A stretch of DNA of 54,768 bases from a virus: the IMG/VR virus record IMGVR_UViG_3300033143_005875, positions 1 to 54,768 of that record; one strand, written 5' to 3'. The notes under the pieces are model-generated. The model was not told the origin of the DNA. It saw only the letters and a program-made list of their open reading frames with translations, and searched no databases. The position numbers and the translations under genes are program-made. Below, in pieces: positions 1 through 54,768 of this stretch; position 1 is the first letter of the stretch; each line of letters starts with the position of its first letter.

Positions 1-10
1 ATCCCCACAC
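1..10. repeat. 10-bp terminal direct repeat, left copy
   Basis: The first ten bases, ATCCCCACAC, are identical to the last ten (54759-54768). This could be an assembler overlap from a circular molecule, a prophage boundary repeat, or a short true terminal repeat. The match does not extend further inward. Confidence 0.6.
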
Positions 11-109
11 CTCGCTGCCCGCCCCCCCCTGGAAGGACCCGTGCCCCTTTGGCGATCCGGGCGGCTGCAATGAAGGGAAAAAGCGGCACTCAGGCAGCCC
101 CGAACGGCA

Positions 110-121
110 GGCAACGTTGCC
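110..121. repeat. 12-bp perfect palindrome
   Basis: GGCAACGTTGCC is its own reverse complement. It lies 25 bases from the left arm of the terminal inverted repeat and downstream of the integrase gene. It may be a recombinase or regulator binding site; the function is not shown. Confidence 0.4.
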
Positions 122-145
122 GACTGCGCCATCGGGGGCGCCATG

Positions 146-169
146 CAGCAGGGCCGTCGCCGTATCCTC
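146..169 (+). repeat. 24-bp terminal inverted repeat, left arm
   Basis: These 24 bases, starting CAGCAGGGCCGTCGCC and ending GTATCCTC, are the exact reverse complement of 54467-54490. The match stops on both sides. If the molecule is circular, the two arms flank a segment of roughly 460 bp spanning the ends. The arm overlaps a hairpin (160-190). Candidate roles are an inversion substrate for the nearby tyrosine recombinase or an assembly artefact. Confidence 0.75.
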
Positions 170-190
170 TACGATGCCACTAGGATACGG
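160..190. repeat. Hairpin / recombinase-core-like inverted repeat
   Basis: CCGTATCCT (160-168) and AGGATACGG (182-190) form a perfect 9-bp inverted repeat around a 13-nt spacer. The layout resembles a tyrosine-recombinase core, although the spacer is longer than the usual 6-8 bp. It overlaps the left arm of the 24-bp repeat. Confidence 0.4.
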
Positions 191-406
191 ACTTGCCTTC
201 CTCTGAGGAACATGCTGTCTCATAAGACTCTGACCCCGCTTTGACACTGTAGGACATTCCACGCCATCACTCACCACATTCCCCGTTCCTACAACATCTT
301 ACGCCCTCAGCACCGCCCTGACCGACACGCAATACGGACATTCTCGGACTCTCTAAGAAAGCCTCAGACTGCGCCCAAGCACTGCACAATGGGCTGCGCC
401 ACACCC

Positions 407-1678
407 TTACCCCCCCGTCCCTGTCGCGTGCTGTCCAGCCTCGTCCCCTTCTGTCAGCCTGTCCAGCGCCAGCATCGCGCTCCGCTTCTCAGGCCCAGCC
501 ACCTGAGCATAGATCCGCATCGTGGTCTGGACGTTCGCGTGCCTAGCCAGCTCCTGCGCCTGCCGCGGCATGGCCCCTGCCCTGCACAGCCACGTCACGA
601 ACGTGTACCGTAGCGCGTGAAAGTCCAGCACCCCCTCCGCAGTCTCATACTCGAGCTCGTCCGCATACGCGATGTCTTTCCGCATCGCCCCCAGCAGAGC
701 ACCCCTCACGCACGAGCCTACCCTCGTCCCAGTGTTCCTCGGGGCGAATACCAGGTCATCGCCGCGCGGCGGCCGCCGTTGCAGCCACGCCCACTGCACC
801 CGCCAGTCCGCCAGCGCCTGCGCCACGCTCGGGGGCAAGGGCAGTGTGTCCGTCCGCTTGGACTTGCTCACCAGCGCCGTCACCGTCAACTGCTCTTTGT
901 CCCTTGGGCTCAGCTTGACGTCTACCCACCGCAGCTCCCTGACCTCCCCACGCCGCAGCCCCACCCTCGCCGCGAGCTGGTACGCCAGCGCCCGTTCCTG
1001 CCCGATCGTGTCCAGCAGTCGCAGCCTGTCCTCATCCGCTGCCGGATGCGTCCGTTGGTACTCCGCCCTTGGCCGCTCCCGCGCCGCCTGCACGAGCTGT
1101 CCGAACTCCGTCACCGTCAGGGCTCGCCGACGCCGACGCCCGGGATCCGTCTCTGGCTTCAGCATCGGGATTTTCGCCACCATCTCCACCACCCGCTTCT
1201 CCCAACGCCCCTCCTCAGCGCCCCACCGCAGCAGCATCTTCACCCGCGTGACCCGATGGTTCCGTGTATGATACCGCTTCCCCTCGTCCAGCAGCCGCAA
1301 CAGATTCCCCTCCACCGCCACCCGCGTCACCTGCCGGATCACCCGAGCCCCCATCTGCCTGAACCCCCGCAGCAGGTCGCTCCGCACAATGCTCACATAC
1401 CGCGGCGAGCAGCCGCTGGCACGCAGATGCGTCGCAAACGCCTCGACGTGCCTCGTCAGCGGCACCCGCCGCCACCGCTCCATCGCATCCCCGTCCACCC
1501 CAGCCCGCGCCGCCTGCTCCAGCGCAGCCATCTTCTGCATCGTCCCCGCCCGATCCGTGCACCCCACCTTCGTCCGCTCCCGCCCATCGGCGTCCCGATA
1601 CCTGAAATACCACTTCGCCGACACCCGCGGCTCGCCCGTCACGGGATCCAGCCTGCGGCGCTTGAACGTGTAGCCCAT
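407..1678 (-). CDS. int: Tyrosine site-specific recombinase (integrase)
   Basis: This 423-residue protein should catalyse integration and excision of the phage DNA. The catalytic domain has the expected residues in order: Arg242 in GLRRGEVRELRW, Lys about 272-274 (SKSKR), His354-x-x-Arg357 in FHALRYTF, His380 in ARHANVQTT and the nucleophile Tyr390 in MRIYAQ. The first 40 residues look like an arm-binding domain and residues about 75-170 like the SAM-like core-binding domain. The start ATG at 1678 has GGAGTGAGCTG upstream, which overlaps the stop of the excisionase-type gene. A longer open frame to 1804 is shadow. It is the last gene of the leftward operon and faces the candidate attP. Confidence 0.93.
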   Translation of the reverse strand: MGYTFKRRRLDPVTGEPRVSAKWYFRYRDADGRERTKVGCTDRAGTMQKMAALEQAARAGVDGDAMERWRRVPLTRHVEAFATHLRASGCSPRYVSIVRSDLLRGFRQMGARVIRQVTRVAVEGNLLRLLDEGKRYHTRNHRVTRVKMLLRWGAEEGRWEKRVVEMVAKIPMLKPETDPGRRRRRALTVTEFGQLVQAARERPRAEYQRTHPAADEDRLRLLDTIGQERALAYQLAARVGLRRGEVRELRWVDVKLSPRDKEQLTVTALVSKSKRTDTLPLPPSVAQALADWRVQWAWLQRRPPRGDDLVFAPRNTGTRVGSCVRGALLGAMRKDIAYADELEYETAEGVLDFHALRYTFVTWLCRAGAMPRQAQELARHANVQTTMRIYAQVAGPEKRSAMLALDRLTEGDEAGQHATGTGG

Positions 1679-1682
1679 CAGC

Positions 1683-1985
1683 TCACTCCGTTGGCTCGCC
1701 CTGTGCCTCCGCGTCGCGCTCCCGCACGAACGCCTCGATCCGCGCCCGCGCCCAACGCGGCCGCCCAGGGATGTCCACGGGACTCGGTATCGTGCCCATC
1801 GCACGCATCCTGTCCACGGTCCGCGGCGTCACCCCCAGCAGATCCGCCACCTGCCCCTTGCTCATCAGCACGCCCGCCTGCCCGTCCCACTTTCGAGCGG
1901 CGTGCTCCCGCTCGAACTCCGCCCGTAGCACATCGGCTATCAGGCGCCGTAGTTCCCTCGCGTCCAGCACCACTGTCTCGCCCAT
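1683..1985 (-). CDS. Excisionase-type helix-turn-helix protein
   Basis: This 100-residue protein has a MerR/AlpA-like winged helix near its C-terminus (LMSKGQVADLLGVTPRTVDR, then GRPRWARARIEAFV), typical of phage excisionases and HTH_17 proteins. It lies just upstream of the integrase gene and its stop lies in the integrase ribosome site, so the two are probably co-translated. The start is ATG 1985 after GGGGAAGGGAGCGAGG; the open frame extends to 2072 without a better start. The role as recombination directionality factor is inferred from position. It could instead be a transcriptional regulator. Confidence 0.75.
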   Translation of the reverse strand: MGETVVLDARELRRLIADVLRAEFEREHAARKWDGQAGVLMSKGQVADLLGVTPRTVDRMRAMGTIPSPVDIPGRPRWARARIEAFVRERDAEAQGEPTE

Positions 1986-2034
1986 CGCCCTCGCTCCCTT
2001 CCCCTCCCCATCATACGGCTCGTCTCCCGCCGCG

Positions 2035-2517
2035 TCAATCCCCCGCCGCCTCGCCCTCAGCGGCCTCGTCAAACGGCAGAGGCAGTTGCCTCACCGTCAG
2101 GGCGAACTCCCGCTGATCCGCGAAGACCAGCCCGTGGCGCTCCACTACGCAGCAGAACTCCTCCAGGTCGTGCTTGCGGGACGTCCACCCCGTGCGCGTG
2201 CCTTCCTTGTCCAGCTTCGGCTTGCAGTGGCAGAGCTCGTGGTCGATCAGGGCGACACGCTGCTCGGCGCTCAGGTGCACCCACTGGTCGTACGACAGGG
2301 TGACCACGAAATCCGCCTCGCTCACCACCTTCGCAACAGCCGATTGCTTCTTCGCCGTGCCGAGCGTCACCTTCCCGTGCTTCACAGTGCCCCGCGGCTT
2401 GAACACGTAGACGATAGCTGCCCCCGCCAGCTCCTGATGCCACTGCTCCCTCACCTGCTTCGCTATCTCCAGCACGTCGTCGCCGCACAGCCGCGGCTCC
2501 TCGATCGTCGCTTGCAT
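2035..2517 (-). CDS. Putative phage metallopeptidase
   Basis: This 160-residue protein carries a zinc-peptidase motif HELCH (in ALIDHELCHC, about residue 92) preceded by DFVVTLSYDQWVHLSAEQRV. This matches the family of putative phage metallopeptidases found in early regions. It has no signal peptide, so it should act in the cytoplasm. The substrate is unknown. It starts at ATG 2517, 13 bases after the stop of the ASCH-domain gene. Confidence 0.72.
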   Translation of the reverse strand: MQATIEEPRLCGDDVLEIAKQVREQWHQELAGAAIVYVFKPRGTVKHGKVTLGTAKKQSAVAKVVSEADFVVTLSYDQWVHLSAEQRVALIDHELCHCKPKLDKEGTRTGWTSRKHDLEEFCCVVERHGLVFADQREFALTVRQLPLPFDEAAEGEAAGD

Positions 2518-2529
2518 CTGCCTCTCCTC

Positions 2530-3243
2530 TCACTGCCCCTCGAACGTCACGGCCCACGTCCACGGATTGCCCACCACGTACCACGCCAGCCCCGCCTTTG
2601 CCCGTGTCTCACGCAGCTCGTCCCACGGATACGACACGAAGCAGTCCTCGCGCGCCCGCGTGTAGGGATTGCGCTTCGCACGACGCGGCGACGCGTTGAT
2701 CCCGTCCCACGTGTTCATCCACTGCTCTTCCAGATGGTCTACCGCCGCCTGCCCACGCAGCGTCGTGCTCAGCCCCTCCGCAATGATGTCCGCCGTGCTG
2801 ATGTCCTGCACCCGCTGCGCCCGGATGTCCACCACAGGCCGCGTCAGCCGGCACGCGTCGCGGGGCATGTGGATCGAGGGGCGCCAACGCACGTCGTCTG
2901 GCTTTTGGTCGGTCGCTCGGTATACGCAGACAGGGTTCTCATCCGCGTCTGGGTAGATAGCCCACCCCTCCCGCACCCACAGCACGTCGCCCGGCACGCC
3001 GTAGGGGCAGCGGATCACCCGCGGATAGCCGTACCGCTTAACTGCCCACACGGGGCCCGCCACCCGCCACTCACCTGACTCACCCCTGCCATCAGTGAAC
3101 CAGTGATAGCCTGCCCCCGCGAGCGCGCGCACCGCCTCGACGGTTGGTGGCTGCGGCTTGATCACCCGCCGCGTCTCCCACTTCAGGCCGGCGAGGATCG
3201 CCTGCACGCCCCAGCCCTGGAAGATGATCGGATGCTCTGCCAT
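2530..3243 (-). CDS. ASCH-domain phage protein
   Basis: The N-terminus PIIFQGWGVQAILAGLKWETRRVIKPQP matches the phage ASCH-domain family, small beta-barrel proteins thought to bind RNA or modified nucleotides. Length is 237 residues. The centre has GDVLWVREGWAIYPDA and the C-terminus is Trp-rich. ATG 3243 is chosen because AAAGGAG precedes it; the upstream in-frame codons (NRQGRQGRQG) are a translated microsatellite and probably not protein. The molecular role in phage is not established. Confidence 0.78.
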   Translation of the reverse strand: MAEHPIIFQGWGVQAILAGLKWETRRVIKPQPPTVEAVRALAGAGYHWFTDGRGESGEWRVAGPVWAVKRYGYPRVIRCPYGVPGDVLWVREGWAIYPDADENPVCVYRATDQKPDDVRWRPSIHMPRDACRLTRPVVDIRAQRVQDISTADIIAEGLSTTLRGQAAVDHLEEQWMNTWDGINASPRRAKRNPYTRAREDCFVSYPWDELRETRAKAGLAWYVVGNPWTWAVTFEGQ

Positions 3244-3255
3244 CTCTGCTCCTTT

Positions 3256-3287
3256 CCCTTGGCGGCCTTGGCGGCCTTGGCGGTTCA
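3256..3287. repeat. Junction repeat family E, copy 1 (CTTGGCGGC units)
   Basis: Three CTTGGCGGC units lie just upstream of the ASCH-gene ribosome site. The 32 bases 3256-3287 are identical to 13891-13922, 10.6 kb away. Confidence 0.85.
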
Positions 3288-3298
3288 CCCTCTTCGCC

Positions 3299-3502
3299 TC
3301 ACTTCACCAGCCCCCAGACGGCCAGCACCAGGTAGACCGCCCAGAGCGCCGCCTGCGGCCAGTCGCGCCGGCGCGCGTTGTGCGTCATCCACACCACGTC
3401 CGTCACCATCCACACCCCGAACCCCCACCGCTCGCCCGACGTCACAGCCACCGTCCCCACCACCGCCGCCGCCGCCGTCACCCATAGCACACACCGCCTC
3501 AT
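3299..3502 (-). CDS. Small membrane protein
   Basis: This 67-residue protein has a hydrophobic N-terminal segment (VLWVTAAAAVVGTVAV) and a second at the C-terminus (ALWAVYLVLAVWGLVK), so it is probably a two-pass inner-membrane protein. Its ATG overlaps the stop of the upstream gene (ATGA), a sign of translational coupling. No family is recognised. A superinfection-exclusion or host-membrane role is possible but unsupported. Confidence 0.6.
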   Translation of the reverse strand: MRRCVLWVTAAAAVVGTVAVTSGERWGFGVWMVTDVVWMTHNARRRDWPQAALWAVYLVLAVWGLVK

Positions 3503-3915
3503 GGCTTCTCCGCCGCATACACCGCAATCTGCCTCATCAGCCCCTTCACCTCCCTCAGCTCATCTTTCATCGTTCCTCCGATTAGCCCGAGCACCATCAA
3601 GATAATCCACAACAGGATGACTGCGATCGTGTCCGTCTCACCACGCCGGCCCCTCCGCTTCCTGCTGATGAGCGACCACGCCGCTACGAAGGCCGTGTGC
3701 CACACGCCCATCGTCGTCGTCTTCAGCGCGGCCTTGTCCACACGCTGCGGCACCTCCTGCCCCGGCGGCTTCGGCAGGCAGTTCGCCACACTCAGCCGCG
3801 TCCGCTTTCGCTGCGCCTTCGCCGACCGCCTCGCCGCCTTGCGGAGATTCGCCTTGCTGACCGCCTTCGCCCGCTGCCGCATCCGCAGCGCGTGGCTCTC
3901 CGTCGTGATCCGCAT
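3499..3915 (-). CDS. Basic protein with C-terminal membrane segment
   Basis: This 138-residue protein has a strongly basic N-terminal half (many Lys/Arg, for example KANLRKAARRSAKAQRKR) followed by a hydrophobic stretch IAVILLWIILMVLGLIGG and a short amphipathic tail. This suggests a nucleic-acid-binding or cytoplasmic basic region tethered to the membrane. The start ATG 3915 follows AAAGGGGCG; upstream codons are shadow. No family is recognised. Confidence 0.5.
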   Translation of the reverse strand: MRITTESHALRMRQRAKAVSKANLRKAARRSAKAQRKRTRLSVANCLPKPPGQEVPQRVDKAALKTTTMGVWHTAFVAAWSLISRKRRGRRGETDTIAVILLWIILMVLGLIGGTMKDELREVKGLMRQIAVYAAEKP

Positions 3916-3928
3916 CGGCACGCCCCTT

Positions 3929-4246
3929 TCACTGGTAGCTCGCCACATGGAGGATCCCGTGGCTCTTCTTCCACGCCTCGAGCCGCAGCACCACCCCCGC
4001 CAACGCCATCGCCGCCGCCGTATCCCCCGACGCGTCGGCTCGCCGCGCCGCCCGCACCAGCGGCAGCTCCGCGTCCCACACCGCCTGGCACAAGCCCTGC
4101 GACGTCACCCGCGTCGAGTTCGGCATCACCGCACGCGCCTGCCGCCGGCGGCGACGCTCGATCCCCATCAGCACTACCGTGCTCAGTACCGATCCCGCAT
4201 ATAGCCCGATGCCAATCCCAGCAGTCAATGCCGTCGTCCAGTCCAT
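3929..4246 (-). CDS. Small protein with N-terminal membrane anchor
   Basis: This 105-residue protein begins MDWTTALTAGIGIGLYAGSV, continues through a hydrophobic segment to LMGIERRRRRQ, then a helical soluble domain. ATG 4246 has an excellent ribosome site (GGAAGGAGGT), which rules out the longer open frame. A single N-terminal anchor with a basic stop-transfer cluster fits a bitopic membrane protein. The function is unknown. Confidence 0.6.
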   Translation of the reverse strand: MDWTTALTAGIGIGLYAGSVLSTVVLMGIERRRRRQARAVMPNSTRVTSQGLCQAVWDAELPLVRAARRADASGDTAAAMALAGVVLRLEAWKKSHGILHVASYQ

Positions 4247-4265
4247 CCCGACCTCCTTCCCTGGC

Positions 4266-4673
4266 TCAGCACGCCAGTGCCGACCGGTCGATGCCCCTCT
4301 TCGCACACGCCCGCTGCTCGCCCTGCGAGCACGCCGGGCACACCCTGTTCCACGGCCCCTCGCTCTCGAACGCCTCTCCACAGCCCAGGCACACCCGCGG
4401 CCCCACATACGCCGCCCGCTCCGCCGCCTGACGCGCCGCCGCCCGCTCGCACTTCGTGCAGTAGTCACGCCGTGCACGGCACTTGAACCACAGCCCGCAC
4501 CCGTCGCATTGATACCACAAGTCCTTCGGTCGCGGCCGTACCGCCCCGCTGCGGATCGCCGCCTTCCGCGCGTTCTGCCACTGCCGCTTGCACTCCCCCG
4601 AGCAATACACCTGGCCGTTCGCCCGCGGCTCGTACTCCCCCTGGCACCATCTGCACTGTCTCGTCAGCGGCAT
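4266..4673 (-). CDS. Multi-zinc-ribbon protein
   Basis: This 135-residue protein has repeated Cys pairs: CRWC and YCSGEC near the N-terminus, CDGC and YCTKC in the centre, CLGC and CPAC near the C-terminus. This pattern suggests two or three zinc ribbons that bind nucleic acid or protein. The start ATG 4673 lies inside the end of the upstream gene (10-base overlap) after GAAGGGGG. The function is not recognised. Confidence 0.65.
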   Translation of the reverse strand: MPLTRQCRWCQGEYEPRANGQVYCSGECKRQWQNARKAAIRSGAVRPRPKDLWYQCDGCGLWFKCRARRDYCTKCERAAARQAAERAAYVGPRVCLGCGEAFESEGPWNRVCPACSQGEQRACAKRGIDRSALAC

Positions 4674-5014
4674 TGCCGCACCCCCTTCGGATGTTCCGCC
4701 TCCCTGAGCTCCCGCCAGATCTCGATCTCCATCTGCACCACGATTGGGTTGCCCGCCAGACACAGCTCGCGAAAGGCCCGACCGATCGCCCCGACGCTAT
4801 TCCGCAGCGTCACCCCCTTGAGCTCCACCAGCTCCGCCACCGCCTCCACCGCACGCCCGTCGCACCGCCGGTAGTGCGCCAGCAGCAGACCACCCAGCCG
4901 CCTGTCCAGGTCGCCCCTCCGATACGCCCGCACCCGCTCCGTCACCGCCGCCGCAAGTCGAGCCAGCTGCGCGCGTATCGCCCTGTCCTCGCGCTGCATC
5001 CTCTCTACCCCCAT
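4664..5014 (-). CDS. Helical protein of unknown function
   Basis: This 116-residue, Arg- and Ala-rich, probably all-helical soluble protein starts MGVERMQREDRAIRAQLARL. ATG 5014 is favoured over GTG 5017 because AGGGGGTGAG lies at a suitable distance. It overlaps the next gene at its 3' end and follows the upstream stop directly. It lies between the helicase block and the zinc-ribbon gene. No homologous family is recognised. Confidence 0.55.
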   Translation of the reverse strand: MGVERMQREDRAIRAQLARLAAAVTERVRAYRRGDLDRRLGGLLLAHYRRCDGRAVEAVAELVELKGVTLRNSVGAIGRAFRELCLAGNPIVVQMEIEIWRELREAEHPKGVRQCR

Positions 5015-5017
5015 CAC

Positions 5018-5206
5018 TCACCCCCTGCCGATCCGCGCTCGAAGCCCCACCGCCTCTTTGTGCAGGCGCGCGGCCTCTCGCACGGCGACGAGGTCCCTCG
5101 CTATGTCGGAACACGTCCACACGGCCGTTGCCGCCAGATATGCCGCGTGCATCTTGTTGTATGCCGCCAGCGCCTGCTCGAGCTGCGGGGCAAACGGGCA
5201 GACCAT
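5018..5206 (-). CDS. Small helical protein downstream of helicase
   Basis: This 62-residue protein begins MVCPFAPQLEQALAAYNKMH and is predicted helical. Its ATG overlaps the helicase stop as TGATG, so it is probably translated by re-initiation after the helicase. The long open frame up to 6571 in this phase is helicase shadow. It may be a helicase accessory or loader-type protein, but this rests on position only. Confidence 0.5.
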   Translation of the reverse strand: MVCPFAPQLEQALAAYNKMHAAYLAATAVWTCSDIARDLVAVREAARLHKEAVGLRARIGRG

Positions 5207-6567
5207 CACAAGAGGCTCCGCATCTCGCGCGCCGCCTCCGGCCCCAATCTGCTGAGCCTTTGCGTCCCCGGATCGATCCTCAGCCACAATCTGCCTCCTT
5301 TCCCACCGTCCCGGTTCTTCGCCACGTCGATCACGAACCCGTGCTCGAAGGTCTCCGACGGCCCGACGATCGTGCTCTCGAGCTCGGGCCGCTCCTTCAC
5401 CGGCCACCAGACCAGCAGCGCCACGTCCGCGTCCTCCCCGATCGCCTTGCTCTCCCGCAGCCCCTCGAAGCTCGGCATCCCCCGATGCTCGTGCCCGCCC
5501 ACCTGCGACGTCGCGACCACGCACAAGTCCCCCCGAGCCGCCACCGTCGCCAGCCACGCCGTCAGCGCACCCACCGTCAAGTCCCACCTGCCGTCGTGCC
5601 CCGCGCCCCCGTGCCGGTGCGCCATCTTCTGAAGCGTGTCGCACACCAGCAGCCACGGCCGCGTCTCCGCCACCCGCGCCTCGATCTCCGCGCGCTCCAG
5701 ACCGTGATACACGTGCAGCCGCCCCTCGCACTCCTCCGCAAACGCCACCGCGTCCGTCGCCACCCGCGCTCGCTGCGCCTCCGTCAGCGTCCGAAGCTGC
5801 ATGTCCCGATACGGCACGGCCGTCCGCCGGCTCAGCAGCCTCGGCATCAGACGCGTCGCACTCTCCTCGTACCCCGCATACAGCACGTCCCCACCCGCCT
5901 CGAGCGTCGCCAGCACGGCGCCCACCGCCAGCGCCGTCTTGCAGTGCCGGCTCCGGCCCCCCACCACCCACACCTGCCCGGGCGACAGCCCGCCCGTCAG
6001 CTCGTCCACCGCATCCACCCCGCAGCCCCAGCGACGCCGGCCCTCCTCCGCGTCCGGCGCCATCGCCCGCACCACCGTCGCCAGCGTGTCGGCCAGGCTG
6101 AACGCCTCGCCCGCCGCGAGCCTGTTCGCCGCCGTCACCAGCTCCTGACGCGCCGCGTCCAGCGTCGCCGGCACGGGCTCCGCCATGTCGCACGCCCTGC
6201 GCTCCAGCGCGACCGCCGTCACCACCAGCCTGCGCCTGGCCGCACGCTCCGCCACGATCTCCGCGTAATGCTCCGCGTTCCACGCGCTCGGCACTCCCTC
6301 CATCACCGATACCAGCGCCGCCACGCCGCCCACCCGCTCCAGATCCCCGCTCGCCGTCAGCGCGTCCGCCAGCGTCACGGCGTCCACGGGCCGCCCGTCG
6401 GCGTCCAACGCCAGCACCGCTCGCCAGATCGCCCGCAGGTCGGGATCCGAAAAGTCCTCGGCGTCCACCCGCGCCCGCACCACGGGCAGCCAGCCCGCGT
6501 CCAGGATCGCGCTCCCCACCAGCGCCCGCTCCGCTGCCTCGTCCTTCGGCGGCATCCGCTCGTCCAT
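5206..6567 (-). CDS. DnaB-like replicative helicase
   Basis: This 453-residue protein has a DnaB N-terminal domain (residues 1-150, EAAERALVGSAILDAGWLP, DLRAIWRA) and a RecA-like C-terminal ATPase domain. The Walker A loop is at 203-211 (GGRSRHCKT), where the usual Gly before Lys is replaced by Cys. Walker B is LLVCD at 306-310. The motif around ATSQVGGHEHRG and LRESKAIGEDADV matches DnaB. It should unwind DNA at the phage fork using host polymerase, as no phage polymerase is visible. Start ATG 6567 after GAGGTGAG. Confidence 0.9.
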   Translation of the reverse strand: MDERMPPKDEAAERALVGSAILDAGWLPVVRARVDAEDFSDPDLRAIWRAVLALDADGRPVDAVTLADALTASGDLERVGGVAALVSVMEGVPSAWNAEHYAEIVAERAARRRLVVTAVALERRACDMAEPVPATLDAARQELVTAANRLAAGEAFSLADTLATVVRAMAPDAEEGRRRWGCGVDAVDELTGGLSPGQVWVVGGRSRHCKTALAVGAVLATLEAGGDVLYAGYEESATRLMPRLLSRRTAVPYRDMQLRTLTEAQRARVATDAVAFAEECEGRLHVYHGLERAEIEARVAETRPWLLVCDTLQKMAHRHGGAGHDGRWDLTVGALTAWLATVAARGDLCVVATSQVGGHEHRGMPSFEGLRESKAIGEDADVALLVWWPVKERPELESTIVGPSETFEHGFVIDVAKNRDGGKGGRLWLRIDPGTQRLSRLGPEAAREMRSLL

Positions 6568-6572
6568 TCATC

Positions 6573-7475
6573 TCACCTCGCCTCCAGCCGCTTGCTCAGC
6601 ACGCTCCATGCTGTTGCAGCCACGAGCGGTACGACGCCGTTGCCGATCGCTCGCAGTCTGTCCACCCGATAGGCCACCCCATCAGCCACTCGACCCACGG
6701 CGGGTTCAGTTGCCCACCAGCCACCTCGCTCAGCGGCCTGCTGTTCCGCGCCCGCGTCGCGTCGCTCGCCTTTCCGCTCCTGTGATCCCTCGCCGCCGGC
6801 GTCGGCCAGAAGAGCCGGTAGAAGTCCGTCCTGTTGCACCCGCCGCTCCGCAGCCCGCTTGCACACCGCGGCGTCGGCCACAGCCCCTGCCGCGCCATCG
6901 TCTCGAGCGACGGCCGCCGCTTGCCCACACGACCCGCCTCGCCCCCGATGTTCTCGCCATACGCCACCGCGCTCGGGGTCGGCAGCGAGCAGGAAGAGCC
7001 GCTTGCGGAGGTGCGGCGCTCCCACCCCCGCCGCCGAAAACACGTCCCACTCCGCAGACCACCCGCGGTCGGCCAGGTCTCCGAGGATGAGGGGTAGGGC
7101 GTTGTGAATAATGCCGGGCACGTTTTCCAGAAACAGCGCCCAGGCTCCCACGTCGCGTACGACGCGCCAGAGGAACGGCCATAGGTATCGCTCGTCGGCG
7201 ACCCCCGCCCGCTTCCCCGCACAGGAGAAGGGCTGGCACGGGATGCCCGCAGTGACGAGATCCACTGTGCCACGCCAGAATCGGCCGTCGAAACTGGTAA
7301 GGTCACTCCAGACAGGTGCCTCGTCCAGGCAACCATCGGCCATACGCGCCGCCAGTATCGCGGCGGCATACGCCTCCCTCTCGATGTAGCATATAGTGCG
7401 ATACGCTCCGCCAAGGGCGAACCGCAGTCCGGCCTCGAGCGCCCCCGTCCCGGCACATGCAGCCAAGCCATTCAT
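6573..7475 (-). CDS. DNA (cytosine-5-) methyltransferase
   Basis: This 300-residue enzyme should methylate C5 of cytosine in phage DNA. Motif I is GTGALEAG (9-16), motif IV is PCQPFS with catalytic Cys80, motif VI is ENV near 118, motif VIII is RKRLF and motif X is RAIGNGVVP near 275. The target-recognition region between VIII and X is about 90 residues. No cognate restriction enzyme is next to it, so it is probably an orphan anti-restriction enzyme. The start ATG 7475 has a perfect AGGAGGT ribosome site. Confidence 0.92.
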   Translation of the reverse strand: MNGLAACAGTGALEAGLRFALGGAYRTICYIEREAYAAAILAARMADGCLDEAPVWSDLTSFDGRFWRGTVDLVTAGIPCQPFSCAGKRAGVADERYLWPFLWRVVRDVGAWALFLENVPGIIHNALPLILGDLADRGWSAEWDVFSAAGVGAPHLRKRLFLLAADPERGGVWREHRGRGGSCGQAAAVARDDGAAGAVADAAVCKRAAERRVQQDGLLPALLADAGGEGSQERKGERRDAGAEQQAAERGGWWATEPAVGRVADGVAYRVDRLRAIGNGVVPLVAATAWSVLSKRLEAR

Positions 7476-7484
7476 CTTACCTCC

Positions 7485-7709
7485 TCAGTGTGTCCGCTTC
7501 GGCGGCAGAGAGCCCGGGCCGCCTGGATCCGCCTTCGACGCCGCGTCCAGCCGCTGCTCGTCAAACCACTGCTCCGTCGGGGCACCGTCCTGAAGCTCCC
7601 GCGGCACCACGCAGAGCTGCACGCAGCCGTTCAGATACTCCGTCCGCGCCGTCACGACCCCGGTGAACTTCGTGATCGTGTCCACCGCCACCTGTCCCAG
7701 CTTCACCAT
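7485..7709 (-). CDS. Conserved small phage protein
   Basis: This 74-residue protein has a beta-rich core: GQVAVDTITKFTGVVTARTE, then YLNGCVQLCVVP. The pattern recalls small phage proteins that share a G-x-V-T-A-R-x-x-Y-L-N-G-C signature. No function is known to me. A clear GGAAGGAG site precedes ATG 7709. It is the gene just upstream of the methyltransferase gene in the operon. Confidence 0.65.
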   Translation of the reverse strand: MVKLGQVAVDTITKFTGVVTARTEYLNGCVQLCVVPRELQDGAPTEQWFDEQRLDAASKADPGGPGSLPPKRTH

Positions 7710-7724
7710 CTCGGTCTCCTTCCA

Positions 7725-8270
7725 TCAGTTGCCGATCTCTGCCGCCACGTCCGCGACCGCCACGCGCCCGCCCCACCACACGACGCTCATCTCAGCGCGC
7801 AGTGCGGCGTTCAGCACTTCGGTGGCGGCCGCCACGGATGGCGGTATGTCCGCCGTCTCATCGGGCGGCAGCCAGTCACACAGCAAGTCGTCAATGTCCA
7901 CCTGCGGGACGGGCACGGGGACGCAATGGACCAGTAGCGGGACGCTGCCGATCTCATGCGCATAGTCGCGCACCTCATCCCATGAGTGGAAGAACCGGTC
8001 TCCGTCGTGCTCGACCACCGGCGCGCTCTCGTCCCACGGTTCCGCCGGAAGCTCGGCGTGGCGCTTGAGGCGGAGTTTCGCACGGCACTTCGCGCATAGG
8101 GTCCAGCCCTTTGGTGTGGGCTCCCCGCATTCGTGGCACTCGATGTGAGTGCAGCCGCTATAGCGCGCCGAGCGTTCCTCCAGCCAGATGCCGCCGTTGG
8201 CGCTGCGCCAGACGGTGTGCATCTCCTTCGTCGCCGCGTCATCCCACAGGATCACAGCCTGCTCAGGCAT
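7725..8270 (-). CDS. Zinc-ribbon phage protein
   Basis: This 181-residue protein has a zinc ribbon at about residues 44-60 (CHECGEPTPKGWTLCAKC), followed by a basic linker and an acidic, Pro-rich C-terminal region. It may bind nucleic acid or another replication protein, given neighbours that include a replication initiator-like gene. Start ATG 8270 follows GGAGAGCGCG. No specific family is recognised. Confidence 0.6.
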   Translation of the reverse strand: MPEQAVILWDDAATKEMHTVWRSANGGIWLEERSARYSGCTHIECHECGEPTPKGWTLCAKCRAKLRLKRHAELPAEPWDESAPVVEHDGDRFFHSWDEVRDYAHEIGSVPLLVHCVPVPVPQVDIDDLLCDWLPPDETADIPPSVAAATEVLNAALRAEMSVVWWGGRVAVADVAAEIGN

Positions 8271-8282
8271 CGCGCTCTCCTC

Positions 8283-8957
8283 TCAGTGTGGTGCGGGGGG
8301 CAGGGCAGGGCGGTCCTGCCTGCCGGCGCCCGCCGCCTTCCGCTGCTCGCCCTTCAGCCACGTGCCCACGAACCGACGCATCCCCGCCGACGTCTTCCGC
8401 TCGCTCGGCGCCACACCCGCCAGCCAGTCCCGCATCCGCAGCAGCTCCCCCTCCACGTCCACCAGCGGATACGCCGCACGCCACTCCGCCAGCAGTTCCG
8501 CCGACGCCTCCCAGTCCGCGTCCGCCCCCTTCAGGATGGCCGCAGGGAAGACGAAGGCGGCGGGCCCTCCTGTACCCTCTATTCTCTCAGACTCCATTCC
8601 GGCACCCTCAGCCGTACCGCCGTCGCCGCGCCCGTTCTGCGGTTCCGGCTTCCACCCCGTCAGCCTGGAATGCACTTGTCTAACGTCCGCCACGACATGC
8701 AGCCCCGACGGCCTGACCTCGATCAGCCCATTCTTGACGCATGTTTGCAGCATAGCTGCCGCAGTTCTGTGGTGACAGTACAGCACTCGCGCGAGATGTT
8801 GCGGCATGAGTTCGGCATGAGTGAGCCAATCGCGCCGATTCCTGCGACATCGTGCCCACAAGCGCAGCAAAGATAGCGCCTGCCCGCTCGGCATCTGGAG
8901 CACCCTCGGGTCCTCCAACAGCTCCAATGGGATCAGCACGAACTCGCCAGCCGCCAT
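8283..8957 (-). CDS. Putative phage replication initiator / replisome organiser
   Basis: This 224-residue protein opens with a winged-helix-like domain (FVLIPLELLEDPRVLQMPSGQ to about residue 85, with LTHAELMPQHLARVL as helix-turn-helix). It has a low-complexity linker and a C-terminal module WLAGVAPSERKTSAGMRRFV that resembles the end of DnaD-like phage replication proteins. It would bind the phage origin and recruit the DnaB-like helicase encoded three genes downstream. The assignment is by architecture; origin repeats were not identified inside the gene. Confidence 0.6.
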   Translation of the reverse strand: MAAGEFVLIPLELLEDPRVLQMPSGQALSLLRLWARCRRNRRDWLTHAELMPQHLARVLYCHHRTAAAMLQTCVKNGLIEVRPSGLHVVADVRQVHSRLTGWKPEPQNGRGDGGTAEGAGMESERIEGTGGPAAFVFPAAILKGADADWEASAELLAEWRAAYPLVDVEGELLRMRDWLAGVAPSERKTSAGMRRFVGTWLKGEQRKAAGAGRQDRPALPPAPH

Positions 8958-8973
8958 CGCCCACTCGCCCCTT

Positions 8974-9450
8974 TCAGCCTGCGGCCACGTTGCTCCGCTG
9001 CCCGATCAGCGCCACCTGATACGCCACCTCCAGCGGCGGCCAATCCAGCACGATCCCCAGTGAGGCCATCGTCGCCGTCACATTTACCCCGTTTGCCTCG
9101 GGGCAGAAGGTTGACCTGGAGCTGTTCGTCTCATACAGTGCCAGCCTGAGCTTCTCCCGCAGCCGCTTCCGCGCACCCCCCTGCCAATACAGGCAGCAGT
9201 ACGCCTGGCGGTCGCTCCATCCCGGGTGCTTTGCCTTCATCCGCCTGGCGTGGTCGCCGATGGCGAATGTGGTCCAGACCACATACACAGGCCGCCCCAG
9301 GTCAAGAACGTCCGCCAGCATGGGAGCCTGCGGTGGGCAGGTTGCCCTGTTGCCGTAGTTGGGGCAGCCGTGTTTGTGCCCTGGATATTTGCGCCTGCAC
9401 AGCTCCCGCACGCTGGGGTCGATCACTGGCTCGCACCTCTTCCACGGCAC
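8974..9450 (-). CDS. Cys-rich putative metal-binding protein
   Basis: This 158-residue protein has an N-terminal Cys cluster (CRRKYPGHKHGCPNYGNRATC, then PP) reminiscent of the DUF2284-type predicted metal-binding proteins, and further Cys residues around YCCLYW. It might bind zinc or an iron-sulfur cluster. The start is GTG 9450, preceded by AAAGGGGCGAG. The function is unknown; it lies between the replication protein and a helical unknown. Confidence 0.5.
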   Translation of the reverse strand: MPWKRCEPVIDPSVRELCRRKYPGHKHGCPNYGNRATCPPQAPMLADVLDLGRPVYVVWTTFAIGDHARRMKAKHPGWSDRQAYCCLYWQGGARKRLREKLRLALYETNSSRSTFCPEANGVNVTATMASLGIVLDWPPLEVAYQVALIGQRSNVAAG

Positions 9451-9462
9451 AACTCGCCCCTT

Positions 9463-9909
9463 TCAGCCCGCGGCGTACACCAGCCGCTCGATCCGCGCCG
9501 TCGTCTGCTCCGCCTCCGCGAGCACCACCAGGCACCTGTCCAGCACGGCACTCAGCCGCGGCATCCCGCCCCGAGCCACCGCCAGCAGCTCCTCCGTCTG
9601 CGGCCACGCCCGCGGCTCGGTTATGATGGAGCCGCCGAGCTCCGCCAGCAGCTCGTCCGTCCGCTCGGTCAGCAGATTCACCCCCGCCCAGTCGGCGCGC
9701 CGCGCCAGGCGCTCCGTCTCCTGCGCCACCGCCAGCAGCGTCCGATAGACGTCCTCGCGCCGCTCGTACTCCGCCACCAGCTCGTCCTCGCTGCGGGCGG
9801 AGCCCGACCGCCTCCCCGACGACGCCTCGCCGTGCACCACGCGCGCACCTGGCTGCCTCTGGCCGGGCACGCCGTTCTGCCCTTCACACTCTGGCGTTCG
9901 TCGGTTCAT
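9463..9909 (-). CDS. Helical unknown protein
   Basis: This 148-residue protein has a disordered, Gly/Arg-rich N-terminal 40 residues, followed by a long amphipathic helical region (EDELVAEYERREDVYRTLLA onward) that could form a coiled coil. AAGGAG precedes ATG 9909 at good spacing. No family is recognised. Confidence 0.5.
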   Translation of the reverse strand: MNRRTPECEGQNGVPGQRQPGARVVHGEASSGRRSGSARSEDELVAEYERREDVYRTLLAVAQETERLARRADWAGVNLLTERTDELLAELGGSIITEPRAWPQTEELLAVARGGMPRLSAVLDRCLVVLAEAEQTTARIERLVYAAG

Positions 9910-9959
9910 CGGTCGGGCTCCTTCCGTGTCCCGCAGATGCGCTCCGTGCGCTCCCTTCG

Positions 9960-10805
9960 TTACTCCGCCTCGGGATACATCCGCCGCGGCGCGGCGGCAC
10001 TCTCTTCTTCATCCTCCTCCCCGCCCTCACTCGCCCTCGTGCTCTTACTCGTGCTCGTGCTCGTGCTCGTGCTCGCGCCCTCCTCACCCTCCCACCCGAG
10101 ACGCCGCAGCGTCTCCCAATACAGTGTCTCGCAGTTCCCGCAGTCCTTGCACATCGAGCTCCACAGCGTCCCGCACGTCCGCACCAGCTCCGCAGACCGC
10201 ATGTGCAGGTGCTCCCCCAGCGTGTCCAGCATCGCACTCGGCGTCATCCGCCAATACCGGTTCGCCACGTGCACCCGCTCCTCATAGTCACCCGACGCCA
10301 TCACCATGTCGGGGATCGCCTCCCTCACGGGGTAGTTCATCCACGTCAGCACCACCACCGCACCCTGGTTCACGTAGTGGTCCACCACGTCGTCCTGCTC
10401 GCACAAGTCCCAGCTTTTCGCCCTGACCCGGACGTACATGACGTGCGGCGGCACGTCCACGAACAGCGGCTCACGCCCGTTGCACGTGAAGACGACGGGA
10501 TACGGCACACCCGTCCAGGGGTTCAGCCCGAAGTCGAACTCGGCGATGCTCGTGTTCATGAAGACGTGGCGGTACACGCCCGCCACCGCCAGCACCTTCT
10601 CCCGCTCGATGTTGCTGTCGTGCCCCGAGTTCATCCGCACGACCTTCCCCACCGCCTCCTCCACCGACGGCAGCAGCGGCTCCTCCCGCGTCCGATACCA
10701 CTGCTCGCCGTTGTAGAAGCAGTGCTCGCAGTCGTTCGGGCACAGACCCGTCTGCGGGATGCACTCCACCAGGCCGCTGCCGTCCATCTTCGGGTTCATC
10801 GCCAC
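9960..10805 (-). CDS. Radical-SAM-type protein
   Basis: This 281-residue protein has the radical SAM cluster signature C22-x3-C26-x2-C29 (LCPNDCEHCFYNGE). A second Cys group near 208-222 (CGTLWSSMCKDCGNC) could hold an auxiliary iron-sulfur cluster. The middle has beta/alpha character (YPVVFTCNGREPLFVDVP, VMYVRVRAKSW). It would cleave SAM to start a radical reaction; the substrate is unknown. The last 45 residues are low complexity, including a Ser-Thr run translated from repeat family A. GTG 10805 is favoured by AGGAG; ATG 10799 is an alternative. Confidence 0.65.
   Translation of the reverse strand: MAMNPKMDGSGLVECIPQTGLCPNDCEHCFYNGEQWYRTREEPLLPSVEEAVGKVVRMNSGHDSNIEREKVLAVAGVYRHVFMNTSIAEFDFGLNPWTGVPYPVVFTCNGREPLFVDVPPHVMYVRVRAKSWDLCEQDDVVDHYVNQGAVVVLTWMNYPVREAIPDMVMASGDYEERVHVANRYWRMTPSAMLDTLGEHLHMRSAELVRTCGTLWSSMCKDCGNCETLYWETLRRLGWEGEEGASTSTSTSTSKSTRASEGGEEDEEESAAAPRRMYPEAE
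10036..10075. repeat. Junction repeat family A, locus 1 (GTGCTC units)
   Basis: About six imperfect GTGCTC units. On the coding (minus) strand they are translated as a Ser-Thr run (STSTSTSTSKST) in the C-terminal tail of the radical-SAM-type protein. Confidence 0.85.
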
Positions 10806-10900
10806 GGTCGGCTCCTCTCGAGGTTGCGGGGCGGCGGCGCAGGGCCATGGAAGGGGCCGGGGGAAGCCCGCCCCGCGTCCGCCGCCCGCACTTCGTTCAT
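10796..10900 (-). CDS. Possible 34-residue peptide
   Basis: ATG 10900 is preceded by GAAGGGGTGAGCCG, and the frame ends in a TGA that overlaps a downstream ATG (ATGA). These are signs of a translated leader. The peptide (MNEVRAADAGRASPGPFHGP and 14 more residues) is Pro/Arg-rich with no recognisable motif. The 175-base gap it lies in otherwise holds only repeat family F. Confidence 0.28.
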   Translation of the reverse strand: MNEVRAADAGRASPGPFHGPAPPPRNLERSRPWR

Positions 10901-10913
10901 CGGCTCACCCCTT

Positions 10914-10980
10914 CGGTTGCTGGCCTTGCCTTGCCTAGCCCCGCCACGCCTAGCCCTGCCACGCCGCGCCCGGCCAGGGG
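10914..10980. repeat. Junction repeat family F, locus 1
   Basis: GGTTGCTGGCCTTGCCTTGC is followed by degenerate AGCCC(C/T)GCCACGCC units. The same head recurs at about 11695, 11814 and 11925. It fills the junction upstream of the radical-SAM-type gene. Confidence 0.75.
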
Positions 10981-11571
10981 TCACTCACCCTCCGCCACGT
11001 CCCAGCGGTTGACGAGGAACTTCCCGTACATCCCCCGATACGTCCCGAACCCGACCATCAGCCCACCCTTCTCGAAGAGCTCGAGCAGGGTCCCTGGCCG
11101 GATGTCCGGGTTCTCGAACAGCTTGATCTCAAACGCCACGTCCCACGGCAGGTCAAGCACCGGCCGGATCTTCGGGTTCGGCACACCCTTCGCCAGACGC
11201 GCCACCGCCCGATGCACCCGCATCCCCGCCCCCTTGTCCACGTCGTTCTTGAACCCCCCGAACTCGATGGGCTTCCCCTCCCGCGTGATCGGCACGTCCG
11301 CCGTGGGCAGCACGACGTACGCCCTGATCTGGAGTATCTTCCCCTTGTACGCCCGGCTGTCGAAGATCGCCTTCGGCGCACTTGTGGTGTTCTCGGCCGT
11401 CAGGAACGAGTAGATGTTCGCCCGCGGCAGCACGAGCGTCCGCCCGTCGTCGGCGAGATACATCTTCTCCCCCACGTCCAGCTCCGTGTCGTTGTCCCCC
11501 GGGTAGCGGTCGAACATCAGCGGCGTCAGCCCCTGAAGGCCAACCGAGATGACCTTGTAGCTCAGCGACAT
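10981..11571 (-). CDS. Conserved phage protein, RAMP-like look, function unknown
   Basis: This 196-residue protein begins SYKVISVGLQGLTPLMFDRY, has LPRANIYSFLTAENTTSA in the middle and ends with a Gly-rich GGLMVGFGTYRGMYGKFLV. A TPLM-F/H-R start, a central strand-rich body and a C-terminal Gly-rich loop recall Cas7/RAMP-like folds and phage proteins with TPLLMHR-type starts. No Cas genes or repeats are nearby, so this is structural analogy at most. An AAAGGAG site precedes ATG 11571. Confidence 0.5.
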   Translation of the reverse strand: MSLSYKVISVGLQGLTPLMFDRYPGDNDTELDVGEKMYLADDGRTLVLPRANIYSFLTAENTTSAPKAIFDSRAYKGKILQIRAYVVLPTADVPITREGKPIEFGGFKNDVDKGAGMRVHRAVARLAKGVPNPKIRPVLDLPWDVAFEIKLFENPDIRPGTLLELFEKGGLMVGFGTYRGMYGKFLVNRWDVAEGE

Positions 11572-11674
11572 CGAAGTCTCCTTTCAGCGGCGGGTCCGCC
11601 ACCTCGATCCCGTGCTCCCGCAGCAGCCCCCGGACCGCTGCCTCGTCCGCACAAAGCTCCTCGAACCGCGTCAT
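11153..11674 (-). CDS. Possible overlapping ORF (MTRFEEL)
   Basis: ATG 11674 has a good ribosome site (AAAGGGGGTGGCGGTGAG). The first 35 residues (MTRFEELCADEAAVRGLLRE onward) look like real protein. The frame runs on without a stop for 420 bases over the start of the downstream gene in another phase, where it loses protein character. It is either a short gene whose stop was lost by frameshift or a truly overlapping gene. Confidence 0.35.
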   Translation of the reverse strand: MTRFEELCADEAAVRGLLREHGIEVADPPLKGDFDVAELQGHLGWPSGADAADVRPLPGGQRHGAGRGGEDVSRRRRADARAAAGEHLLVPDGREHHKCAEGDLRQPGVQGEDTPDQGVRRAAHGGRADHAGGEAHRVRGVQERRGQGGGDAGASGGGASGEGCAEPEDPAGA

Positions 11675-11693
11675 CTCACCGCCACCCCCTTTC

Positions 11694-12000
11694 AGGTTGC
11701 TGGCCTTGCCTTGCCGCGCCACGCCCGGCCGCGCCCCGCAGGGCCCCGCCAGGCCCTGCCCCGCCCGGCTCTGCCCGGCCACGTGCAGTTCGTGTCGCCC
11801 GCCCTCCTTCCCAAGGTTGCTGACCTTGCCTTGCCGAGCCACGCCAAGCCAGGCCCGGCCGAGCCGCGCCCCGCCGCGCCCAGCCACGCCGCGTGCAGTT
11901 CGTGTCGCCCGCCCTCCTTCCCGAGGTCGCTGGCCTTGCCTTGCCTCGCCGGGCCGCGCCGGGCCACGCCGTGCCTTGCCCCGCCGCGCCCCGCCCCGTT
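11694..12000. repeat. Junction repeat family F, locus 2 (110-bp units)
   Basis: A 300-base intergenic stretch made of CCTTGCC/GCCACGCC-rich units. The 31 bases 11782-11812 are repeated exactly at 11892-11922 (period 110), each followed by a GCTGRCCTTGCCTTGCC head. No gene is supported here. Confidence 0.8.
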
Positions 12001-12005
12001 GTATG

Positions 12006-12836
12006 TCAGGGCTTCTCAATGCTGAGCCTCCGCGTCGCCGGCACGATCTTGATGCACGGGCAGCCGAGCGGCGTCGGCCTGTACCCCTTCCGCTCGCCGT
12101 AGCCGCTCGCACCGTCCGACCGAGCCGTGTAGGTCCGCAGGAACGTGCCGCTGACCACGCCCACGCGCGTGTCGTCCACGATGTCCGTGCAGTCGTCGTT
12201 CGCCTTCAAGATCACGATCTCGTCGTCCAGCCGCTCGTGGATGTGCCCGATGATGTAGATGTCCGCCTCGAACGCCACCATGAACCGCTCCAGGCGGTTC
12301 AGCTTCCCGCCCTTCGTCTGCGCGTAGCCCGCGCCGTGGTGCGCGTAGATCCGGAACCGCTGCCGCTCGCCCGTCTCCGTGTGCACGAACACCACGTCCC
12401 GGAAGCAGGAGTAGCCGAGGAACGGCGCGCCCAGCGCCTCCGCGATGTTCTGCGCCAGCGCGTGCTCGAACCTGTTGCTGTAGTACCACTCGTGGTTGCC
12501 CTGGAGCATCCCGATGCACTTGCCGGCGATGGGCTCGAACTGCGAGATGGCGAAGTCACGCATCTGGGGGCCGTACGCCTTGAAGTACGCCGCCCGGTGC
12601 TTGCCCGCCACCATCTCGGGATCGAAGCGCCGCTCGTCCCGCATGCTGATCAGGTCGATATAGTCCCCCATCCCGATCCAGCGGCTCAGCGAGCTCCGCT
12701 TGATCTTCCCGACCGTCGCGGCCACGCACTCCTCGTCGCAGCCCGCCGCGCCCCAGTGGATGTCCCCCAGCGGCCACAACCGCCACTCACTCTCCCACGA
12801 GGTCGTCTCGATCACCAACTGCCCGCCAGCCACCAT
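12006..12836 (-). CDS. Calcineurin-like metallophosphoesterase
   Basis: This 276-residue enzyme has all the metal-binding motifs of the family: GDIHWG (24-29), GMGDYID (55-61), GNHEWYY (113-119), HHGAG and GHIHERL near 200. It should hydrolyse phosphomono- or diesters with a two-metal centre. In phages this type can act as a DNA-end, cyclic-nucleotide or RNA phosphatase; the substrate here is unknown. It starts at ATG 12836, immediately after the upstream stop. Confidence 0.88.
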   Translation of the reverse strand: MVAGGQLVIETTSWESEWRLWPLGDIHWGAAGCDEECVAATVGKIKRSSLSRWIGMGDYIDLISMRDERRFDPEMVAGKHRAAYFKAYGPQMRDFAISQFEPIAGKCIGMLQGNHEWYYSNRFEHALAQNIAEALGAPFLGYSCFRDVVFVHTETGERQRFRIYAHHGAGYAQTKGGKLNRLERFMVAFEADIYIIGHIHERLDDEIVILKANDDCTDIVDDTRVGVVSGTFLRTYTARSDGASGYGERKGYRPTPLGCPCIKIVPATRRLSIEKP

Positions 12837-12837
12837 G

Positions 12838-13146
12838 TCAGGCCCCTTTCTCCTCTGCCACAGGCTCCGCCGCCCGCGATTGTGCCCGCTTGTTCCGCAG
12901 ATCGAGTATCCAGTCGAACAGCTCGTCCAGCTCGTCGTCGTCCATCTCCCGCTCCGCCGCCGCCGTCCCCGGGTCGTCCTGGAGCAGGCCGATCACCACG
13001 CCGTCAAGCGTCCTGCTGCCGTCGCCCCGTATCCGCAACTGTGCGTCGCCGCTCTTCAGCGTGACTAGGTGTGTGAGGCCGCAGCGGCAGCACTCGAGCC
13101 GCGTCGGCACCCCCTGCTCCAGCCGCAGCTCCTCGTCGCTCGCCAT
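12838..13146 (-). CDS. Small zinc-ribbon / acidic protein
   Basis: This 102-residue protein has a short Cys cluster (LECCRCGLTHLV) near residue 20 and a highly acidic helix (REMDDDELDELFDWILDLRN) near the C-terminus. ATG 13146 is better spaced from AAGGAG than ATG 13152. The function is unknown. It is coupled to the phosphoesterase gene by a one-base gap. Confidence 0.55.
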   Translation of the reverse strand: MASDEELRLEQGVPTRLECCRCGLTHLVTLKSGDAQLRIRGDGSRTLDGVVIGLLQDDPGTAAAEREMDDDELDELFDWILDLRNKRAQSRAAEPVAEEKGA

Positions 13147-13162
13147 CGGCATCGCTCCTTCC

Positions 13163-13186
13163 AGCGGTCAGCAGTCAGCGGTCAGC
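13163..13186. repeat. Junction repeat family B, locus 1 (inverted copy)
   Basis: CGGTCAGCAGTCAGCGGTCA lies between two genes. It is in the opposite orientation to the other four family B loci, which read TGACC(T/G)CTGACC on the plus strand. Confidence 0.75.
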
Positions 13187-13409
13187 CGAACAGGATCATC
13201 TCTGTGCCCCGAGGCGTCGCCCGCAGCTTCGCCTCGGGGTGCACGAAGGGCCGCACCTTTCGCTCCACCGCCCACGTCGCGGCGTCCGCCGAGCTCGCGT
13301 CACGCCCCATCAGCAGGATGTCACCCAGCGGACGCCAGCCCCTGCCCTGCGGCCGCTGCACGTCCACCGCCACCCGCAGCGCCGGCACCCGCCCTCGCCG
13401 CGTCTTCAT
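13182..13409 (-). CDS. Small protein of unknown function
   Basis: This 75-residue protein begins MKTRRGRVPALRVAVDVQRP and is basic with a likely beta-rich start. ATG 13409 overlaps the upstream stop (ATGA) and follows AAGGGGGAATCCG. The longer open frame to 13622 consists of shadow plus a translated family B repeat. No family is recognised. Confidence 0.5.
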   Translation of the reverse strand: MKTRRGRVPALRVAVDVQRPQGRGWRPLGDILLMGRDASSADAATWAVERKVRPFVHPEAKLRATPRGTEMILFG

Positions 13410-14467
13410 CGGATTCCCCCTTCCTCTCCCCCCTGACCTCTGACCGCTGACCCCTGACCGCTGACCTCTGACTTCTGACTTCTGGCCCCTACCCCCTCCG
13501 CCACCAGCCGCCGCAGGTTCCATGGTCGCACCGACAACTTCGTTCGGTCGGGCACCATCCGCAGCACGACCCATTGCCCCGCGTCGCACAACGCCTCCAC
13601 AAGTGCCACCCGCCCGCCCCACGTGCAGCCGATCACGCGGCCGCTCGCGTGCAGCGGTGTGGCCACCGTCCGCACGGTGTCGCCCACCGCCAGGCTCTCA
13701 TACACCCGGTTCCCCACCGCCATCAGCGCCTCCGTCGTCAGCGCCTGCGCCGGCGCCCCGCACTTGGGACACTCCTCGCCAGGCCACAGCGGCGTCGAGC
13801 AGAAGGCACAGGTCAACTTCCCCGCACCCGCCTCCTCCCCGTGCTCGTGCTCCTGCTCGTGCTCGTGCTCGCGCGTCCCCTCCTCCGGCTCCCTTGGCGG
13901 CCTTGGCGGCCTTGGCGGTTCAACCCTCCCCTCCGCTTCCTCCGGCACCGGCGGCTCGCTCTCGGGATCGTAGGGGAAGCACTGCTCGCCCAGCACCTCC
14001 AGCATCGCCTCCCGATCCATCACCGTCACCCGCCCGCCGTAGGGGTTCAGCGGATTGTAGATCAGGCACGCTCCCCCCTCCTCATGCTGCACGACCGTCA
14101 CCACCGTGTGCACCTTGGTGTCCGACACCGTCGCCAGCCACTCGCCCGTCGCCCCATCGAGCGCACAGGCCAGGTGGCTCAGCCCATGCTCCGCGTCCAC
14201 CCCCACCCGCTCGCCGTGCAGGATCGCGTCGCCGCAGACGCCGCAGCGAACGCCCGCGGGCGCCTCCGCTGGCGGCGGCTCGCCCCCCATCGTCACCCGC
14301 ACGTCGTGGGCGCCCAGCGTCTTCGCGACCTCCGCCAGCGCCTCCGCCAGCGTGTTCCTGCTGCGGAAGTCGATGGCCACCCCTTTTTCCATTCTCATCA
14401 CCCAGTAAGGGAACGATCTGCCCTCCATCATCTCGATCATCACCTGCACCAGCGGTTCGTCACCCAT
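13406..14467 (-). CDS. Two-zinc-ribbon protein with repeat-derived linker and tail
   Basis: This 353-residue protein has a first zinc ribbon (CGVCGDAILHGERVGVDAEH, then a Cys) near 75, a beta-rich middle, and a second ribbon (CAFCSTPLWPGEECPKCGAP) near 225. Between them lies a linker made of two different microsatellites (PPRPPRPPRE from family E, EHEHEQEHEH from family A), and the last 25 residues (QKSEVSGQGSAVRGQGG) are translated family B repeat. It is the first sizeable gene after the leftward promoter. Probable nucleic-acid-associated early protein; function unknown. Confidence 0.65.
   Translation of the reverse strand: MGDEPLVQVMIEMMEGRSFPYWVMRMEKGVAIDFRSRNTLAEALAEVAKTLGAHDVRVTMGGEPPPAEAPAGVRCGVCGDAILHGERVGVDAEHGLSHLACALDGATGEWLATVSDTKVHTVVTVVQHEEGGACLIYNPLNPYGGRVTVMDREAMLEVLGEQCFPYDPESEPPVPEEAEGRVEPPRPPRPPREPEEGTREHEHEQEHEHGEEAGAGKLTCAFCSTPLWPGEECPKCGAPAQALTTEALMAVGNRVYESLAVGDTVRTVATPLHASGRVIGCTWGGRVALVEALCDAGQWVVLRMVPDRTKLSVRPWNLRRLVAEGVGARSQKSEVSGQGSAVRGQGGEEGGIR
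13433..13485. repeat. Junction repeat family B, locus 2
   Basis: Seven imperfect TGACC(T)CTG/TGACCGC units at the very 3' end of the two-zinc-ribbon gene, translated as its C-terminal tail. Confidence 0.85.
13841..13870. repeat. Junction repeat family A, locus 2
   Basis: Five GTGCTC-type units translated in frame as a Glu-His run in the linker of the two-zinc-ribbon protein, 20 bases from a family E locus. Confidence 0.85.
13891..13922. repeat. Junction repeat family E, copy 2
   Basis: Identical over 32 bases to 3256-3287. Here it is inside a gene and read in another frame as PPRPPRPPR, while at the first site the same DNA lies just upstream of a start codon. Confidence 0.9.
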
Positions 14468-14654
14468 CGTCTGCTCCCTTCACGCTCCCCGGGCATGAAG
14501 CGGCGGCGGGCTGCATTTCTGCTCTCACCCGCCGCCGTCCACAGTGTCGCTGCCGTGCCGCGTCACCCGCGATGGGGGGGGCACCGCAAGTCCCGCCCGC
14601 ACGACAGCTCCAGCCACTACAGATTGTCCTCGCAGGCCCCCCTGTCCGCTTCAT
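14460..14654 (-). CDS. Possible small first gene of the leftward operon
   Basis: ATG 14654 follows GGAAGGGACGAG, and the stop overlaps the next start, which favours translation of this 64-residue frame. The protein is Arg/Gly/Cys-rich without recognisable fold, so the stretch could also be an untranslated leader. It begins about 60 bases downstream of the predicted leftward promoter. Confidence 0.4.
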   Translation of the reverse strand: MKRTGGPARTICSGWSCRAGGTCGAPPIAGDAARQRHCGRRRVRAEMQPAAASCPGSVKGADDG

Positions 14655-14717
14655 CTCGTCCCTTCCGCCGTCATCGGCTCGCCCTCCGAGGGTTGCCAAG
14701 GGTTCCACTGGAATGCC

Positions 14718-14746
14718 ACCTTACCACCCAAAGCTTACCGCGTCAA
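14718..14746 (-). promoter_or_regulatory. Leftward early promoter
   Basis: On the minus strand TTGACG (14746-14741) is followed after 17 bases by TAAGGT (14723-14718), a good sigma-70-type promoter that would drive the early operon. Three TTACC half-sites (14721-14725, 14735-14739, 14753-14757) overlap it and could be repressor contacts. Confidence 0.7.
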
Positions 14747-14754
14747 GTCCCTTT
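14744..14754. promoter_or_regulatory. Candidate operator arm, left
   Basis: CAAGTCCCTTT, overlapping the leftward -35 box, is the exact reverse complement of 14874-14884 in the repressor leader. Two inverted 11-mers flanking the divergent promoters are a plausible repressor or looping site. Confidence 0.4.
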
Positions 14755-14777
14755 ACCACTTTCCCCGTCTTTTTTTC

Positions 14778-14806
14778 TTGCACGCCGCTAACGCTGGCGC
14801 TATAAT
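14778..14806 (+). promoter_or_regulatory. Repressor promoter (rightward)
   Basis: TTGCAC (14778-14783), a 17-base spacer and a perfect TATAAT (14801-14806) form a strong sigma-70-type promoter. It faces away from the leftward promoter, 55 bases apart at the -10 side, and lies 118 bases before the repressor ATG. Confidence 0.8.
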
Positions 14807-14873
14807 GGCCACCATGGAGGCGGCGCACCTGCGATCGGCAGCCCGTGACCCGGGAGGCGTTGGGGGAGAGGCC

Positions 14874-14884
14874 AAAGGGACTTG
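14874..14884. promoter_or_regulatory. Candidate operator arm, right
   Basis: AAAGGGACTTG is the reverse complement of 14744-14754. It lies in the untranslated leader of the repressor gene, about 70 bases downstream of its promoter, where a bound protein could block transcription. Confidence 0.4.
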
Positions 14885-14923
14885 TGTCAGACGGGCCGAG
14901 CAACGTACAGGGGGACACACACA

Positions 14924-15538
14924 ATGCCGCGCCAACTGACCGTCGCCGAGCGCCTCGAGCGCATCCGCCGCGAGATCGCACGCCAGGAGGTCGGCATCCG
15001 CGCCCTCGCCAGACTCTGCGGCTCCACCCACCCCACCATCCGCACCCTCGTCGCCGACCCGCCGCCCGACAGGCCCAACGCCCACCTCATCGACCGCCTC
15101 GACCACGCACTCGGTATCACCAACGCCACGCCCTACCCACAGGCCGCCGACCTCGTCTCAGACGGCACCGCCCCCGCCTGGTGCTGCTCCATCCCGCTCG
15201 CAGGCCACGTCCTCGCCGACCCCGAGAGCCACGTCGAGCTCGCCGACGCAGACCCCCCGCGCCACCTCCGCGTCCCGCACGACACCTACTGCCTCGAGGC
15301 ACGCCGCACCGGGCACCTGCTCTTCGTCCGGCCCGTCGAGCCCGCAGACGGCGACCTCGCCATCGTCACCCTCGTCAACGGCGCCCGCGTCTGCAAGCGG
15401 ATCAGCCACCGCCTCGGGCGCGTCCAGCTCGAAAGCGATTCCGCACCACCCATCGACCTCGCACCCGCACACATCGCCACCATGCACAAGGTCATCGGCG
15501 CCTGGTACGACTGGGCGCCCGCCGACGAATCGCCTTGA
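14924..15538 (+). CDS. CI-like repressor with atypical S24-like domain
   Basis: This 204-residue protein has an N-terminal helix-turn-helix (about 22-44, VGIRALARLCGSTHPTIRTL) and a C-terminal beta domain shaped like S24/LexA peptidases: LLFVRPVEPADGDLAIV, then ARVCKRI, where Lys158 would be the general base. The usual GDSM nucleophile Ser is not present (the place reads ARRTGH). It may therefore not self-cleave and may be lifted by another route. It is the only long gene on the plus strand here and faces the early operon. ATG 14924 has GGGG about 9 bases upstream. Confidence 0.75.
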   Translation: MPRQLTVAERLERIRREIARQEVGIRALARLCGSTHPTIRTLVADPPPDRPNAHLIDRLDHALGITNATPYPQAADLVSDGTAPAWCCSIPLAGHVLADPESHVELADADPPRHLRVPHDTYCLEARRTGHLLFVRPVEPADGDLAIVTLVNGARVCKRISHRLGRVQLESDSAPPIDLAPAHIATMHKVIGAWYDWAPADESP

Positions 15539-15563
15539 CACGCCGCCCGCCAGCCGCTACAAT
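15535..15563 (+). promoter_or_regulatory. Strong promoter for plus-strand membrane genes
   Basis: A perfect TTGACA (15535-15540), 17-base spacer and TACAAT (15558-15563). The -35 box overlaps the repressor stop codon. It should be active in the lysogen. Confidence 0.85.
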
Positions 15564-15584
15564 AGTGGACAGTAGGAGGGCGAC

Positions 15585-15884
15585 ATGGGCGCGGTCATCC
15601 CACAGTCCAGCGGCGGCGACGCAGCCGCCAGGCTCCGCAGGGCAGCCAACCTGCTCAATACCTCTTTCACCGGGATCGGCGTCTTCCTAATCACCGCCGC
15701 GTGCGTCTGCGGTCTGGCGGCCCTTGGCTCAACGGGGCCGTACGGCAATCTGACCGCCATGCTCGTCTGCGGAGGGCTTGCCGCCTTCTTATCCATCCTT
15801 GGCTTCGTGCTCATCCGCCTTGGTCGCTGGATACTCGCCCTCTCCGAATGGTTCCTGCACATGGATACTGATGAAGCGCTATGA
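15585..15884 (+). CDS. Two-pass membrane protein, probable lysogeny-expressed gene
   Basis: This 99-residue protein has two clear hydrophobic segments: GIGVFLITAACVCGLAALG (about 30-48) and NLTAMLVCGGLAAFLSILGF (about 55-74). It then has a basic turn and an amphipathic end. A strong promoter and AGTAGGAGG ribosome site precede ATG 15585. Its place right behind the repressor and its own promoter are typical of a lysogenic-conversion or superinfection-exclusion gene. No family is recognised. Confidence 0.7.
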   Translation: MGAVIPQSSGGDAAARLRRAANLLNTSFTGIGVFLITAACVCGLAALGSTGPYGNLTAMLVCGGLAAFLSILGFVLIRLGRWILALSEWFLHMDTDEAL

Positions 15885-15954
15885 CATCCTCCCGTTCCCC
15901 ATCGTCTTCGTCGCCGCCCTCCTCATCGCCCTCATCCTCCACTCCTGCGGTTAA
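15871..15954 (+). CDS. 27-residue hydrophobic peptide
   Basis: ATG 15871 lies inside the end of the upstream gene and the frame runs to TAA 15954. The peptide has a charged start (MKRYD), then one long hydrophobic segment (ILPFPIVFVAALLIALIL) ending in HSCG. It could be a coupled single-span membrane peptide or a small toxin-like or regulatory peptide. No independent ribosome site is evident, so translation would depend on the upstream gene. Confidence 0.45.
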   Translation: MKRYDILPFPIVFVAALLIALILHSCG

Positions 15955-15999
15955 CGGGCAGACCCCGCCGCTCAATCCCTACTGACCCGCCCTCCCAGG

Positions 16000-17004
16000 T
16001 CACGAGGCGTCCCGCCACCACAAGGTCGGCACGCCACCGCCCGCCGGATACCAGTCGGCGTATGAGATCGACGCCGCAGGACGGCTCACGATCTCGAATC
16101 GCAGCCGCACCCCATACAGGTTCACCGGCGCGACCCCACTCACCCACTGGATCACCTCGTCCAGCGAGGCTGTGGCCGCCTCATCGGTCTCCGCACTCGC
16201 GATGACGTTCGGCAGGGTCCTGAAATTGTTCGTGGCGGGCGGAGCGCCGAAGACCACGGCTCCCGGCTTGAATGGCTCTGTCACCCAGTCGAGATAGAAG
16301 CAGGCCGTCGTCCAATGGTCGTTCACCACCGCGGGCGTCTGCACGATCACGTCCACGCCCACGGCATAGAAGTTCAGCGTCGCGCCTTCCAGCGCCGTCT
16401 GCCGCACCGCGTCGCCAGCACCATCCACTGCCCAGGCGTAGTACCCGTGCCCCGTGTGCCGCGTGTCGTCGGCCGCATAGTAGTCATACGCCCCTTGGTA
16501 GTGTGTCACCGTGCGGTGCGACCTGCCTGTGTCGGTGAACGGCGCCCACGCCGTGCCCGCCGCTACCCCCCGTCGAAAGTAGTAGCGGCCGCGTCGCGGG
16601 CTCTGAGCATCGAGCAGGCTGTAGACCTGCACGATCTCGCGCCCGGCCGCGTCCGCCACATCCTCTTCCGCCAGCTCGTGGCTGCCGCTCGCCTCGCCCT
16701 CATTCGTCGCCATCACGTGCAGTCCGCCCGTCACGAACTCATAGCTGATCCCGTCCCCGCTGTCGCCCGCCGCGTCCTTGCTCCGCACCTGCTTCACCGC
16801 GTAGAGGTTCTTCCCGGCGTCGATCGCCTCGCCCGCGGGCGCCGTCGCCACCACCTGCGCCTCGAACCACGGCCGACGCACCTGGCCGGCCGGCGGCGCG
16901 TCCGCCAACTCCTGCGCCTGCCGCGCCTCGTCCACCTCGCGCTCGAGCTCGCCCACCCGCAGCACCAGCCCGCCACCCGTCGGCATCCCAGGAAGTCCGC
17001 CCAT
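16000..17004 (-). CDS. Tail-tip/fibre-type structural protein
   Basis: This 334-residue protein is the last gene of the structural operon. A short N-terminal coiled coil (LVLRVGELEREVDEARQAQE) is followed by a beta-rich body with many Tyr/Gly/Asp residues (YYFRRGVAAGTAWAPF, GHGYYAWAVDGAG). This fits a trimeric fibre or tip protein. ATG 17004 has GGAG at 8 bases and follows the hub gene stop directly. No enzyme motif is seen; receptor binding is an inference from position and composition. A weak 5-bp hairpin at its end (15983-16002) is the only terminator-like feature between the converging operons. Confidence 0.55.
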   Translation of the reverse strand: MGGLPGMPTGGGLVLRVGELEREVDEARQAQELADAPPAGQVRRPWFEAQVVATAPAGEAIDAGKNLYAVKQVRSKDAAGDSGDGISYEFVTGGLHVMATNEGEASGSHELAEEDVADAAGREIVQVYSLLDAQSPRRGRYYFRRGVAAGTAWAPFTDTGRSHRTVTHYQGAYDYYAADDTRHTGHGYYAWAVDGAGDAVRQTALEGATLNFYAVGVDVIVQTPAVVNDHWTTACFYLDWVTEPFKPGAVVFGAPPATNNFRTLPNVIASAETDEAATASLDEVIQWVSGVAPVNLYGVRLRFEIVSRPAASISYADWYPAGGGVPTLWWRDAS

Positions 17005-17005
17005 A

Positions 17006-19006
17006 TCAGCCGCTCCAGTCCAGCTCCGCAAACGCGGTCTTCGCCCGCGTCCGCATCCGCTTCCCGAAGTTCCACACCTGCTCGCTCACCACCGTTCCCA
17101 TACTCATCCCCGGGCTCATCACCTGCTGGTTCCACACGGCCTCGAGCATCGTGCCCACCCGCACTCCAGGGGTCGGGTAGTTCCACGTCACCGTCACCGC
17201 CCGCCGCTCGCGCCCGTACCACGCCTTCGCCATCGCCGCCACGATCAGCATCGTCCACGTGTCGTCCCGCACGGGGTTGGCGCCGTCATAGACGTGCAGC
17301 GTGCCGTCCGCGTTGATCTCGTCTATCGTGCCAGGCGTGACCCACCAGTACTCCGCGCCCCGAGCGTAGATCGTCACCACCCGCTCCGGGCCGTCGTCGT
17401 CGTCGGGCGCGACCTCGACCACCACCCTGATCCGCTCGTCCAGCCGCACGGCCATCGTCGCCACGATGCTGTCGTACTCATACGTCGGCGGCTCCATCAT
17501 CACGGGCAGCCCCGCCGCGCCCGCCATCATCACCATCGGGTTGGCCCGCAGGTAGAACGCCAGCTCGTGCTCCACCAGCTTCACCGCCACCGCAGGATAC
17601 CCCTCCAGCGCCTCGGGGTCCGCCGGCGGATGGTCGATCCGAATGTACTTGCCGTCCTGCTGCGGATGCGATACCCACACCAGCGGCCGCCGATACCGAG
17701 GCTCTGCCACACCGCCCCCCGCGTCCACGATCGGCACCAGCGGCTCGAAGTGCTTCGCCCACCGCCAATACGCCGCCTGCTCGCTCCCGTCCACCGTCCC
17801 GTCGTCCTTCGCCTTCGGCGCCGCATTCCCTCCGCCCAGCCCATACCAGTCCCACGCGTTCGGCACCCTGTGGTAGCAGCCCACCCGCGCGAATCGCAGA
17901 CGCGCGCCGAACCGATCGTTGCCCTCGATGTCGCCCGCCGACGCCTTCCACGCCGCCTCCTCCGCAGCACTCCAGCCCGCCTCCAGCGTGCTCGAGCCGT
18001 AGCTGACCGTGAAGCCGCTGACGATCCGCTCGCCCAGCACCTCGATTTTGTGCACGCGTTGGCTCAGCTCGCGCACCACGACCGCCTCGCCGATCTCGCC
18101 CGTCTCGTCGTCCAGCACCAGTGCCGCCTGCTCCGTGTTCGCCGGCAGCGTGACCCCGCAGACGCTGATCGGGGTATCGAAGTGCGTGAAGACCCAAATA
18201 CATACCGCGTCGCCGTCCACCCGCACCGTCCACCCCTGGCCGCGACGCCGGTCGATCAACATATTCAGCGCGCCGCGCAGGGTCTGCCCCTCGAACCGCC
18301 ACTGCTCCACCGCGTGCTCGAGGATCCCCGTCTGGCCCGCCAGGCTCCAGTTCGTCCCGTCACCGAGGTCGGGCCCGAACCACTTCAGCAGCGCCTCCGC
18401 GATATTGTGGCTCGTCCACTTCTCCTTCTCACCGAACGCATAGTAACCACCAGACATCTTATCGCTCGAGCGGTTTCCCAGCACGTACCCCCCGCGCCGA
18501 TACCGCATGTTGAAGCACGGCAGCCAGCCGATCTGGCTCTCTGCCCAGCCGTTGTGTATCTGCGCCGTCGTGCACCGCACGCCGTCCAGGCAGTGCTCGA
18601 TGCCCCACGCCAGCAGCGTCTGCCAGCCCCGCGCGTCCTCACCGTCGTCGCTCGTCACCCCATACGGCTCGTACGGCACGTCCCCGAGGATCCCGTGCCA
18701 GATGGGGACGGGGTCGCTGTCATACGCACTCACCAGGCTCACTCGCACGAAGTGATTGGCGAGCTCCAGCGGCAGCTCCTCGCAGAACTCCGCCCGATCC
18801 TCGTGCGCGACCTGCCCGTACCGCCACCTGAAGTACGCCTTCGGCATCCCCGGCTGCGCCACGTCCACCGCCTGCACGGGGTGCAGATAGTCCTGAACCA
18901 CCCACTCGCCGCCCCACGTCTGACGCGTCTCCACCAGCGGATGCACGCGCGGCACGTCCGCCGCACTCGCCAGAGCCACCGACAGGGGTATCTGCACCGT
19001 CGCCAT
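17006..19006 (-). CDS. Large tail-tip / hub structural protein
   Basis: This 666-residue protein is the largest in the distal tail region after the tape measure gene. It has a mixed alpha/beta body with many aromatic residues (WGGEWVVQDYLHPVQ, AYFRWRYGQVAHEDRAEF) and repeated Asp-rich turns (PDDDDGPERV). Position suggests a central tail-tip or baseplate hub role. No peptidase or glycosidase motif is evident. The start overlaps the upstream stop as TGATG. Confidence 0.55.
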   Translation of the reverse strand: MATVQIPLSVALASAADVPRVHPLVETRQTWGGEWVVQDYLHPVQAVDVAQPGMPKAYFRWRYGQVAHEDRAEFCEELPLELANHFVRVSLVSAYDSDPVPIWHGILGDVPYEPYGVTSDDGEDARGWQTLLAWGIEHCLDGVRCTTAQIHNGWAESQIGWLPCFNMRYRRGGYVLGNRSSDKMSGGYYAFGEKEKWTSHNIAEALLKWFGPDLGDGTNWSLAGQTGILEHAVEQWRFEGQTLRGALNMLIDRRRGQGWTVRVDGDAVCIWVFTHFDTPISVCGVTLPANTEQAALVLDDETGEIGEAVVVRELSQRVHKIEVLGERIVSGFTVSYGSSTLEAGWSAAEEAAWKASAGDIEGNDRFGARLRFARVGCYHRVPNAWDWYGLGGGNAAPKAKDDGTVDGSEQAAYWRWAKHFEPLVPIVDAGGGVAEPRYRRPLVWVSHPQQDGKYIRIDHPPADPEALEGYPAVAVKLVEHELAFYLRANPMVMMAGAAGLPVMMEPPTYEYDSIVATMAVRLDERIRVVVEVAPDDDDGPERVVTIYARGAEYWWVTPGTIDEINADGTLHVYDGANPVRDDTWTMLIVAAMAKAWYGRERRAVTVTWNYPTPGVRVGTMLEAVWNQQVMSPGMSMGTVVSEQVWNFGKRMRTRAKTAFAELDWSG

Positions 19007-19221
19007 CAGCCCTCACCTGCCTCCATCCGCTCCAACCGCCCCATCCGCCGCGACCTGTCGTTCCGCCGCCGGTAGCAGTTACTGCACAGCCGCCGTCCGG
19101 GCTTCCCCCTGAACAGTTTCCCGCACTCCCGACACTCGATCTCGACCCTCTGCCCCCGCCGCCACCCCCGCGCCCGCAGCGCCCGCTCCTGCTCCCGCAG
19201 CCACTCGATGTCCAGCCTCAC
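19006..19221 (-). CDS. Small zinc-ribbon protein in tail operon
   Basis: This 71-residue, very basic protein has one zinc ribbon (CRECGKLFRGKPGRRLCSNC, residues 30-49). It starts at GTG 19221 after AAGGAGAAGAGCG. A nucleic-acid-binding role is likely, which is odd between two tail-structure genes. No specific family is recognised. Confidence 0.6.
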   Translation of the reverse strand: MRLDIEWLREQERALRARGWRRGQRVEIECRECGKLFRGKPGRRLCSNCYRRRNDRSRRMGRLERMEAGEG

Positions 19222-19259
19222 CGCTCTTCTCCTTTCCGCTCCGCAGCTTCCCCGCCCTA

Positions 19260-19318
19260 CTGACCTCTGTCCTCTTCCCTATCCCACTGACCTCTGACCT
19301 CTGACCGCTGACCTCTGG
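19260..19318. repeat. Junction repeat family B, locus 3
   Basis: Units of TGACCTCTG and TGACCGC fill the 100-base gap between the zinc-ribbon gene and the next structural gene. No gene is present in the gap. Confidence 0.85.
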
Positions 19319-19321
19319 CTC

Positions 19322-20020
19322 CTATTCCCCCTGCTTATCGATCGTGCCCAGGAACGCTCCCGCCCCAGGTGCCGCCGGCCCGTCCGTCTCCGCCTCGCAG
19401 CTCACGCTCGTCGTGTTCGTGCTGTCCAGCGACCCGTTCCGCGCCCGCACCAGCGTCTTCACCGTCAGCCCGTCCGCAAACGCGCCGCTCGTCCAGTCCA
19501 GCTTCGCCACCCCGTCCGACCTCACCATCGCCACCGTCGCGTCCGCCGCGCCCGTCGGGTCGGGCTCCGTCCCGTCGCTCGTCTGCCAGATCGCCCACGT
19601 GTCCGCCGCGTCGTCGCCGTCCGCCAGGTAGTTGTACCGCGCCCGCACCCGCACCGCGCCCGCCGCCGCGGCCTCCGCCGTGACGTCATACGGCGGCGAC
19701 GGCCGCACCCCGACCTCGTTCCCGCCCGCGTCGATCTCCAGCACCGTCTCACCCACGTTCTCGCTGCTCAGCCCAAACTCGTTCCGCTCCCGAACCACCA
19801 GATAGTACGTGTGCCCCGCCGCCAGCGCCGCACTCTCGAACGGCAGCGTCGCACTCGTCGCGTCCGGCGCACCCGTCAGATCGGGGCTCGCGTCCTGCCC
19901 CACGTACAGCTCGTACCTGTCCAGCGCCGTCTCCGCCACCCGCCACAGCCCCCGAAGCTGCGCCGACGCCGTCCGCAGCACCCGCCACAAGCCCCTGAGC
20001 TGCCCGCTGTACGTCGCCAT
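19322..20020 (-). CDS. Fibronectin-like tail structural protein
   Basis: This 232-residue protein begins with a near-exact internal duplication (GQLRGLWRV, AQLRGLWRV). It then has two beta-sandwich-like repeats: YELYVGQDASPDLTGAPDAT with HTYYLVVRERNEFGLSSENV, and YNYLADGDDAADTWAIWQTS. These resemble fibronectin type III modules common in siphophage tail tips. It may bind cell-surface carbohydrate. Start ATG 20020 after GGGCGGAGCGG. Confidence 0.55.
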   Translation of the reverse strand: MATYSGQLRGLWRVLRTASAQLRGLWRVAETALDRYELYVGQDASPDLTGAPDATSATLPFESAALAAGHTYYLVVRERNEFGLSSENVGETVLEIDAGGNEVGVRPSPPYDVTAEAAAAGAVRVRARYNYLADGDDAADTWAIWQTSDGTEPDPTGAADATVAMVRSDGVAKLDWTSGAFADGLTVKTLVRARNGSLDSTNTTSVSCEAETDGPAAPGAGAFLGTIDKQGE

Positions 20021-20033
20021 CTACCGCTCCGCC

Positions 20034-20480
20034 CTACATGCCGACCGCTGCCGCCAACTCGTTCCGCACCGCACGGCGCAATTCGTCCAGCGTGAATCCC
20101 ATCACCAGCGCCGGCTTGATCCGCGCGTGCGGCATGCGGCGGATCACCAGGCTGTACGCCTCGTTTACCGCCAGCCCGCAGCACGCGACCAGATACAGCC
20201 ACGCGATGCACGGCGACCTGCTCTGACCCCGCGAACAGTGCACCAGCACCACCGCCCCATCAGCCGCCCGAGCCCTGTCTATGAACGCTACCGCCTTCGC
20301 CACCGTGTCCAGGCACGCCGGCACGCAATCGGCCATCATGAAGAACCTGCTGTCCACCCCATCATCGAAGTCGTTGGGCCGCTCCGATACGTTCGCCACC
20401 GCGCCCCACGTCCCACGCTCCTGCGGCCGCGCCCCCACAAACAGCCTGGTTGCGATCTGAACCGGCCCTCTGGCGTCCAC
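20034..20480 (-). CDS. Dual-specificity-type protein phosphatase
   Basis: This 148-residue protein has the cysteine phosphatase P-loop H81-C82-SRGQ-S-R88-S89 (VVLVHCSRGQSRSPCIAWL). Upstream Asp residues (NDFDDGVD) could supply the general acid. The length and C-terminal helices fit a compact dual-specificity phosphatase. GTG 20480 is chosen because AGGAG lies 8 bases upstream; GTG 20519 would overlap the upstream stop but has no ribosome site. A phosphatase among tail genes is unusual; its substrate may be a host phosphoprotein or a tail protein. Confidence 0.75.
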   Translation of the reverse strand: MDARGPVQIATRLFVGARPQERGTWGAVANVSERPNDFDDGVDSRFFMMADCVPACLDTVAKAVAFIDRARAADGAVVLVHCSRGQSRSPCIAWLYLVACCGLAVNEAYSLVIRRMPHARIKPALVMGFTLDELRRAVRNELAAAVGM

Positions 20481-20515
20481 GCCCCGATCTCCTGCTTCTC
20501 CGCCCCCACCACGCC

Positions 20516-21547
20516 TCACGCCGTCTCGAACTGCACGCTCAGCAACCCCTCGACCCTCGGATCCGCGTCCTGACCGTCCACGATCAACCGCTCCAGCCAC
20601 AGCCCACGACGCCCGCCAGCCGACAGGCTCCCCACGCTCACCACGTTCGCGTCCGAAGCGCTCAGCGGATGATACGTCGTCACGGGCACCGCCGCGCCCT
20701 CGCCCGCGCTGACCCTGCTGCTGAACGCCAGGTCGGTCGGGGCCTCCGCGCCGATCCGATACGGGCTCACGCAGTGCAGCACGTCGTCCGCGACCCCCGC
20801 CGCCGCCGTCCCCTCGCCCCACACGTCCCGCTCCGCCGCCGACACCGCCAGCTCGCTCGAGCTGGTCTTCTCATACCGCATCACCTCGCCCGTCGTGGCG
20901 TTGATCACGAACTGGTGTTGCGGCCAGTCCCCGAACCCGCCCGCAGCCTTCGCCGTGATGGCCACCGCACCCGCCGCCGCATACCCCGCGGCGTCCACCT
21001 CAGCGGTGTCCGCCAGCCCCCGCAGCCAGATCTTGATGTTCTCGATCGCGAACGCCGTCTTGTTGATGAAGGCGAAGCACCGGATCTCCGTGTCGCCCGC
21101 CGCCCGCTCCGCGTCGTGTGCGATGTCCCACATGTTGTTGTACGTGTCCGTCAGCGTCAGCGCCATCGTCTCGCCAATGCTCAGCGCCACCGCGTCCGTC
21201 CGCGTGACCGTCACGCACTTGTCCTCGTTGTCGCCCGGCACCACCTTCGTCTGCCCGTTCGCGATCGTGACCGCAGGGCCCTCGCTCCCGCCCGGCGGCG
21301 TGTACGCGACCGCACTCGCTCCCGTCACCCGCACCATCCCCGTCCCCGGCTCGTTCTCCGCCGACGCGAAGTCGATCCGCAGGTTGGCCGGCCCGCCCGT
21401 CACCACGATCCCCAGGCACACCAGCCGCGTCTCGCTCATGTAGTAGCCGAGGCTCGATATCGCATACGGCTGCGACCCGCCGTACGAATAGGCGCCCGTC
21501 AGGAACCACCACAGCCCGTCCGCTCCGTCATACTGGCAGTATGCCAC
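20516..21547 (-). CDS. Tail structural protein
   Basis: This 343-residue protein is rich in Ala, Gly, Thr and aromatic residues with beta character (GGLWW-type turns, NMWDIAHDAERAAGDTEIRC, GEVMRYEKTSSSELAVSAAE). It lacks recognisable enzyme motifs. It begins at GTG 21547 after AGAGGTGAGCG. Its place between two Fn3-like proteins suggests a tail-tip or fibre part. Confidence 0.5.
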   Translation of the reverse strand: MAYCQYDGADGLWWFLTGAYSYGGSQPYAISSLGYYMSETRLVCLGIVVTGGPANLRIDFASAENEPGTGMVRVTGASAVAYTPPGGSEGPAVTIANGQTKVVPGDNEDKCVTVTRTDAVALSIGETMALTLTDTYNNMWDIAHDAERAAGDTEIRCFAFINKTAFAIENIKIWLRGLADTAEVDAAGYAAAGAVAITAKAAGGFGDWPQHQFVINATTGEVMRYEKTSSSELAVSAAERDVWGEGTAAAGVADDVLHCVSPYRIGAEAPTDLAFSSRVSAGEGAAVPVTTYHPLSASDANVVSVGSLSAGGRRGLWLERLIVDGQDADPRVEGLLSVQFETA

Positions 21548-21557
21548 CGCTCACCTC

Positions 21558-22073
21558 TCAGCTTGCCGCTACCGTCACCTTGCCCGTTACGCTCGAGTAC
21601 GACAGCCCTACGTCGGGCGGATCCGGGTGCCGCACCATCAGCACCGCCAGACCCGCCGCCGTCCCCGCGTTCCCGTCCTCGCCATACGCCGTCACCCGGA
21701 ACCTGTGGCTCGCCCCATCCTCCAGCCACCCGCTCGTCCACCTGTAGTACCCCTGCCCACGCTCCCGCACCCGCGCGCGCCGCACCCACGACCCGCTTAC
21801 CAGCTCGTGCACCAGGTAGTGCCCCGCACCCACCACCCGATACCACTGCACCACCACCTGCCCAGGATACCCCTGCGGCAGCTCCGTCGCGTCGTCCGTC
21901 ACCACGAATACCGGATACCAGCCGCCCGGCACCGTGACGTCCCAGTGCCTCGCCGACGTCGTCCCCACCAGCACCCCGTCCTGCCACACGTACACCGTCC
22001 CCGCACCGCTGTCCCACCCCAGCCGCCACCCCGTCACCCCCATCCGCCGCACTGTCAGCCCCGTCACCGCCAT
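21558..22073 (-). CDS. Fibronectin-like tail protein
   Basis: This 171-residue protein has the hydrophobic/Trp pattern of a fibronectin III-type domain near its C-terminus: YYRWTSGWLEDGASHRFRVT, then YGEDGNAG. A beta-rich start is GTVYVWQDGVLVGTTSARHW. It probably belongs to the tail tip. Start ATG 22073; the leader contains repeat family A. Confidence 0.55.
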   Translation of the reverse strand: MAVTGLTVRRMGVTGWRLGWDSGAGTVYVWQDGVLVGTTSARHWDVTVPGGWYPVFVVTDDATELPQGYPGQVVVQWYRVVGAGHYLVHELVSGSWVRRARVRERGQGYYRWTSGWLEDGASHRFRVTAYGEDGNAGTAAGLAVLMVRHPDPPDVGLSYSSVTGKVTVAAS

Positions 22074-22090
22074 GCTCTAATCCGTCCTCT

Positions 22091-22134
22091 CGCGCTCTTG
22101 CTCGTCCTCTTGCTCGTGCTCCTGCTCGTGCTCG
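22091..22134. repeat. Junction repeat family A, locus 3
   Basis: Seven imperfect CTCGTGCTC/CTCTTGCTC units in the 86-base gap between two tail genes, ending in GTGCTCGATCTTCT, an ending shared with locus 4. Confidence 0.85.
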
Positions 22135-22159
22135 ATCTTCTCTTCTCTCCCCTCCCGCG

Positions 22160-22558
22160 TCACGCCTTCTTCTGCTGCACCAGCCACTCCAGCCACAGCA
22201 GCACGTTCCCGTCGTTCACCCGAGCACTCCCCACCGCCACCGGCAGCGACTGCGGCGCCCGCACCTTCCGCACCTTCAGCACCACCACGTTCGCCACCTC
22301 TTCCCCGCTCCCGTACTTGACCGTCCCGATCTGACCCTCGAGCGCCTTGCACGCCGCATACTCCGTCTCCGCGTCCGCCACGCTCGCCACGTCCAGCACC
22401 GTCAACAGCGGGCTGACGTCCGCGCGCTTCCCCAGCTCGCCGAACGCGTGCCCGTCCACACCAGGTCGCGTGATGTCCTCGAGCTGAAGCCCCAGCTCGT
22501 CCACCGTCCCCCGCAGGACCATCATCACGTCCCGATCCAGCACGCTCGGCGTCGCCAT
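22160..22558 (-). CDS. Tail protein downstream of tape measure
   Basis: This 132-residue protein (MATPSVLDRDVMMVLRGTVD start) has alternating beta strands (VANVVVLKVRKVRAPQSLPV, NVLLWLEWLVQ). Directly downstream of the tape measure gene, it occupies the position of lambda gpM or a distal-tail protein. Its start overlaps the tape measure stop (TGATG). The family assignment is positional only. Confidence 0.5.
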   Translation of the reverse strand: MATPSVLDRDVMMVLRGTVDELGLQLEDITRPGVDGHAFGELGKRADVSPLLTVLDVASVADAETEYAACKALEGQIGTVKYGSGEEVANVVVLKVRKVRAPQSLPVAVGSARVNDGNVLLWLEWLVQQKKA

Positions 22559-24033
22559 CAGTACTCACCTCCAGGTGCCGCCCGCTGCTTCCCCCGTTCG
22601 TGCGTCGCGAAATCACCCGTCGCCCTGTCCAGGTTCCCCGCCGCCGCACCCAGTCGCTCCGCCACGTCGTCCAGATCGTCCTTCGTCATCTGCGGCCCAC
22701 CCGCCGCCGTGGTTCCGCCAGCCGCTCCCAGCACGATGTCAGCCAGGTTCAGTCCGCTCACACCCGACGGCACGTACTTGAGGTGCTCGACATAGGCCAT
22801 GGCCCCCCGGATTGTCGCAGCCCCTCCGCCGATATGGCGCACGGCTTCGCCTGCCAGCCGTCGCACGAACCGCGTGCCCATCAGCTTGCCGCTTTCGATG
22901 TCGCTTTTCATCGCTGCGTCGAAGGCCGCGCTCGCTGTCAATTCGCCCCCGCCGAGCGCCCGCTCTCTGGTAACCTGGAGCCCCTGCTTCGCTTCCCACT
23001 CCTCCAGCCACGCCCTGTTCCGCGGGTCACTCTTCCATATCGCCATCAACTGCGCCGCCGCGTCCTCCGGCCCGCCCGTCAGCGCCTGCGCGCCGCGCAA
23101 CTCCGTCGCCAGGCTCTCGATATCGCCCGCCGTGCCGAGGATCCCCCTGTAGCCCATCATCGCCTCGATCCGGCCACCCATCCACGTCTGAAGCCGCTTG
23201 TCACTCAGCCCCATCCCCTCGATCTTCCGCGCCGCACCCACCAGCCCCATCCCCCCCATCCCCTTCTTCATCATGACCTTCTGGAACGCCCTGATCCGCG
23301 TGCCCGCACCCAGCGCCTTCGCCATCGGATCCGTCCCCTCCACCTGCCACGCCACCATCGCGACCGCCGCCATCACCTCCTCGTCCGACATCTGCAACTG
23401 CGCGCCCAGCGGCGCCGCCCGCGCCGCGCCAGCGGAGATCCCGAGCAAGTCCGCCGGGCTCCGCCCGCTTGCCGTCAGCAGCTTGTTCAGGATGTCCTTG
23501 TGCGTCCCCGCCTCTCCGCGGCCCATTCCGCTCTGGATCGTCTGCACCGCCGTCGCCAACTGCGCGGGGTCCTTCACTGCAGGGTACAGACCCGCGTACA
23601 GCCCCCGCTTCCCCCCGATTCCCGCCGATTCCAGTGTGAATTGCAACGCGTACGCCTGCTCGTCAGGCATCCGCAGGCGCGACGCCTCTGCCGCACCAAC
23701 CATCTGCTGATAGTGCGCGGGGCTCGTCGCGAGCTGCGCCAGCGCGCCCTTCGACTCGATCGTGCCCCTGATCCCGCCCGCAGCCGCCTCCCGCTCCTCG
23801 CGCATCGTCCGCAGCGCCTTCGTGACCCCAGCGATCACCGCCCCTACCGTGGCGAACTGCATCACCATCCCCGTCAGCTCTGTGGTGATGCCCTTGCTCG
23901 CGCGCTTCCCAGCGCCCTGCATCTTCGTGAGCTTCCCCTCGAGCTCCGCCACCTTCACGCCGAGGTCGGCCGTCGCCTTCATCGCACCACCCGAGTCGCC
24001 AGCCCACTCGATCAGGTTCTTGCTCTTCGCCAT
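22558..24033 (-). CDS. Tape measure protein
   Basis: This 491-residue, Ala-rich, helical protein has a central hydrophobic segment near 55-70 (TGMVMQFATVGAVIAGVTKA) and an N-terminal coiled region (VKVAELEGKLTKMQGAGKRA). It follows the G/GT chaperone genes, as in lambda. At about 0.15 nm per residue it predicts a short tail near 70-75 nm. There is no lysozyme or peptidase motif. Start ATG 24033. Confidence 0.8.
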   Translation of the reverse strand: MAKSKNLIEWAGDSGGAMKATADLGVKVAELEGKLTKMQGAGKRASKGITTELTGMVMQFATVGAVIAGVTKALRTMREEREAAAGGIRGTIESKGALAQLATSPAHYQQMVGAAEASRLRMPDEQAYALQFTLESAGIGGKRGLYAGLYPAVKDPAQLATAVQTIQSGMGRGEAGTHKDILNKLLTASGRSPADLLGISAGAARAAPLGAQLQMSDEEVMAAVAMVAWQVEGTDPMAKALGAGTRIRAFQKVMMKKGMGGMGLVGAARKIEGMGLSDKRLQTWMGGRIEAMMGYRGILGTAGDIESLATELRGAQALTGGPEDAAAQLMAIWKSDPRNRAWLEEWEAKQGLQVTRERALGGGELTASAAFDAAMKSDIESGKLMGTRFVRRLAGEAVRHIGGGAATIRGAMAYVEHLKYVPSGVSGLNLADIVLGAAGGTTAAGGPQMTKDDLDDVAERLGAAAGNLDRATGDFATHERGKQRAAPGGEY

Positions 24034-24037
24034 CCCA

Positions 24038-24235
24038 TTACCCTCGCATCAACAGCCCAGCCAGGACCGCCGCAGCCTCCTCCATCCGCTCCGCCGCACG
24101 CGCCACCCGCTCGTCTGGCTCGAGCGTCTCCATCTGCCACCACAAGTCTGCATACGTCGGCTGATAGCCACTTAGCCGCCCGCGCCGCCAGCTCTCGAAC
24201 TGGAGCCATCGTCTGTGGCGGGGGCGGCGTCCGCG
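24038..24235 (-). CDS. Tail assembly chaperone T extension (-1 frame)
   Basis: This frame has no start of its own. It encodes 65 residues (LQFESWRRGRLSGYQPTYAD onward) with clear protein character, ending just before the tape measure gene. It would be reached by -1 slippage on the heptamer at 24235-24241, giving a GT fusion of about 305 residues. The order G, T, tape measure and the relative frame are exactly those of lambda gpG/gpGT. Confidence 0.8.
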   Translation of the reverse strand, partial: RGRRPRHRRWLQFESWRRGRLSGYQPTYADLWWQMETLEPDERVARAAERMEEAAAVLAGLLMRG

Positions 24236-24954
24236 TTTCCCTGCACCTCGCTCGCTACCGCCAGGCGCGTCGGCATGTCGATCGCCGCCTGGAGCACCCG
24301 ATCCGCCGCATGCGTGTCCACCAGCTTCAGGTGGCTCGCCGCCCACCCCACCGCGTCCACGTGATAGTTCACCGCCAGCGCGCCCACCGCGACGTCCATC
24401 CACTCCTCCGGCACGTACGACAGCGGCTTGTCCGCCCGCGACAGCTCCGCCATCAGGTCGAAGAACTCGCCCACCCGCCCGCTCCACGCCCCGTGCGCCG
24501 TCACCTCGCCGCGCACCCACCCCCCGTCAGGCCCCAACTGCATCGCCTGCGGCAGGTTCGTCCCGCCCGCAGACGCCCGAGCGATGGGCACCAGCCACTT
24601 GTGCCCGTCCGCCAGCAGCGTCCAGTGCCCGTCCACCACCTCGGCACGCTCCAGGTCGCCGGGCCCGGGCGGAGACGCCACATAGTGCCCCACCCACAGC
24701 CCCTCGCGGCCCTGCGCCGCCGTCCACTCCATCGCCAGGCCCTCCGGCACCGCGTCCGCCGCGTAGCAGCCCAGCACGGGCTCCTCGGCGTCCGGCCGCA
24801 GCGGCCGCAGCAGGCACCCCTGCCCGCCAGGCCCCGCCTCCGTCGGCCGCTTGTCCAGGTCCCGCCGCCCAATCACCTCCGCCAGACCCAGCTCCGCCAG
24901 ATCCGACTTCGCCACCCCCTGCCTGCCCGCTACAAACCACACCAATCCCGCCAT
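24172..24954 (-). CDS. Tail assembly chaperone G-like protein
   Basis: This 260-residue protein in the zero frame lies between the major tail protein and tape measure genes. It has a mixed alpha/beta body (EFFDLMAELSRADKPLSYVP, EEWMDVAVGALAVNYHVDAV) and ends in a low-complexity tail made after the slippery site. It is longer than most G proteins (about 140-250 residues). By analogy it coats the tape measure during tail assembly. ATG 24954 has AGGAG at 8 bases. Confidence 0.72.
   Translation of the reverse strand: MAGLVWFVAGRQGVAKSDLAELGLAEVIGRRDLDKRPTEAGPGGQGCLLRPLRPDAEEPVLGCYAADAVPEGLAMEWTAAQGREGLWVGHYVASPPGPGDLERAEVVDGHWTLLADGHKWLVPIARASAGGTNLPQAMQLGPDGGWVRGEVTAHGAWSGRVGEFFDLMAELSRADKPLSYVPEEWMDVAVGALAVNYHVDAVGWAASHLKLVDTHAADRVLQAAIDMPTRLAVASEVQGNADAAPATDDGSSSRAGGAGG
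24235..24241 (-). promoter_or_regulatory. Programmed -1 frameshift heptamer
   Basis: On the minus strand the sequence reads CAG GGA AAC in the G frame, giving the slippery heptamer G-GGA-AAC (X-XXY-YYZ). It differs from the lambda site GGGAAAG only at the last base. It lies about 65 bases before the G stop, and slipping -1 opens the T frame. Confidence 0.82.
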
Positions 24955-24983
24955 CACCCGCTCTCCTTTCCGCCCCCGCTTTT

Positions 24984-25012
24984 ACTCGTGCTCGTGCTCA
25001 TGCTCGTGCTCG
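24984..25012. repeat. Junction repeat family A, locus 4
   Basis: Five GTGCTC-type units in the gap between the major tail protein and G-like genes, ending GTGCTCGATCTTCT as at locus 3. Confidence 0.85.
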
Positions 25013-25034
25013 ATCTTCTTTTCCCAACCCGCCT

Positions 25035-25967
25035 CTATGTGATCGCCGACGTCGTGTCCACGACGAGGATCGCGTTAGTGCCATCCCAAGTGGGCTGAAT
25101 CACCACCTCCGCCATGCTCACCGCCCCATGCGTCTGCGGAATGCTCCGCACCGCAAACCGGCCGTCGTTCACCGTGAACTTGATGTGCTCATTCGTCCCC
25201 GCCGCCACCCGCGTCCCACCCTCCTGCACCTTCCGTAGATACGCCACGCTGTCGCTCGCAGTCACCCCCTTGCCCACCAGGCCAATCTCCTCCAGGATCC
25301 CCGCGTCGCTCACCGTCACCGCGAGCTGCGGCACGCGCGTCATGATCGCCGCCAGGCGAGGGAACGGCTCGCCGCCGCCCGACAGCACCACCAGACCCAG
25401 CCCGAAGTCGATACGGATGCTCTGCACCCCGTCAACGTCCGACCCGTTCAGGTTTACCGGCCCGTGCACGAACGCCTCTGTGATCAGCGGCGTCCCCAGC
25501 ATCGTCTCCGTGTCCGCCAGCGTCACCGGATCGTTCGTCCCGTCCCACGTCGCCACCGCCTCGCACGCCAGCCGAGCCCCCCCGCTGTCCGCCGTCAGCG
25601 TCCGCGGCACCAGCAGCCCCTCGTTCATCGCCAGCAGCACGTGCGACGCGCCCGCCGCACGCGTCCCGCCCTCCTGTAGCTTGTGCAGCCAGCACTTCAG
25701 GATGGCGCTCGCATTGATCGCCAGCCCCACCGTCGCGAAGGTGTTCGACCCCTCCGCCAGCAGCGTCGCCACCTGCGTGGTCTCGAACCCAATCACGGGT
25801 CGGCACTCCGCGACCGCCGCATACTGCGGGTCCGGCAGCCCGTCGCCCGCCAGCAACATCTCCATCAGCCCAGGGTCGATGCCCAGCCCCGTGATCCCCG
25901 CGATCACCAGGTCGGTCGTCCTGTCCACCATCACGTGACTCAGCGTATATGCGTGTGTCAGCGCCAT
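25035..25967 (-). CDS. Probable major tail protein
   Basis: This 310-residue protein is built of an approximate internal duplication: WLHKLQEGGTRAAGASHVLL and YLRKVQEGGTRVAAGTNEHI, with VATWDGTND and PTWDGTNAI at the ends of the two halves. A beta-sandwich tube protein directly before the G/GT chaperones is expected to be the major tail subunit. Two linked copies would be unusual, since typical tube proteins have one domain of 150-250 residues. Start ATG 25967 after AGGACGGTGAG. Confidence 0.6.
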   Translation of the reverse strand: MALTHAYTLSHVMVDRTTDLVIAGITGLGIDPGLMEMLLAGDGLPDPQYAAVAECRPVIGFETTQVATLLAEGSNTFATVGLAINASAILKCWLHKLQEGGTRAAGASHVLLAMNEGLLVPRTLTADSGGARLACEAVATWDGTNDPVTLADTETMLGTPLITEAFVHGPVNLNGSDVDGVQSIRIDFGLGLVVLSGGGEPFPRLAAIMTRVPQLAVTVSDAGILEEIGLVGKGVTASDSVAYLRKVQEGGTRVAAGTNEHIKFTVNDGRFAVRSIPQTHGAVSMAEVVIQPTWDGTNAILVVDTTSAIT

Positions 25968-25983
25968 CTCACCGTCCTCCTTG

Positions 25984-26499
25984 CTACCGTATCCGCTTCC
26001 GCCGCGTATGTGCCCGCATCTCCCGCGCCATCGTCTGATCGAATGCCTTTTGCCCCACCCGAGCCTGCTCGTCCATCTCCGTCTGCACCACCCGAGAGAA
26101 CTCATCGAACATGTCAGGCCCTGGAGCCTTGGTTCGCATAGACTGGTCAATGAAGAAGTGCTTCGGCGCGCGGAACTTGCCCAGCCCACGCACCACGTCC
26201 CGCTTCCTCGACCCCGTGACGCGCAGCCCCATCACGGCCAGCAGCGCCGTCCGCGAGGCACCGCTCCATTCCAGGTAGCGCGTGTGCCCCCACTTCCGAC
26301 CCTTCGCACGCTGATACTTCAGCGTCCGCGGCCTATACTTGTACCGCTGCTTCGCACGCTTCCCGAAGTGCCGAGGAGCGTGGTGCTTGTGCCAGTGCAG
26401 CGCCGCAGCACGCACGCCCGCCCTCACGGCACGATAGACCATCGCCGGCATCGCCTTCGGGTCAGCTCTGTATGTGATGATCACGCGAAACACGGTCAC
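25984..26499 (-). CDS. Neck/tail completion-type basic protein
   Basis: This 171-residue, very basic protein (RHFGKRAKQRYKYRPRTLKY, many Arg/Lys) has an N-terminal beta/alpha pattern (MTVFRVIITYRADPKAMPAM). It lies between the tail terminator-like gene and the major tail gene, where HK97 gp10-like or lambda gpZ-like completion proteins lie. GTG 26499 is the start; only AAAAGAGA precedes it. Identification is positional. Confidence 0.45.
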   Translation of the reverse strand: MTVFRVIITYRADPKAMPAMVYRAVRAGVRAAALHWHKHHAPRHFGKRAKQRYKYRPRTLKYQRAKGRKWGHTRYLEWSGASRTALLAVMGLRVTGSRKRDVVRGLGKFRAPKHFFIDQSMRTKAPGPDMFDEFSRVVQTEMDEQARVGQKAFDQTMAREMRAHTRRKRIR

Positions 26500-26531
26500 T
26501 CTCTTTTTTCTGCCCGCCGCCGATTTTTCTC

Positions 26532-26561
26532 TTGACGACTATCACCTATCCGTGCTAGAAT
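26532..26561 (+). promoter_or_regulatory. Promoter for the plus-strand ligase insert
   Basis: TTGACG (26532-26537), an 18-base spacer and TAGAAT (26556-26561) form a good sigma-70-type promoter. It is independent of the surrounding minus-strand structural operon and lies in the 87-base gap before the ligase ATG. Confidence 0.75.
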
Positions 26562-26586
26562 GGGCGCGCTACGAAAGGAGCACCCA

Positions 26587-27819
26587 ATGCCGCCCACCGC
26601 CGCCGCTGCCCTCCGAGAGCACAACTTCCGCTATCACTCGCTGAACTCGCCGACTATCTCCGACGCACAATACGACAGCCTGAAGGCTCAGGCCGTTGCC
26701 GATGGGCACACCCCCGCTACCGTGGGCGCCCCCCCGCCGCAAGACGTCCCCACCGTGCCCCACCGCGCCCCCATGCTCTCCCTGAATAGCACCACCGACC
26801 CCGACGCCCTCCGCGCCTGGCACGCGAGCACCCTGGCCATCCTGGACGTCCCCGCCGCAGAGTTCGTCGCATCCCCCAAGATCGACGGCCTCGCCGTCAG
26901 TATCCTCTACCGCCGCGGCGAGCTCGCTCAGGCCAGCACGCGCGGCGACGGCCACACGGGGCAGGACGTCACCGCTGCCGTCCGCACGATCCTCAGCGTT
27001 CCGCTCGGGCTCGATGCCTCGGTCGCACCCGTTCCCGACCTGCTCGAGGTTCGTGGCGAAGCCTACTTTGCCCCCGACGACTTCGATATCCTGAACGACC
27101 GCCGCAGGGAGGACGGCCTGCCCCCATTCGCCAACGCCCGCAACGCAGCCGCAGGCTCCGTCCGCCTCGCCGACCCCGACGAGGCCGCCGAACGCCCGCT
27201 CGCCTTCCTCGCATACGGCATCGGCCTCTGTGATGGCGTCTCCTGCCCCACATACGCCGCCCAGCTCTCCCTCCTCACCGCGCTCGGCTTCCCCCAAATG
27301 ATGCACCACGTCTGCCCCGACCTCCAGCGCGCCCTCGACTGCTGGGACGACCTCTCCGACCGCCGCGACGGCCTCCTCTTCGAGATCGACGGCATGGTGC
27401 TCGCAGCCAACCGCCTCGACCACCAGGCCACCCTCGGCTCGGGCACCACGGCCCCCCACTACGCAATCGCCATCAAGTTCGCGCCCGCCGCCACCGCCAC
27501 CGTGATCCGCGCCATTGACTTCTCTGTCTCCCGCACGGGGCGCATCACGCCCATCGCAGTGTTCGACCCCATCCGCGTCGCGGGGGCCACGCTCCGCCGC
27601 GCCTCCCTCTACAATCAGGCCAATATCGACTGGCTGGACATCCGCATCGGGGATGCCGTCACCATCGAGCGCTCCGGCGGCTGCACCCCCGTGGTGACCG
27701 CCGTCCTCCGCGAGCGCCGCACCGGCACGGAGATCCCCGCCCGCGTGCCCGACCGCTGCCCGGGCTGCGGCGCACCCGTCCACACCGTCAAGGGCTTCCA
27801 GGTCTGCTCCAACCCATAG
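26587..27819 (+). CDS. Truncated NAD-dependent DNA ligase
   Basis: This 410-residue protein matches bacterial LigA through the Ia, adenylation and OB domains: YHSLNSPTISDAQYDSLK, APMLSLNS, the nucleotidyl-transfer motif KIDGLAVS, TRGDGHTGQDVT, LEVRGE, FANARNAAAGS, AIAIKF and DIRIGD. It stops inside the zinc finger after three Cys (CPGCG, CSNP), so the fourth Cys and the HhH and BRCT domains are missing. In motif IV, IDGMVLAAN, the expected Lys (DGVVxK) is Ala. AAAGGAG precedes ATG 26587. It is encoded against the late operon and may have altered or no sealing activity. Confidence 0.88.
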   Translation: MPPTAAAALREHNFRYHSLNSPTISDAQYDSLKAQAVADGHTPATVGAPPPQDVPTVPHRAPMLSLNSTTDPDALRAWHASTLAILDVPAAEFVASPKIDGLAVSILYRRGELAQASTRGDGHTGQDVTAAVRTILSVPLGLDASVAPVPDLLEVRGEAYFAPDDFDILNDRRREDGLPPFANARNAAAGSVRLADPDEAAERPLAFLAYGIGLCDGVSCPTYAAQLSLLTALGFPQMMHHVCPDLQRALDCWDDLSDRRDGLLFEIDGMVLAANRLDHQATLGSGTTAPHYAIAIKFAPAATATVIRAIDFSVSRTGRITPIAVFDPIRVAGATLRRASLYNQANIDWLDIRIGDAVTIERSGGCTPVVTAVLRERRTGTEIPARVPDRCPGCGAPVHTVKGFQVCSNP

Positions 27820-27850
27820 GCACACCACTAGCCCGAGGAGAGCCACCCCC

Positions 27851-28060
27851 ATGCCCGCCACGCCGCGCAGCCCGCTCGAGGCCGCCCTGATCCGACACGG
27901 CATCTCCATCATCGCCCTGGCCACCCAGCTCCGCATCCAATACTCCTCCGTCTGGCGCGTCGTCGCGGGGAAATCCCTCATGACCCGCCCGCGCGCGGAA
28001 CGGTACGCCCGCGCCCTTCGCGACCTCGGCGTCAACGCTCTCTGGTCAGACATCCTCTGA
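27851..28060 (+). CDS. Small HTH (Cro/C1-type) DNA-binding protein
   Basis: This 69-residue protein has a helix-turn-helix at about residues 20-42 (ISIIALATQLRIQYSSVWRV), then AGKSLMTRPRAERYARALRD. It follows the ligase by 31 bases with GAGGAGAG upstream and shares its promoter. It may regulate its own operon or the late genes. It ends 9 bases from the converging tail gene. Confidence 0.68.
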   Translation: MPATPRSPLEAALIRHGISIIALATQLRIQYSSVWRVVAGKSLMTRPRAERYARALRDLGVNALWSDIL

Positions 28061-28069
28061 TCCCGCCTC

Positions 28070-28927
28070 TCATGGCCCCCACTGCGCCGCCAGCCGCACC
28101 GCATACCGCCGACCCCGCGCCGCATCCTCGAGCTTGCTGCTCTGCACCGGCGCGTCGATGTCCAGCGCCCGAAGTACCAGATACGTCCCTGGGCTCTCCG
28201 CCGCCTTCTCACGCATCTCGCTCAGCAACGCCCCGAGCTGGTTCGTGAACGCCAGCTCCGCGACGTTCGGATAGTCCTGCGCCACCGACGCCACCGCGTC
28301 CATCACCCAGATCTCGAGCTCACCCTCCTGGTGGATCGTCACGTCCATATCACTGTGCTCGATCCCGTCCTCCCCGTGCCACACCAGCGCCAAGGGATAG
28401 TCGCAGCTCGTCCACTCCTCGGGATCCCCCACACCCACGATCCGCACGTACTCGAGCGCAGCCGCCGCGTCCGCCGCGCCCGTCCACCCCTGCCACGCCT
28501 CGCACGCCGCGATCAGCGACTGCATCCGCACCAGCGGCAGGCTGATACACCCCGTCCCCGTCGCCGCCACACCGCTCGTGACATACACCCGCACCGGCAC
28601 CACCGATACCGATACCAGACCCGCCGCCACCGCGTACGCCTCGAACTCATACCACGTGTTGTCGTCCAGGCCCGCCTGCGCGATCTCCACCGTCGTCTCG
28701 CCAGCACCCACCGTCCCGCTCGAGCCCGTCGTCCAGCTCCCCTCCGTCAGCTTCCGATAGACCAGCAGGCACTGCTGCTCCGCCACAGCCGTCACCGTCG
28801 CCGTCACCGCGTCCCCATCCCCGTCGTTCACGACCGTCAGGCCCGTCGGAGCCGCGGGCGCGGCCGCGCCGATCGTCGTCCACCACCCACCTGTGCCGAT
28901 ACTGAGAATATCACCCGGGATAGGCAC
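28070..28927 (-). CDS. Tail terminator-like protein with N-terminal Fn3-like domain
   Basis: This 285-residue protein has a fibronectin III-like N-terminal half (PTGLTVVNDGDGDAVTATVT, WYEFEAYAVAAG) and a C-terminal half (from about residue 125, LPLVRMQSLIAACEAWQGWT, then GELEIWVMDAVA and YAVRLAAQWG) that looks like a gpU-type tail terminator. Such proteins cap the tail tube and join it to the head. Starting codon is GTG 28927, overlapping the upstream TAG. The fusion is uncommon and the call is by pattern. Confidence 0.5.
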   Translation of the reverse strand: MPIPGDILSIGTGGWWTTIGAAAPAAPTGLTVVNDGDGDAVTATVTAVAEQQCLLVYRKLTEGSWTTGSSGTVGAGETTVEIAQAGLDDNTWYEFEAYAVAAGLVSVSVVPVRVYVTSGVAATGTGCISLPLVRMQSLIAACEAWQGWTGAADAAAALEYVRIVGVGDPEEWTSCDYPLALVWHGEDGIEHSDMDVTIHQEGELEIWVMDAVASVAQDYPNVAELAFTNQLGALLSEMREKAAESPGTYLVLRALDIDAPVQSSKLEDAARGRRYAVRLAAQWGP

Positions 28928-30156
28928 TACAGAGGTGTCCTAAGACTGGACGTGATCGTGAACGTGCCGAGCACCGTCGTCCCGTCCGTGTCGTAAATCG
29001 TGACCGTGTCCCCCACACCCGCCATCTTGCACCAGGCCGACGCGTGCAGCCGCTTCACCACCGTCGCGAACGTCAGCGTGTTGCCCACCTCCCAGCCCGT
29101 GCTCGCCTTCAGCGCCGTCGCCGTGTCCGCCGCACTGTGCGTGCTGAACCCCACGGCCGTCGCCCAGTTGCCCTGATTCCCCTGGAGCTCCGCCGTGTCC
29201 GCCAGCACCGCGTCCACCACCCCGTCCACCGTCGCCAGCGCCGTCGCCGTCGCCACGTTCGCCGTCAGGAAGTCCAGCTTCGCCGCCCGCGCGTCCGTCC
29301 ACTGCACGCTGCTCAGCGCCGTCGCCGCCAGCGCCGCGTTGTCCGTGCCCCGCTGGTCCGTGCAGGTCGTCACCGTGTCGCAGAGTGTGACGCGCGCCAC
29401 CGTGTCTGCGGCGGCATCGAAGTAGGAGGCCGCGAGCAGCGTCCGCGCGTTGAACTCTGCGACGGTCGGCACGTCGAGGATCAGATCCTTGAGTGCGAGG
29501 TTGCCGTAGACCACGCTCGTGACGGCCGACCAGGTCTGCGTGATGTAGGTCGCCTTGGCATCCGTCCACGTCGCGTTGCTCAGCGCCGTCCCGGCGGGTG
29601 CCCGCGTCGAGATCGCCGCGTCGAGCCTGGCCAGCAGCGTGTCGATATCGAGGCCCCCCGCGTCGCTCACCGGCAGTCCGCCGGCCGCGTCCGCTGCCGC
29701 ATTGGGGATCGCCCCAGGCGTCACGTTGCCGCTCGCCCACTTCAGCACGTCCGCCGGCTCGATACGCACTCCCGCCGCGATCCAGACCTCCATCCGCGCG
29801 ACGATCGTATCCGCCGCGAGATCCTCCATCGCCTGGACGATGAAGACCTTGGCCGTGGCCGTGTTGTACACCGTCGCCAGGTTGCAGGACGCGACGTACA
29901 GGCTCTCGTCGGCGTCGCCGGCGTCCGTCTTCTCGGTGGCCGCCAGCTTCGGGGTCGTGCAGGCGCCCAGGCTCGTCTCCCACGCGCCGTCGTCCCAATC
30001 GAACGTGCCCATGTTGGCGCCGGCGCCGACCGAGGCGTCGAAGATGTAGAAGAACACGTTCACGCCCGCCGTGTGCTGGACGGCGAGCTGCTCCGTATCC
30101 GCGAGGGCGCACGTCGCCACCAGCAGGGCGAGGGCCACGGTCAGGATGCGCTTCAT
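28927..30156 (-). CDS. Secreted-type fibre or surface protein
   Basis: This 409-residue protein has a textbook Sec signal peptide: MKRILTVALALLVATCALAD with a likely cleavage after ALA. The body is Ala/Thr-rich and repetitive, with recurring modules (SNATWTDAKATYITQTWSAV, SSVQWTDARAAKLDFLTANV) like a beta-helical or stalk structure. ATG 30156 overlaps the upstream stop (ATGA). It is one of three adjacent genes with signal peptides. It might be displayed on the lysogen surface or be a fibre exported before assembly. Confidence 0.6.
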   Translation of the reverse strand: MKRILTVALALLVATCALADTEQLAVQHTAGVNVFFYIFDASVGAGANMGTFDWDDGAWETSLGACTTPKLAATEKTDAGDADESLYVASCNLATVYNTATAKVFIVQAMEDLAADTIVARMEVWIAAGVRIEPADVLKWASGNVTPGAIPNAAADAAGGLPVSDAGGLDIDTLLARLDAAISTRAPAGTALSNATWTDAKATYITQTWSAVTSVVYGNLALKDLILDVPTVAEFNARTLLAASYFDAAADTVARVTLCDTVTTCTDQRGTDNAALAATALSSVQWTDARAAKLDFLTANVATATALATVDGVVDAVLADTAELQGNQGNWATAVGFSTHSAADTATALKASTGWEVGNTLTFATVVKRLHASAWCKMAGVGDTVTIYDTDGTTVLGTFTITSSLRTPL

Positions 30157-30563
30157 TCGATTATCCCCTTCTTCTGGAGCAGCCACAGGCACAGCTTGCG
30201 CAGCACCTCTCTGTTGGTCACCGCGTCAGGCTGCGCGCGGCACCACGCCGCGATCTGCGTGCCCGCCATGAAGTCGGTGAACTCCTGCCGCTCGGGGTCA
30301 GGCTCGCCCGTCTCGGGGTCCGTGTGGTTGCGCAGCGTGAGGTTGTCGTTGGCGCGGGCGAAGTAGGGCGTGCCGCCGCCGCGCGAGAACTCCAGGCGGA
30401 GTGTCCGCGCGGGCGCGTCGAGCCTGAGCACGAGGGGCTTGCACTTGTCACTGGTGTAGCCCACGACGACGGGCGTCTTCAGCGGCTCCTCGGGGAAGTC
30501 CGCCTCCGCCGCGTAGCCCAGCCCGCAGGCCAGCATCACCACGAGCGTCAACACAGTCCTCAT
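30153..30563 (-). CDS. Small secreted-type protein
   Basis: This 136-residue protein begins MRTVLTLVVMLACGLGYAAE, a Sec signal peptide with a predicted cut near GYAA. The mature part has two or three Cys and a beta-rich middle (FSRGGGTPYFARANDNLTLR), and ends in helices. AGGAG precedes ATG 30563. The function is not recognised. The neighbours on both sides also carry signal peptides. Confidence 0.55.
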   Translation of the reverse strand: MRTVLTLVVMLACGLGYAAEADFPEEPLKTPVVVGYTSDKCKPLVLRLDAPARTLRLEFSRGGGTPYFARANDNLTLRNHTDPETGEPDPERQEFTDFMAGTQIAAWCRAQPDAVTNREVLRKLCLWLLQKKGIIE

Positions 30564-30574
30564 CACGATTCTCC

Positions 30575-31996
30575 TCACTCCCCAAGGCCGTCGCAGACGT
30601 ACTCCAGGTGCAGGCTCAGCACTACGGGCTCAGCCGTCGGGTTGGCCCCAGCCCCCCCGTCCAGCACCACGCGCTTGAAGGTGATGCCGATTGTGTCGTG
30701 GTCCACGATGCTGCCAGCAGGGATGCTGCCCAGGTTGTTGTAGACCACGCGTTTCGCCACCGCGTTGATCGCGATGTCCCCGCTGTCGATGGTGTCCGTG
30801 TGGGTGGGCGCGTCAACGGCCTCCGTGCCGTCGTGCGGGACCGCACTCCACTTCACCTCCCACTGCACGTCCTTCGTGTTGTCCCCCTCATCGATGTACC
30901 ACGTGATGTGGACTTCGATGTCGGCGCTCGTGTCGCAGTCGTGCGGAAGTTCCATCGTGATGACCGAATCGTCGCCGATGCCATACGACCAGCCCGTGAA
31001 GTTGCCCGCGATGACCTGGTCGGGCTTCGTGTTGCCCTTGCCGAAGTTAGCGTTCGCGATGGACCGGTGCATCGACGTGCGGGCGGTGCCGTGCAGGGAC
31101 AGCGTGCCGTCCGCTGCGAACGCCGCGTAGTTCGTCGTCCCGCCGTCGCCGAAGTCGGAGCCGCGCGCGCTGATCCCGCCCAGCTTGTCGATGGAGCCTA
31201 GCTCGTTCGCACCGTCGTCGCTCCACTCCATGAAGTTGCCATTGATCGTCCCCCCGTTCGTCACATCCCTGTGCAGGTGCAGCAGCGCGCCCGCCTCGTT
31301 GTAGGGGCCGCCGCCGCCTGCCGTGAGGTCGATGTCCCTGCGAATCGTGACACAGTCCTGGTCCAGATGGGCGGTCACGTCATCCTGCGCTAGCGCCCCG
31401 CGCCCCATTGTAAGTTCGGCGGAATCTTCCAGCTTCATCTGCGTGGCACCGCCGGCGTTGAAGTAGATCTCGTCATTGTGGTGAGCAGCACTGACCGAGC
31501 CGAACGACAGGGCGGCATCGTCCGCTGTCCAGGAGACGAATGTTTGCTGCTTGATGCGGATCACGCCCGTCCGCGCGTTGATTGTGCCATTCACATCCAG
31601 GGCATAGGATGGCGTCCCGTAGTGAACGCCGACATCACCATCCTCATCCACGACAAATACAGCGGTGCCCGCGATACCCGCCCAGACCAGGTCGGCGTTC
31701 GCGGTCGCGCTCGCGGGGTTCACCACGAGCGTGCTCGTCGTGGACGTGGTGCCCGTCGGCACGCCCGTCAGCGTCAGCGACGTGGGGCTCGCCGTCATCG
31801 TCTGCATCGCCGTCCACGTATACGCCTTGGACGTATTCGGCGTGTCGGACGGCAGCAAAGCGCCAAGCATCGCCCCGTCGAGCCACCGGTAGACCGCCAG
31901 CCCGTGCATCACGCCCAGCGGCAGCGGTGGCCTCCGAGCCTCCGCACCGCTCCCCAGCGCACACAGCGCCAGCAGGATCGTCACGATTCGCTTCAT
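30575..31996 (-). CDS. Secreted-type fibre/spike-like protein
   Basis: This 473-residue protein has a Sec signal peptide (MKRIVTILLALCALGSGAEA). It is followed by repeat-like beta strands typical of phage tail-fibre shafts (VGVHYGTPSYALDVNGTINA, GISARGSDFGDGGTTNYAAF) and a C-terminal beta domain. The ALDVNGTINA pattern is common in fibres with intramolecular chaperone ends. Signal peptides on such proteins are unusual. GAGG precedes ATG 31996. Confidence 0.62.
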   Translation of the reverse strand: MKRIVTILLALCALGSGAEARRPPLPLGVMHGLAVYRWLDGAMLGALLPSDTPNTSKAYTWTAMQTMTASPTSLTLTGVPTGTTSTTSTLVVNPASATANADLVWAGIAGTAVFVVDEDGDVGVHYGTPSYALDVNGTINARTGVIRIKQQTFVSWTADDAALSFGSVSAAHHNDEIYFNAGGATQMKLEDSAELTMGRGALAQDDVTAHLDQDCVTIRRDIDLTAGGGGPYNEAGALLHLHRDVTNGGTINGNFMEWSDDGANELGSIDKLGGISARGSDFGDGGTTNYAAFAADGTLSLHGTARTSMHRSIANANFGKGNTKPDQVIAGNFTGWSYGIGDDSVITMELPHDCDTSADIEVHITWYIDEGDNTKDVQWEVKWSAVPHDGTEAVDAPTHTDTIDSGDIAINAVAKRVVYNNLGSIPAGSIVDHDTIGITFKRVVLDGGAGANPTAEPVVLSLHLEYVCDGLGE

Positions 31997-32007
31997 CGTC
32001 GTATTCC

Positions 32008-32343
32008 TCACTTCTCGCGCCGCAGGTCGTCCAGCTTGTCATTCACCCGCCGCAGCTCACCCTTGATCTCGTCCAGCACCGCCTCCATCCGCAACAGCCC
32101 CGCCTCCTGCACCGCCACCGTCTTCTCGAGCGCCACCACCCGCTCCGCGACCTTCGCCCCGGCATTCGCCCCGCCGCCGCCGATTCCGATCACGTCCCCC
32201 ACGTCCAGGCCCAGCATCGCCAGCACCAGCAGGATCAGCAGCCATTGGAGCGGCTGCTTCGCCATCCGCCCGATCAGCGCCGCCAGCAGCTTGTTCCCGT
32301 TCCCGCCGTTGCCCGCCGCCTGTCCATCCGCTGTGGATGCCAT
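32008..32343 (-). CDS. Holin/spanin-like membrane protein with coiled coil
   Basis: This 111-residue protein has one strong membrane segment at about 34-50 (PLQWLLILLVLAMLGLDVGD) and a C-terminal coiled coil (ERVVALEKTVAVQEAGLLRM through LRRVNDKLDDLRREK). A single-span protein with a helical tail next to a possible lysin fits a holin or spanin part. No lipobox is seen. The N-terminus is Gly/Asn-rich. Confidence 0.45.
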   Translation of the reverse strand: MASTADGQAAGNGGNGNKLLAALIGRMAKQPLQWLLILLVLAMLGLDVGDVIGIGGGGANAGAKVAERVVALEKTVAVQEAGLLRMEAVLDEIKGELRRVNDKLDDLRREK

Positions 32344-32358
32344 CGATACTCTCCTGTG

Positions 32359-33015
32359 CTACTCGACCACCCGCACCTCGTGTGTCACCGTCTCGAGCTC
32401 GCCGGTCACACCCAGGTCGCTCGGGCACGTCCACCGCGCCGCATACCGCGGCACGTCGTCATAGCCCCCGAACACCTCCCACGTGCTCCTGCTCGTGTAC
32501 GACGAGCAGATCGTCGCCAGCAGCTTCCACGCCGGCCGCACAGCCTCCTCCATCGGGCACCAGCTCAGCGGGATCCGGTAGAGCAGCCGCAGCAGCCGAC
32601 GCGTCGCATACGTCACCCGCCCGATGTTCGCCGCATGCCACTCCGCCGCCCGCTCCTCGATCCCCTCGCTCGCCGCCCGCACCGCCGCCGGAACGTCCCG
32701 CAGCGTCACGCAATACCCCGCACGCACCTGATCCGTCAGCAGCGTGGGCTCCAGCCCGCCCGCACACGCGTCCACCGTGTACGTCCCCGGCAGCAGATCC
32801 CTGCCCAGGTGCGGCAGCTCCGTCCTCTCCCACACCACCCACACCGGCGCCGCGTGGGCGTAGCCCGAGAACTTGCCCTCCCAGAGCATCCGCGGCGCCT
32901 GCCCCAGCGTCAGCCCGAACGACAGGAGCGCACCTGGCACCTCCCGCACCCGCCGCGGCGGCCTCGGCACCGTCAGCGCCACCATCCCCGTCAGAGGCTC
33001 TGGCTCCAACCGCAT
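32359..33015 (-). CDS. Possible permuted papain-fold peptidase (lysin candidate)
   Basis: This 218-residue protein has features in the order of permuted NlpC/P60 (YiiX-like) enzymes: a His in SGYAHAAPVWVVW, an acidic strand GTYTVDACAGGLEP, the strand YCVTLRDVP, a helical region ending in RLLYR and a Cys in LLATICSSYTSRS. If correct it could cleave peptidoglycan peptides and act as the endolysin, which is otherwise not visible in this genome. It overlaps the upstream gene by one base (TGATG) and lies between two membrane-protein genes. This is a pattern match by eye. Confidence 0.4.
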   Translation of the reverse strand: MRLEPEPLTGMVALTVPRPPRRVREVPGALLSFGLTLGQAPRMLWEGKFSGYAHAAPVWVVWERTELPHLGRDLLPGTYTVDACAGGLEPTLLTDQVRAGYCVTLRDVPAAVRAASEGIEERAAEWHAANIGRVTYATRRLLRLLYRIPLSWCPMEEAVRPAWKLLATICSSYTSRSTWEVFGGYDDVPRYAARWTCPSDLGVTGELETVTHEVRVVE

Positions 33016-33251
33016 CAGTCGCTCCCGTCGTCCGCAGGGTTCATCACGGGGCACGTCGCGATCGCGAGCTGGCCCAGCCGCGCGATCGCCTGCGCCTGAG
33101 ACGCCAGCCTGCTCTTCCTCACTGTCGCGATCTCCGCCTCCGCCGCCGACCACTGCTCCTCCGTCACCTGCCCGGGGAAGAACCTGTGGATCAGCACCAG
33201 CGCAAACAGCACCTCGCCCACCGCACCCAGCAGTCCGCCTATTCCGAACAT
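33015..33251 (-). CDS. Small membrane protein, lysis-group candidate
   Basis: This 78-residue protein begins with a hydrophobic segment (FGIGGLLGAVGEVLFALVLI), followed by a helical cytoplasmic or periplasmic tail. AAAAGGAGAG precedes ATG 33251. It is adjacent to the candidate lysin and another single-span protein, so holin or antiholin roles are possible. The longer frame in this phase is repeat-derived. Confidence 0.45.
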   Translation of the reverse strand: MFGIGGLLGAVGEVLFALVLIHRFFPGQVTEEQWSAAEAEIATVRKSRLASQAQAIARLGQLAIATCPVMNPADDGSD

Positions 33252-33276
33252 GTCGCTCTCCTTTTCTTCCCTCCCC

Positions 33277-33300
33277 CTGACCTCTGACCGCTGACCTCTG
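33277..33300. repeat. Junction repeat family B, locus 4
   Basis: TGACCTCTGACCGCTGACCT in the short gap between the head-tail joining gene and the small membrane protein gene. Confidence 0.85.
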
Positions 33301-33303
33301 TCC

Positions 33304-33651
33304 TTATGCCCTATAACCGCTCCGGCTCGCCTCATACCACTCCGGCCGCACACAATGCAGCGTCACCATCCCCGCCTCCGGCCCGTCCCAACTCTCCACC
33401 ACCAGCGTCACCCCCCGCACCACCACCTCCTTCCCATAGTCCGGCTCCGCCACGTCCTCCGTGCTCAGCACCACCGCCGCCCGCGTCACCTTGTCCTGCC
33501 CCAGCTCCCCCTCCTCGACGTCCGTCCCCTCCACCGCCACGTCCACCGCCGTCACCGCCGCCCCGTCATACGTCACCGCCTCCCCGTACTCGCCTTGCAG
33601 CGCGTCCCGAGGCCCCGCCGCCGCCGTCCACCTGTCGTCAAACTCACTCAC
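33304..33651 (-). CDS. Head-tail joining protein
   Basis: This 115-residue protein has a short helical start (MSEFDDRWTAAAGPRDALQG) followed by beta strands with a GKEVVVRGVTLVVESWDGPE turn. The pattern recalls gpFII-like or phage head-closure proteins that start MxxFxxxFxxaxxp. Position after the capsid cluster and before tail genes fits. Start ATG 33651. Confidence 0.5.
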   Translation of the reverse strand: MSEFDDRWTAAAGPRDALQGEYGEAVTYDGAAVTAVDVAVEGTDVEEGELGQDKVTRAAVVLSTEDVAEPDYGKEVVVRGVTLVVESWDGPEAGMVTLHCVRPEWYEASRSGYRA

Positions 33652-34636
33652 CGCCCGCCCCTATCTTCCCGCTTCTCGTGCTCGTGCTCTTGCTCGTGCT
33701 CTTCCACCCCCCTCTTCCAATCGCGAATCGGCAATCGCCGATCGCCGATTGCGGCGCCCGCCCCAGCATCCGCTCGAAGAACGCACTCACCGTCCACCGC
33801 TCCAGCACCACCACCCTGGCCGCCGCCGCCACCGCCGCTCGCTCCCGAGGCCGCTTCCCCCACCACCGCACCTGCGCCACCAGCTCCCCCAGGTCACCGA
33901 ACGTCGGCACCATCGGGAACTCCCGCACCACCGCCGCACTCCTGCGAGCCACCATGAACCCGCCGACCGCCGGGATCTCGAAGTGCCGGCAGATCAGATA
34001 CTCCGCGTCCCCGCCACCCCACTCGATCGGCCACACGACGTTCACCGGCACGCTTTGATACACCAGCTTCACCCGCTCCACCGGCAGCCACTGCACCCCT
34101 GGCAGCCCGCGGCCCCACACCGCCACCTCGAGCCCCGCCGCACGCAGCGCCGCAATCGCCCGCTGCCTGCACGGATAGAGCACCCCCACCACCGACGCGT
34201 CCGCGTGCGCCCCGTAGCACTCCTGCTCCCGCCACCCCACGTCCTCCGGGCTCCACACCCCAGGGTCGATCCCCACGTGATCCACCCGCACGACCTGACC
34301 CTGCCCCGCATACCACTGGAGATCGTCCGCCGTGCACACCACCTGGTCGTCGCACGCCTTCGCCAGCTCGTCGTATATCGGCCGCTTCGTCACCGGCGGA
34401 TCGTACGTCCACCACACCACACGCGCCCCGTGCGCCTGCCACATCCGCACCAAGTCGGGATTCAGGCTCGTCCGATCCTTGAAGTCGCCCTGCTGCAAGG
34501 CCACGACGTCCGGCCACTCGCCCTTCACCACCAGCGGCCCGTGCCGGTAGTTCCACACCCCACACTCGTGCCCCAGCCCCACGACCGCCGCCTGGCTCGC
34601 CGCCGTCGCGTATGTCTGCACCAAGAGCACTCTCAT
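33644..34636 (-). CDS. Glycosyltransferase (GT-B type)
   Basis: This 330-residue protein begins MRVLLVQTYATAASQAAVVG and has a two-domain GT-B look, with VVALQQGDFKDR and DDLQWYAGQGQVVRVDHVGI in the N-terminal half and a C-terminal AVGGFMVARRSAAVVREF like CgeB-type glycosyltransferases. It should transfer a sugar from a nucleotide donor. The last 35 residues are translated repeats of families D and A (QSAIGDCRFAIG, KSTSKSTSTRS). Its ATG overlaps the methyltransferase stop. Confidence 0.65.
   Translation of the reverse strand: MRVLLVQTYATAASQAAVVGLGHECGVWNYRHGPLVVKGEWPDVVALQQGDFKDRTSLNPDLVRMWQAHGARVVWWTYDPPVTKRPIYDELAKACDDQVVCTADDLQWYAGQGQVVRVDHVGIDPGVWSPEDVGWREQECYGAHADASVVGVLYPCRQRAIAALRAAGLEVAVWGRGLPGVQWLPVERVKLVYQSVPVNVVWPIEWGGGDAEYLICRHFEIPAVGGFMVARRSAAVVREFPMVPTFGDLGELVAQVRWWGKRPRERAAVAAAARVVVLERWTVSAFFERMLGRAPQSAIGDCRFAIGRGGWKSTSKSTSTRSGKIGAGGE
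33674..33702. repeat. Junction repeat family A, locus 5
   Basis: CTCGTGCTC/CTCTTGCTC units translated as a Lys-Ser-Thr run at the end of the GT-B glycosyltransferase. Confidence 0.85.
33717..33752. repeat. Junction repeat family D, locus 1
   Basis: Units of (C/G)AATCGCCGAT/GGCAATCGCC, four imperfect copies, translated in the C-terminal tail of the glycosyltransferase 15 bases from a family A locus. Confidence 0.8.
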
Positions 34637-35367
34637 CGGCGCACCCATTCCACCGCCTCGTTGTCCGCGTTCCCGTCCGTCTCCAGACGCCGCACCTCCC
34701 TGAAGCCCGCCCCGCTCATCACCCCCACCAGGCTCTCCGTCTCCGTGACGTGCAGGCCCACATTCCCCCTCGCGCCCACGGTCCCGTTCCGTGTGAACGG
34801 CGCCGAGTAGCAGAATGCCCCGCCGCGCCGCACCATCGGCAGCACGTCCTCTCGAAGCCACCGCGGCCAGTCGGGCACGTGCTCGATTACGTCGAAGGCC
34901 GTCACCACGTCATACCCGCCTGATATCACCCTCCTGCCGAACACCACCTCCCCCTCACACTCCCCCGCATGGCACTCCCACCGCGACCGCGTGAACGCCT
35001 CGTTCAGCAGCCCGAGGTCGTGATACCCCGCCCGCCCGCCACGCTGCGCCATATACAGCACGTCCGTCCCGATCCCGCCACCAATGTCCAGGCACCGCTT
35101 CCCCGCCAGCTCCATCCCCGGCAGCACTGCCCCCACCGTGCACCAGCACGGCCGGCACAGCGTGAACAGATACCCCTGCGCCGCCCGGTAGAACCACCGC
35201 AGCTCCTCCACCGTATTCGGGTCCCAGAACACCCACTCCTGCGCGTGCAGGCTCCCCGAGCGATACGCACGCTCCCTGCACACCGCCAGCGGCAGCCCCG
35301 TCCACGCCGCCAGATCCGCCAACGCCGCGCCCGCAAACCCAGGGTCCGCTATCGCCTCATGCTCCAT
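34633..35367 (-). CDS. SAM-dependent methyltransferase (class I)
   Basis: This 244-residue enzyme has a Rossmann motif I at CLDIGGGIGTDVLYMA, then VTAFDVIEHVPDWPRWL, the conserved E-H-V-P-D found in class I methyltransferases, and FCYSAPFTRNGTVG. An N-terminal 80 residues with Cys-rich helix (YLFTLCRPCWCTVG) may bind a substrate. It lies between an epimerase and a glycosyltransferase, so the target is likely a sugar. ATG 35367 is favoured; GTG 35376 is possible. Confidence 0.72.
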   Translation of the reverse strand: MEHEAIADPGFAGAALADLAAWTGLPLAVCRERAYRSGSLHAQEWVFWDPNTVEELRWFYRAAQGYLFTLCRPCWCTVGAVLPGMELAGKRCLDIGGGIGTDVLYMAQRGGRAGYHDLGLLNEAFTRSRWECHAGECEGEVVFGRRVISGGYDVVTAFDVIEHVPDWPRWLREDVLPMVRRGGAFCYSAPFTRNGTVGARGNVGLHVTETESLVGVMSGAGFREVRRLETDGNADNEAVEWVRR

Positions 35368-36412
35368 CCACGGCACCCCTCACCAGCCGCTCCAGGATCT
35401 CGTCCAGGCCCACCTCCGCCCGCCACCCCTCGTGCTCCCGCCGAAACTTCCCCGTGTCCGTGATCCAGATCGCGTGATCCCCCAGCCGCGGCCGCTCCTC
35501 ATACGTCCACTCGACCCGATGCCCCAGCTCACCCAGCCGCCCGATGGCCTCCAGCACGCTCACACTGTTCGCCCGCCCGCCCCCGAGGTTGTACACCGCG
35601 CCCGTCCCAGGCCGCTCCACCGACGCCCAGCACGCTCGCGCCACGTCCTCCGCGTGCAACTGATCCCGCACCTGCTTCCCCCCGTGCCCGATCACCGTAT
35701 ACCGCCGCCCACCCACCGCACACCGCGTCAGGTAGCTCAGGAACCCGTGCAGCGCCACCCCCGCATGCCCCTCGCCCGTGAGGCATCCGCACCGCAGGCA
35801 CGTCGTCCGCAGCCCGAACGTCCGCCCATACTCCTGCACCAGCAGGTCAGCCGCCGCCTTGCTCACCCCGAACAGGCTGTGCAGGCTCCGATCCATCCGC
35901 ATCGTCTCGTCTATCCCGTCCCTGCTCCCGTCCGCCCAGTCATACCGCGTCTCCAACTCCACCATCGCCAGGTCGTTCACCGCGTCACCATACACCTTGT
36001 TCGTGCTCAGGAAGACGAACGGCGCCTCGGGACACCACTGCTGCGTGCACTCCAGCAGCCGCAGCGTCGCCGTCGCGTTCACCTGCCAGTCACGCCACAC
36101 GTGCTCCCGCGCCCAGTCGTGGCTCGGCTGCGCCGCACAGTGCACCACCGCGTCGAAGCCCTTGGTGTTCCGAAATGCCTTCCACAGGTTGTCGGCGGCG
36201 ATGTCCGTCCGCCACCATGTCAGCCGCCCACCCATCTCCGCCTCGAGCGCCCGGCCCGCCGCCGTCGTGTCCCCGCCCTCCCCGAAGTACTCCGCCCGCT
36301 GCCCGCCGTCGATCCCCGTGATGTTCCAGCCCCGACGCCCGAACTCGCGTACCACCGCACTCCCCACCAGCCCGCTGCTCCCCGTCACCAGCACCCGCCG
36401 CTCGCCTGCCAT
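35357..36412 (-). CDS. NAD-dependent nucleotide-sugar epimerase (extended SDR)
   Basis: This 351-residue enzyme has the Rossmann start VLVTGSSGLVGSAVVREFGR, and the region FVFLSTNKVYGDAVNDLAMV with Ser/Thr. The active-site helix (SLHSLFGVSKAAADLLVQEY) lacks the usual YxxxK Tyr: the place reads FGVSK. YNLGGGRANSVSVLEAIGRL is the nucleotide-sugar region. It resembles CDP-paratose/tyvelose epimerases. It would convert a nucleotide-linked sugar for the neighbouring glycosyltransferases. ATG 36412 has AGGAGCGGAAG upstream. The Tyr-to-Phe change may alter or lower activity. Confidence 0.8.
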   Translation of the reverse strand: MAGERRVLVTGSSGLVGSAVVREFGRRGWNITGIDGGQRAEYFGEGGDTTAAGRALEAEMGGRLTWWRTDIAADNLWKAFRNTKGFDAVVHCAAQPSHDWAREHVWRDWQVNATATLRLLECTQQWCPEAPFVFLSTNKVYGDAVNDLAMVELETRYDWADGSRDGIDETMRMDRSLHSLFGVSKAAADLLVQEYGRTFGLRTTCLRCGCLTGEGHAGVALHGFLSYLTRCAVGGRRYTVIGHGGKQVRDQLHAEDVARACWASVERPGTGAVYNLGGGRANSVSVLEAIGRLGELGHRVEWTYEERPRLGDHAIWITDTGKFRREHEGWRAEVGLDEILERLVRGAVDGA

Positions 36413-36423
36413 CTTCCGCTCCT

Positions 36424-37119
36424 CTACGTGTACGGCACCGCAGGCTGCCGCGCACCCACGTGCGTCGCAAACTCCACGTGCGGCGTCGCCACCGCCAACC
36501 CACGCGCGTGGAACCACCGCCCGATGTGCCACTCCATCTCCCTGTTCGTCAGACGCGGGAACGGCCGCAGCCCTTCGTAAAGACCCGCCCGGCACAGGTG
36601 CACCCGCATCGAGTACTGGCCCAGCCGATTCCCCCACGCCGCCGCCCGATTCACCTGATACGGCACCCCCGTCACATCCTCGACGCCCACGCCCACCCGC
36701 TTGAAGCAGCCCGCCGCCTCGTTCCGATCCAGCGTCCCAGGCAGATGCTCCGCCAGCACCTCCCCTACCTCCGGCCGCTCCCCGAGCACACCCGCCGCGA
36801 ACTCCAGCCACCCGCCGCGCTCCCACCGATAGTCGCTCTCCATGTACACCCTGAGCTCCGCATCCCGCCGAGGGTCCGACAGCACCTCGAACGCCAGCCG
36901 CACAGCGTTCCTGTCCCGAGCCCACACGACCTCCGCCCAGCACCCCAACTCCCCCTGCACCCGCTCGATCGCCGCACGCGTCGCCGCGTCGCTCCCGTCG
37001 TCCACCAGCGTCCACCGATAACCCCCCTCGGCAGGCCGCCCGTAGTGCTCCACCCAACTCCGCGCCGTCCCCTCCAGCAGACCCGGCCGCCCGTAGTTCG
37101 GCGTTGCAATCTCTACCAT
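36424..37119 (-). CDS. Glycosyltransferase family 2-like (GT-A)
   Basis: This 231-residue protein begins MVEIATPNYGRPGLLEGTAR and has YRWTLVDDGSDAATRAAIER, the nucleotide-binding strand with D-D-G-S of family 2 glycosyltransferases. VYMESDYRWERGGWLEFAAG holds a D-x-D-like acidic site (ESD). A C-terminal region with many aromatic residues may bind the acceptor. The start overlaps the upstream stop as TGATG. It is part of the sugar cluster. Confidence 0.75.
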   Translation of the reverse strand: MVEIATPNYGRPGLLEGTARSWVEHYGRPAEGGYRWTLVDDGSDAATRAAIERVQGELGCWAEVVWARDRNAVRLAFEVLSDPRRDAELRVYMESDYRWERGGWLEFAAGVLGERPEVGEVLAEHLPGTLDRNEAAGCFKRVGVGVEDVTGVPYQVNRAAAWGNRLGQYSMRVHLCRAGLYEGLRPFPRLTNREMEWHIGRWFHARGLAVATPHVEFATHVGARQPAVPYT

Positions 37120-37751
37120 CACTCCGCCTCCAGCACCGCGTAGCACACCTCACGGCTCGGATACACCACCCGCGCCCGCAGCCCACTGATGTCTTCCAGC
37201 TCGAACAGTGTCCGCGGATACATCCAATACGCCCCCGTCACCCCCGGCCGCGCCCCAAACTCCCTGTCCACCAACACCGGCGTGTCCCCCACCACCCACA
37301 CGGCGTCAGCCGACGCCACCGCACGCAACTCCCCAAAGATCGCCGCCGCTACGTCGTCCGGCCAGTGGCACACCACGCTGTGTAGCCACACCAGGTCGGG
37401 CCCAATGCCACCCTCCAGCCCTTCACCCAGCGGTCCCACCAGCCGCGTGCTCACCCTGCCATTTGCCCCATACCGTTCGTTTACCGCTGCCAGCGCATCT
37501 TCTGACAGATCGGCACCACAGACCGAGGCACATCGCTCCAGCAGCGCGTCAATGAAGAAGCCCGCCCCGCATCCATAGTCCAGCGCCAGCCTGCACACCC
37601 CTATGCCCGACAGCACCCGCCCCGCCAGCTCGTGCACCCCCGGGCTCCAACTCTCGCACGGCGGCCCGTTCCGCAGCGAGTACTTCCGGCGCCGCTCCCA
37701 ATACGCCGCCAGACCCTCGGGCGTCCGATATGCCGCCGCCTCGTCACTCAC
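37119..37751 (-). CDS. SAM-dependent methyltransferase (class I)
   Basis: This 210-residue enzyme has motif I LALDYGCGAGFFIDALLERC, an acidic strand VCGADLSEDALAAV and post-motif IGPDLVWLHSVVCHWPDDVA. It probably methylates a sugar or lipid-linked substrate made by this cluster. GTG 37751 is chosen: it overlaps the upstream stop (GTGA) with AGGAG at 8 bases. The longer frame from 37787 is less likely. Confidence 0.75.
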   Translation of the reverse strand: MSDEAAAYRTPEGLAAYWERRRKYSLRNGPPCESWSPGVHELAGRVLSGIGVCRLALDYGCGAGFFIDALLERCASVCGADLSEDALAAVNERYGANGRVSTRLVGPLGEGLEGGIGPDLVWLHSVVCHWPDDVAAAIFGELRAVASADAVWVVGDTPVLVDREFGARPGVTGAYWMYPRTLFELEDISGLRARVVYPSREVCYAVLEAE

Positions 37752-38290
37752 GAGCTCTTCTCCTGCGCAATTTCCGTTCGCATCCAATACCGCGCACTCC
37801 CACCCTCACCCGCCGACGCCAACTCCTCGAACCCGTTCAGCAAATACTCCATATTGGCCGGACCCAGCCGCCAGCCGCCCCAGTCGTGCACCCCCAGGAC
37901 GTCCCCCACCCGCAGCCACCGCCCATACTGCTGCGCCAGCAGCAGCCGCCGGCCCGCGTCACACCACAGCACCGTCGGCCCGCCCACCTCCCACCGCAGC
38001 ACGTCCGTGATCTTCCACGGCTCGTTGTGCACGTCCGCCCGCACCGCGTGCAGGCCCTGACCCATCCAACCCGCCTGCGCCGCACTCAGCGGCCGCACTA
38101 TCAGGTCATACGTCCAGATCTCCGCCTCCGGCACCACCTCGTGGCATAGGGCACAATACCCGTAGTGCCGCGTTCCCAGCTCCACCATCCGCACGGGCCG
38201 CGTCAGGCCGAAGACCTCCCGCGCCACCCGCACGTCCTCCGCCATCTGTATGATCTCGAACTCCGCGCCGCCGCCCATATCCAGTCTCAC
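37748..38290 (-). CDS. Methyltransferase-like protein (CmcI/cephalosporin hydroxylase-like)
   Basis: This 180-residue protein has VRMVELGTRHYGYCALCHEV, matching the LELG(x)RxGGS motif of class I methyltransferases such as CmcI and rhamnosyl O-methyltransferase, then IWTYDLIVRPLSAAQAGWMG and GVHDWGGWRLGP, where a His-Asp metal site lies. It may be metal-dependent. GTG 38290 overlaps the upstream stop with GGAGG at 8 bases. Confidence 0.6.
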   Translation of the reverse strand: MRLDMGGGAEFEIIQMAEDVRVAREVFGLTRPVRMVELGTRHYGYCALCHEVVPEAEIWTYDLIVRPLSAAQAGWMGQGLHAVRADVHNEPWKITDVLRWEVGGPTVLWCDAGRRLLLAQQYGRWLRVGDVLGVHDWGGWRLGPANMEYLLNGFEELASAGEGGSARYWMRTEIAQEKSS

Positions 38291-38754
38291 GCTATCGCCT
38301 CCATCCGCAGGTTCAAGTGCTGCCGCGGCCCATGTGTCCGCGCAGGCGCCCGCACGATCCTCCGAAAGCCCGCTCGCTCCAGCAGCCGCCGCAGACGCGT
38401 CGCGTCCAGGAACGTCTTGTGCTCGCCGCGCTCGTACGCCGCCCTGTTCATCTCCTGCGCCCCGATCTCCCCGCGCACGTACGCCCGCGCATACCCCTCC
38501 AGGTCGGGGCACTCCACCACCAGCCGCCCACCTGCCCGAAGCCACTCATGCCAGTGCCGCAGCAGGCCCTCTGTCTCCCACCACGGCACGTGCTCGATCG
38601 CGTGGATCGCCTCGATCTCCTCCGCATTGTCGAGCTCCGGCGGCAGCCGCCGCATGTCCGCCACCACGTCAGGCTCCACCGCGGGATCCACGTCCACGTA
38701 CACCCACCCCGCCTCATCCTTCCGCGTCCGACCGCACCCCAGGCTGATCTTCAT
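38287..38754 (-). CDS. SAM-dependent methyltransferase (compact)
   Basis: This 155-residue enzyme begins MKISLGCGRTRKDEAGWVYV (motif I LGCG), then DVDPAVEPDVVADMRRLPPE and IEAIHAIEHVPWWETEGLLR, a class I methyltransferase with the E-H-V-P signature and a short C-terminal domain. It is smaller than typical (200-250 residues) and lacks extra domains. It is the first gene of the cluster after the major capsid gene. Confidence 0.78.
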   Translation of the reverse strand: MKISLGCGRTRKDEAGWVYVDVDPAVEPDVVADMRRLPPELDNAEEIEAIHAIEHVPWWETEGLLRHWHEWLRAGGRLVVECPDLEGYARAYVRGEIGAQEMNRAAYERGEHKTFLDATRLRRLLERAGFRRIVRAPARTHGPRQHLNLRMEAIA

Positions 38755-38844
38755 CTGCCTTCTCCGTCACTTGCCTCCGCCGATGGGGGCTGGGCAGGCG
38801 AAAGGAGCAGAACCCACCCAGCCCCGCCCTCGGCGAGCGAGTAC

Positions 38845-39810
38845 CTACGGCGAGACGATCGCCGGGTCGATGATGTTGTCGATCATCCACGCACACGCCG
38901 TCATGATGTCCTCTTCGTCCGTGTAGTGCCGCGCACGCACGATGTCCGTCCGCGTCTGCGGCTCCTCGTACGTGTCCATCGTGACGTTGCTCGGGCTGTC
39001 GGGCGTGTAGAGGAACGTCCGCCCGATGCACGGCTGCTTCAGCATCTCGCCCTCCGCGACCTTCAGCAGCATCACCAGGTCGTCGTCCCACATCCGCGTG
39101 ATCTCCTTCGGCAGCCCTTCGTCCGCCGCATCGTAGATCTGATCGGCGATCAGCACCTGACGCAGCTCGAAGAGCCGCGCCAGCACCGCCGGCGTGTACT
39201 CCGTCCCGCCCGTGCCCGGGATCGTGTACTTCAGCCGCTCCGCGATCTCGTCCACCAGCGGAAGCGCCTGATACGCCCGGAACCCGATCACCATCGTGTC
39301 CGGCCGCAGCCCCGTGGCCTCGTACAGCGTCCTGATCCCCAGCCGCGTGTCCGCGAGCGGCGTCGCGTTCGCTGTGTCATTCCACTCGTTCCCGACCGTC
39401 TGGTTCACCGCGAACGTCTGGAGATGCGTCAGGATCCGCTGCTCCTGCATCCGCAGCAGCACGTCCACCGCACGCTGAGCCGCGAACTTCTCCGCGTCGA
39501 AGTAGTCTGCGACCTGCGCCGCCTCCACCGCGTCCACGGGATCCTCCACGCCGCGCTCGATGCACGCGTAGCTGTCCGTCTCGTAGTTCCAGTCCATCCT
39601 GTGGTACGCACCCCGCGGCGCGCGCCGGATGTCCGCAGGCAGCTTCAGCACTGCCTCCGCCGGGATCACGGGGTAGAAGCCCGCCTCCTTCGTCACGGGG
39701 AAGACCGGGTAGAGCTTCAGCCCGATGTAGTTCCGGTTCATCACGTACTCCGCCAGCGCGTCCTCGATGTCGCGCCGAAGCCTCGTCTGTCCAGGCGCCA
39801 ATCTCGGCAT
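38845..39810 (-). CDS. Major capsid protein (lambda gpE-type)
   Basis: This 321-residue protein matches the gpE-type capsid pattern: NRNYIGLKLYPVFPVTKEAG near the N-terminus, GVEDPVDAVEAAQVADYFDA in the middle, then IRTLYEATGLRPDTMVIGFR and EITRMWDDDLVMLLKVAEGE. It lies directly after the decoration protein and shares its leader (AGGAGGATAGGC before ATG), as in lambda. It forms the icosahedral shell. Confidence 0.82.
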   Translation of the reverse strand: MPRLAPGQTRLRRDIEDALAEYVMNRNYIGLKLYPVFPVTKEAGFYPVIPAEAVLKLPADIRRAPRGAYHRMDWNYETDSYACIERGVEDPVDAVEAAQVADYFDAEKFAAQRAVDVLLRMQEQRILTHLQTFAVNQTVGNEWNDTANATPLADTRLGIRTLYEATGLRPDTMVIGFRAYQALPLVDEIAERLKYTIPGTGGTEYTPAVLARLFELRQVLIADQIYDAADEGLPKEITRMWDDDLVMLLKVAEGEMLKQPCIGRTFLYTPDSPSNVTMDTYEEPQTRTDIVRARHYTDEEDIMTACAWMIDNIIDPAIVSP

Positions 39811-39879
39811 CGCCTATCCTCCTGATTCCACAGCCATCCGCTTCTGTTCCTGTCCGCCTCTTCCTCTGTCCCCTGCTTC

Positions 39880-39904
39880 CTGACCGCTGACCGCTGACCT
39901 CTGG
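39880..39904. repeat. Junction repeat family B, locus 5
   Basis: TGACCGC units followed by TGACCTCTG in the gap between the decoration and capsid genes. Confidence 0.85.
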
Positions 39905-39906
39905 CC

Positions 39907-40311
39907 TTAGCTGCCCGTCACCGTCTCCGTCCCGCCGCCCGCGAACAGCCACGCCTCGAAGATGCTGTCGTCCGCAGCCGCCGCCTCGAACGCGTAGCCC
40001 AGGAACCTGTACGTGCCCGCCCCCGCCGGCAGAGCCTGCACCTTCCCGTTCGCCGCCGCGTAGATCGCCGCACCGATCCCGATCGCACCCGCCGCCACGA
40101 CCTTGTGCGTCCCGCCGTGCTTGAAGTCACGGATGCTCACCGTCTCGCCGGGCGCACCCGTCACGTCCATCCCCTGAACCACCCCCACGGGGATGTGCGT
40201 CGCCGTCGCCGAGTTCAACAGCACCAGCCCCAGCGCCTGTCTGACCAGCCGATACTGATACACCTGCGCGCTGGTCGTGCGGTTGAAGACAAAATCCGTC
40301 TGCGTCGCCAT
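39907..40311 (-). CDS. Capsid decoration protein (DUF2190-type)
   Basis: This 134-residue protein has the GVVQGMDVTGAPGETVSIRD and AAGAIGIGAAIYAAANGKVQ pattern of DUF2190 head-decoration proteins, small beta-barrel trimers that stabilise expanded capsids. It lies just before the major capsid gene, as in lambda gpD. Start ATG 40311 with AGGAGG upstream. Confidence 0.82.
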   Translation of the reverse strand: MATQTDFVFNRTTSAQVYQYRLVRQALGLVLLNSATATHIPVGVVQGMDVTGAPGETVSIRDFKHGGTHKVVAAGAIGIGAAIYAAANGKVQALPAGAGTYRFLGYAFEAAAADDSIFEAWLFAGGGTETVTGS

Positions 40312-40332
40312 TGCCTATCCTCCTGCTACGTC

Positions 40333-41355
40333 CTATCCGTCACCCAGCAGCGTCCTGCACGTCTCCAGAAACATCGCCTCGTTCTCCGCCTGTATCGCCC
40401 TCGCCGCCGCCAGAGCCTGCTCCGACGCGCCGCGATAGTCGCTCAGGATCCTCGCCACGATCGCCGGCACCTCCTCCACATTCTCGTACCGCGTCGTCCG
40501 CCACGGACACCACGGGATCGCCGGGCTCGTGACCATCGGCTTCCCAGCACTCATGTGCTCGAGCGCCACGTAGTTGAAGCTCTCCGTCATGCTGAGCTGG
40601 AGCCCCACGTCCACCTCCTCCGCGATCCAGTCGCAGAACTGGCTGTGCTGCCGATACGGCTCCCGCACCAGCCGCAGACGCAGCGCGTTCGCCAGCTTCA
40701 GCATGTTCTCCACGTACCGCGGACTGTCCGCCCGCTCCCCCTGCATGTGCAGCTTCGCCGGCCGCACCTGCTCGCTCACCAGCTTCGCCGCCACCACGTG
40801 GCCCGCCGGGTGCTTCAGGTTCCGTATCGCGAAGATCGCACTCAGGTGCAGCCACTGCTCGTCGTGCACCGCCGCCCGCGGCCGCTCCGCCACCTCCCCA
40901 CACTGCACGTTCGGCATCGACAGCACGTCTGGCAGACCCGCCGCCCGCAGCCTGGCCGCGTCGTACGGGCTCACCACCGCATACCGAACGTTCCGATACC
41001 GCGCGCACAGACCCAGCACCTCCAGCCACTTGTCGCAGTCCGTCGCCGCCTGGAACAGCCACGGCAGGTTGCTGTGGCACCGCTGCACCCACAGCACGTC
41101 CGGCCACTCGATCGCGAGCTGCTCGAACTGTACCGTCGGCACGCAGAACGCACTGAGCACCACCAGCCGGGGCCGCGCTGTCGCCAGCCATTCGCCCCAC
41201 GCCTCCGCACTCTGGTAATCGCCCACCACGTCGTCCAGCGCCAGGCTCACCGCCGTCCATCCCGCCTCCTCGAGCACCGCACTGCACTGCCGCGTGTTGT
41301 TCGCCAGCCCCGTGCTCTTGAACTGAGGTTTCGCATACACGAATGCTGCATCCAT
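40333..41355 (-). CDS. Glycosyltransferase (GT4-like)
   Basis: This 340-residue protein has an N-terminal Rossmann-like half (AAFVYAKPQFKSTGLANNTR) and the donor-binding motif SMTESFNYVALEHMSAGKPM near the C-terminus, the E-x7-E pattern of retaining GT4-type enzymes. It is separate from the main sugar cluster, lying between the protease/scaffold and decoration genes. ATG 41355 has AGGAGCGGG upstream; the earlier in-frame Met at 41451 is inside repeat family C. Confidence 0.72.
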   Translation of the reverse strand: MDAAFVYAKPQFKSTGLANNTRQCSAVLEEAGWTAVSLALDDVVGDYQSAEAWGEWLATARPRLVVLSAFCVPTVQFEQLAIEWPDVLWVQRCHSNLPWLFQAATDCDKWLEVLGLCARYRNVRYAVVSPYDAARLRAAGLPDVLSMPNVQCGEVAERPRAAVHDEQWLHLSAIFAIRNLKHPAGHVVAAKLVSEQVRPAKLHMQGERADSPRYVENMLKLANALRLRLVREPYRQHSQFCDWIAEEVDVGLQLSMTESFNYVALEHMSAGKPMVTSPAIPWCPWRTTRYENVEEVPAIVARILSDYRGASEQALAAARAIQAENEAMFLETCRTLLGDG

Positions 41356-41409
41356 CAACCCGCTCCTCTCCGCGCCTCGCTCGCCGCTCTGCGCCTCACT
41401 ATCTCCCCT

Positions 41410-41470
41410 CTGGCATCCGCCCTCTGGCATCTGGCATTCGGCATCTGGCATCCGCCCTCTGGCATCCGCT
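41410..41470. repeat. Junction repeat family C, locus 1 (GGCATCTGGCATC)
   Basis: Eight GGCATCTGGCATCC-type units between the protease/scaffold gene and the glycosyltransferase gene. Confidence 0.9.
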
Positions 41471-41473
41471 TGC

Positions 41474-41950
41474 CTATGTGCCGATCACCTTGGGCCACGT
41501 CGCCCTGATGTGCTCCACGATCTGCTTCGGCGTCCAGTCGGGATGCTCCGCGACCACCCGCTCCCGCGCCGCCTCATACGTCGTCGGCGCCTCGCCATCC
41601 GCCGCCTTCGTCGGCGTCTCGGGCTCCCTGTCCGTCACGACGGTCGTCACGGTCTTCCGCTCGGCCGCCTCCGCCTCGAGCTCCGCGATCCGCTTGTCCC
41701 GATCCGCCACCTCACCCGCCAGCCTGTCCGCCAGCCGCGCCTTCGCAGCCTCCACGCTCAGGCCCTCCGCCAGCGCGTCCAGCACCAGCGCCTCCTCGCC
41801 CTCCAGCGCCTCACGCAGCGCCGTCAGCCGATCCTTCGCCGACCGCTCACCCTGCTCCTCGCCCGTCTTCACCCAGCGCTCCCGCGCCTCCTTCATCAGC
41901 TCCGGATACGCCTCGAACAGCCCATCGACGCTCTTCACCTCGTCTGCCAT
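41474..41950 (-). CDS. Internal scaffold protein (Nu3-like)
   Basis: Within the protease gene an in-frame ATG at 41950 (residue 290) is preceded by AGGAGGACAGGGCG, a strong ribosome site. The 158-residue product (MADEVKSVDGLFEAYPELMK onward) is the helical C-terminal domain, so scaffold would be made alone, as lambda gpNu3 inside gpC. It should chaperone capsid assembly and then be degraded. Confidence 0.7.
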   Translation of the reverse strand: MADEVKSVDGLFEAYPELMKEARERWVKTGEEQGERSAKDRLTALREALEGEEALVLDALAEGLSVEAAKARLADRLAGEVADRDKRIAELEAEAAERKTVTTVVTDREPETPTKAADGEAPTTYEAARERVVAEHPDWTPKQIVEHIRATWPKVIGT

Positions 41951-42817
41951 CGCCCTGTCCTCCTGTCCTATGCCACTGCGGGCGCCAGCGGCGTCCGCCA
42001 GCATGCCCTCGAACGTCCCGATCCCGTCCACCAGACCCAACTTCACCGCCTCCCGCGCCATCCACACCGCCCCCGTCGCCCATTCCCGCGCCCGCCCCTC
42101 GCTCACCCCGCGGCCCCGAGCCACCGCCGCCACGAACTGACCTGACAGCACGTCCACGATCACCTGATACTCGTCCAGCAGCGCCTGCGGCGCCGCCGTC
42201 CCCTCCTCCCCAGCACCCTTCAGCGGCCCGCTCCCGACCACGTGGACCGTGACCCCCGCCTTCTCGAACAGCTTGCTCTCGTCCCAAATCACCGCATACG
42301 TGCCGATGCTCCCCACCATCCCCGGCTCGTTCACGAACAGCCGCCCCGCCTGGCTCGCCACGTAGTACGCCGCACTCGCCCCCAGGTCGCTCACAAAGGC
42401 GTCCACCGCCTTCACCTGCCGCGCCGCCCACACCGCCTCCGCCAGCTCGTACGTCCCCGCCGCCTCCCCGCCCGGGCTGTCCACGTAAAGTACGATCCGC
42501 TCTACCGTCGGGTCCGCCGCAGCCGCCTCCACCGCCGCCGTCAGCACCACCGTGTCCGCCGCCTCCACCCCGAACGCCCGGTAGATCCACGGCACCCCCT
42601 TCATCATGTACCCGACGATCGGGATCACCGCGACGCCACCACGACGCTGATACAGCTCGCCCTCCAACTCCTCTTCGGGCGGCTTCGTGAAGGCCAGCTC
42701 CACCGCCGCCCCCATCCCGCGCGACGCCAGGTGCCGCGCCAACTCCCGTACCTCTACGGGCCGCATCGACCACAACAGCGGCATCGCTCGCGCCAGCGTC
42801 AATCGCTTGTCTGTCAC
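41474..42817 (-). CDS. Head maturation protease, S49/SppA type, with scaffold domain
   Basis: This 447-residue protein is a lambda gpC-like fusion. The N-terminal half has VLYVDSPGGEAAGTYELAEA (113-117 DSPGG) and the nucleophile Ser148 in SDLGASAAYYVASQ, as in S49 proteases. The C-terminal half is a charged, helical scaffold. It would cut scaffold and connector proteins during head maturation. GTG 42817 overlaps the portal stop (GTGA) and has GGAGG at 7 bases. An internal start makes the separate scaffold. Confidence 0.88.
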   Translation of the reverse strand: MTDKRLTLARAMPLLWSMRPVEVRELARHLASRGMGAAVELAFTKPPEEELEGELYQRRGGVAVIPIVGYMMKGVPWIYRAFGVEAADTVVLTAAVEAAAADPTVERIVLYVDSPGGEAAGTYELAEAVWAARQVKAVDAFVSDLGASAAYYVASQAGRLFVNEPGMVGSIGTYAVIWDESKLFEKAGVTVHVVGSGPLKGAGEEGTAAPQALLDEYQVIVDVLSGQFVAAVARGRGVSEGRAREWATGAVWMAREAVKLGLVDGIGTFEGMLADAAGARSGIGQEDRAMADEVKSVDGLFEAYPELMKEARERWVKTGEEQGERSAKDRLTALREALEGEEALVLDALAEGLSVEAAKARLADRLAGEVADRDKRIAELEAEAAERKTVTTVVTDREPETPTKAADGEAPTTYEAARERVVAEHPDWTPKQIVEHIRATWPKVIGT

Positions 42818-44355
42818 TTGCTGCCCTCCTTCTCCGCCGGCTCCGCCGCTTCCTTCTTCCCCGTCAGCGCGTCCAGCCGCTCCAGCACTTCCTCCCCCAT
42901 CTCCGCCTCCTCCGCCACCAGCTCCTCATTCACCTCCGCGAAGTCCTGGTCGCTCGTCTCCGCAATCACGTCCCCGCGCGTCCGCAGCCGGTTCTTGATC
43001 ATCAGCACGGCCGCCTGCGCCTGATCCTTGATATCCACCCACTGCCAGCCCGGCTTCCGCCACGCCACCCGCCCGAGCTGCCCCTTCGGCGGCTTCAGCA
43101 GCCGACGCTTCTGCACCCCGTACCCCACCACGTACGACCACACAGGCCGACACCAGTTCCACTCGAACCACTGCTGCTGACGCCTGAACGTCCGATACGC
43201 CTGAAGCAGCGCCGCTCGCGTGTTGCTCCAGTTGTTCGCCGTGAAGTCCAGCCACACCAGCTCCACCGGCAGCCCCATGTGCCGTCCCACGTACCTGCTG
43301 ATGATCTTGATCAGCTCCGCGAAGCCCGTTCCAGGATGCTGCGGCGTGATCTGCGCGATCTCGTCCATCCGCGGGATCCGCTTGATCATCCCTGGCTCCA
43401 GCTCCTCCCACTGCTCCGTCTGCCCCGAGCTCGGGTTCGTCTCCGACGTCCCGTAGCTCGGCTTCATGTTCCCCGTCTTAATGATCAGCCCGTAGCACGC
43501 CGCCATGATGTGCGCCCACGTGTCCGCCTCGATCACGTCCTCCAGCCGATCCAGCTCGTCCAGCACCCCGCCAAGCACCGGCCGCCCGCGGCTCGCACTG
43601 AACCTGTAGGGGTCCACCAGGAACACGAAGTCCTTCGCGGCCACCGCCTCCGCCTCGTCCACGTACGCCGACGTCGGGTGCTTCGTCGCAATGTAGTACT
43701 TGACCGGCGCCCCCTTGCCGTCGAACGCGATCCCGTTGATGATCGCGCTCCGCGCCTCCCGCGTCAGGTCCCCCGCACCGCCCGCCAGACGCTGCGGCGT
43801 CGCGATCCTGTCCCCCTCGATCGGCTGCAACTGCCCCTCCGTCAGCACGAACCCCACGTCCCCGTCACGCCGCGCACTCAGGTACGACAGCCGCTGCATG
43901 TCCGCGTTGCTGAGGATCCCCCGCACGTCCAGCACCTGCTCCCGCCAATACGCCAGCGCCTCCTCGTTCCACGCCTCGCTATCCGTGTTCGGGCGCGGCG
44001 AGAACCCCATGTGCACCGTGTTGTCCACGTCCGTCTGGAGGATGCCCGCCGCCAGCGTGTTCTCGCGCACCACGGCCCGGCAGCGCTCCCGCAGCGTCCA
44101 CAGCGTGCTGTCCGTGAGGTGCTTGTTCGCCGTGCCCCCGAGCCCGCTCCGTCGCCTGTGCATCCGCCCGTTCGACGCGTCCCGATACGCCGACGCCGCC
44201 CGCTGCCTGTCCCGCGCCTCCTGCCGCCGCAGCCCCCACACCGGCGCCACCAGCCGCACCGCCGCGTCCACCCGCTCCTCCCACGTGCGCCGACGCTCCC
44301 GCCACCGCTCCGCCCGCTTCGCCGCATCCATCCGCTTACCCACGCACCACCCCAT
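42814..44355 (-). CDS. Portal protein (lambda gpB-type)
   Basis: This 513-residue protein matches the lambda-type portal: LRERCRAVVRENTLAAGILQ, TDVDNTVHMGFSPRPNTD, LVDPYRFSASRGRPVLGGVL, then LIKIISRYVGRHMGLPVELV. It forms the dodecameric channel for DNA packaging and joins the tail. It lies downstream of gpW and upstream of the protease, as in lambda. The exact start (GTG 44358, ATG 44355 or ATG 44331) is uncertain, because no strong ribosome site is seen. Confidence 0.9.
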   Translation of the reverse strand: MGWCVGKRMDAAKRAERWRERRRTWEERVDAAVRLVAPVWGLRRQEARDRQRAASAYRDASNGRMHRRRSGLGGTANKHLTDSTLWTLRERCRAVVRENTLAAGILQTDVDNTVHMGFSPRPNTDSEAWNEEALAYWREQVLDVRGILSNADMQRLSYLSARRDGDVGFVLTEGQLQPIEGDRIATPQRLAGGAGDLTREARSAIINGIAFDGKGAPVKYYIATKHPTSAYVDEAEAVAAKDFVFLVDPYRFSASRGRPVLGGVLDELDRLEDVIEADTWAHIMAACYGLIIKTGNMKPSYGTSETNPSSGQTEQWEELEPGMIKRIPRMDEIAQITPQHPGTGFAELIKIISRYVGRHMGLPVELVWLDFTANNWSNTRAALLQAYRTFRRQQQWFEWNWCRPVWSYVVGYGVQKRRLLKPPKGQLGRVAWRKPGWQWVDIKDQAQAAVLMIKNRLRTRGDVIAETSDQDFAEVNEELVAEEAEMGEEVLERLDALTGKKEAAEPAEKEGSK

Positions 44356-44379
44356 CACGCTACAGCCACGTCACCCGCC

Positions 44380-44586
44380 CTATCCGCGATACCGCAGACT
44401 CGCCTTCGACATCTGCTCGTCCGCATACACGTCCGCCGTGATCAACTGCCGCAGATCGAGCAGGTCACTCAGTGGCCCATATTCGACGCTCTTCCCGCCC
44501 ACCGTCAGCCGCTTCACCCCGCCGCGGCTCGCCCACGCCTTGATCGCCGCCTCCACCGTCTCCAGATCCGTCGCCGTGAACGCCAC
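44380..44586 (-). CDS. gpW-like head-tail connector protein
   Basis: This 68-residue protein has the gpW pattern FTATDLETVEAAIKAWASRG, RLTVGGKSVEYGPLSDLLDL. GTG 44586 is chosen because GGAGG lies 6 bases upstream and the length then equals that of lambda gpW (68). gpW binds the head after packaging. The longer frame (to 44640) would read through a strong hairpin. Confidence 0.82.
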   Translation of the reverse strand: MAFTATDLETVEAAIKAWASRGGVKRLTVGGKSVEYGPLSDLLDLRQLITADVYADEQMSKASLRYRG

Positions 44587-44697
44587 CGCCCGCCTCCATC
44601 CCATGACAATGGGCGTCGAGGCCGCTGCCCCGACGCCCATAGCCTACCACACGATCTGCCCCGAAACGCCCCACACCGCCGTTTCAGAATATCTGAA
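44587..44697. promoter_or_regulatory. Intergenic region with three inverted repeats
   Basis: This 111-base gap, unusual in a compact operon, holds a perfect 10-bp stem (44609-44618 with 44631-44640, 12-nt loop), a 6-bp stem (44663-44668 with 44680-44685) and TTCAGA-ATA-TCTGAA (44683-44697) right after a stop. They may form a terminator or attenuator, or an mRNA-processing site, between packaging and head genes. Confidence 0.45.
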
Positions 44698-45207
44698 TTA
44701 GCCCACCAGCTCGATCAGATCCAGCAGCACGCACAGCGCGTCCTGCGGCGTCCGCACGGGATACTCCACCCCACCCGTGCCCCCGCGCGTGTGCCTGAGC
44801 ACCGTCATCTCGGTATCGATCATCCCGCGCAGGACCGCCGCCAGCTTCCTGTGGCGGCCCGCGTCCAGGCTCACGTCCACGTGCCGACGCGAGAACGCAA
44901 ACCCCTCGGGCAGCGCCTCACCCTCCTCGAAGGCCGCGAAGCCCAGCCTGAGCACGCTCCCCTCCCCGCAGCCCCGCTCGCCCTCCAGCCGCTCCACCTT
45001 CGCCGCCTCCACCGCCAGCGCGTCGCCCAGCTCCCGCAACTGCTCGTCCCGCTCCGTCACCGCCGCCTCCAGCGCCGCCCGCTCCGCCAGCAGCCGCTCC
45101 ACGTCCGCCAGCACAGCCTCCCCCCGCTGCTCTTGCTCCTGTCCGTCCTCGTGCTCGTGCTCGTGCTCGCTTCCCGCCGCATTGTTGTCCGTCGCCTTCT
45201 TCGCCAT
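44698..45207 (-). CDS. Coiled-coil protein of unknown function
   Basis: This 169-residue protein has an acidic N-terminal run (SEHEHEHEDGQEQEQ) made by family A repeats, a long coiled coil (VERLLAERAALEAAVTERDE onward) and a C-terminal folded part (FSRRHVDVSLDAGRHRKLAA). It lies upstream of gpW. It could be a scaffold-like or packaging accessory protein. AGGAGAAGAGG precedes ATG 45207. Confidence 0.55.
   Translation of the reverse strand: MAKKATDNNAAGSEHEHEHEDGQEQEQRGEAVLADVERLLAERAALEAAVTERDEQLRELGDALAVEAAKVERLEGERGCGEGSVLRLGFAAFEEGEALPEGFAFSRRHVDVSLDAGRHRKLAAVLRGMIDTEMTVLRHTRGGTGGVEYPVRTPQDALCVLLDLIELVG
45128..45168. repeat. Junction repeat family A, locus 6
   Basis: Six CTCGTGCTC-type units translated in frame as the Glu-His stretch at the N-terminus of the coiled-coil protein. 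Confidence 0.85.
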
Positions 45208-45257
45208 CCTCTTCTCCTGTCTTCTGCCGTGTCGTTCCCTCTTACCCCGACCACCGC

Positions 45258-45602
45258 TTACTTCTTCGTCGGCCAGCTCTGCACCTTCAGCGCGTGCGCG
45301 ACCAGCGCCCGCATGTCCTCCAGGTGCTGCGTCTGCGCCTCATACATCCCCTGCGCCCTGTCCACCGGCGGCAGGCGATCCCCCCTCGCCTGCATGTCCC
45401 TGATCGCTCCAGCGAACAGCCGCTCGGGGATACTCAGCAACACGGGGATCTCCGCCGCCGGCTTCACGCCCTCCCAGACGGGCAACCCATCATCGAATCC
45501 CGTCACCGCCTCCACGATCATGTTGTCCGCCGAGCGCACCCAGAGCACCTCGACCCTGCGCCACGCCATGTTCGTCACCAGTATCACCCGCTCTTCCATC
45601 AT
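45258..45602 (-). CDS. Small protein of unknown function
   Basis: This 114-residue protein begins MMEERVILVTNMAWRRVEVL and has a beta-alpha pattern (VTGFDDGLPVWEGVKPAAEI, then LLSIPERLFAGAIRDMQARG). AAAGGAGCGGGCG precedes ATG 45602. It is in the packaging/head operon and may be a connector accessory, but no family is recognised. Confidence 0.55.
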   Translation of the reverse strand: MMEERVILVTNMAWRRVEVLWVRSADNMIVEAVTGFDDGLPVWEGVKPAAEIPVLLSIPERLFAGAIRDMQARGDRLPPVDRAQGMYEAQTQHLEDMRALVAHALKVQSWPTKK

Positions 45603-45656
45603 CGCCCGCTCCTTTCCTTCTCCCCTATCCCCGACCACCGCACACCGACCACCGCC

Positions 45657-46916
45657 TCACGCCCTCCGCGCCCCCTTCAGCCACCCATACGCCTCCAACC
45701 GCTCCGCCACTTTCACCCACCCGCGCTTCTGCCCCGCCGTCAGCCGAATCACCCACCGAGGCCACCCCTCACTCCCCACATTCACCCGCTCCACCTTCCG
45801 CACCCCCTCTTCCTCGTGCTCGTGCTCCTGCTCTCTTCCTGCCGCTGCCTCCCGCTCCCCACCCACCATCTCGGCAATCCACCCCTGCCCAGGCCACTCC
45901 ACCATCGGCCCGGGCCGCACCCACAGCGGCTCCAGCCCCCACTCCCGCATCCACAGCAGGTTCATCATGCACGCCGCCAGATCCGCCTCCGTCTCGCCCA
46001 CACCCTGCCGAAGCTGGAAGTGATACTTGATCCCCGCGTCCTGGAGCCACCGCATCGCCTCGAACGCCTCCTCGACCGTGTGCCCCTTGCCCAGCCGACG
46101 CAGCACCCCGTCCTCGAGGAACTCAATCCCCAGCGTCACGTCGGCACACCCCGCAGCCGCCAGCATCGCCACCTGCTCCCGCGTCATCGTCCGCACGTTC
46201 GCGTCCGTCCGCCACCGGATGTCCATCGCCTCCAAGCCCTCGAGCAGCGTCGTCAGCCACGCCATGTGCCGCTCGCCGCGCCCCGTGATCTCGTTGCACA
46301 GCAGGCTCACGCTCCACCCGCCGCGATCCGTCCGCGCCTCGGGCACACGGCGCAGCAGCTCCGCGATCTCCACCACCGCCAGATCCGCGTCCCGACGCCG
46401 CAGCCGCTGGCCCGCCCAGTGGCAGAACTTGCAGGACCACGGACACCCCGAGCTGAGCTGGTACAGCACCCGCTTCCACGTCGCCCACAGCCCCTCCGAC
46501 ACCGCGTCCAGCGGCAGCGGCTGCGTCGCGCTGAAATGGTCGTGCGGCCACCTGCACACCCCCCGCGGCACCTTCCCCTGGAGCGCGCTCGCCGTGCTCA
46601 TCGGATTCGCCCACCACGTCGGCGGCTGCTCCGACGCCTTCGCCGCAGCCACCACCAGCGGCCACAGCTCCTCGCCGTACGGCCAGGTCACCGCCATCTC
46701 ATACCGCCACGCCGGCGGCAGCCCCTCCGTCCTCTGGCCTGGCATCCGCAACATGGCATCTCTGATCTTCACCTCCTGCCCCATCGCCGCCGAGCGCCCC
46801 GCATTCTGGAGCGTCATCCCAGGCGTCCAGTCGGACGTCCATTGCCAACAACACTCCTCCTGCATCACATAATGCCCCGTCGCGTGCCGAGGCAACAGCA
46901 CTACCACGTCACCCAT
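45657..46916 (-). CDS. Radical SAM protein
   Basis: This 419-residue enzyme has C158-x3-C162-x2-C165 (SSGCPWSCKFCHWAGQ), the radical SAM iron-sulfur site, then LLRRVPEARTDRGGWSVSLL and CADVTLGIEFLEDGVLRRLG, typical of the TIM-barrel of this superfamily, and IKYHFQLRQGVGETEADLAA. The N-terminal 150 residues may be a cobalamin-like or substrate domain. It contains an in-frame family A repeat (EQEHEHEEEG). Substrate unknown; overlaps the next upstream gene by 8 bases. Confidence 0.8.
   Translation of the reverse strand: MGDVVVLLPRHATGHYVMQEECCWQWTSDWTPGMTLQNAGRSAAMGQEVKIRDAMLRMPGQRTEGLPPAWRYEMAVTWPYGEELWPLVVAAAKASEQPPTWWANPMSTASALQGKVPRGVCRWPHDHFSATQPLPLDAVSEGLWATWKRVLYQLSSGCPWSCKFCHWAGQRLRRRDADLAVVEIAELLRRVPEARTDRGGWSVSLLCNEITGRGERHMAWLTTLLEGLEAMDIRWRTDANVRTMTREQVAMLAAAGCADVTLGIEFLEDGVLRRLGKGHTVEEAFEAMRWLQDAGIKYHFQLRQGVGETEADLAACMMNLLWMREWGLEPLWVRPGPMVEWPGQGWIAEMVGGEREAAAGREQEHEHEEEGVRKVERVNVGSEGWPRWVIRLTAGQKRGWVKVAERLEAYGWLKGARRA
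45811..45834. repeat. Junction repeat family A, locus 7
   Basis: Four GTGCTC-type units translated in frame within the C-terminal part of the radical SAM protein. Confidence 0.8.
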
Positions 46917-47178
46917 TAGATGCTCCCGTCAACATGACCGCGTCCTCACCCACCACCACAATCGTCATCCCGTTGTACTCCAGCAGCCCCGCCATGCCCG
47001 CCCCCTCCAGGCCAAAGGCTTCCGCCACATCCCGCGCGCGCAGGCGAAGCGCGTCCGCCGCAGCCTGATCCAGCACCAGATAGCTCGGCATCTTCCCCGT
47101 GCGCTCGAAATGCCGCTTGGCCGCCGCGTCCGCCACCGCTAGCACATCACCCCTCAATGTCAGCGTCACATGCTCCAT
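46909..47178 (-). CDS. Small protein between terminase and radical SAM genes
   Basis: This 89-residue protein begins MEHVTLTLRGDVLAVADAAA, with a short beta start and a helical middle (FERTGKMPSYLVLDQAAADA). It ends with EYNGMTIVVVGEDAVMLTGA. AGGAGCAGGAG precedes ATG 47178; the upstream frame is shadow plus a family C repeat. The function is unknown. Confidence 0.55.
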   Translation of the reverse strand: MEHVTLTLRGDVLAVADAAAKRHFERTGKMPSYLVLDQAAADALRLRARDVAEAFGLEGAGMAGLLEYNGMTIVVVGEDAVMLTGASNG

Positions 47179-47202
47179 CTCCTGCTCCTCTCTTCCGCTC
47201 CC

Positions 47203-47235
47203 CATCTGGAATCTGGCATCCGGCATCTGGCATCT
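47203..47235. repeat. Junction repeat family C, locus 2
   Basis: GGAATCTGGCATCCGGCATC-type units between the large terminase stop and the next gene. Confidence 0.85.
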
Positions 47236-47236
47236 T

Positions 47237-49492
47237 TCACCACCGTCTCCGCCTCTTGCTCGCCCACCCCGCCGTCCTTCTCCCCCCCTCGCGCCTCCCC
47301 ACCCGCTCGCCCGCGTCCGCCCCCGCGTCACCCGACGGCACAGGCCCCAGCGTCCGCGCCCCGATGTACTCGCCCGCAGCCACCGCATAGACCAAGGCGT
47401 CGAGATAGTGGTTCGGCCGGCTCTCCACCACCGCCCAATGCTCCTTGATATGCCCCGACTTGTCCCGCTCGATCACCTTGTGCTCCGCCACCAGGTGCCG
47501 CAGCAGCTCCTCGCTCGGCTCCGCGTGCAGCTCCAGATACCCCGGGCCGCCCGGCGGCACCAGCAGCCGATGCAGCAGGATCGTGTCCTTGAACGCATCG
47601 ACGTTCACGCTCACCAGCAGCATCCCGCCCGGGAACGCCTTGTGCGTGAGGGGATGGATGTCCATCTTCGTCGCCGACCACAGCCGCCCGCCCATCCGCG
47701 TCCCCGGCTGACCCTTGATCGGCCGCAGGCGGTCGGGGAACTCACGGCACTCCTCATACTGCTCGCCCGCTTGCCAGCCGCTGTCCCAGAAGCCCATCGC
47801 GACCATCAGCCCCTCACCCTGCACCGCCGCCCGCCCGTACGAGCCCCGCAGCAGCCGATCCTTGACGTTCCCAGGGCTCTCATACACCGACTCATCGAGC
47901 AGCCACATCTTGCCCGCCTCGCCCCACCCGACGACGGCCGTGTGGTACATGTAGTCTGCCACGTCCACCCCCGCCGTCAGCACCTGCACCTCGCTCGGCA
48001 CCAGCCCCCGCGGCGTCGCGCCCACGTGTTGCAGCCACTGCTCCTCCGTCGCATCCCGGATGTCCTCCGTCCACGGAAGGCCCTGCCAGTCCTGCCTGAA
48101 CGTCTTCAGCCGCTCCGGCGTGTCCTTGTACCTGAGAAACGTCGCCGCGAAGCTCCACCACGACCGCGCGTGGAACGGGCTATTCAGCCCCGGCAGCCAG
48201 AACCCCACATGGCTCCCCCACTCCGCCCGCCACGCCGCACGCCGCCTCTCCAGCTCCGCATCCGCCGCCGCTCCATCCTCTTGTCTGGCATCCGGCATCT
48301 GGCATCCGGCATCCATCAGCCTCTCCGCCACCGCACCACTCAGCCTCCCTCCGATCACATCGTCCGCGTCGCCGCGCCCGCAGGCCGCCTCGAGCAGGCC
48401 CCCGAAGAACTCCAGGAACTCCAGACTGTTCTCCGTCAGCACCACGCTGCCCTCATCCTCCTCGCCCTCCACGAACCGACCGGCCACCCAGACCCCGCGC
48501 GCGAGCATCCACGGCTTCTGCCACGTCTCGATCCGACCGCCACACCACCGGCACTCATACCACGCGAGGTGCTGCGTGTGGATCTTCCGCCAGTCTCGCT
48601 CGCCCTCCGCCCACGTCACCCCATACATCTCCCCCAACTCCCTGCCCGCCGCCTTCGCCACCGCCGCGCCCCGCTCCCGATACGCCGGCCACCGCACACC
48701 GCTCTCCGACCCCCTGCTGCCCCGAAACACCAGCAACTGATACCCCAGGCAGTGCGGACACGGCACAATGAAGACGTGGAGCAGGCTGGCCTTCAGCTCC
48801 ACCCAGATCTCCCCGTAATTCGTGCTCGGCGTGCAGGCCCTGACCACCTTCCGCCCCGGGAAGTTGCTCGTCCGCTCGATCGCGTGCTGGCTCGGCCATC
48901 CCTGCCCCACCAGCGGCGCAGGATACTTGTCGGTCTCATCGAGGTAGACCTCGCGGATGGGCGTGCCCGCCAGCTCCGCCTCCGAGCCCGACCACGCCTG
49001 ATACAAGGTGCAGCGCTTGAACCGCTTGGCATACCCCTTCGCCGCGTTCTTGTCGCCCGCCAGGTTGTCCGCGAAGCCAGGGCTCATCACGATCATCCGC
49101 TCGAGCCGAACGTTCAGCTTGTCCAGTGCCGTCTTCGTCGGCTCCACCAGCAGGATCGGGCCGGGATGCTGATCCACCGCATACCCCGCCATAATCGTCA
49201 GCATCATCGTCTTCGCCACCTGAGTCCCCGTCGTCAGCACCAGGAACTCCACCACCGCGTCCGCATACGCCGCGAGCGGCCCCCGCACGTACGGCGTGCG
49301 CGACGCCCGATACGGCCCCGGCTCCGCGTGGTCGGCCGCGGGCAGCACCAGCCGCCGCTCCGCCCACTCGTCGGGCGTCCACTGCTCCGGCAGCGCCGAC
49401 ACCGCCTCCCACTCCTCCCCATCCCACACCGCCAGTTCCGCCGTCCCCCCGCCCTGGCCACCCTCTGCAATCTGGCATCCCGCATCTGTCAT
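47237..49492 (-). CDS. Terminase large subunit (GpA family)
   Basis: This 751-residue motor/nuclease has Walker A-like TTGTQVAKT (87-95), Walker B VYLDETDKYP (182-191), a zinc ribbon (CPHC 245-248, CRWC 314-317) and the nuclease strand LTAGVDVADYMYHTAVVGWG. It packages DNA into the head through the portal. Residues about 341-425 form an extra segment containing a translated family C repeat (DAGCQMPDARQED, 394-406), and the N-terminus MTDAGCQIAEGG is also repeat. ATG 49492 overlaps the Dam stop (ATGA). Confidence 0.9.
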   Translation of the reverse strand: MTDAGCQIAEGGQGGGTAELAVWDGEEWEAVSALPEQWTPDEWAERRLVLPAADHAEPGPYRASRTPYVRGPLAAYADAVVEFLVLTTGTQVAKTMMLTIMAGYAVDQHPGPILLVEPTKTALDKLNVRLERMIVMSPGFADNLAGDKNAAKGYAKRFKRCTLYQAWSGSEAELAGTPIREVYLDETDKYPAPLVGQGWPSQHAIERTSNFPGRKVVRACTPSTNYGEIWVELKASLLHVFIVPCPHCLGYQLLVFRGSRGSESGVRWPAYRERGAAVAKAAGRELGEMYGVTWAEGERDWRKIHTQHLAWYECRWCGGRIETWQKPWMLARGVWVAGRFVEGEEDEGSVVLTENSLEFLEFFGGLLEAACGRGDADDVIGGRLSGAVAERLMDAGCQMPDARQEDGAAADAELERRRAAWRAEWGSHVGFWLPGLNSPFHARSWWSFAATFLRYKDTPERLKTFRQDWQGLPWTEDIRDATEEQWLQHVGATPRGLVPSEVQVLTAGVDVADYMYHTAVVGWGEAGKMWLLDESVYESPGNVKDRLLRGSYGRAAVQGEGLMVAMGFWDSGWQAGEQYEECREFPDRLRPIKGQPGTRMGGRLWSATKMDIHPLTHKAFPGGMLLVSVNVDAFKDTILLHRLLVPPGGPGYLELHAEPSEELLRHLVAEHKVIERDKSGHIKEHWAVVESRPNHYLDALVYAVAAGEYIGARTLGPVPSGDAGADAGERVGRREGGRRTAGWASKRRRRW
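48283..48314. repeat. Junction repeat family C, locus 3 (inside terminase)
   Basis: Three TCTGGCATCCGGCA-type units inside the large terminase gene, in frame, encoding DAGCQMPDARQ. This is one of the few family C loci inside a core gene. Confidence 0.85.
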
Positions 49493-49500
49493 CTGGCACC
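49466..49500. repeat. Junction repeat family C, locus 4
   Basis: CAATCTGGCATCCCGCATCT-type units that cover the start of the large terminase frame and the end of the Dam gene. Confidence 0.8.
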
Positions 49501-50892
49501 CACCCCGCCGCCCGCGGCGGCGAACAGCGTTGCGCCCGGCGGCAGCGCGTTGCCTGCGGGGATGCAGCCGGGGCTGAAATAGATCCGCTCGCGGTGGCGG
49601 TTCTTGAGCGACCGCCCGGCCTTGTCGCCGTGGATGCGCCCGTAGCCGCCGCTGGCCTTCCACGCCTCGACCGTCCAGCCGTGGTCGTTGACCAGCACCT
49701 CGTGGCCCTCGCCCTCGTAGCCGCAGAGCGCGATGCGGAGCGACTCGTCGCCGCCGTGCTCGACGCACCACTCGCGGACATCGTGGGCGACGTCGAGGTC
49801 TTCTGTGGCATAGATGTTCTCGGCGCGTCCCGCCTTGTCGGAGTAGGGGGGGTCAAGCAGGATGGCGCAGGGTGTGGCGGCGGTGCGGACGGCCTTGCCC
49901 ATGATGCGTGACCAGTCGCCGCAGCAGACTCGGACGTATCGGAGCCGGTCGGCGAGGCGGTTCATCCACTCGAGGAGGGCGCAGTTCGGCTTGTGCAACC
50001 CGCTCGTCATCTTCCACTCGGCGATTGCGGGCAGCTTCTCGCCCACAGAGCGCGTCTTCGGCGGCTTGTGGACTTCGTAGTGCCGCTGGAGGTGCGGCCG
50101 GCCCATGGGCACGCAGCCCTTCATCGTGTGACCATCGCCAAGACACGGCCGCTTGCGGTGCGGCGCGTGGACGCCCTTGCCGTCGCTGGCGAGGTCGGGA
50201 CGCACGCCGCTGGCCTTTGCCATAAGATCGGGAGACTTGGTGACGCCCTTGCTCTCGTGCGAGCAGGCCGGTCGCTGCGTCGGCACTCGCCGCACGCCCG
50301 CGGGCCCGCGCTCCGACTGCACCATCATCTCGGGAGTCGGGGACGGCTCGCGGACAGTGACCTTGTGCACGGCGAACTGCCGCGCGAGATTCTGCCGCTT
50401 CGCATCGGGCTCCTTCGGTTGGTGCATCGCCCGACCACGGTTCCCCTCACCGCCAGGCCCGTTCCACTCAGACCGCTCGTCGCACCAGCCCGCCCCGATC
50501 CAGCACGAGATCCCCCACACCCACCAGCCCGCCACCAGCGCGTCGAAGTACGTGGGGTCGCAGAGCATCCGCGTCCTGAACTTGTGCTTGCGCCAGGCGG
50601 CCATCAGCCACCGGTGCCGAGCGGTCAGGCACGCCTCGTTCACCGGCCAGTCCGCGTGGAAGGCCACGGCCTCGGGGTCCGCCGTCACCGCACGCCAGAA
50701 GTTCGCCACGTAGTTGTCCAGGTCGTTCACCGTCTCGTACCGCGACGGCGCCTTGCTCAGCAGGTAGGCCAGGCTGCCCGCGAACGGCTCGATATAGGCC
50801 GGGCAGTCGCCCAGGCGCGGGTGGATCACGCCCACGGCGCGCGACTTGCCGCCGAACCAGGGGAAGGGCGCCTTGAGGCGCGGCTTAGGCAT
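49489..50892 (-). CDS. D12-class N6-adenine DNA methyltransferase (Dam-like)
   Basis: This 467-residue enzyme has APFPWFGGKSRAVG (the F-x-G-K motif I), then PAYIEPFAGSLAYLLSKAPS and DPPY at 347-350 (ILLDPPYSDK). It should transfer methyl to adenine N6 in the phage DNA. It is longer than the usual 260-300 residues, with an insertion at about 140-290 (GWCDERSEWNGPGG onward, Lys/Arg/Gly-rich). With the C5-methyltransferase it probably protects the phage from restriction. Start ATG 50892. Confidence 0.88.
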   Translation of the reverse strand: MPKPRLKAPFPWFGGKSRAVGVIHPRLGDCPAYIEPFAGSLAYLLSKAPSRYETVNDLDNYVANFWRAVTADPEAVAFHADWPVNEACLTARHRWLMAAWRKHKFRTRMLCDPTYFDALVAGWWVWGISCWIGAGWCDERSEWNGPGGEGNRGRAMHQPKEPDAKRQNLARQFAVHKVTVREPSPTPEMMVQSERGPAGVRRVPTQRPACSHESKGVTKSPDLMAKASGVRPDLASDGKGVHAPHRKRPCLGDGHTMKGCVPMGRPHLQRHYEVHKPPKTRSVGEKLPAIAEWKMTSGLHKPNCALLEWMNRLADRLRYVRVCCGDWSRIMGKAVRTAATPCAILLDPPYSDKAGRAENIYATEDLDVAHDVREWCVEHGGDESLRIALCGYEGEGHEVLVNDHGWTVEAWKASGGYGRIHGDKAGRSLKNRHRERIYFSPGCIPAGNALPPGATLFAAAGGGVGAR

Positions 50893-50925
50893 CCATCGCC
50901 CCCTCTCCGCTCGCTCCCGACCTAT

Positions 50926-50962
50926 CGGCATCTGGCATCTGGCATCCGCCCTCTGGCATTCA
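50926..50962. repeat. Junction repeat family C, locus 5
   Basis: GGCATCTGGCATCTGGCATC units between the Gp37/Gp68 gene stop and the Dam gene start. Confidence 0.9.
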
Positions 50963-51733
50963 CCCCACCGGCCGCTCGTCCCACGTCCGCCCGTCCAGCT
51001 CCCGACCCGCCGCCTTCTTGTTGACCCCGCCCCATTGCTTGAAGAAGAAGGGCACGCCCGCCGACACACATTGGTCGCGCAGCCCCCGCGCCCACTCAGC
51101 CTGCATCGGACGCGCCCCAGGCCCACTCTCGCCGCCGCAGATCACCCAGTCCAGCAACGCTGCGCTCCCTTGATTCACGAGGCCATCCTGGCACCACAGG
51201 ACGCCCGCGACGGTCAGCGGCGCCAACTGCCGCAGATTCACCGGCCCCAGCATCGGCTCGCAGCTCACGAAGTGCCTGGCCGCCGGGATCCGCAGCAGCG
51301 CGGGGATCCGCTCGTCCGCCCGCATCTGATTCTCCGCCGTCACCCCCAGCCACACGTTCGGCAGCGGCCACCACTTCCCGAAGTACCGCAGCATGTTCTC
51401 CGGCCGCTTCGTCAGCACCAGGAACGTGTGCTGCGGGCAGTCCGCCATCACCCCGAGCACGGCGTCCTGCCACTCCTCCCGCACGTCCTTGTGGTGGAAG
51501 TCGCCCATCGAGCAGACGAAGACCATCCTGGGCTTCTTCCACCGCGCAGGGTCGCCGAGGCGGTCGGGATGCCACGTCACGGCGAAGGGCTCCTCCCGCG
51601 GATACCCATACCGACCCGCCAGCCGCCTGGCCATCCGCTCCGCATAGCAGCCCCGGCACCCCTCGCTGACCTTCGAGCAGCCCGTCACCGGGTTCCACGT
51701 CTCCTCACACCACTCGATCCCTGTCGCCATCAT
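50960..51733 (-). CDS. Gp37/Gp68-family (DUF5131) protein
   Basis: This 257-residue protein has IEWCEETWNPVTGCSKVSEG, then CRGCYAERMARRL, the signature of phage Gp37/Gp68 (DUF5131) proteins, and FLVLTKRPENMLRYF and WLGVTAENQMRADERIPALL, with VSCEPMLGPV in the middle. The Cys group C-x6-C-x2-C resembles an iron-sulfur site, and the family is related to radical SAM folds. ATG 51733 overlaps the upstream stop (ATGA). The biochemical function is unknown. Confidence 0.85.
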   Translation of the reverse strand: MMATGIEWCEETWNPVTGCSKVSEGCRGCYAERMARRLAGRYGYPREEPFAVTWHPDRLGDPARWKKPRMVFVCSMGDFHHKDVREEWQDAVLGVMADCPQHTFLVLTKRPENMLRYFGKWWPLPNVWLGVTAENQMRADERIPALLRIPAARHFVSCEPMLGPVNLRQLAPLTVAGVLWCQDGLVNQGSAALLDWVICGGESGPGARPMQAEWARGLRDQCVSAGVPFFFKQWGGVNKKAAGRELDGRTWDERPVG

Positions 51734-51939
51734 CCCGCTCCCTTGCTCTCGCCGTCCGCACGGCGCATGGTGAACGTGACGGTGGTCTCCTTCTCATCAA
51801 CGATGATGAGCCCGCCACACTCAGGACAGTCCACCCTGTCGTCGTCCACCAGAAAATACCAGTCGTCCAACTGCCACCGGTGATCGCACCAGGGACACTC
51901 GGCAAAGGGCATCTCAAGGTGGCGCTTCGGCTCACCCAT
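51730..51939 (-). CDS. Small zinc-ribbon protein (MGEP family, copy 1)
   Basis: This 69-residue protein begins MGEPKRHLEMPFAECPWCDH and has a zinc ribbon CPWC and CPEC. It shares the MGEP start and the leader sequence with two upstream genes, so it is likely a recombined member of that group. ATG 51939 has AGGAGCAGGGTG upstream. The function is unknown. Confidence 0.6.
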   Translation of the reverse strand: MGEPKRHLEMPFAECPWCDHRWQLDDWYFLVDDDRVDCPECGGLIIVDEKETTVTFTMRRADGESKGAG

Positions 51940-51956
51940 CACCCTGCTCCTCTCTG

Positions 51957-51991
51957 CCATCTGGCATCTGCCATCCTGCATCTGGCATTCA
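51957..51991. repeat. Junction repeat family C, locus 6
   Basis: GGCATCTGCCATCCTGCATC-type units in the leader of the MGEP copy 1 gene. The same cassette is found at 52588-52618. Confidence 0.85.
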
Positions 51992-52005
51992 CTCCGCCGC
52001 CCCCC

Positions 52006-52572
52006 TCAGTCCTCGTGCTTCACGCCCTTGTGGACGGTGGGCTCTGCGTCGCCCATCCCGACGCGGCGGTGGTGGACGTCTTCATAGACCCACCACCCGC
52101 ACTCCTCGCACCACGTGATGTGCTCGCAGGGATCGTCGTATCCATCGCTCAGCACATTGTCCTCACAGAACTCGCAATACACCGTCCGCCCCTCCTCCGC
52201 CACCTCGAAGGGGTTGCCTTGGCAGCCGCCGACGTCCAGCGGCTCCGCAATGACCACAAGCCCCATCGCCAGGCAGTCGGCGTCCGTCAGCGGCGTGCGC
52301 TTCCCGTCGTTCGCACACAGCGGCACGCCCGCCTTCCGCCAGAGCTGCCCGGGTGGCGGGTCCGGCTCGCTGAAGGCGTTGACGACGCAGCCGGACCACG
52401 CGGGGCCGCCGCCGCTCCTGTGGTAGTAGTGTCTGCCCTCCGCCTTGCAGAACTCGAAGTCCCACGTGCTCATGCCCCGCTCGTCGCCCGTCACGACCGC
52501 GAATGGGCGGCCGTCGTGATACTCGATCCACACGACCTCCTCGCCGTTCGGCGCCAGCATCGGCTCACCCAT
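52006..52572 (-). CDS. Zinc-ribbon protein (MGEP family, copy 2)
   Basis: This 188-residue protein begins MGEPMLAPNGEEVVWIEYHD. It has YCEFCEDNVLSDGYDDPCEH, then WCEECGWWVYEDVHHRRVGM, a zinc ribbon near residues 140-165. It is clearly paralogous to the next upstream gene: both share EPDPP, YCEFC, CEHI and the V-Y-V/E end. It probably arose by tandem duplication. Function unknown. Confidence 0.65.
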   Translation of the reverse strand: MGEPMLAPNGEEVVWIEYHDGRPFAVVTGDERGMSTWDFEFCKAEGRHYYHRSGGGPAWSGCVVNAFSEPDPPPGQLWRKAGVPLCANDGKRTPLTDADCLAMGLVVIAEPLDVGGCQGNPFEVAEEGRTVYCEFCEDNVLSDGYDDPCEHITWCEECGWWVYEDVHHRRVGMGDAEPTVHKGVKHED

Positions 52573-52587
52573 CACCCTGCTCCTCTC

Positions 52588-52618
52588 TGGCATCTGCCAT
52601 CCTGCATCTGGCATTCAC
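52588..52618. repeat. Junction repeat family C, locus 7
   Basis: TGGCATCTGCCATCCTGCAT-type units in the leader of MGEP copy 2, nearly identical to locus 6. Confidence 0.85.
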
Positions 52619-53268
52619 TCCGCCTCGTCGTCCGCCTTCCTGCGATACTCCGCTTCCTCGCCGTGCACGCGGAAGACCAGCCCCTGCCCGTCCACGCGGG
52701 CGTGAGCCACGTAGACCCAATCCCCGCACTTGTCACACCACGCGATGTGCTCGCACGCCTCCTCCGCTTCCTGTACAGGGAAGCGGTCGTTGCAGAACTC
52801 GCAGTAGATCGTGTCGCCCTCCGTGGCCGCGAGCAGCGGGTTCCGGGTCGGCACGTAGCCCTCGCCGGGCTTATACGCCTGGCCGCACACCAACGGCTCG
52901 GCCAGCAGCACGTACCCGCGCGCCAGCAGTCCCTCCCGCGCCAGCGGCTCAGGCACCCACCGCCCGTCAACCTCCACCCGCTGCTCCAGCAGCACGCCTT
53001 CCTTGATCCAGAGCGCGAACGGCGGTGGATCCGGCTCCGCCGCCATCCCCACCTCGATGGGGCCCGCGGGCCCGCCGCCGCTGAGGTGGAAATACAGCTC
53101 TTCCCACGCCTCACTCCAGTCCACGTCGAAGTAGTGGTGGCTCTCGCGCTTTCGCCCGCAGTGCAGGGCCGTCACGCCACAAGGCCGACCCTTCACATAC
53201 TCGATGCAGATGATCTCCTCCGGCTCCCCTGGATCGTCTGGCTCCGGCACAAACATCGGCTCACCCAT
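52615..53268 (-). CDS. Zinc-ribbon protein (MGEP family, copy 3)
   Basis: This 217-residue protein begins MGEPMFVPEPDDPGEPEEII. It has CIEYVKGRPCGVTALHCGRK and a C-terminal ribbon (YCEFCNDRFPVQEAEEACEH, WCDKCGDWVYVAHA). It is the longer paralogue of copy 2. Both precede the terminase block in the operon. AGGAGCGG precedes ATG 53268. Function unknown; the acidic N-terminus and ribbon suggest a protein-binding role. Confidence 0.65.
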   Translation of the reverse strand: MGEPMFVPEPDDPGEPEEIICIEYVKGRPCGVTALHCGRKRESHHYFDVDWSEAWEELYFHLSGGGPAGPIEVGMAAEPDPPPFALWIKEGVLLEQRVEVDGRWVPEPLAREGLLARGYVLLAEPLVCGQAYKPGEGYVPTRNPLLAATEGDTIYCEFCNDRFPVQEAEEACEHIAWCDKCGDWVYVAHARVDGQGLVFRVHGEEAEYRRKADDEAE

Positions 53269-53491
53269 CACTCCGCTCCTCTCTCCCCATCAGTTCCTTG
53301 CCCAATCGCTTCCAGCGGTCGCGATCCTCCCCGAAGCGGGGCAGGCAGCGGACAGTGCTCATGCCACCAGGACAGTCTGGTGAGAGGCGTCGGTGCTCTC
53401 CAATGGCCTCCGTGCCACACCACCCGGGGTCGAGGATGCCGGAGGCACCACAAAGGTCGCAGAACCAGGGCATACCCAACTTAGTAGCCAT
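53261..53491 (-). CDS. Small zinc-binding-type protein
   Basis: This 76-residue protein begins MATKLGMPWFCDLCGASGIL and has two Cys pairs (CDLC and one with WCGTEAI, then DCPG). It overlaps the next gene by 8 bases. AGGAG and GGG precede ATG 53491. It lies downstream of the small terminase gene. No family is recognised. Confidence 0.55.
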   Translation of the reverse strand: MATKLGMPWFCDLCGASGILDPGWCGTEAIGEHRRLSPDCPGGMSTVRCLPRFGEDRDRWKRLGKELMGREERSDG

Positions 53492-53507
53492 CCCTCTGCT
53501 CCTCTCT

Positions 53508-53544
53508 TCCAATCCCCAATCGCCAATCGGAAACCGCCAATCTC
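53508..53544. repeat. Junction repeat family D, locus 2
   Basis: CCAATCGCCAATCGGAAACC-type units between the small terminase stop and the next gene, similar to the units at 33717-33752. Confidence 0.8.
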
Positions 53545-54286
53545 ACCCCTCCTCTCTCCCCATCAGTTCCGCCACCCGCTCCCACTCGCCGTCGAGGATG
53601 GCCTCGAGCACGACGTCGTCCACCTGCGGACCCCGCAGCAGCCCGATCGCCCGACGCACCTCCTCGTCTATCGCCTGCTGGATCACCAGCCGAGGCTGAC
53701 CCTCGAGCCGCGCCGCCAGCTTCCGACCCATCCCCAGCAGCACCCGCTTCATCGCCACGATCTGCGCGACGTTCTTGCGAACGACCGCACCACGCTCGAT
53801 CAACTCCCCACGACGCACCCGCAAGTCCATCGTCTTCAACGCGGCCGTCAGCTCGCGGCACCTGGCCTTCCACTTCGCGTCCTGCTCCTTCCAGCTCTCC
53901 CCCGTGTCGCCCTCCGCCTTGCCCGCCTCGACCTCCACACGCCACGCCCGGATCGCCTCGAGGTCATACGCACCGTCCTGCCTGGCGGGATACCTCCCCT
54001 CGTGCTTCCAGTTGCGGATCGTCCGCGGACTGACCCCCAGCGCCGACGCCGCCTCCTTCTGCGAGGCCACCAGCCCCCCACCGCGCTCCGCATCCGCCGC
54101 CTCCGTCGCCCGCTGACCCTCCAGCAGCCGCCGCAGACCCGCCAACTCCCGCCACTCCTCCTGGCTCAGCCCACCCTTATCCGCCTTCTTCCCGAGCTCC
54201 GCCACTCGCGTCTGTAGCGCCGCGTCCGCCACCCGCACGGTCGCCGCCACCCGATCCTCACTCGCCTTCGCCTTCGCCACCGTCAC
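53543..54286 (-). CDS. Terminase small subunit-like protein (Nu1 type)
   Basis: This 247-residue protein has a helix-turn-helix near residues 74-95 (VASQKEAASALGVSPRTIRN, then WKHEGRYPAR) and the linker RRGELIERGAVVRKNVAQIV typical of Nu1-type packaging proteins. It binds the cos/pac site and guides the large subunit. GTG 54286 has AGAGAGGTGGG upstream. It is separated from the large subunit by six genes (4.1 kb), which is uncommon. Confidence 0.78.
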   Translation of the reverse strand: MTVAKAKASEDRVAATVRVADAALQTRVAELGKKADKGGLSQEEWRELAGLRRLLEGQRATEAADAERGGGLVASQKEAASALGVSPRTIRNWKHEGRYPARQDGAYDLEAIRAWRVEVEAGKAEGDTGESWKEQDAKWKARCRELTAALKTMDLRVRRGELIERGAVVRKNVAQIVAMKRVLLGMGRKLAARLEGQPRLVIQQAIDEEVRRAIGLLRGPQVDDVVLEAILDGEWERVAELMGREEG

Positions 54287-54295
54287 CCCACCTCT

Positions 54296-54451
54296 CTACG
54301 CCTGCCCCACCATCGCCAGCGCCTCGTCCCGCTCGCGCTTCAACTCGCGCACCAGCCCCGCAACGTCCCTGTGCCCCGGCACCACACAGATCGTGCAGTC
54401 ATACTCCCCGCTCTCCACCTTCACCGTCGCCTGCCACACCACCACGTCCAC
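54296..54451 (-). CDS. Small protein, probably 5'-truncated at the inverted repeat
   Basis: The frame encodes WQATVKVESGEYDCTICVVP, then a helical charged end. The best available start here is GTG 54451 (51 residues). The open frame extends upstream through the 24-bp repeat (RRRILLECEG, protein-like) and then meets TAG. With the left-end sequence in its place, ATG plus the same frame would give 65 residues. It lies directly upstream of the small terminase gene. Function unknown. Confidence 0.5.
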   Translation of the reverse strand: MDVVVWQATVKVESGEYDCTICVVPGHRDVAGLVRELKRERDEALAMVGQA

Positions 54452-54668
54452 CCCCTCGCACTCCAGGAGGATACGGCGACGGCCCTGCTGTCCACCGATC
54501 TATCGGCGACTTCAAGTGCCCGTCCCCCTTCCCCTTCACCGCCCGCCACTCCGCCAGCTCCGCCTCCGCCGCGGCCACCCGATCCCAGCCGCGCTTGGCA
54601 GCCCAGATCCACACTGCCAACACCAGCAGCGTCACCACCCACACCGTCCACCCTGCCCAGGTCATCAT
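54399..54668 (-). CDS. Small membrane protein at the right end
   Basis: This 89-residue protein begins MMTWAGWTVWVVTLLVLAVW, a single membrane segment, followed by a helix (VAAAEAELAEWRAVKGKGDG). AGGAGCGTGAG precedes ATG 54668. Its last 26 residues (from the 24-bp repeat on) are Gly/Arg-rich shadow of the neighbouring gene, so the natural C-terminus may be different. It could be a holin-like protein; not recognised. Confidence 0.5.
   Translation of the reverse strand: MMTWAGWTVWVVTLLVLAVWIWAAKRGWDRVAAAEAELAEWRAVKGKGDGHLKSPIDRWTAGPSPYPPGVRGGGRGGVAGDGEGGERGV
54467..54490 (-). repeat. 24-bp terminal inverted repeat, right arm
   Basis: Exact reverse complement of 146-169, with mismatches immediately outside both ends. 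It lies in the overlap region of two small genes. See the left arm for possible roles. Confidence 0.75.
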
Positions 54669-54758
54669 CTCACGCTCCTCTCTCATTCACGGCCCGCCGC
54701 CCCCTCCCTGGCAGCGGCAACCCATTTCCTACACCCTAAAAACTCCCTCTCCCCTGCC

Positions 54759-54768
54759 ATCCCCACAC
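54759..54768. repeat. 10-bp terminal direct repeat, right copy
   Basis: ATCCCCACAC, identical to bases 1-10. The 82 bases between the last gene and this end (54687-54768) hold no gene and no clear promoter. Confidence 0.6.

Follow-up and report, generated by a model that had tools for sequence, protein, structure and literature searches.

What are eight genes for sugar and methyl transfer doing among the head genes of a phage? In a few mycobacteriophages the virion has been shown to be glycosylated, which affects its recognition by antibodies. The window analysed here is the whole of IMG/VR record IMGVR_UViG_3300033143_005875, 54,768 bases from an uncultured phage. A sequence-only reading had placed a seven-gene cluster at 33644-38754, between the genes for the major capsid protein (MCP) and a head-tail joining protein, with a further glycosyltransferase gene between the scaffold and decoration genes. 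The coordinates, strand and order that it gave for the cluster are right, and the eighth gene (GT0) is where it was said to be (Table 1). The flanking joining gene is also in the position described, although its label is weak as the PF05354 match falls below the cut-off. The genes are transcribed in the order MCP, MT1, MT2, MT3, GT-A, epimerase, MT4, GT-B and joining gene.

Table 1. Coordinates of the features discussed and the evidence for each assignment.
Feature	Coordinates	Strand	Evidence or remark
Integrase	407-1804		
Head-tail joining protein	33304-33651	minus	closes module; PF05354 E 2e-4, 22.1 bits vs cut-off 26
GT-B, Glyco_trans_1_2 glycosyltransferase, 330 aa	33644-34636	minus	PF13524 41.1 bits, cut-off 25
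MT4, class I SAM methyltransferase, 244 aa	34633-35367	minus	cassette; PF13489 37.3 bits, cut-off 27
Epimerase, SDR nucleotide-sugar epimerase-like enzyme, Phe-type	35357-36412	minus	cassette; PF01370 130.7 bits
GT-A, GT-A-like glycosyltransferase (tentative), 231 aa	36424-37119	minus	cassette gene 1; motifs only
MT3, class I SAM methyltransferase, 210 aa	37119-37751	minus	PF08242 38.5 bits, cut-off 30
MT2, CmcI/rhamnosyl-O-methyltransferase-like, 180 aa	37748-38290	minus	via L001 ortholog, sub-threshold
MT1, class I SAM methyltransferase, 155 aa	38287-38754	minus	PF13489 34.4 bits, cut-off 27
MCP-MT1 gap, hairpin-forming	38755-38844	minus	folding energy
Major capsid protein (MCP)	38845-39810	minus	phrog_1005 E 2e-38
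Cement/decoration protein	39907-40311	minus	PF09956 28.4 bits, above cut-off
GT0, GT4-like (GT-B fold) glycosyltransferase, 340 aa	40333-41355	minus	between protease/scaffold and cement
Head maturation protease (protease/scaffold)	41474-42817	minus	
Portal	42814-44358	minus	
Terminase large subunit	47237-49771	minus	

The spacing of these genes provides a first insight into their expression. From MT1 to GT-B the junctions measure -4, -4, -1, +11, -11 and -4 bases (negative values denote overlaps), and GT-B runs into the joining gene by -8; four of the six junctions within the cluster are thus overlaps of 1-4 bases, in agreement with the claim that most of its genes are linked in this way. Purine-rich sequences resembling ribosome-binding sites, together with the overlapping starts and stops, couple the enzyme genes. 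The enzyme region has no consensus terminator, and its codon use resembles that of the structural genes. A location among head genes is not in itself proof that an enzyme acts on a head protein.

Further insight comes from a second phage. Scanning IMG/VR with the capsid protein identified IMGVR_UViG_3300011118_000065 (L001, also L003), an independent metagenomic contig of 16.5 kb with a capsid protein 57% identical to the window MCP. This is the only close relative found in the IMG/VR scans, which also yielded a distant terminase and portal relative (L011, 25% by TerL) whose 17 kb of available sequence carry no such enzyme; the core genes described below were found in two phages only. The gene order in L001 is terminase, C5 methyltransferase, radical SAM, portal, protease, GT0, cement, MCP, MT1, MT2, MT3, GT-B and joining gene. 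Five of the eight enzyme genes (GT0, MT1, MT2, MT3 and GT-B) are therefore present in the same order, which on an independent contig is above chance expectation. They are 54%, 54%, 78%, 61% and about 60% identical respectively to their window counterparts, the joining gene being 39% identical, and the 4-base overlaps at MT1/MT2 and MT2/MT3 are kept.

GT-A, the epimerase and MT4 are absent from L001, in which MT3 overlaps GT-B by 4 bases at precisely the site where the window carries these three extra genes, joined to MT3 by an overlap of 1 base and to GT-B by one of 4 bases. Because L001 lacks these three genes but keeps the rest, we divide the locus into a five-gene core and a variable three-gene cassette, a division that rests on two genomes. 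The sequence-only reading had not picked out these three of the eight genes as a variable cassette. In both phages the space separating MCP from MT1 can fold into a long hairpin that lacks a T-run, GC-rich in the window (-45.8 kcal/mol, z -1.7) and of different sequence in L001 (-63.8 kcal/mol, z -4.5), and we suggest that this hairpin may lower enzyme output relative to that of the capsid.

It could be argued that the enzyme genes are cargo (morons), gained by chance and with no role in forming the virion, and the finding of the GT-A/epimerase/MT4 cassette in one of the two phages is in keeping with this. Third codon positions are about 90% G+C and distort synonymous distances, so dN values are compared between genes only and dN/dS is not used as an absolute value. 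Between the window and L001, dN is 0.15 for MT2, which is better conserved than any other gene of the locus, 0.36 for MT3, 0.37 for GT-B, 0.41 for MT1 and 0.45 for GT0, as against 0.35, 0.37 and 0.46 for cement, MCP and portal respectively. The core enzymes are therefore about as constrained as the capsid genes, which argues against chance, decaying cargo, as do the order kept between phages whose capsids are 57% identical and a codon usage like that of the structural genes. Conservation contradicts the cargo explanation for the core, and does so less strongly for the cassette; for the locus as a whole we consider it very unlikely.

What the individual enzymes are can be predicted with differing confidence. 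For MT1, MT3, MT4, the epimerase and GT-B the Pfam scores exceed the cut-offs, such that within the seven-gene cluster five of the predicted class labels are firm, one (MT2) is weak and one (GT-A) is tentative. Of the four methyltransferase-type genes proposed earlier, three are thus upheld. MT2 itself has no Pfam match, and its probable class comes from the L001 ortholog, which matches PF04989 (RMNT_CmcI) at 20.0 bits against a cut-off of 23.2 (E 6e-4). The proposal of one GT-B and one GT-A gene is borne out for the former; the latter is unconfirmed, as it has no match among families and profiles, PDB sequences, phages, plasmids or Nitrospinota, and the call depends on its motifs (an N-terminal TPNYGRPG, VDDGSD and ESDYRW). 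A single-sequence AlphaFold2 model of GT-A is poor (pLDDT 39.5), with all Foldseek matches at E > 0.05, and this and the model of MT2 (pLDDT 31) were set aside. PDB sequence searches with GT-A, MT2, GT-B and GT0 gave nothing usable, and tblastn found no match to MT2 or GT-A in phages and plasmids or to GT0 or GT-B in phages.

GT0 has weak GT4-type Pfam matches and keeps an E258-x7-E266 motif, and its L001 ortholog scores above the PF20706 cut-off. That ortholog starts at the residue corresponding to 41355, which is therefore likely to be the GT0 start, rather than 41451. The C-terminal 35 or so residues of GT-B are coded by intergenic-type repeats and are absent from the L001 protein. The module is real and conserved, and the sequences show its anatomy and coupling, most of its enzyme classes, the core/cassette split and the constraint on the core.

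The epimerase deserves separate consideration. Its assignment to the SDR class is secure, but the description of it as simply an epimerase overlooked that it lacks the usual catalytic tyrosine. The nearest PDB sequences, at about 100 bits, are CDP-tyvelose 2-epimerases (1ORR, 9RL0), in which the catalytic triad is Thr124, Tyr164 and Lys168, the pocket is lined by VAM 83-85 and TNK 124-126, and CDP is bound by Trp207, Trp210 and Phe211; residue 85 of TaTyvE touches the sugar through its backbone, and the M85A variant is still active (PMC13098431, PMC7851689). The window enzyme resembles these proteins (TyvE, RfbE) in its membership of the extended SDR family by sequence, the TNK segment (T137-N138-K139) and a KQVRD motif. 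However, it has T137, F181 and K185 at the triad, so that Thr and Lys are kept and Phe181 is the equivalent of Tyr164; PSH takes the place of VAM, all three CDP-stacking residues are replaced (by F224, Y227 and L228), and H222 is found at the pocket position of Gln205. These triad, VAM, CDP-binding and pocket differences rule out the identity suggested by the best PDB match.

Absence of the tyrosine might at first suggest a dead enzyme. We did not adopt this as our first reading: throughout a whole subfamily the substitution is fixed, and it occurs together with a His-Asp pair. This Phe-type set comprises sequences from Nitrospinota, Paracoccus, Azospirillum, Burkholderia and a 634-kb phage. 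The His-Asp pair (98-99) is present in 30/30 sequences (29 distinct) and H222 is invariant wherever it is covered, whereas Tyr-type TyvE-like relatives have V/M-T and DQ in place of the Phe-type residues. As the Phe always goes with His-Asp and H222 does not vary, we take the group to be an SDR subfamily of its own in which these changes are coupled, rather than a decayed TyvE. The window enzyme keeps all of the Phe-type motifs (QPSHD, TNKVYG, HSxFGxSK and LHG(F/Y)L). It may be that His98-Asp99 or His222 stands in for Tyr as the base, a suggestion tempered by the backbone contact of residue 85 and the activity of M85A in TaTyvE. The Phe-type SDR is a separate, testable question of enzymology, since a group drawn from several bacterial lineages and two phages lacks the residue presumed to act as catalytic base.

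Taking the gene arrangement together with the enzyme classes, we propose that the locus is probably a late-expressed module for glycosylating the virion with methylated sugars, built from a fixed core and an exchangeable cassette. The enzymes would draw sugar donors from the host during particle assembly, and the SDR enzyme would turn one donor into another nucleotide sugar. GT0, GT-B and probably GT-A would then assemble, on at least one of the head proteins, a short glycan to which the methyltransferases would add O-methyl groups. GT0, MT1, MT2, MT3 and GT-B would form the fixed core of this pathway, with GT-A, the epimerase and MT4 as the exchangeable cassette that alters the outer part of the glycan. 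The acceptor (perhaps the cement or the capsid protein), the sugars, the order of the steps and the purpose (perhaps shielding or changing the particle surface) are what we infer from these genes. The cement protein ends in the tail GGGTETVTGS, its L001 counterpart in GGTDTVTGS, and this tail is a possible glycan acceptor. A more elaborate version, in which a methylated rare-sugar glycan on head proteins has a core and a swappable outer-sugar cassette, amounting to a virion 'serotype' system, and in which the SDR enzyme carries out hydride chemistry without a catalytic Tyr by means of H98-D99 and H222, we regard as doubtful. The core-plus-cassette layout predicts that the glycan will vary between relatives.

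The sequence-only reading had offered modification either of the virion or of host surface sugars. We favour the former because of the position in the head operon with translational coupling, the capsid-like conservation in L001 and the Corndogvirus precedent discussed below. Were the enzymes instead to act on sugars of the host surface, whether in a lysogen or towards the end of infection, they could block superinfection or change the serotype of the host. The window does encode an integrase, and the cellular relatives of the epimerase lie in polysaccharide loci, some of them adjoining UDP-glucuronate decarboxylase: the Azospirillum gene is near an undecaprenyl-phosphate glucose phosphotransferase and a UDP-GlcA decarboxylase, the Paracoccus gene is near Wzz and O-antigen ligase, and the member from the 634-kb huge phage sits inside a large sugar cluster. 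The window enzyme is 41-49% identical to these NAD-dependent epimerase/dehydratase proteins of bacterial polysaccharide loci, with H98, D99, F181, K185 and H222 kept. Unlike theirs, its gene is in a head operon, and the UDP-GlcA decarboxylase or dehydrogenase genes that adjoin some of the cellular ones are missing from its surroundings. Moreover, the enzyme genes are not beside the integrase, their order with the head genes is kept in L001, none of the eight enzymes has a predicted membrane segment, and a search of the genome for a GtrA-type flippase found none (the control search was positive in seven genomes). We therefore consider action on the host surface unlikely.

Glycosyltransferases and methyltransferases could also hypermodify the phage DNA. 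Such a role for phage glycosyltransferases, with diverse glycans, is described in PMC12619734, which cites Pyle 2024. The two phages share a related C5-cytosine methyltransferase (61% identical), and the window also encodes a D12-class adenine methyltransferase. However, the module lies in the head operon, distant from the replication genes, and the genome lacks a thymidylate-synthase-type hydroxymethylase (PF00303; control positive in nine genomes). A search for Tet/JBP enzymes, whose control was silent too, gave no match, and none appeared when most of the larger proteins of the window were scanned with Pfam. DNA hypermodification thus appears improbable, and virion glycosylation remains the reading that we prefer.

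Among known systems, the gtrABC serotype-conversion cassettes resemble the window in that glycosyltransferase genes are carried by a phage, but they include a membrane flippase and a membrane-anchored glycosyltransferase, and the window has neither. The best precedent, by analogy, is the head operon of Corndogvirus mycobacteriophages. In Idergollasper the order is portal, O-methyltransferase (gp33), gp34, glycosyltransferases gp35 and gp36, capsid protease and MCP, with 4-base overlaps, and PMC11600133 and PMC12363180, both citing Freeman et al. 2023, report that enzymes of this type glycosylate capsid and tail tube proteins. As in the window, glycosyltransferase genes and an O-methyltransferase-type gene lie in the head operon, with 4-base overlaps and near to portal, protease and MCP. 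The Corndogvirus enzymes follow the portal, however, whereas most of those in the window follow MCP and precede the joining gene, and the Corndogvirus cluster has one methyltransferase and no annotated epimerase, as against four methyltransferases and an SDR enzyme. The variable cassette, too, sets the window apart from the Corndogvirus cluster. Comparison with gp33-gp36 by BLASTP and hhalign gave nothing significant (best probability 3%), so that function is argued from layout and enzyme class only. As the enzymes appear unrelated to the Corndogvirus set, the same strategy seems to have been put together here independently. With two apparently unrelated enzyme sets in one kind of genomic setting, particle glycosylation would have evolved independently in other phage lineages. 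Because layout and enzyme classes agree and ancestry does not, we suggest that the window locus works like the Corndogvirus cluster, rather than being a member of it.

The radical SAM gene is kept in the second phage, IMGVR_UViG_3300011118_000065 (39%), and may be part of the modification system. The long hairpin that follows the major capsid protein (MCP) gene is likewise present in both phages, with differing sequences.

DNA methyltransferase genes are found in both phages as well. The C5-cytosine enzymes are 61% identical and are encoded at different genome locations. In the window, genes for a D12-class adenine methyltransferase and a DUF5131 protein separate the probable small terminase gene from the large one; the homologues of these two terminase genes lie near each other in the second phage.

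Coordinates of the features discussed
Feature	Window	Second phage	Context
Radical SAM gene	45657-46916		between terminase and portal
Long hairpin, no T-run	38755-38844	10967-11070	3' of MCP gene
C5-cytosine DNA methyltransferase	6573-7475	3074-3985	
D12-class adenine methyltransferase and DUF5131 genes	49489-51733		between probable small terminase and large terminase genes
Probable small terminase gene	53543-54286		
GAGCACGAG-type repeat	10022-10096, 13830-13892, 22081-22167, 33661-33723, 45116-45190		
CCAGATGCC-type repeat	41388-41475, 47184-47243, 48270-48329, 50910-50969, 51939-51998, 52565-52624		
GGTCAGAGGTCAG-type repeat	13407-13491, 19268-19338, 33251-33307, 39847-39917		

Short degenerate repeats of three families are scattered through the window, both between genes and at the ends of genes, and repeat sequence encodes the C-terminal tail of the GT-B glycosyltransferase; the three families may represent a signature of the host genome.

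The second phage's ortholog of the glycosyltransferase GT0 (window 40333-41355) scores above the cut-off for the Pfam model 'GT4-conflict', which describes a glycosyltransferase of conflict systems, and this sequence match could hint at a role for GT0 other than the one proposed. In the SDR subfamily of the epimerase (L005-L008 and L012-L036, the sequences compared), the catalytic Tyr is replaced by Phe, with His-Asp and His invariant. This Phe-type subfamily, apparently uncharacterised, occurs in several bacterial lineages.
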